A program made the position numbers and the translations under genes. DNA of 20,405 nt from IMG/VR virus record IMGVR_UViG_3300025727_000070, positions 1 through 20,405 of that record, one strand, 5' to 3'. The notes below the pieces were generated by a model that saw only the letters and a program-made list of their open reading frames with translations, did not search any database and was not told the origin of the DNA. Source of the stretch: a virus. Below are positions 1-20,405 of this stretch, piece by piece. Numbering within the stretch: position 1 is the stretch's first letter; every line of letters starts with the position of its first letter.

Positions 1-574
1 TGGCTTTAAACTTAAATCCTTGACCATATGTAAGAGAACCTTTTCTGAAATCATTAGTAAAATTAAAATTACCATCGTGTCTTTTTCTACCATCAAATGA
101 AGTTGCAGTATAAACACTATTGAAAGATGTTATCCACCTTTCATCACCTTGTGTAGAACGAATAGCATAATTAACCTGTTGTGGTGTAGATGAAATATCT
201 TCTCCACCACCTTCATCCTTACTAAATTGCTCACTAACATTTTCTGCAAGTACTGAAGATAATAACTCTTCTGCTACTTTAACTGCACATGGAAATAAAT
301 CTTCAAAATCATTAAAGACATTTTGTGCCCAATCTTCTATGGCATATATTGGTACACCAGTTATTGGATCACGTCTTACTATTTCTAATGCCTCTTCTAA
401 GGTAAAAAACTTAGTACGGTTATAATAAGTTACTTGAAATCCTTTTTGATCTCCTGTAATTGTATAATTACTACGAACTACAGTTTGTTGACAAGGGTCT
501 ACGTATGAATAGAAAAAGGATTGGGCAGAAACACTACTCCACAATAAAAAAATTAATATTAGTTTCTGCCACAT
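1..574 (-). CDS. Exported protein of unknown function, 3' part cut by the window edge
   Basis: An open frame of 191 codons runs from an ATG at 574 off the left edge with no stop. The protein begins with a typical Sec signal peptide: MWQK, a hydrophobic run, then a small-residue site near SVSA-QS (residues 13-19). The mature part has cysteines at about residues 28 and 96 that could form a disulfide. A mixed segment follows (about 55-110, with LEEALEIVRRDP and IEDWAQNVFNDFEDL), then a polar, glycine-rich stretch and a possibly beta-rich end. I do not recognise the family; CsgF, the usual partner of CsgG, does not match by eye. The gene starts 5 nt after the stop of the CsgG-like gene, with a GGGG-containing ribosome site inside that gene's end, so it is very likely in the same operon. 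Location should be periplasm, outer membrane or outside the cell. Confidence 0.75.
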   Translation of the reverse strand, partial: MWQKLILIFLLWSSVSAQSFFYSYVDPCQQTVVRSNYTITGDQKGFQVTYYNRTKFFTLEEALEIVRRDPITGVPIYAIEDWAQNVFNDFEDLFPCAVKVAEELLSSVLAENVSEQFSKDEGGGEDISSTPQQVNYAIRSTQGDERWITSFNSVYTATSFDGRKRHDGNFNFTNDFRKGSLTYGQGFKFKA

Positions 575-579
575 CCATT

Positions 580-1242
580 TTACCAACCCCTACGGTCAAT
601 TGCTTTTATAACATTGACTACGGCTGTCTCCATAGCTTTATTTGATGCGGAACTTAAAGAAGATTGATTCCAAGCCATATTAGGATTCATAAGAAATCCT
701 CTACCTACGGTTGAAGCTCTTCCTTGACCACTACCAACAACATACTGTGTATTCTCATTGTTAATCAACTTAACCTGAATACCAACTATTGTTTCATTGA
801 TAGTCTCCACCTTACCAGCTTTTATTTCTTCTTTTAGATTGACAGCAAAATCATAAATGGTTACATAACCAGAATACTTTGCCGTTGTGATTTTAGCCTT
901 ATTAGCTTTCAAATCATTTCTGATAGCTAACTGCATATCTCTGTCGGCTTCAATCATATTAAATCTACCGATATAAGATACAACGTTTTGAAGTTCTTGT
1001 GTTAGACCGAAAGCAACTCTCTTCTCTGCTAGTTCAGGATATCGTTCTTCCATATCTTTATTAGCTCTTACTTCAAGTATTTTTAATCCATCTACTTTAG
1101 TTACGACAACTTCATCCATTGATTTTTCTTTTTCATACTCACCTACATATTGTTCTGTTTGAACGGAAGCCGCACACCCAATTATTTGGGACATTACGAA
1201 TCCTAAAACAACAAACAATACAAAACGATAATTGTTTTTCAT
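580..1242 (-). CDS. CsgG-family outer-membrane lipoprotein (curli-type secretion pore homolog)
   Basis: The 220-aa protein has a lipoprotein signal peptide ending in the lipobox IIG-C, with the lipidated Cys at residue 23. The body fits the CsgG family: a GLTQELQNVVSYIGRFNMIEA segment, in which a helix leads into a 'GRF..IE' strand, a central strand pair, then VGIQVKLIN and a Ser/Ala-rich final helix (SNKAMETAVVNVIKAI). E. coli CsgG is about 277 aa and forms a nonameric outer-membrane channel for curli subunits. This copy is shorter, so whether it still forms a full barrel is unclear. No curlin-like (CsgA/B) repeat protein is visible nearby. A good ribosome site (AGGAGA) precedes the ATG. From memory, CsgG-like genes have been reported in some marine phages. 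Family assignment is fairly sure; the transported substrate is unknown. Confidence 0.78.
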   Translation of the reverse strand: MKNNYRFVLFVVLGFVMSQIIGCAASVQTEQYVGEYEKEKSMDEVVVTKVDGLKILEVRANKDMEERYPELAEKRVAFGLTQELQNVVSYIGRFNMIEADRDMQLAIRNDLKANKAKITTAKYSGYVTIYDFAVNLKEEIKAGKVETINETIVGIQVKLINNENTQYVVGSGQGRASTVGRGFLMNPNMAWNQSSLSSASNKAMETAVVNVIKAIDRRGW

Positions 1243-1251
1243 TGTTATCTC

Positions 1252-1644
1252 CTATTTAAAATCTGCTAAAGGGTCTTTAAGTAGTTCTTCTAACTTCTTA
1301 ATTTCTCTTTTCAAACCTTTGATTTCATTGGTTAAGTTAGCTACATCTTTATCATAAGATTTAACTTTAGGTGTTTTTAAGTTATCAAGTTTATCACGAA
1401 GATACTTGATGTCTTCATCATATGAATCAAGTTTAGAAGTTACCAATTCTATATCACTTGCATCTGCAAATCCTGTTACTATTTCTTCTAATCCATCAAT
1501 ACGACCAGTAAACGAATACCAACCTGCTATTCCTGTGGATAGAACCGTTACAAGAGCTATGATATTTTGGATTGATAATCCAAACTTTTTATTCTTCATC
1601 TCTTCTACAGCGGATTCTGCATCCACTACTTTATTTTTCGCCAT
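1252..1644 (-). CDS. Small membrane-anchored coiled-coil protein
   Basis: The 130-aa protein has a charged N-terminus, one hydrophobic helix (about residues 25-45, IQNIIALVTVLSTGIAGW) and a long charged helical tail (about 50-125) rich in Lys, Glu, Asp and Leu with heptad-like spacing (LTNEIKGLKREIKKLEELL). The short positively charged segment before the helix (KNKK) predicts N-in topology, so the coiled coil would lie in the periplasm. I recognise no family. It sits 1 nt after the stop-side end of the PorV/Q-like gene and 9 nt before the CsgG-like lipoprotein gene. An inner-membrane helix with a periplasmic coiled coil next to an outer-membrane lipoprotein is an arrangement also seen in phage spanin pairs, but it could equally be a scaffold for the secretion proteins. 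Confidence 0.72.
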   Translation of the reverse strand: MAKNKVVDAESAVEEMKNKKFGLSIQNIIALVTVLSTGIAGWYSFTGRIDGLEEIVTGFADASDIELVTSKLDSYDEDIKYLRDKLDNLKTPKVKSYDKDVANLTNEIKGLKREIKKLEELLKDPLADFK

Positions 1645-1645
1645 T

Positions 1646-2482
1646 TTACAACTCCAGGTTTATTGTTAATCTAATTGTGTTACTCAACGGTAACGTCTTG
1701 TCTCCATAAATATAACTCATACCAACAATATACTTGTCATATTTAAAATCTAATCCAAATGTGGGATAAGTTAATTCGTGCATATCATCCATATAATATC
1801 CAACTTTTCCCCACAACATATTTTTATAATTATAACTTGTTCCAACACCAAATGTTTGATGTTTTTCCATTTTATTAAATTGACCATAAAACATAAAATC
1901 TTTATATGGATATGTTCCAGCCACATTTACACTTGTGGGTAGTTCTGATTTATAACTACCGAACTTAGGTGCAAATCCAAAGTTACGAACCATAACATCT
2001 AAATCTAAATCTTTATACACTTTAGGAAAATAACCACCAACTCCAAATACTAAACCGTTTGCTTTTTGAGTATGTAAGTCGTGTGTTATTAGTTTTACAT
2101 CTAACCCTAAGTTATATTTACTAACCTTACGTGCATAACTAAAACCATATACTGCACTTAATGGTGTGAATTGTCCTTCTATAATTCCACTTTCATTTGT
2201 TTGATTTTGTTCTCCATAATTAAAGAACATAATATTAACTCCAAATGGGCCTCTGTCGACATTTATAAAATTATAACTCATATCATTAACGATATTAGTC
2301 ATCCAATTTACTCTACTAAAACTGAAATGGTCTTTATCAAAAAGATTACGGGCTGGGTTCATCATTGGTAACATTACATTACCAATAGAACTTACTTGAG
2401 CAGTTGGTGCTAAGGTTAATATTCTATTTGCTTGTGCGAATATACTACTAAAAAGTAGTAATGTCAATAGTATTTTTTTCAT
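1646..2482 (-). CDS. PorV/PorQ-family outer-membrane beta-barrel (type IX secretion accessory type)
   Basis: The 278-aa protein has a Sec signal peptide (residues 1-18, MKKILLTLLLFSSIFAQA). The rest is a series of amphipathic beta strands with aromatic residues, as in a porin-like barrel. Family hallmarks visible by eye are the N-terminal SSIGNVML...MNPARN (about 31-46), GPFGVNIMFFNYGE, then VYGFSYARKVSKYNLGLDVKL followed by GLVFGVGGYFP, and DLDVMVRNFGFAP. This order matches PorV/PorQ (UPF0164-like) proteins. In T9SS, PorV carries cargo from the translocon to the attachment complex and PorQ belongs to a related subfamily; which of the two applies cannot be decided. It is at the short end for the family (often 300-400 aa) and ends in NLEL rather than the usual aromatic residue. 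Its start overlaps the stop of the T9SS cargo gene as TAATG, implying translational coupling. A phage-borne member is unexpected. Confidence 0.8.
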   Translation of the reverse strand: MKKILLTLLLFSSIFAQANRILTLAPTAQVSSIGNVMLPMMNPARNLFDKDHFSFSRVNWMTNIVNDMSYNFINVDRGPFGVNIMFFNYGEQNQTNESGIIEGQFTPLSAVYGFSYARKVSKYNLGLDVKLITHDLHTQKANGLVFGVGGYFPKVYKDLDLDVMVRNFGFAPKFGSYKSELPTSVNVAGTYPYKDFMFYGQFNKMEKHQTFGVGTSYNYKNMLWGKVGYYMDDMHELTYPTFGLDFKYDKYIVGMSYIYGDKTLPLSNTIRLTINLEL

Positions 2483-5253
2483 TATTTCACCACCGTAAAT
2501 TTATTAGCTTTAATTCTATTATCTGTTTGCATTACAAAGATATAAACTCCTGGTTCTAATTTTTGATGATTTTCATACACACTCACATCAGGCAACCAAA
2601 CCGTTGGTTCATTTGTAAAATCAAATGTATGTAATCCAGTCAACACGTGTTCATTTAAAAGTGTTCCTATTCTTTGTCCAATAGAATTTAAAATATATAA
2701 TTGAACATCTTTTGGTTCATCTAAAAAGAATTGAAATTTAGTATTCTCTATAAATGGGTTTGGATAGTTATATGTTATTGCTTCTTCATCTGGTTTTCCA
2801 CCACCAAATGCCCAATACTTATTCCATACCCATACTTCACCATCACTCTTACTCATAGTTAAGTCTCTACCTGCAGGTGTTCCAGCTGCGTGCTTACCAA
2901 TAAAATTTATTGGAGCTTGTGTCCACTCAGTATCAGGAAACGCTGCTTCAAATACTAAATTTAATCCTACAATCTCTTTATCAATCCAATATCTTTCTGG
3001 TGCATTACTTGGTGAATAATCTACACCACCAAACGAAACCCTTTGCCAATTATTTACGGGTTCGTGAACATTTACATATGTCATCCACGGGCCTGGTAAA
3101 ATATCTGTTTTCATATCTATAAAATGTAATACCGTTGTATCAAACTCAACTTCAAATTCAAAACCAGATATAAGAACTCCCGCTCTCGGTGTAATAGTTA
3201 ACGGAACTTCTATCTGATTACCTGATTGAACTCTAACTGTAGAATCAGCGGGTAAAGAAAGAATAACGTCAACATTCTTAGATTTACTTAATATTCCTGG
3301 TGTATTATCTCCTATATTAATTTTTTGATTCCAGTTAGCTGGTGCATTACCTACCGCCCCCCACCGATAATATGTTGTGGTATTAGTTTGTGTCTGATAT
3401 GCATCACTACCAACTTTTGTACCTGTAGTGTTTATATCACCTGTAAAGAAATATGATAAACTATCAATCGTGTAATCTGGATTTACATCATTTGTTACTT
3501 TATCTGCGTGCCACGTAGAAGTTCCAGCTCCAACATTATAATGTATCGTGTCTAATCCAGTTATAACATCATCCATCAATGGATTTAAAGTTTCTATAGG
3601 GTTATATGTTAAAGCTTGAGCTTGATTAAAATCTCCATCTTCAAATACTGTAAACTCATATTTTTGTAGTCTTGATTGTCCATTTAAAGTTTGATAATAT
3701 CCACGAGCTGTTGGTGTTCCAGCTACGTGAAACGTATCTATTGTAGACCAATCCTCATAAGAGTTTCCATTATGGTGTGTATAGTTATTCATTATTCCTG
3801 ATACATAACTCCATAATATATAAGTGTCGTTTAACTGAAATAAATCATCTCCGTCAACATCACCAATAAAGTATTCAATAGAATTTAATGTGTCTATTCT
3901 ACCACCACCACTATTATAATTGTGATGTTTACCTGATTGGAAGTTAAATGACATTATAGCATCGGTTACATTTGTAATTTGATTTCTATCTAATTCAAGT
4001 TGAACGTGGTTTTCAATATCATCACTTGCATCAGGAGGCCAAAATGACATTCGGTATCCATTGTTTCTTGGTAACTGTATATTATAATATCCATTAGAAT
4101 CTGTATAAGTTGAATCATAATAAGATATACCAAGAAATCCCTCTGCGGGCACTACTTGGTCTGCTATTGTTGTTTTTTTAAGATAAAAATATCCTGGAGC
4201 TCCTGATTGATAATTACCAATAACGTCATCGGTAGTATTAGTTTCTGTTGTTGTAGTAGCATCTGTAATTGATTCTATGTTATACCAATTAGAATAAGAA
4301 TGTGGATTACTTTGGTCTAATTCAAATTTTATTTTCCAATATGGATATGTGTTGTCTGTTGCTGTAGTGAATGCTGCTGCAACGGCTCTACCTTTACCTT
4401 GAACATATCTTAAATAACCCTCTACATCTACTAACTTTGGATGTAATGTAATATCACCACGTGCACCACCTATACCAACTCCATCTTGTCCTGTGTTACC
4501 ATCTATATAAATTTGATATGTAGTTAGATAATTTCCATTTGTTACATAAGTATAATATCCAGTTCCAGCTAAATATTTAGTTGCTACTCTAAATGATTTA
4601 GCAGAAAAATTATCTACAACATCTTTTATTCTAAAATGTAATTTTAATAATTCTGTTTGAGTAGAATCTCCATTACCAAATGTGTGCGTATTTCCATTAT
4701 GAGAAACCATTGTGATTCTTAACCAATCATATCGAGCATCTGTAATAGATTTTGAAGTATCTTGTGTTCCACCTGCGGCTAATGAATCAGCATATCCTAC
4801 ATCAGCATACCTAACAACTTCGTAAGAGTAATGTGCAACTGCTGCACTATCTCCTTCAGTCCAACCATTTATATATGCACCTTTCTCTACGTGGGTTGAA
4901 TCGTGAGTCCAATCTATTAAATCATTATCAAATACTAAATCTAAACGAAAAGCAGTTACATCGGCATCGTTGTCATCAAGTGTAACAGCAATTGTCATTA
5001 CTGAATCTCTCCAAGCATCAAAGTTATTATTCTTATACGCAACACCTCTAGTCTTACTTTTATAAGTACCGTTAGTTGGATTAGCTAAACCAGTAGTATC
5101 ATCTGCTAAAAATCCTCTTAGCTTAAAATTTTCTTGTGCTCCCCACCAATACTTTGGTGTGTTATACTCCCTTGATTGCATAAGTCTAATTATTGGTGTC
5201 TGAGTATATACGAAACTCATCACCATCAAGAGGCTTAATAAAAATTTACGCAA
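2482..5253 (-). CDS. Large secreted protein with T9SS C-terminal sorting domain and cohesin/dockerin-like modules
   Basis: The 923-aa protein starts at a TTG with a strong GAGGAG site 7 nt upstream. Segments in order: Sec signal peptide (about 1-18); a beta-rich cohesin-like module (about 83-272); a carboxypeptidase-regulatory-like segment (from about 275, VEGYLRY, with SNGYYNIQLP later); a dockerin-like half repeat (about 460-483, GDVDGDDLFQLNDTYILWSY); a weaker GDIN match near 604; a second cohesin-like module (about 660-815, VDVILSL then FEFEVEFDTTVLHFIDM); and a T9SS type A sorting domain (about 828-923). The last has the hallmarks YNYPNPF, VQLYILNSIGQRIGTLL, LEPGVYIFVMQT and final KFTVVK. 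T9SS moves such proteins across the outer membrane for release or anchoring, usually cleaving the tail. No catalytic domain is visible, so a binding or structural role seems likelier than an enzyme. It leads the envelope operon and its stop overlaps the PorV/Q-like start. Confidence 0.85.
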   Translation of the reverse strand: MRKFLLSLLMVMSFVYTQTPIIRLMQSREYNTPKYWWGAQENFKLRGFLADDTTGLANPTNGTYKSKTRGVAYKNNNFDAWRDSVMTIAVTLDDNDADVTAFRLDLVFDNDLIDWTHDSTHVEKGAYINGWTEGDSAAVAHYSYEVVRYADVGYADSLAAGGTQDTSKSITDARYDWLRITMVSHNGNTHTFGNGDSTQTELLKLHFRIKDVVDNFSAKSFRVATKYLAGTGYYTYVTNGNYLTTYQIYIDGNTGQDGVGIGGARGDITLHPKLVDVEGYLRYVQGKGRAVAAAFTTATDNTYPYWKIKFELDQSNPHSYSNWYNIESITDATTTTETNTTDDVIGNYQSGAPGYFYLKKTTIADQVVPAEGFLGISYYDSTYTDSNGYYNIQLPRNNGYRMSFWPPDASDDIENHVQLELDRNQITNVTDAIMSFNFQSGKHHNYNSGGGRIDTLNSIEYFIGDVDGDDLFQLNDTYILWSYVSGIMNNYTHHNGNSYEDWSTIDTFHVAGTPTARGYYQTLNGQSRLQKYEFTVFEDGDFNQAQALTYNPIETLNPLMDDVITGLDTIHYNVGAGTSTWHADKVTNDVNPDYTIDSLSYFFTGDINTTGTKVGSDAYQTQTNTTTYYRWGAVGNAPANWNQKINIGDNTPGILSKSKNVDVILSLPADSTVRVQSGNQIEVPLTITPRAGVLISGFEFEVEFDTTVLHFIDMKTDILPGPWMTYVNVHEPVNNWQRVSFGGVDYSPSNAPERYWIDKEIVGLNLVFEAAFPDTEWTQAPINFIGKHAAGTPAGRDLTMSKSDGEVWVWNKYWAFGGGKPDEEAITYNYPNPFIENTKFQFFLDEPKDVQLYILNSIGQRIGTLLNEHVLTGLHTFDFTNEPTVWLPDVSVYENHQKLEPGVYIFVMQTDNRIKANKFTVVK

Positions 5254-5356
5254 TGTAAATCTCCTCGTTATGTTTTAAGTTAAGTAACCTTTTAGAATAA
5301 AAAGGGTTTTGATTTATTCCTTATATATAAATATCATATATATAGAGAAAATTTTG
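5254..5356. promoter_or_regulatory. Intergenic gap before the envelope unit, with AT inverted repeat
   Basis: This 103-nt gap separates the structural genes from the T9SS/envelope genes. It contains an 8-bp all-AT inverted repeat (5322..5329 and 5337..5344, TATATATA, spacer AATATCA) and a plus-strand TATAAATA at 5326..5333, partly matching the element at 8207 and 19799. A GAGGAG ribosome site at 5261..5266 (minus strand) serves the TTG start at 5253. A promoter for the envelope genes probably lies here, but I cannot place its start site. Confidence 0.4.
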
Positions 5357-6448
5357 TTAGTTTGTATCGAATCTCACAACAAATGCTAATGCTAATTCTT
5401 TGTCATTTTTAATCGGTTTTGATACTTTTCCAACTGCGAGTAGCTCATTTTCATCATTATACAAACCTATATTTGTAACGTATGTTGCAAAATCTGAATG
5501 GGATGCTTCTCCTATTAATTGAGTACCAATTTCATAACCTGCTGTACTCCACGAACTCGTAGCATAACCAACAATTCCATAATCAAATGTATCATTAATA
5601 CTATGACCGTCTACTGAGTGTTCAAATCCAGAAATCGCTACACTACTACTATAACCTTGTTTAATACTATTATTTGTAGTATGTTGAAATTCACTTTCAT
5701 CTGCTCTACATACATATTCTCTTTCGTATATAGTTTGTGTAGAATCAAATTTTATTGCAAATCCATTTGAACCACTATTTGTTCCGACATCCTTATAAGA
5801 ACCAGTATCTGTTATTACTGCGAGACCGTCATCGTAAAAGAAATTTCCAACTACACTACCACTTCCCTGAGCTGTAACAGCGTGGTTAGCATAACTTGAT
5901 GAGAATGCTATATCATATAAATTTCCTCTACCGTCATCTTGTAAAATAATAGTTGAAGCTGAACTATCATCAGTTATTCTTACTGAATTAGGTCGTACGC
6001 GTTCACCATATAATTTTTGTGGAACTGAAATTGCTGTACCGGTATCGTGTAGTTGTCGTGTGTATGGTCTTCGTAACTTATAAGTTCTTCTTCGTGTAGA
6101 ATCATCTAATGTAGATAATGGTTCAGTATATATATAAGATAAAACCGCGGCAGATGCTGTAGGTACTCCTCGAATATAATCGATGTTACCTCTCATTTGT
6201 GTTATATCTCTATAATATAATTTAAATATAGTTTGATATGATGGAACACTATAAAATATACTTGACGATATTGTTTTAGTGGCCGCAGTATTGATATCAA
6301 AGTTATGAAGATTTGAATCAGTTGGTTTTTCTAAACCTACGGCGTAGATACCGACAATACTATCAGACTCATTCAGAGTGAATGTTTTATGTGTTTCAAA
6401 TGAGGATATTAAAACATCTTCTGGTTCAAGATTTTTCTTGAATGACAT
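5357..6448 (-). CDS. Virion appendage-type structural protein, paralog of the adjacent upstream gene
   Basis: The 363-aa protein has no export signal. Two features mark it as a phage structural protein of the type seen in marine T4-like phages: a middle segment with GERVRPNSVRITDD followed by LQDDGRG.LYD and GNFFYDDGLAVITD (about residues 150-215), and a C-terminal block with VTNIGLYNDENELLAVGKVSKP (about 325-346). Both blocks recur in the 339-aa protein encoded just upstream, so the two are paralogs with divergent ends. It is probably a tail fibre, baseplate-peripheral or other appendage component; the exact place in the virion cannot be read from the sequence. The gene starts at an ATG with an AGGGG site and lies 12 nt after the stop of its paralog. 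It is the last gene of unit 2. Confidence 0.72.
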   Translation of the reverse strand: MSFKKNLEPEDVLISSFETHKTFTLNESDSIVGIYAVGLEKPTDSNLHNFDINTAATKTISSSIFYSVPSYQTIFKLYYRDITQMRGNIDYIRGVPTASAAVLSYIYTEPLSTLDDSTRRRTYKLRRPYTRQLHDTGTAISVPQKLYGERVRPNSVRITDDSSASTIILQDDGRGNLYDIAFSSSYANHAVTAQGSGSVVGNFFYDDGLAVITDTGSYKDVGTNSGSNGFAIKFDSTQTIYEREYVCRADESEFQHTTNNSIKQGYSSSVAISGFEHSVDGHSINDTFDYGIVGYATSSWSTAGYEIGTQLIGEASHSDFATYVTNIGLYNDENELLAVGKVSKPIKNDKELALAFVVRFDTN

Positions 6449-6460
6449 TTTTTACCCCTT

Positions 6461-7480
6461 TTAGAAATCAAGTTTAACTTTGATAAGTGCTTCTCTTGAT
6501 TTAGATTTTATAATTGGTTTGCTTAATTTTGCTATAGCTAATAACTCGTTCTCACTATTGTACATACCAACAGTTGTTATAAAAGTCTTTGGGTCTTTTT
6601 GTAATCCAGGTACAACTCGTTTAACACCTGATACCGATTCGGTATAAAAAGTTTCGTTTGTTGTACTATTAAACTCTTTAGCTGTAGCTCTAACAAAGAA
6701 ATGACGTGATGTTATTTCTTCTTGTCTTTTCGCCGAGAAGTATGCTCCTTCTTTTACTGCGTTAGAAAACAATCTAGCATTTCTATCATCACTATTAGAA
6801 CCACTTTTTGTAATTAGATTTAACGGAGCGTTTTGTAATCTAATTGGGTTAAGTACTAAACTACCTAAGCTTGGATAAAATAATCCATATGAACCAATCG
6901 TTGTTCCTTCATCAATCGCAGTTGTATTAATTGTAGTTCCACCTACAAGTGTACCACTAACAATGTTGTATTCAGGTGAAAAATTTCTTTGGTCTGTATT
7001 ACCACCTTTATTTGTACTTGAATCATCAATTAACTTAACTGTATGAGCTCCGTCATTTATATGTATTTCCCAACCACCTGGTTCTAACGATTCTCTAATT
7101 CTAGCTCTGTTGAATGTTAATGAGTAAAATTGTTTTACATCATCTAAACCACTAAATTTAAATCTTTGTGTTTGTGGTGGGTTTATCATATTATTAAACT
7201 GACCGAACACAGCTGCCGTAGTTCTATCACCTGTTGCACCTAGTGTACCTAAAGAAGCACTACCTTCAGCATGACCATATGCAACACCAAATTGAACAGA
7301 TGCTGATGTGTTAGTTCCTGGGTCATATCGATATACATCAACATTATAGTCACCAGTATTTGTGTATTGTGTAGATGATGTATGGAACGTAGTTATACTT
7401 GATGCTCCGTCTTGAAACACACCAGAAGTAACAATCGCTACATCTGATATTTTATCATCTTCTGTTAAGGGTTTATACAT
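6461..7480 (-). CDS. Virion appendage-type structural protein, paralog of the adjacent downstream gene
   Basis: The 339-aa protein has no signal peptide. It shares with the following gene a middle region (RARIRESLEPGGWEIHIND, KLIDDSS, then GSYGLFYPSLGSLVLNP; about residues 125-215) and the C-terminal block VGMYNSENELLAIAKLSKP (about 302-320). The N-terminal 120 residues differ and are rich in Gly, Ser, Thr and Ala, so the paralogs probably share attachment and body parts while differing elsewhere. I infer a late-expressed tail appendage or baseplate-peripheral protein. An AAAGGAA ribosome site precedes the ATG, and the gene follows the 222-aa gene by 18 nt. Confidence 0.72.
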   Translation of the reverse strand: MYKPLTEDDKISDVAIVTSGVFQDGASSITTFHTSSTQYTNTGDYNVDVYRYDPGTNTSASVQFGVAYGHAEGSASLGTLGATGDRTTAAVFGQFNNMINPPQTQRFKFSGLDDVKQFYSLTFNRARIRESLEPGGWEIHINDGAHTVKLIDDSSTNKGGNTDQRNFSPEYNIVSGTLVGGTTINTTAIDEGTTIGSYGLFYPSLGSLVLNPIRLQNAPLNLITKSGSNSDDRNARLFSNAVKEGAYFSAKRQEEITSRHFFVRATAKEFNSTTNETFYTESVSGVKRVVPGLQKDPKTFITTVGMYNSENELLAIAKLSKPIIKSKSREALIKVKLDF

Positions 7481-7498
7481 ATCTTATTCCTTTAATAT

Positions 7499-8167
7499 TT
7501 AAACGGGTACGTCAAATTCTGGAGAACCACCAGTTCCACTACCACCAGTTCCACTACCACCAGTTCCAGTTCCACCAGTTCCAGTATTATCTTGTGGAGC
7601 ATCTGGTGCTACTGTACTACCTTCATCTGCTTTTACAGATACAGTAATTACATTTACTATTCCAGAAGTTACACCTTGAACTGTAACAGTTGTTGTTGCA
7701 GTTGGGTTAATTGATTGTGCTATTACAGTAACACCTGTTTGAGTAACCGTTCTAGCTGAAGGCACTCCTTTAAATTTTACTATGTTTGTGTTTTCAATTG
7801 TAAAAACATAATTCTCTGCTGTTCCACCTATAGTAGTTGGAGCAATTGCTATTTCTGAAAATGGGTTAACGCCAGGGTAATTAAGTCGTGCAACATTTAC
7901 TTTAACACCAGCTAAAGATTGATTTACAAGAAAACTGTTAAACGCCCTTCGATTAGGTGCTGCCTCTAATAGAGACATATTCTCTATTGCTACACCGTAC
8001 GAATCTGTACCGTCTGGATGTGTTACGTCATATAGTGTATAATCTATTTCTTCATCACTAAGTGCGAACTTAGTAATATTAAAATTACCACCCTGTGAAA
8101 GTATCTGACGACCTCTCTTTGTAAGAATCGCATCTACTGTAATGCTTGAGTTGTCTAAAAAGCCCAT
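7499..8167 (-). CDS. Phage structural protein with Gly/Thr/Ser repeat tail
   Basis: The 222-aa protein opens with MGFLDNSSITVDAILTKRG and then FNITKFALSDEEIDYTLYD, a start I recognise from structural proteins of marine and T4-like phages. Residues 1-115 form this conserved part. The middle (about 115-180) is Thr/Val-rich and probably a beta-sandwich. The C-terminus is a low-complexity linker of GTGGS-like units (about 194-215) ending in PEFDVPV. The linker is encoded by a 15-bp tandem repeat. A tail-fibre-associated or baseplate-peripheral role is likely but not proven. The gene heads unit 2 after a 79-nt gap, with a TTGGAGA ribosome site before the ATG. Confidence 0.75.
   Translation of the reverse strand: MGFLDNSSITVDAILTKRGRQILSQGGNFNITKFALSDEEIDYTLYDVTHPDGTDSYGVAIENMSLLEAAPNRRAFNSFLVNQSLAGVKVNVARLNYPGVNPFSEIAIAPTTIGGTAENYVFTIENTNIVKFKGVPSARTVTQTGVTVIAQSINPTATTTVTVQGVTSGIVNVITVSVKADEGSTVAPDAPQDNTGTGGTGTGGSGTGGSGTGGSPEFDVPV
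7526..7585 (-). repeat. Four 15-bp tandem repeats coding for a GTGGS-like linker
   Basis: Four consecutive 15-bp units begin at 7526, 7541, 7556 and 7571. On the plus strand the first two read ACCACCAGTTCCACT and are identical; the third and fourth differ from them by one and two bases. They lie inside the C-terminus of the 222-aa gene and encode repeated Gly-Thr-Gly-Gly-Ser/Thr units. In-frame gain or loss of a unit would change linker length without breaking the gene. Confidence 0.92.
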
Positions 8168-8206
8168 TTTTTATCTCCAAGATTTTAAATTTGATATAAC
8201 TTTACT

Positions 8207-8222
8207 GTAAATAAATATATAT
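8207..8222 (-). promoter_or_regulatory. AT-rich element shared by intergenic gaps; candidate promoter for unit 2
   Basis: The plus-strand sequence GTAAATAAATATATAT is identical at 15 of 16 positions to 19799..19814, and both copies have an ACTTT block a few bases to the left. It lies in the 79-nt gap before the 222-aa gene, about 40 nt from its start. Its presence in gaps ahead of separate gene groups suggests a phage promoter. The T4 late consensus TATAAATA is matched here only as AATAAATA and on the plus strand, opposite to the downstream genes, so the working orientation is unsettled. Confidence 0.4.
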
Positions 8223-8246
8223 CTTCTAAGTTTTTCAACAATTTAA

Positions 8247-11200
8247 TTACTCCGAATCTATGATGTTTAAGTTTGTATCAGTAGAATCAGTTGGTACTGC
8301 AACTGTCGGTGAAGTTACTCTAATAACAATAGGGTAATCACCGTCAGTTGTTGTTGATATTGTGTTTTTTACACCTTCATAAAAACTGTTATTCAACGCC
8401 GTTATGTGTTGATAACCTGGGTCTAAATCAGTTTCTACTAAGGATTTTGAACTATACAAGTTTACATATCTATCGAGTGATGTTAATTGACTCTGTGCGT
8501 AATGTGCTGAACTTGTATAGTAAAATTTATATTGTTGGTTAAGTTCTGATTTTCTATTATCTAATATAATTGAACCTGTTGGCTCACTAAATACTTTATT
8601 AGGTCCACCATATTTAACAGAACCACTTATATAAAGATTTTCATCTCCAGTATATTTGTGTAATGAGTGGTTTAAATTATATAGAGATGGTGTTCTAAAT
8701 GTAGCAGTACTGTCTATATTACCTGTATAATTCGGATATTCAGTTTCTATAGTAATTATAGAACCACTTTGTTCTTGTTCACCATAAGCTGTAGTATCTA
8801 CAAATCGAGATACATTAATAGTATCTTCATAAAAGGGTTGTGTAATAGATGGATTATTTCTTTGAACTGGAGACTTTGACCTTTCAAAAATACTACCTTC
8901 AATTAAAGTTCCCATTTGAGTTTTTGCTCGAGCTGGTACAAGTTTTTTTAATTGTTTAAATACTGATTGGTCGTAGTATTTTATAAGTCGCATATAATCC
9001 CAAAAATTAGCACTACCTGAACCAAATGAATACTTTTTAAAATATTCATTAGATACATTTGTCAATCCAGTATAGTTCTCTTCAAATACATCTCGTGGGT
9101 CACCTAAATACTGATTGAAATCTAGGTTTGCGAATGATGAAATGATATCTTCATTTACAACATCGACTGGTGAGAAGTAAATTCCAAGTTTTGGTGAATC
9201 AAGTGGTGAAAAGTCATTTGAACTTACATCATATCGTTTATTTATACTTAATGCAGCTCCACTTCCACTTAACCAATTGTTTTCAATTCTTATTTTAGTT
9301 GCCATTCTTCGATTAGGACCTGAATTTGGAACAATAGTTTTTGTTTTATCAACTACAGGTTCAAATGTATTTTCACCACTAAATCCCTGAGCACTACCTG
9401 TTTGTGTATAAGTTTGATTAGCACTTACATCTCTAATACTATCACCGTCTGATAATTCTGTGTTATCATCAAAAGAGTATCTTCTTACTAAATTATAGTA
9501 AGATGAAGATGGACTATTACCAACATAAGATTTTGGATTTTCTACGTGAATATTAAATGATTGTTCTTCTAATGGTTCAGTCCATAGTCTGAACTCCATC
9601 ATTGAACCACCAAACCTATCAGCATTAAATATTCCTGAAGCGGTACCAGAACTATGGCCACCAATAAATAAATTACCACTACCTGTCCACGAAGCGTTAT
9701 ATGACTGAGAAGTCGAACCAGTTATGTTAAGGGTTGTTTTCGAAGTTTGTATTATTCTATCTAAACCAGCTTCATATTTTTTAACAAATAAATCATAATT
9801 AAAATTATCACCAATAGAATCTGTATTTGTTGCAACTTTTCTTAATGATATATCATCCCAAAAAATTGTTGATTGTGGTTTTACATTTTCAAATCGTACA
9901 CCTAAGTTAGTAGTATTTGGAAACTTCATTGTTTTTTGAACTACAATTTGTTTCCACTCTGTTTCATTTAAACCAATGTGTTCTGACGATTTTATTCCAC
10001 CTTCTGTTAAACTGTATTCAAATTCTTGGTCCCAATTTACAACCTCTTCATTTGAATCTAATTCAAATAAACTTAATCTACCTACAGAATCAACAGCGCT
10101 GGAAGAAACTTTTGCGTATGCTGAAAACGTATAAGTCTCACCTTGAGTTACACTTACTGCAGATATATTATCAGTTATATCATTTGATGGTTTTTTATAA
10201 AATTTAGAGAACGAAGAACCGTCATATGATGTATTTATGTGAACTAAACTTTTTGTACCAGACCTAGCTACGTCTGAACTACTAACTATTTGTATATCAC
10301 CGTTTTCAGCGTTAGAAATACCTTTTATAAATGGTGGATTAAATAAGCTTGCAGTTTCAAATGACGGAAATGAAAATAACTCAGGTTCAACCTTAGTTCT
10401 TCTTAACATAACAGAATGATATTCACCATCAAATACAGGTAGTAGTGATGAACTAATTTCTTGTAACCCAAAAGAACCAGTTAACATAAAGGAAACAGTT
10501 CCGTAGTTATCAACTGAATCATTATCTTTTAATTTTATAGCCCAATCAGTACCTTTTTGTACAAGTATTTGGTCTGAACCTGAAACTGCTCTAAATCTAA
10601 ATTCAACTGTATCTGGTTTTCTTTCACTATCATCATCGTCTGCCCAAGATGTTTCAATGTATTGTGTACCTTTAAATCTTAATGCTCGTGTAAACTTTCT
10701 AGCTATTTCAAATTGTGCTTTATGGTTAGCTTTTTGTAATCCACCATACTCACGAACTCTTAAAATAGAAGATGGTATACCATAACAATTCAATATACCT
10801 TTCAACGCACCGAGTGTACCTTTCGCTTTTAACAAGTAAGGCATACTTGCTATTAATCTTTTTGTTATTTCTTTTGAAACATCACTTTCAGGTGGTGAAC
10901 TTAATGAACCAGATGTGTAAAGTGAATACGTTGTACCACTAAGTTTTTGTCCAAATCCAAGTCTACTTAAATCTAATAAATCCTTACCGTCTTGTTGATT
11001 CCAACCTAATGACTTAGCAAGATTAAAAACTAAATCTTTTGAAAACCCTTCAGATAAATCATTTTGTCTATCTGTGACATCAGCCATTGCTGTTGTATAA
11101 GACCATATTTCATCAAATTGTTGTCCTATCATATCAAGAAAATCAAAAAACTGATTATTTTCTACATCTTCTCTTACGTGAGTTGGTAGTAGATTAACTA

Positions 11201-12515
11201 ACCTATTTTGATTGTCTATATCGTATAAAGACGCGCTGTATAATTGACCTGTTTTACTTCCAATACTACCATACCAGTTTGTAAACTCTGCGTGTGATGA
11301 AGTTATAGGTGCGTATGGAAATTCATAAGACCCACTACCAACTTTAGGCCAAGCAGCGTTTGAAATTTCTCCAATAGAACTTGTTACATAAGATGACTTT
11401 GTACTGTAAAGATAATTTTCATATGCATCAAGATTAGTTTTTACATTACGTATCTTATTATCAACAATAGTTAAATCTCGTTGAGAATTTGAAATGTTTA
11501 CTAACGACGCACTTTCTGCTGTGTATGTTTCAAGTAATTCAACTTTATATTTAAAGTTCTTTAATCTTTTCTCAGCTGATGAGAAGTTTATAAAATTATC
11601 ATAGTTAGAATAATCAATATTTAAATCTGTTGATTTCTCAGTTAAATATTTATCTTCAATTTCTTTTTGTAATCTCACATCTTTTGTAATTAAATCATCA
11701 TAACTTTTAAATTCAGTTGAACGTTTTGTTATAGGTGAGTCTACTTGGGCTGAATCAGGAACTCGTAGTACCAATACATCTTCTTCTTCTTGGTCATACG
11801 GTTTTAATTCAACGGTCTCTGTTACTTGTGGAAGAATTTCTCTGACGATATATACTTTATCTTTTTCTGTAATGTCATCTGGTAACGGTTCATATAATTT
11901 AAATATAGCTGAGTATGGTGAATCTTCAAATGTTTTACTATCAGTTTTTACATTGGTTGTGAGTAACATTTTATCATCACCAAAATGTAAAAATGTATTT
12001 AAATCTCTTTTATCATTTATATTATATGTTATACTGACATTGGTAAACTTGTCGCTTGGTAATAGATTATCTTCTGTAATTTGATTAGAAATTTTTTCTT
12101 TTAATTCGTTCCAAGAAGTTCCAAGACTAATTTCATTATCTTTTATATCAATAATTGATGAAACAAAAGGTGTGTAGATTGCTTTTTTATCATCAACCTG
12201 TGAATCTATACTAAATATGTATGTTTCTGTACCTAAAGATTCCATAGTAGGGTCGAGGTCCCCACCTTGTTTTCTTTCATCTCGAGGGTCAACTGATATT
12301 ATATAAGTACCATTGTTTACTGCTAATGGTTGTAAAAAATTAGTTAATGTAAATGTAACTTGTTTACCTTGACCACTCCCTACATTAAGGAAATTACCGT
12401 CAGGTTTGGTTAAACTCCACGTGTACTGGTCAGCTGCCGTATCAGTTATAAAAGAAATTGCGGTATCAAGTTTACCTTTTTTACTTTGGTCTAATCCACT
12501 TATTAATTTTATCAT
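8247..12515 (-). CDS. Giant baseplate wedge/appendage protein with gpI-like segment and nested LamG/CBM-like domains
   Basis: The 1422-aa protein has, in order: an Ig/PKD-like N-terminus (YTWSLTKPDG...GTYIISVDP); a charged helical region (about 270-370); a segment with ITKRLIASMPYLLKAKGTLG then LNCYGIP (about 548-585); and a concanavalin/LamG-like half (about 605-710, ending near GEYHSVMLRR). A CBM4/9-like module follows (about 711-892, GTKSLVHINTS...GETYTFSAYAKVS...IFWDDISLRK), then the second LamG half (about 895-1050, GNLFIGGHSSG and FGGSMMEFRLW), and a long tail. The PYLLKAKGT...NCYGIP segment resembles P2 gpI-type tail proteins, the counterparts of T4 gp7 in the wedge. With gp6 and gp25 upstream, a gp7-equivalent role is plausible. 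Sugar-binding folds suggest contact with host surface glycans. The ribosome site is weak (AAGACG); the gene starts 12 nt after the preceding stop. T4 gp7 is about 1030 aa, so this is larger. Confidence 0.72.
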   Translation of the reverse strand: MIKLISGLDQSKKGKLDTAISFITDTAADQYTWSLTKPDGNFLNVGSGQGKQVTFTLTNFLQPLAVNNGTYIISVDPRDERKQGGDLDPTMESLGTETYIFSIDSQVDDKKAIYTPFVSSIIDIKDNEISLGTSWNELKEKISNQITEDNLLPSDKFTNVSITYNINDKRDLNTFLHFGDDKMLLTTNVKTDSKTFEDSPYSAIFKLYEPLPDDITEKDKVYIVREILPQVTETVELKPYDQEEEDVLVLRVPDSAQVDSPITKRSTEFKSYDDLITKDVRLQKEIEDKYLTEKSTDLNIDYSNYDNFINFSSAEKRLKNFKYKVELLETYTAESASLVNISNSQRDLTIVDNKIRNVKTNLDAYENYLYSTKSSYVTSSIGEISNAAWPKVGSGSYEFPYAPITSSHAEFTNWYGSIGSKTGQLYSASLYDIDNQNRLVNLLPTHVREDVENNQFFDFLDMIGQQFDEIWSYTTAMADVTDRQNDLSEGFSKDLVFNLAKSLGWNQQDGKDLLDLSRLGFGQKLSGTTYSLYTSGSLSSPPESDVSKEITKRLIASMPYLLKAKGTLGALKGILNCYGIPSSILRVREYGGLQKANHKAQFEIARKFTRALRFKGTQYIETSWADDDDSERKPDTVEFRFRAVSGSDQILVQKGTDWAIKLKDNDSVDNYGTVSFMLTGSFGLQEISSSLLPVFDGEYHSVMLRRTKVEPELFSFPSFETASLFNPPFIKGISNAENGDIQIVSSSDVARSGTKSLVHINTSYDGSSFSKFYKKPSNDITDNISAVSVTQGETYTFSAYAKVSSSAVDSVGRLSLFELDSNEEVVNWDQEFEYSLTEGGIKSSEHIGLNETEWKQIVVQKTMKFPNTTNLGVRFENVKPQSTIFWDDISLRKVATNTDSIGDNFNYDLFVKKYEAGLDRIIQTSKTTLNITGSTSQSYNASWTGSGNLFIGGHSSGTASGIFNADRFGGSMMEFRLWTEPLEEQSFNIHVENPKSYVGNSPSSSYYNLVRRYSFDDNTELSDGDSIRDVSANQTYTQTGSAQGFSGENTFEPVVDKTKTIVPNSGPNRRMATKIRIENNWLSGSGAALSINKRYDVSSNDFSPLDSPKLGIYFSPVDVVNEDIISSFANLDFNQYLGDPRDVFEENYTGLTNVSNEYFKKYSFGSGSANFWDYMRLIKYYDQSVFKQLKKLVPARAKTQMGTLIEGSIFERSKSPVQRNNPSITQPFYEDTINVSRFVDTTAYGEQEQSGSIITIETEYPNYTGNIDSTATFRTPSLYNLNHSLHKYTGDENLYISGSVKYGGPNKVFSEPTGSIILDNRKSELNQQYKFYYTSSAHYAQSQLTSLDRYVNLYSSKSLVETDLDPGYQHITALNNSFYEGVKNTISTTTDGDYPIVIRVTSPTVAVPTDSTDTNLNIIDSE

Positions 12516-12527
12516 TTTACGTCTTTA

Positions 12528-13874
12528 CTATGCTACACGAATACAAGCTGGTATATGTATTGTACTTGATTGTCCGTCTTTAGGTTTAATTGTTAATTTA
12601 ACACCAATGTTCACGTGTTTACTATGTGTACGTATGGTTACTTGACTGCCTGTTGAAGAGTCTTGAGTAACTTTTAATTGTGAAGATACTGCGGCGGTGG
12701 GTTCTATAAATTCAACATCACCGTCAGACGTGGTACTGTAAGGTTTTACTTTATTCCATCCACCAGTACCCCAATCCCAACCTGTTAACTCCCACGTATA
12801 TTTAGTAGGTACATTTGGTTTACTTGAAATACTTTTTAATGTTATAGTATGTGGATTATCCTCACCCTGCCATTTATAACGTGGATAACTAACTTTACTA
12901 TAATAAAGTTTTTGAATGTCTTTTAAATTTTTAGCTGCGTTATTTCTAGGATAATCAATTATAGAGGTATCGACTGGAAGTGAGTCATCGTCTATACCCT
13001 TAAATATCTCAAACAATTCAGTAAAATTTCTATCACCCGAATCATAAGTAGCATTACTATCATCTGATATAAAGAATTGAGCTTGTATTACTGATGACTC
13101 TAATTCTTCAATTGCACCCAGAACTTGACTCCCGTCTGTAGCTTGTGGTGGTGGTAAATATTCTTTTATAAAAGCGTTATTAATTGAGACATAACCACCT
13201 ATCATTTGTTTTGATAATTGAGAAGTATCTCCTGATAATCTCATTGTTTTACTATCACCGACTAAAGAAGTACCTTGCGCATCTACGACAAGAGAAATAA
13301 AATCATTTTTAGCAATTTTTATTTTTTTTGATGTTTGTTGTGACTCTAAAAAACTATTTTTATATTGACTATCGTTAATAGATTGTGGAGCCAACCTGAC
13401 TTCGGTTCTTGAAGGTGAAATCTCGTGTGTATAATATTTATACTCTTTTAAAAATAACTCTCTGGAATTATCTGTATGTGTTGTACCTGTCATAATCTTA
13501 CCATTATTCATAATATGGTAATTATTACCTCTAAATATTCTACTATCTGAATCAACTAATACTGTTTCGTATGAACCCGCAACTTTCCTAAGAAAATTAT
13601 ATTTCACAACATACTTACCTCTATCATAACCCATTTTTCTAAGTATTGTACCTGTATTTAATTTTACTCCGATATCTAAATCATACGAATAATCTGTCGT
13701 ATCAGCAATTCCCGATTCTAACAAATTATCATTTGTATCATATATTAATACTTCTACACAATCATTTGGATTTGTTGTAAACTCACCACCGTAATAGGCA
13801 TTTTCTACTGTAGACAAATTTACTGTTTGTCCAGTTTGTAAAAGTTCTAAGTCTGTATCGTTTAATCTACTCAT
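12528..13874 (-). CDS. Virion structural protein of unknown position
   Basis: The 448-aa protein lacks a signal peptide. Its N-terminal part reads like an extended beta domain: DCVEVLIYDTNDNLLESG, then GYDRGKYVVKYNFLRKVAG and YKYYTHEISPSRTEVRLAP (about residues 90-165). The 'HEISPSRTEVRL' block recurs, to my recollection, in structural proteins of marine and Bacteroidota phages. A helical middle follows (about 245-330), and the C-terminus (about 340-440) resembles an Ig-like domain, with YTWELTGWDWG echoing the YTWSLTKPDG start of the 1422-aa protein. The ATG overlaps the stop of the preceding gene (TAATG). A tail or baseplate-peripheral role is inferred from context. Confidence 0.68.
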   Translation of the reverse strand: MSRLNDTDLELLQTGQTVNLSTVENAYYGGEFTTNPNDCVEVLIYDTNDNLLESGIADTTDYSYDLDIGVKLNTGTILRKMGYDRGKYVVKYNFLRKVAGSYETVLVDSDSRIFRGNNYHIMNNGKIMTGTTHTDNSRELFLKEYKYYTHEISPSRTEVRLAPQSINDSQYKNSFLESQQTSKKIKIAKNDFISLVVDAQGTSLVGDSKTMRLSGDTSQLSKQMIGGYVSINNAFIKEYLPPPQATDGSQVLGAIEELESSVIQAQFFISDDSNATYDSGDRNFTELFEIFKGIDDDSLPVDTSIIDYPRNNAAKNLKDIQKLYYSKVSYPRYKWQGEDNPHTITLKSISSKPNVPTKYTWELTGWDWGTGGWNKVKPYSTTSDGDVEFIEPTAAVSSQLKVTQDSSTGSQVTIRTHSKHVNIGVKLTIKPKDGQSSTIHIPACIRVA

Positions 13875-14416
13875 TATCCTATTGGTTCTCCGTCAGGTAT
13901 AGTTGCTATTTGACTATCAGTCAATGTTACTAATGTAAATAGTGCGTAGTCTTTACCATAATACACTGCAAGGTCAATAAATTTTCTTTTTTGATTGTTT
14001 TGTATCAACCATCTATCATAATTAGTTGGGTCTTCATTTGTAATTACATCACCGTTTTGACTTTCACCTGGTAATGTCTGTGCAAAATTTTCTGTTGCTA
14101 ATTCAGATATACTTCTATCAATTATTTTTTCTAAACTGTTATTTTTAATATATCTTGGATAAGATTGTGTAATAACTGTTTTAGATGATTCTTGGTCTTT
14201 TTCTGTTAAGTAACCAGAATATAATGAACTATTACTTATTTTTGCATCTTCGATACCATTTGAAGATATGATGTCTTCAAAAGAATATAATATGTTATTT
14301 TTTCTAAAACCGATTGATGCGAATTTTTGTAAATCTTCTAAGTATACAGTTCGAAGTTTACCTACGAACTCAGTATAGAAATCTACATTTTTTAATTCTT
14401 CTTTTGTGTATGGCAT
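13874..14416 (-). CDS. Conserved-looking phage protein of unknown function in the baseplate cluster
   Basis: The 180-aa soluble protein has an N-terminal helical segment (LKNVDFYTEFVGKLRTVYLEDLQKF), a middle with EKIIDRSISELATENF, and a C-terminal part reading YDRWLIQNNQKRKFIDLAVYYGKDYALFTLVTLT. I do not recognise the family. It sits between the DNRLRE-like protein and the 448-aa virion protein, with TAATG start-stop overlaps on both sides, so its production is probably coupled to theirs in fixed proportion. A small wedge or connector component is possible. Confidence 0.65.
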   Translation of the reverse strand: MPYTKEELKNVDFYTEFVGKLRTVYLEDLQKFASIGFRKNNILYSFEDIISSNGIEDAKISNSSLYSGYLTEKDQESSKTVITQSYPRYIKNNSLEKIIDRSISELATENFAQTLPGESQNGDVITNEDPTNYDRWLIQNNQKRKFIDLAVYYGKDYALFTLVTLTDSQIATIPDGEPIG

Positions 14417-15546
14417 TATAGACTTACCTTAAATGTAAATCCCTCGTCATAGTACTGGTCTAATTCGTCTGCTGTACCTTCGTCAGTTACTACTCTATAT
14501 TGTAGAGTGTAATATCTTTCTGGTTGATATCCATTTAAATCTAAATTAAAATAATTACCGGTCGAATCACAACTCATTTTAGAACCTGTACCAAATGGTA
14601 CTATAACGTCAGCTGTTTCAGCATCAGTAATTGAATAATATGAAGAACCACTTGGTAAATATTTTATTGTTAAACCGGCTGGTGTAGTTGAATATGTTTT
14701 AGATGGGAATCTTTCTCTACCAACAACTCTAAATTTTGCTCTTGAGTTTTCTTTATATTTAGGTCGTAATCCTTTCATATAAATTACACTATCTTCTAAA
14801 TTAGTAGATGTCAATGCATCTAACGAACCAGTAGACCAAGTTGAATCATCCCATACAGCCTCTAATGTTGGTGGGAATATCGTATGTGTATTTGATGAGA
14901 AAAATGAAAAATTACCTAAACGGTCTGTATTACCTTCTGAAGCTGAGGGGTGATTGTTTCCTACACTACCACTTCGTTTGACTAAAAACCCATCATTTAC
15001 AATTGTACCATTTAACCACGAATTTACAGTACCAGTAACATCTATTTTTAAATCACGTGTTTGATGATTAAGTGATGCTGATGCTGCCGGTGCTACACTT
15101 GAAGTATACCATATTCCACCTGCTCCATCTTCGGCTCCACTACCACTCGCCCATAATGTACCATTAGTTTCACTATATCTATATTTCCAACTACAACCAT
15201 CAGCTGTTTGTGGGTTATCATAAGAACGACCTGTTCCCATATCCCAAGAACCACTGACTGGGTATGCATATAAACTTTGTGATGCGGCTAGTGCTTTTGG
15301 ATTAGCGTCATATAAATTTAAATAATATTTGGCTGCTCTACTACCTGTGTGAGGTATCAATCCAGAAGCTGAGGCTTCTTGAAAATATGTTGTATCAAAT
15401 TTTATTAAAATTCGAGAAACGTCTACACTTGCTCCGGTATCACTAACGTTTTTACGAATCTCTAATATTTCATCCATACCAGAGTTTAAACTTGAACTCG
15501 CTTCAAAAATTGTAGTGTCTTTTTCAGGAAATATAAAATAATGCAT
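14416..15546 (-). CDS. Structural protein with DNRLRE-like beta-sandwich domain
   Basis: The 376-aa protein begins with FPEKDTTIFEASSSLNSGMDEILEIRK and ILIKFDTT, followed by LKIDVTGTVNSWLNGTIVNDGFLVKR, FSFFSSNTHTIFPPTLEAVW. This order (Dxx-I/F at the start, [R]xLIKFD, Vt...W.nG....GFl.k, F.S......P.L...) is the pattern of DNRLRE/CBM96-like domains, known mostly from extracellular proteins. Here there is no signal peptide and the gene lies between gp6 and other virion genes, so it is most likely a tail or baseplate protein using this fold. Residues 240-376 form a second part (KGLRPKYKENSRAKFRVVGRER...ERYYTLQYRVVTDEGT...FTFKVSL). The ATG lies 4 nt after the gp6 stop. Confidence 0.72.
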   Translation of the reverse strand: MHYFIFPEKDTTIFEASSSLNSGMDEILEIRKNVSDTGASVDVSRILIKFDTTYFQEASASGLIPHTGSRAAKYYLNLYDANPKALAASQSLYAYPVSGSWDMGTGRSYDNPQTADGCSWKYRYSETNGTLWASGSGAEDGAGGIWYTSSVAPAASASLNHQTRDLKIDVTGTVNSWLNGTIVNDGFLVKRSGSVGNNHPSASEGNTDRLGNFSFFSSNTHTIFPPTLEAVWDDSTWSTGSLDALTSTNLEDSVIYMKGLRPKYKENSRAKFRVVGRERFPSKTYSTTPAGLTIKYLPSGSSYYSITDAETADVIVPFGTGSKMSCDSTGNYFNLDLNGYQPERYYTLQYRVVTDEGTADELDQYYDEGFTFKVSL

Positions 15547-15550
15547 CTAT

Positions 15551-17533
15551 TTACTCCACTATACCTAAATTATCTCCTACAACTTTTCCTTTGATGTCTG
15601 AGTTTGGATATTTAATTTCAAAAATACTTGGGTCTAACGCTGGATATAAAACACCATCAATCATACTATTTTTTATATCATAAAAGTTTCCAGAGTAACC
15701 TTGTCCAGCTTTATATTTATTTTCAATCTTTATTATTGTGTCAGAATTTATAGGTGGTACAACTGATGCTACACCATCAACTAATGACAATTCATATGCT
15801 ATATCTGACATTACTATAGGTTGGCCAATTTGCCACCTATCAATATCAAAGAAATCTTTTATAGCTGCTACACATTTAAGTAACACCTCGTTCTTTGCAA
15901 ATTCGGCTTTTGTTAATATTGCAAAGTTAACAGCAATGTTAATAACATAAGCATCTTTAATATTAACCGCATCTGTTACCAGTCTATATTGTGATAAATA
16001 AGTTTTTAAATTTTCTTTTACAGTTTGATTCAATGATGTAAGTTTTTTATTTGAATTAAAACCTAAAGTATACATATTCATAGCTAATGGGTTAGGTGTT
16101 CTGACTTGTAATGACTTTATGGTTCTTTTATTATCAACATCTTCTTGTGTAACTGTTCGTTCTAACTCATCTGTACCAGTTGACTTATTTAATTGGTCAT
16201 CTTGTACTAAGTGAACTTTCGCAATGTTACCATATTTAGCTGGTAATGAATAAGCTCTAACAATGTAATCTTCTTTAGTAACTGCTCTTTGTTGTGCTTG
16301 AAAATACGATAATGCATTTTCTCTAACTTCTCTAATTGATTCACCCGATGAACCACCTGAAGCTGGTTTTGGATTGATAAATGATACTGAATCTTTTGAT
16401 TCTTGAACTGTTGTTGTAGATAATAAAGCATCTGATATCTCATATGAAATACTTGATATTGAAGTTATATCATTAGCATTTACATTATTATCAATACCAC
16501 CCCCATACGCATATTTTATAGTAAGTGTTGTATTAGACGGTGCTAGTCCAAACGATTTAGTTTTTAAAAAATTACTTGGGTCAAATGCGGTAGTTAAAAA
16601 GGTTGGACTACCTGGTAGTGTTGAACCCACCATTGATGGATTTGGAATAAGTTCTTCATCAGCATTATTAGATATACCTGCACCGAATCTTAAAATTGAT
16701 GAATCATTTTGGTCAATATATCGTGTAAATCTACGAGAAGTTTTATTTAGCTTTAAGATATAAGGTGAAACTTCTCTATTAACAACTGAAGTTGGGTCGT
16801 TAGTAGCATTATTTTCAATATCAGTAAAAACTGTATCTCTAGCTAAAGAATCTACTTCAGACCAAGTATTACCATCACTATCAGTACACGAAATAACTTC
16901 TATAACTTTTGAATTTGATAATTTTATTTGAGCATATTTTTCAGCTGAACCAAAAGAAAATGTTTCTGTTACTATATTTCCACTCTCAGCTGTTATTTTC
17001 TTTTTCAACAAATACTTAGTCGGTATATTATCTTCACTTTCAAATATTGTAATATCACGTTGGTCATATGAACTTGAGAACTTAAAGTTCACTTCATCTA
17101 ATGTCCTAAATGTTGTACCTGTACTTGTTGATATGACCTGTGTACCCGCTTTTACAGTAAGAGCATACCTTTCGTCAGGCTTTTCATTCAGTGCCGGGAT
17201 GGTCTGAAATACGTCTAATACAACTGAAGCTGGTGATGTTGTTTTTGGTTTATAACCGAATGATTGTGCTATATTATAAACGTTTCTTTTCTCTTCAGCG
17301 TATGCTAATAATGATTCTCTAAATTGTGAATCTATATAGTATGAAAGTACATCACCAACATAAGCAGCCATTTCAATAAACATCATACCTGGTGAAGATT
17401 CATTAAAATCATTATATGTATTTGGAAAATATACTTTAGCAAACTCGATTAGATTATCTCTAAAATCACTAAAATCTTTATTAAGATAATTTACTTGTTT
17501 TACTACGTTCTTTTTTGTACTTGTTCGAGCCAT
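15551..17533 (-). CDS. Baseplate wedge protein, T4 gp6-like (baseplate J-like)
   Basis: The 660-aa protein fits T4 gp6, which in two copies per wedge joins gp7 and forms the ring around the hub that opens during tail contraction. The N-terminus (NYLNKDFSDFRDNLIEFAKVYFPN...SPGMMFIEMAAYVGDVLSYYID, residues 15-70) is the typical wedge start. The best landmark is NPKPASGGSSGESIREVREN, followed by AVTKEDYIVRAYSLPAKYG (about 386-435), which is the signature of gp6/baseplate-J proteins. The C-terminal region contains the repeating-unit-like segment from about 520 onward. Length matches T4 gp6 (660 aa). An AGGAGT site precedes the ATG; the gene follows gp25 by 10 nt, the usual gene neighbourhood. Confidence 0.93.
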   Translation of the reverse strand: MARTSTKKNVVKQVNYLNKDFSDFRDNLIEFAKVYFPNTYNDFNESSPGMMFIEMAAYVGDVLSYYIDSQFRESLLAYAEEKRNVYNIAQSFGYKPKTTSPASVVLDVFQTIPALNEKPDERYALTVKAGTQVISTSTGTTFRTLDEVNFKFSSSYDQRDITIFESEDNIPTKYLLKKKITAESGNIVTETFSFGSAEKYAQIKLSNSKVIEVISCTDSDGNTWSEVDSLARDTVFTDIENNATNDPTSVVNREVSPYILKLNKTSRRFTRYIDQNDSSILRFGAGISNNADEELIPNPSMVGSTLPGSPTFLTTAFDPSNFLKTKSFGLAPSNTTLTIKYAYGGGIDNNVNANDITSISSISYEISDALLSTTTVQESKDSVSFINPKPASGGSSGESIREVRENALSYFQAQQRAVTKEDYIVRAYSLPAKYGNIAKVHLVQDDQLNKSTGTDELERTVTQEDVDNKRTIKSLQVRTPNPLAMNMYTLGFNSNKKLTSLNQTVKENLKTYLSQYRLVTDAVNIKDAYVINIAVNFAILTKAEFAKNEVLLKCVAAIKDFFDIDRWQIGQPIVMSDIAYELSLVDGVASVVPPINSDTIIKIENKYKAGQGYSGNFYDIKNSMIDGVLYPALDPSIFEIKYPNSDIKGKVVGDNLGIVE

Positions 17534-17543
17534 TTAATTACTC

Positions 17544-17969
17544 CTAAACTCGTTCTGCGGTGTAACCAGCGTCTAATGTTATTGACTCTGTTGTTTGTGG
17601 AGTCAACGTAGTAGAAAATTTCACTTCTACAAAAATTTTATTCTGGTCACCTTCGTTTGTGAGTGTGTTTACTTCTTGAATGTTAATATAAGGTAACCAT
17701 ACACCAGTTGCTCGTTTAACTTCTTCTTCAAGTCGTACTGGCAATTCATCATTTATTTGTTCAAAACAAAGAGCTCTTAATCTACTACCAAATTCAGGTT
17801 GTGCTACTCGTTCACCTACGTGAGTTAATAGTAAATTTTTTAAATTGTGTCGTGCTTGTTCTAAAGAATTTTTGGTTAATGCAAAATCATTATACTTATC
17901 TTGTCTTAATGGAAAAGATAACCCTATATAAATATTTGGATTTAAATCGTTTTCTCTAGCACTTGCCAT
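17544..17969 (-). CDS. Baseplate wedge protein, T4 gp25-like
   Basis: The 141-aa protein is of the GPW/gp25 family that forms the innermost wedge layer and links the wedge to the sheath. The core is intact: PLRQDKYNDFALTKNSLEQARHNLKNLLLTHVGERVAQPEFGSRLRALCFEQ (about 20-72), including the family hallmark of a helix followed by 'GER...P.FG..L..L.FE'. The second half (EEEVKRATGVWLPYINIQEV...KIFVEVKFST) completes the fold. T4 gp25 is 132 aa, a close match. The start codon overlaps the stop region of the upstream 148-aa gene at position 17969, indicating coupling. Confidence 0.93.
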   Translation of the reverse strand: MASARENDLNPNIYIGLSFPLRQDKYNDFALTKNSLEQARHNLKNLLLTHVGERVAQPEFGSRLRALCFEQINDELPVRLEEEVKRATGVWLPYINIQEVNTLTNEGDQNKIFVEVKFSTTLTPQTTESITLDAGYTAERV

Positions 17970-18415
17970 TATTTACCTTTTTTATCTAATGCTTTCATTA
18001 AACCACTGTAATCTCGTGTTAATGCATTTGTTATATGTTCTGGAACTTGTTCTGATGAAACACCAGCTCTTTTAAAAGTGTCTACAGCCACCATATCTCG
18101 TTTAACTTCTTCAGGTTTTCCGTAACCTATTAGTTCCGCCATCTTACTTGTATCAAACGCTCCACCACTCATAGTAGGATATTCATCTTTTTGTGATTTT
18201 GATAATGCCGTAGTTTCATTTAAAATATTATTAATTGTTGAGTTGTTAGAATACTTTACTTCTTTTTTAGGTGAAGAAACTGGTTTAGCAACTTCTGGAA
18301 TGGTTTCTTTTAAAGTAGGTGAAGATTCTTCTTTTATAAATATCTTCTGTACTTCTTTTTTAACTTCTCTACGGACAGCTTCTTGTATTATTTTTACAAG
18401 GTCTTTTTTGGTCAT
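17969..18415 (-). CDS. Small helical phage protein of unknown function, next to gp25
   Basis: The 148-aa protein starts with a strongly charged helix (KKDLVKIIQEAVRREVKKEVQKIF, residues 3-26). A Pro/Ser/Lys-rich linker and a second helical part follow, with NNILNETTALSKSQ and MSGGAFDTSKMAELIGYGKP (to about 100). I do not recognise a named family. Proteins with a similar charged start occur beside baseplate genes in other marine myoviruses as I recall, but I cannot confirm this. An AGGAGT site precedes the ATG. Position between the hub/spike and gp25 genes suggests a tail assembly or baseplate role. Confidence 0.65.
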   Translation of the reverse strand: MTKKDLVKIIQEAVRREVKKEVQKIFIKEESSPTLKETIPEVAKPVSSPKKEVKYSNNSTINNILNETTALSKSQKDEYPTMSGGAFDTSKMAELIGYGKPEEVKRDMVAVDTFKRAGVSSEQVPEHITNALTRDYSGLMKALDKKGK

Positions 18416-18423
18416 AATAACTC

Positions 18424-19347
18424 CTATGTTGTTTTGACTGTTAAACTTAAATATGGTGTTGTTGGGAGGTTTTTAATTGTTTCTAACTCTCCAATCTCTA
18501 ACGCTAATTGAGTTGTTTCTGGTGTTACTACACCACCTGATGCTACAAGTTTTGTAGCTACCTCAGCTTGTTTTGTACTAATTGCACTATCTAATAACAT
18601 ATCAATTATTTTCTTTAATTCATCACCTTTTACTACAGGTTCTAATTTACTTTCTACAGTACTTCCTAATCTAATATCACTTCCATTAATAAATATACTG
18701 TTAGATTTAATTTGTATTTTTTTGTCTTCATTTGATGCTTTACTTGAACCACCTGATAAATATATTGAAGAATCATCGTTGTTTATATTTTCTGTTGTGC
18801 CTCTATGGCCGGCAACTATTTTTATTTGAGGTTTTTGTTTATCATTACTAAAATGTATTGATTGACCAAATCTACCTTCAAATAAAATACAACCTTCACT
18901 AATCTCAAGAGGTTTAACATCTTTTCTTTCAAATGTTTTACCGTATTTAGTATCTTTTACATAATTACCACTTACACCTGGTATAGAATTTTCGTTGACA
19001 GAACCTTTACGATTTATAATACTTGTATAATAATGTTGTCCATTATATTCTGTAACTACTACGTGTTCACCGATTACAGGAACAGTAGTTATATTTGGTG
19101 TCAAGGATTTTACGACACCACCTAATATTTCTTGATTAGGATTATTTATAAAAGTACCTCTAACACTACCACGATTATTAGATTCATTTAATATTACTTC
19201 TTTAACTTCAAAGGCTTCTCCTTCAAAGAAATCATACTGTGATGAAGCAATTAATTTTTTTACCATAGAACCTATTTTTGAAAAAGTCGGTATACCTGTT
19301 AAATAAGATGTAGATGTATCTACTCTTCTTTTTCGTCTATAAGCCAT
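18424..19347 (-). CDS. Baseplate hub/central spike protein, gp5-like OB-fold, no visible lysozyme domain
   Basis: The 307-aa protein has an OB-fold-like region (about residues 58-112, including GSVRGTFIN...GGVVKSLTPN...VPVIGEHVVVTEYNGQHYYTSI). The segment LEISEGCILFEGRFGQSIHFSN (about 147-168) is typical of gp5-like hub proteins of marine T4-like phages. A short beta-helix-like stretch follows (IQIKSNSIFINGSDIRLGS, about 210-230), then a helical C-terminus. T4 gp5 is about 575 aa and carries a lysozyme domain between the OB fold and the spike; no such domain or its catalytic pattern is visible here. Cell-wall cutting, if needed, must be done by another protein. It begins next to the stop of the upstream 131-aa gene and ends 8 nt before the 148-aa gene. 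Confidence 0.75.
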   Translation of the reverse strand: MAYRRKRRVDTSTSYLTGIPTFSKIGSMVKKLIASSQYDFFEGEAFEVKEVILNESNNRGSVRGTFINNPNQEILGGVVKSLTPNITTVPVIGEHVVVTEYNGQHYYTSIINRKGSVNENSIPGVSGNYVKDTKYGKTFERKDVKPLEISEGCILFEGRFGQSIHFSNDKQKPQIKIVAGHRGTTENINNDDSSIYLSGGSSKASNEDKKIQIKSNSIFINGSDIRLGSTVESKLEPVVKGDELKKIIDMLLDSAISTKQAEVATKLVASGGVVTPETTQLALEIGELETIKNLPTTPYLSLTVKTT

Positions 19348-19743
19348 TTAATTTACCTTTGTTACGGTTTCAATCTTATTATGTATTTTATCTGATTCTA
19401 CTTGTAAGTCTTTTATAGTGTCTTCCATACCTGAAAGTAGTTGTGTTTTTTCTTCTTCTGATAAACCGTATTCATCTTCTGAACCTACTCTACCTTCAGC
19501 AGAAATTAGTCGTTGTACAACTGACGCCATCTTAACAAGTTGGTCATCGTTTTTTACATTTATTTCTAAATACTCTTTAATCATAGGTACCATCTGTACA
19601 GCGGTATCACCGTCTTTAATAAATTGTACAAGCTCACGTGTTAAAACGTCAAGTTGTTTTCTATTGTGTTGTGTATTGTTGTAAATGTCTTTAAATAATG
19701 ATGATAGTGATTTACCATCAAAGATTTCGTAATCTATAGCCAT
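19348..19743 (-). CDS. Small helical phage protein, first gene of the baseplate unit
   Basis: The 131-aa protein is mostly helical and acidic: FDGKSLSSLFKDIYNNTQHNRKQLDVLTRELVQFI, then MVPMIKEYLEINVKNDDQLVKMASVVQRLI, and a coiled-coil-like end (LQVESDKIHNKIETV). The central segment resembles short proteins found near baseplate genes in marine myoviruses, recalled without confirmation; no function is known to me. The ATG has an AGGTGA ribosome site. It leads unit 1 after the 173-nt divergent gap and abuts the hub/spike gene directly. Confidence 0.7.
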   Translation of the reverse strand: MAIDYEIFDGKSLSSLFKDIYNNTQHNRKQLDVLTRELVQFIKDGDTAVQMVPMIKEYLEINVKNDDQLVKMASVVQRLISAEGRVGSEDEYGLSEEEKTQLLSGMEDTIKDLQVESDKIHNKIETVTKVN

Positions 19744-19798
19744 AATTCACCTAAATGTTTTTATCTAATAATAAATATGTAATAACCAAAAAACTTTC

Positions 19799-19814
19799 GT
19801 ATATAAATATATAT
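19799..19814 (-). promoter_or_regulatory. AT-rich element shared by intergenic gaps; candidate promoter in the divergent region
   Basis: Plus-strand GTATATAAATATATAT matches 8207..8222 at 15 of 16 positions, with an ACTTT block just to the left in both. It contains TATAAATA at 19802..19809, the T4 late promoter consensus in plus orientation, which could serve the 73-aa gene at 19917. It also lies about 56 nt upstream of the 131-aa gene on the minus strand. Which direction it drives, or whether both, cannot be told. Confidence 0.42.
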
Positions 19815-19851
19815 TAGAATTTATAATTTGTTAACATTAATATTTATTATT

Positions 19852-19896
19852 GAGGGTTACTCCGGTTCTTAATTTTACTGAGTAATCCTTTTTTTT
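19852..19896 (+). terminator. Terminator-like hairpin in the leader of the 73-aa gene
   Basis: Arms GAGGGTTACTC (19852..19862) and GAGTAATCCTT (19880..19890) pair over 11 positions with two G-T pairs, across a 17-nt loop. Eight T residues (19889..19896) follow the core, as in an intrinsic terminator read left to right. It ends about 20 nt before the ATG at 19917, which is unusual: it may be an attenuator or the end of a short noncoding RNA. Confidence 0.55.
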
Positions 19897-19916
19897 CTAA
19901 CAAACGGGAGAAAACC

Positions 19917-20138
19917 ATGAAGGAAATCGTAACAACATTCAAAGGATGGATTGATGACTTAGGTCATTTAATGTTGTCTTTTGTAGCCATAGGAGCTGTA
20001 TCTGAAGTAATATTCGGAAGTGGTATCTTTGGTGTGAATGTTATAGGTAACCTGACATCCATCATTAATAGTTTCGGCGAGTCGGGTTTCGCTGGACTTG
20101 TCGCCTTGTTGGTGTTGGTGGGTTTATTTCGCAAGTAG
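19917..20138 (+). CDS. Small two-helix membrane protein, divergent from all other protein genes
   Basis: The 73-aa protein has a short amphipathic start (MKEIVTTFKGWIDDLG), a hydrophobic Gly-rich segment (about 18-44, MLSFVAIGAVSEVIFGSGIF), a polar turn (NSFGESG) and a second hydrophobic segment (about 55-70, GLVALLVLVGLF) ending in RK. A GGGAGAA ribosome site supports the ATG. Size and two membrane segments would suit a small holin, but no lysis enzyme gene is beside it, and other small phage membrane proteins look alike. It is the only plus-strand protein gene here, placed between a leader hairpin and a strong terminator, so it forms its own short transcript. Confidence 0.75.
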   Translation: MKEIVTTFKGWIDDLGHLMLSFVAIGAVSEVIFGSGIFGVNVIGNLTSIINSFGESGFAGLVALLVLVGLFRK

Positions 20139-20179
20139 GACGAAATAGCTTTACATTCCTACAATAAATGTAGAGCAAT

Positions 20180-20210
20180 AAAAAAGGGAAGTGTAAACTT
20201 CCCTTTTTTT
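20180..20210 (+). terminator. Strong intrinsic terminator after the 73-aa gene
   Basis: A perfect 13-bp stem joins AAAAAAGGGAAGT (20180..20192) and ACTTCCCTTTTTT (20197..20209) across a GTAA tetraloop of the GNRA type, with T residues running to 20210. The flanking A and T tracts make it usable from both sides, so it could also stop minus-strand transcripts coming from the tRNA genes. Confidence 0.9.
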
Positions 20211-20221
20211 GTATATATATG

Positions 20222-20293
20222 AGCCACTTCTCGGATTCGCACCGAGGACCTGATGCTTACAAGGCAACTGCTCTACTACTGAGCTAAAGTGGC
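20222..20293 (-). tRNA. tRNA-Thr (anticodon UGU)
   Basis: The minus strand folds into a 72-nt cloverleaf. The acceptor stem is perfect (GCCACTT with AAGTGGC), the D arm carries GCTC/GAGC, and the T arm is CTCGG-TGCGAAT-CCGAG. The anticodon loop is CTTGTAA, with TGT at 20259..20261. The anticodon stem has one T-T mismatch at its second pair. No CCA is encoded. It reads ACA, a codon favoured in AT-rich genes. Confidence 0.9.
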
Positions 20294-20326
20294 GCCTCGA
20301 CTATATTCAGTTATAACCTATTTTTG

Positions 20327-20398
20327 TAACCGATAGGAGGATTGAACTCCTGTCTTCGCCGTGAAAGGGCGATGTCCTAACCACTAGACGAATCGGTC
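20327..20398 (-). tRNA. tRNA-Glu (anticodon UUC)
   Basis: The minus strand gives a 72-nt cloverleaf closely like bacterial tRNA-Glu, including TCGTCTAG in the D arm and CGCCCTTTCACGGCG as the anticodon arm, with TTC at 20363..20365. The acceptor stem is GACCGAT paired with ATCGGTT (one G-T pair) and the T arm is AGGAG-TTCAATC-CTCCT. No CCA is encoded. It lies 33 nt upstream of tRNA-Thr in the same direction, so the two are probably one transcript. Confidence 0.93.
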
Positions 20399-20405
20399 AT
20401 TGTGG

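Follow-up and report, generated by a model that had tools for sequence, protein, structure and literature searches.

Bacteroidota secrete proteins to their surface mainly through the type IX secretion system (T9SS). Two of its complexes, PorU:PorV and PorZ:PorQ, have been described (PMC5562754), each consisting of a tailed surface protein held by a barrel of the PorV/PorQ family, and type B cargo is known whose cognate PorP/SprF shuttle gene lies directly downstream (PMC12618676). Phage-encoded T9SS cargo is known from Cryophage (PMC7468147) and T9SS domains from phages with BACON repeats (PMC6949934), the tailed proteins of both being presumed users of the host T9SS. Phage-encoded parts of another outer-membrane secretion system, the curli components CsgG/F (type VIII), have also been described, in pelagiphages and in phage Melnitz (PMC7029224, PMC9004378, PMC9599517).

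The locus reported here was found in a 20,405-nucleotide stretch of viral DNA (IMG/VR record IMGVR_UViG_3300025727_000070; hereafter the window, to which all coordinates refer), where a protein with a T9SS sorting tail is encoded beside a PorV/PorQ-family barrel and three further envelope proteins. It resembles the type B system in that the cargo gene comes first and a putative dedicated shuttle next, and in that there, too, a static complex at the surface that includes one more envelope protein has been proposed, whereas the phage tail is of type A and the phage barrel belongs to the PorV/PorQ and not the PorP/SprF family. Unlike the Cryophage and BACON phage proteins, which are enzymes or BACON-type, have no reported PorV-family partner and, in Cryophage, vary among phage variants, the cargo described here forms one family within a fixed set of five genes. 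The original prediction, made without a search, knew of no described phage system of this kind; this is too broad as regards occasional phage-carried T9SS cargo (Cryophage) and phage curli pores, both already known, but the literature searched contained no phage T9SS cargo paired with a PorV-family barrel of its own.

The exported protein

The cargo gene (2482-5253, minus strand) begins at a TTG codon preceded by a GAGGAG ribosome-binding site (5261..5266, minus strand) and encodes a 923-aa protein with a signal peptide, a conserved body, a cohesin domain and a C-terminal T9SS tail. This type A sorting tail (YNYPNPF ... LEPGVYIF ... IKANKFTVVK; 2491..2766, minus strand) was matched by TIGR04183 over residues 830-921 (23.3 bits, cut-off 23; E 4.7e-5), and the protein scored 26.1 bits with the same model in the whole-record search; the cut-off is cleared by a thin margin. 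All nine aligned members of the cargo family were matched by TIGR04183 (best E 5.7e-7), a distant relative reached 39.4 bits, and the tail motifs were recognisable in 29 of 29 aligned cargo proteins. The Pfam tail model PF18962 remained below its cut-off on the window protein (14.6 vs 27) and picked up 9/9 relatives at E<=0.1. As judged by eye, the signal peptide comprises a hydrophobic N-terminus followed by a Gln that is invariant in all nine sequences. The type A tail of the original prediction is borne out by these matches.

The nine sequences of the cargo alignment (A1) show 63–87% identity to the window protein, with dN/dS values of 0.14–0.28. A cohesin domain (PF00963, E 3.9e-6; residues 672-717, 3103..3240, minus strand), which had escaped the first reading of the sequence, is present in every aligned member. 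A dockerin reading of a calcium-loop-like stretch was dropped, there being no match to a family model, and a sequence search of the cargo against solved structures returned no credible match. In contrast to the tailed partner in PorU:PorV, none of the nine cargo proteins matched the PorU model (NF033707), and no match of the cargo to any peptidase family was found.

The PorV/PorQ-family barrel

The stop codon of the cargo gene overlaps the start of the next gene (TAATG), which encodes a 278-aa outer-membrane barrel with a signal peptide (1646..2482, minus strand). The overlap lies exactly where the original prediction had placed it, and the proposed family assignment was upheld by NF033709 (PorV/PorQ family), which scored 104.3 bits against a cut-off of 90 (E 9.5e-30). 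Model searches of the kind suggested with that prediction recover both proteins, while the equivalog models for PorV (NF033710; 55.9 bits, cut-off 250) and PorQ (NF033711; 62.6 bits, cut-off 220) score below their thresholds. By these curated cut-offs, the barrel is a member of the wider PorV/PorQ family and not an orthologue of PorV or PorQ. A profile of the barrel family (A6) matched the solved structure of PorV (6h3i) with E 8.5e-14 and TodX transport barrels weakly (E about 0.5), and among the barrel relatives 24/24 matched T9SS_PorQ and 23/24 matched PorV_fam at E<=0.01. In the barrel tree a single clade (support 97/94) unites the phage proteins, with true PorV nearest at weak support.

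The phage barrel differs from its counterparts in PorU-PorV and PorZ-PorQ in falling outside both equivalog groups, in being encoded by a virus and in its smaller size, being about 130 aa shorter than the PorV of the metagenome-assembled genome (MAG) considered below (278 vs 410 aa). It also diverges faster than the cargo, the median identity being 43% for the PorV-like protein and 61% for the cargo, which is at odds with the simplest expectation for tight one-to-one binding of the cargo.

A conserved operon of at least five genes

The unit exceeds the pair of cargo and barrel and comprises at least five genes. The five envelope genes occur in identical order and on the same strand in 84 of the 84 loci that reach far enough; these loci, several per contig and partly overlapping, represent 35 distinct cargo proteins in 30 clusters at 95%. 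A scan seeded with the lipoprotein alone led to distant loci (33% identity) with unchanged neighbours, and dN/dS values of 0.13–0.28 across the five genes indicate purifying selection. The recurrence of the adjacent pair in viral contigs, which was among the things to look for, was confirmed: the pairing is invariable, beside tail genes, across numerous independent contigs of phages.

Three envelope genes of the operon, encoding a coiled coil, a lipoprotein and a second barrel, had been overlooked in the original prediction. The 130-aa coiled-coil protein (1252..1644, minus strand), conserved in 12 loci (alignment A5), has one N-terminal transmembrane helix; its identification as a spanin was dropped, as only generic coiled-coil matches were obtained. 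The 220-aa lipoprotein (580..1242, minus strand; alignment A3) matched CsgG in neither Pfam nor PDB sequence searches, but the predicted fold of its low-confidence AlphaFold2 model (pLDDT 54.7) resembles the CsgG/PelC class, with CsgG (4uv2) as the top Foldseek match (E 2.6e-7) and PelC and GNA1162 also matching. The exported second barrel is cut by the end of the record, the window holding its N-terminal 195 aa (2..586, minus strand); the full protein of a relative (348 aa in L013) was modelled with a helical N-terminal part and 12 strands (pLDDT 57.9), for which FapF was the best Foldseek match (E 1.6e-4). Sequence searches of the lipoprotein and the second barrel against solved structures gave no credible match. 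By eye, a signal peptide or lipobox is present in four of the five operon proteins, and the cargo, the PorV-like barrel and the second barrel all have an invariant Gln as the first residue of the predicted mature protein, in agreement with the Bacteroidetes Q-rule of a Gln at this position (PMC10653852).

A putative promoter-like motif, GATATTTAT (5327..5335, minus strand; TATATTTAT in many relatives), precedes the cargo gene and is also found upstream of structural genes for fibre and head; together with the gene position, it suggests late expression of the operon.

Phage origin and probable host

The T4-like baseplate wedge genes gp6 (15551-17533, minus strand; E 3e-25) and gp25 (17544-17969, minus strand; E 1e-18) confirm the T4-like genes of the original prediction, but gp6 is separated from the cargo gene by approximately 10 kb that encodes tail and fibre proteins. 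A 65-kb relative carrying the operon (G301) encodes gp23 (E 2e-78) and TerL, as does a further relative (G304), while PF07068 gave no match in 8/10 long phage records, which may be fragments or divergent. Longer relatives contain T4-like capsid, terminase, primase and SbcC genes, from which we conclude that the operon belongs to the phage and is no chimera with host DNA, and in relatives phage replication genes follow it downstream. Against one relative, identity breaks off at 5344, with phage DNA on both sides, and the 5' junction recurs in two others (L189, 100% identical over 5242-7012; L188, 86% over 5232-18435). A join to host DNA near 5300 was therefore rejected, given the phage genes on both flanks in relatives and the recurring junction. 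The cargo and barrel had no match among 50,697 annotated phages.

In searches of 198–297 Bacteroidota genomes, homologues of the cargo, lipoprotein or second barrel were confined to a single phage contig that had been binned in a MAG, and this 9-kb contig is the sole link to a host. The same MAG encodes SprA (2384 bits), 42 T9SS tails, PorU (1074 bits, NF033707) and PorV (496 bits, NF033710), and its porU, the product of which is T9SS-tailed, immediately precedes porV, just as the cargo gene precedes the barrel gene in the phage. In the phage records, exactly one T9SS-tailed protein was present in eight of ten long records and SprA was absent from six records of 65–83 kb (all possibly incomplete), so export from the phages represented would require the host translocon.

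Proposed function and alternative explanations

We give about an even chance to the explanation that, in a lineage of T4-like phages, a conserved operon that is probably expressed late builds a virus-specified complex in the host outer membrane, and hold in equal balance, on the present analysis, that it would export one surface protein via the host T9SS and hold it on its own PorV-like barrel. Late expression, the export route, barrel-cargo binding and a single complex are what we infer, in the following order. Late in infection, the phage-made 923-aa protein would exit the cytoplasm via Sec and be directed by its type A tail through the host SprA translocon; the phage PorV/PorQ-family barrel would then accept the tail and retain the cargo on the surface, comparable to PorV with PorU and PorQ with PorZ, and the membrane-anchored coiled coil, the lipoprotein of CsgG-like predicted fold and the second barrel would form the rest of the envelope assembly there. 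The fixed five-gene envelope set with a T9SS-tagged protein and a PorV relative, carried by a widespread group of T4-like phages, implies that these phages probably rebuild the host surface late in infection. The original prediction is thus supported in part; the redirection of the host T9SS and the superinfection exclusion or adhesion that it put forward are conjectural. The benefit may lie in a masked or remodelled surface directed against rival or sibling phages, or after that in adhesion to cells or particles, or lastly in help with exit. More tentatively, and with somewhat less than even confidence, the cargo, its dedicated PorV-family shuttle and the three envelope proteins may plug into host SprA as a viral branch of the T9SS attachment machinery.

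The same genes could instead serve lysis and virion exit, the barrels and lipoprotein weakening the outer membrane while the coiled-coil membrane proteins act in the manner of spanins, a reading we consider unlikely; that the T9SS-tailed protein is the outer-surface part of such an exit machine is equally so. A transmembrane coiled coil and an outer-membrane lipoprotein do recall an i-spanin/o-spanin pair, and the late-type position and promoter-like motif fit this account. In relatives, the gene for a 240-aa protein that comes right after the operon also weakly matches Rz-like/LysB spanin models, but its score of 20.6 bits is far below the cut-off of 92.75, the five-gene set is kept beside this Rz-like gene and does not replace it, and spanins could act in the absence of both a secreted protein of 923 aa and a PorV-like barrel. 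For phage Melnitz, the curli pore has been proposed as a lysis regulator (PMC9004378). The curli genes also inform a rather unlikely alternative, in which an adhesive surface layer makes infected cells stick to siblings or to particles, as in the 'sibling capture' proposed for pelagiphage curli (PMC7029224). The cohesin domain in all aligned cargoes and the CsgG-like and FapF-like predicted folds (models with pLDDT <60) agree with it, but an amyloid-type subunit was not recognised, no dockerin domain passed a family model, and the curli phage Melnitz showed no clumping (PMC9004378).

Two further readings centre on the barrels. A PorV-like decoy that competes with host PorV, with the cargo as partner or blocker, would reduce the T9SS surface proteins usable as receptors, and both the relationship of the barrel to host PorV and the wealth of T9SS cargo in cells of the host type (42 tails in the MAG) are in keeping with this; it is nevertheless improbable, since a conserved cargo of its own and three envelope proteins would be superfluous and the suggested late expression (promoter-like motif and position) would be late for exclusion by depletion. 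Most improbable by far is that the barrels form an uptake channel feeding the infected cell, with the tailed protein binding substrate at the surface: the weak TodX matches that suggest it are far exceeded by the PorV match of the same profile, and a cargo-shuttle relation is a simpler account of a T9SS tail beside a PorV-family barrel.

A cargo-and-barrel set conserved across many phage clusters would mean that control of the T9SS pathway has become standard equipment of a virus lineage. It has a parallel in the pelagiphage and Melnitz curli genes, the purpose of which is debated, in that two phage groups with different hosts, both marine, each carry a conserved outer-membrane export module. 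The curli phages, however, infect a host without a curli system and their CsgG is recognised as such, whereas in the present case the likely host has a T9SS, the CsgG-like fold of the lipoprotein is only predicted and the cargo is T9SS-tailed. These naturally occurring pairs of a cargo with a PorV-family barrel, remote from PorU-PorV, also offer material for studies of tail recognition by the barrel.

A minor observation concerns ribosome-binding sites. Shine-Dalgarno-type sites precede 420 of 656 phage genes (91/656 at the control position), and this usage had been considered as an argument against a Bacteroidota host; the argument was dropped, and the usage taken not to discriminate the host, because the contigs of the phage-bearing MAG share the pattern, with such sites at 24/48 genes against 4/48 at the control position.

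Conserved gene set around the cargo and PorV-like barrel

Nearly all genes of the window, a linear virus record of 20,405 bases, lie on the minus strand, among them the cargo ORF (2482–5253, minus strand, TTG start behind GAGGAG) and the PorV-like ORF (1646–2482, minus strand), which overlap at TAATG exactly as the original prediction had placed them. The type A T9SS tail predicted for the cargo was upheld by a narrow pass against TIGR04183 (23.3; curated cut-off 23), and chance is excluded because 9 of 9 aligned cargo relatives match this model and a distant relative scores 39.4 bits. Membership of the barrel in the PorV/PorQ family, also predicted, was confirmed by the family model (E 9.5e-30) and by a profile of 24 PorV-like relatives searched against solved PorV (E 8.5e-14).

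Three more genes directly follow, encoding a 130-aa coiled-coil protein with a single transmembrane helix (1252–1644), a 220-aa lipoprotein (580–1242) and an exported second barrel (2–586), which the record end cuts and which reaches 348 aa in the related contig L013. The gene order (cargo, PorV-like, coiled coil, lipoprotein, second barrel) was invariant in relatives, and all 84 loci with over 4.5 kb of sequence past the cargo carried the five genes, ordered on a single strand. These loci overlap, with several per contig; counted without redundancy, there are 35 distinct cargo proteins, which form 30 clusters at 95% identity. Small membrane genes between the five were present in some relatives and absent in others. 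A lipoprotein-seeded scan, which is an independent check on the set, recovered loci at about 33% identity, with the neighbours present wherever the contig was long enough. Two genes past the operon is a conserved membrane coiled-coil protein with weak Rz/LysB spanin matches (L192, 9840–10562, minus strand; L017, 5519–6277), and the intervening gene has an exported product.

No credible sequence match was found for the lipoprotein or the second barrel. AlphaFold2 modelled both with low confidence (pLDDT 54.7 and 57.9, respectively). The lipoprotein model gave 44 library matches below E 0.001, with CsgG, PelC and comparable envelope lipoproteins at the top; the model of the second barrel, helical in its N-terminal part and with twelve strands, best matched the amyloid-secretion barrel FapF (E 1.6e-4). 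These predicted CsgG-like and FapF-like folds are leads, not assignments.

Phage origin and apparent exchange of the set

The five-gene set is phage, not host. Baseplate genes gp25 and gp6 lie upstream of it in the window, downstream genes of relatives encode, among others, a NUDIX protein, a DnaG-type primase and SbcC, and the 65-kb phage record G301 (the contig of locus L007) encodes a gp23 capsid (E 2e-78) and terminase, as does the long phage record G304. The cargo family occurred in at least 89 viral stretches and one genome contig, with 0 matches among 50,697 annotated phages. The lipoprotein and second barrel (among 297 Bacteroidota genomes) and the cargo (among 198) were found in a single MAG only, on this one genome contig of 9 kb; the PorV family itself was common (228/297). 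The 9-kb contig L017 (NZWA01000008.1), deposited in a Flavobacteriales MAG, is apparently phage, holding the operon and genes resembling those after it in phage relatives.

Positions 1 to 5344 share 99.6% DNA identity with L013, and the adjacent fibre proteins only about 40%. Since this break falls just upstream of a promoter-like motif (TATATTTAT/GATATTTAT) preceding the cargo, the set appears, from these alignments, to be exchanged as a unit with its own leader. A near-identical module common to phages could also produce assembly breaks or misjoins. The window-type junction recurs in two other contigs, L189 (100% over 5242–7012) and L188 (86%); both stop a few bases into the cargo gene and therefore confirm the fibre–leader–cargo start, not the whole set in the window phage. 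Host DNA misjoined near 5300, one of the refutations that the original prediction had named, is set aside as regards host origin, with phage genes on both sides and the junction seen elsewhere.

The promoter-like motif likewise precedes fibre and head genes, which suggests late expression of the operon. Between motif and cargo start (5286–5308, minus strand) lies a short inverted repeat, ACCYTTTT..AAAAGGT, possibly a regulatory hairpin, found in several relatives, with other sequences there in distant ones.

Proposed function and host

Exactly one T9SS-tailed protein was encoded in 8 of 10 long, possibly incomplete phage records, and none in the sequence of the other two. As no SprA was found in six phage records tested, the cargo would be exported via the host's T9SS translocon. 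In T9SS as described, tails are received by PorV, and stable pairs at the cell surface are formed by PorU with PorV and by PorZ with PorQ (PMC5562754). The shuttle gene of a type B cargo often comes immediately after the cargo gene (PMC12618676), like the barrel gene after the phage cargo. By analogy with these pairs and this order, we think that the phage barrel serves its cargo as a dedicated receiver or anchor, and that the coiled coil, lipoprotein and second barrel are further parts of an envelope complex. Such a complex might act in superinfection exclusion, adhesion or exit. Phage-encoded T9SS cargo has been described (PMC7468147, PMC6949934), and curli export genes in phages have been described and debated (PMC7029224, PMC9599517, PMC9004378); no paper on a phage PorV-family barrel or cargo–barrel pair came up in the open-access literature searched.

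An invariant Gln directly follows the predicted signal peptide in the cargo and both barrels, in agreement with the Bacteroidetes Q-rule (PMC10653852), and the MAG with the single cellular-bin copy encodes SprA (2384 bits), PorU and PorV and has 42 T9SS-tail matches, of which one lies on the phage contig. This makes a T9SS-bearing host likely, although the binning of a single contig is weak proof. In the same MAG, G001 (L204, L205, L206 and L207; titled Flavobacteriales), 24 of 48 sampled genes had Shine-Dalgarno-type sites, which is unusual for Bacteroidota as PMC6847099 describes them.

Other genes of the window

The 1,422-aa tail-region protein (8247–12515, minus strand) is likely an adhesin, judging from its sequence; PF02018, of carbohydrate-binding type, matches it below cut-off (E 5.5e-4). 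On the plus strand, unlike the other genes, a 73-aa hydrophobic ORF (19917–20138) looks like a small membrane protein and has no more than a weak PHROG match. Two minus-strand tRNA genes, for Thr (tgt) and Glu (ttc), occupy 20221–20293 and 20326–20398 at the record end, upstream of the tail genes.
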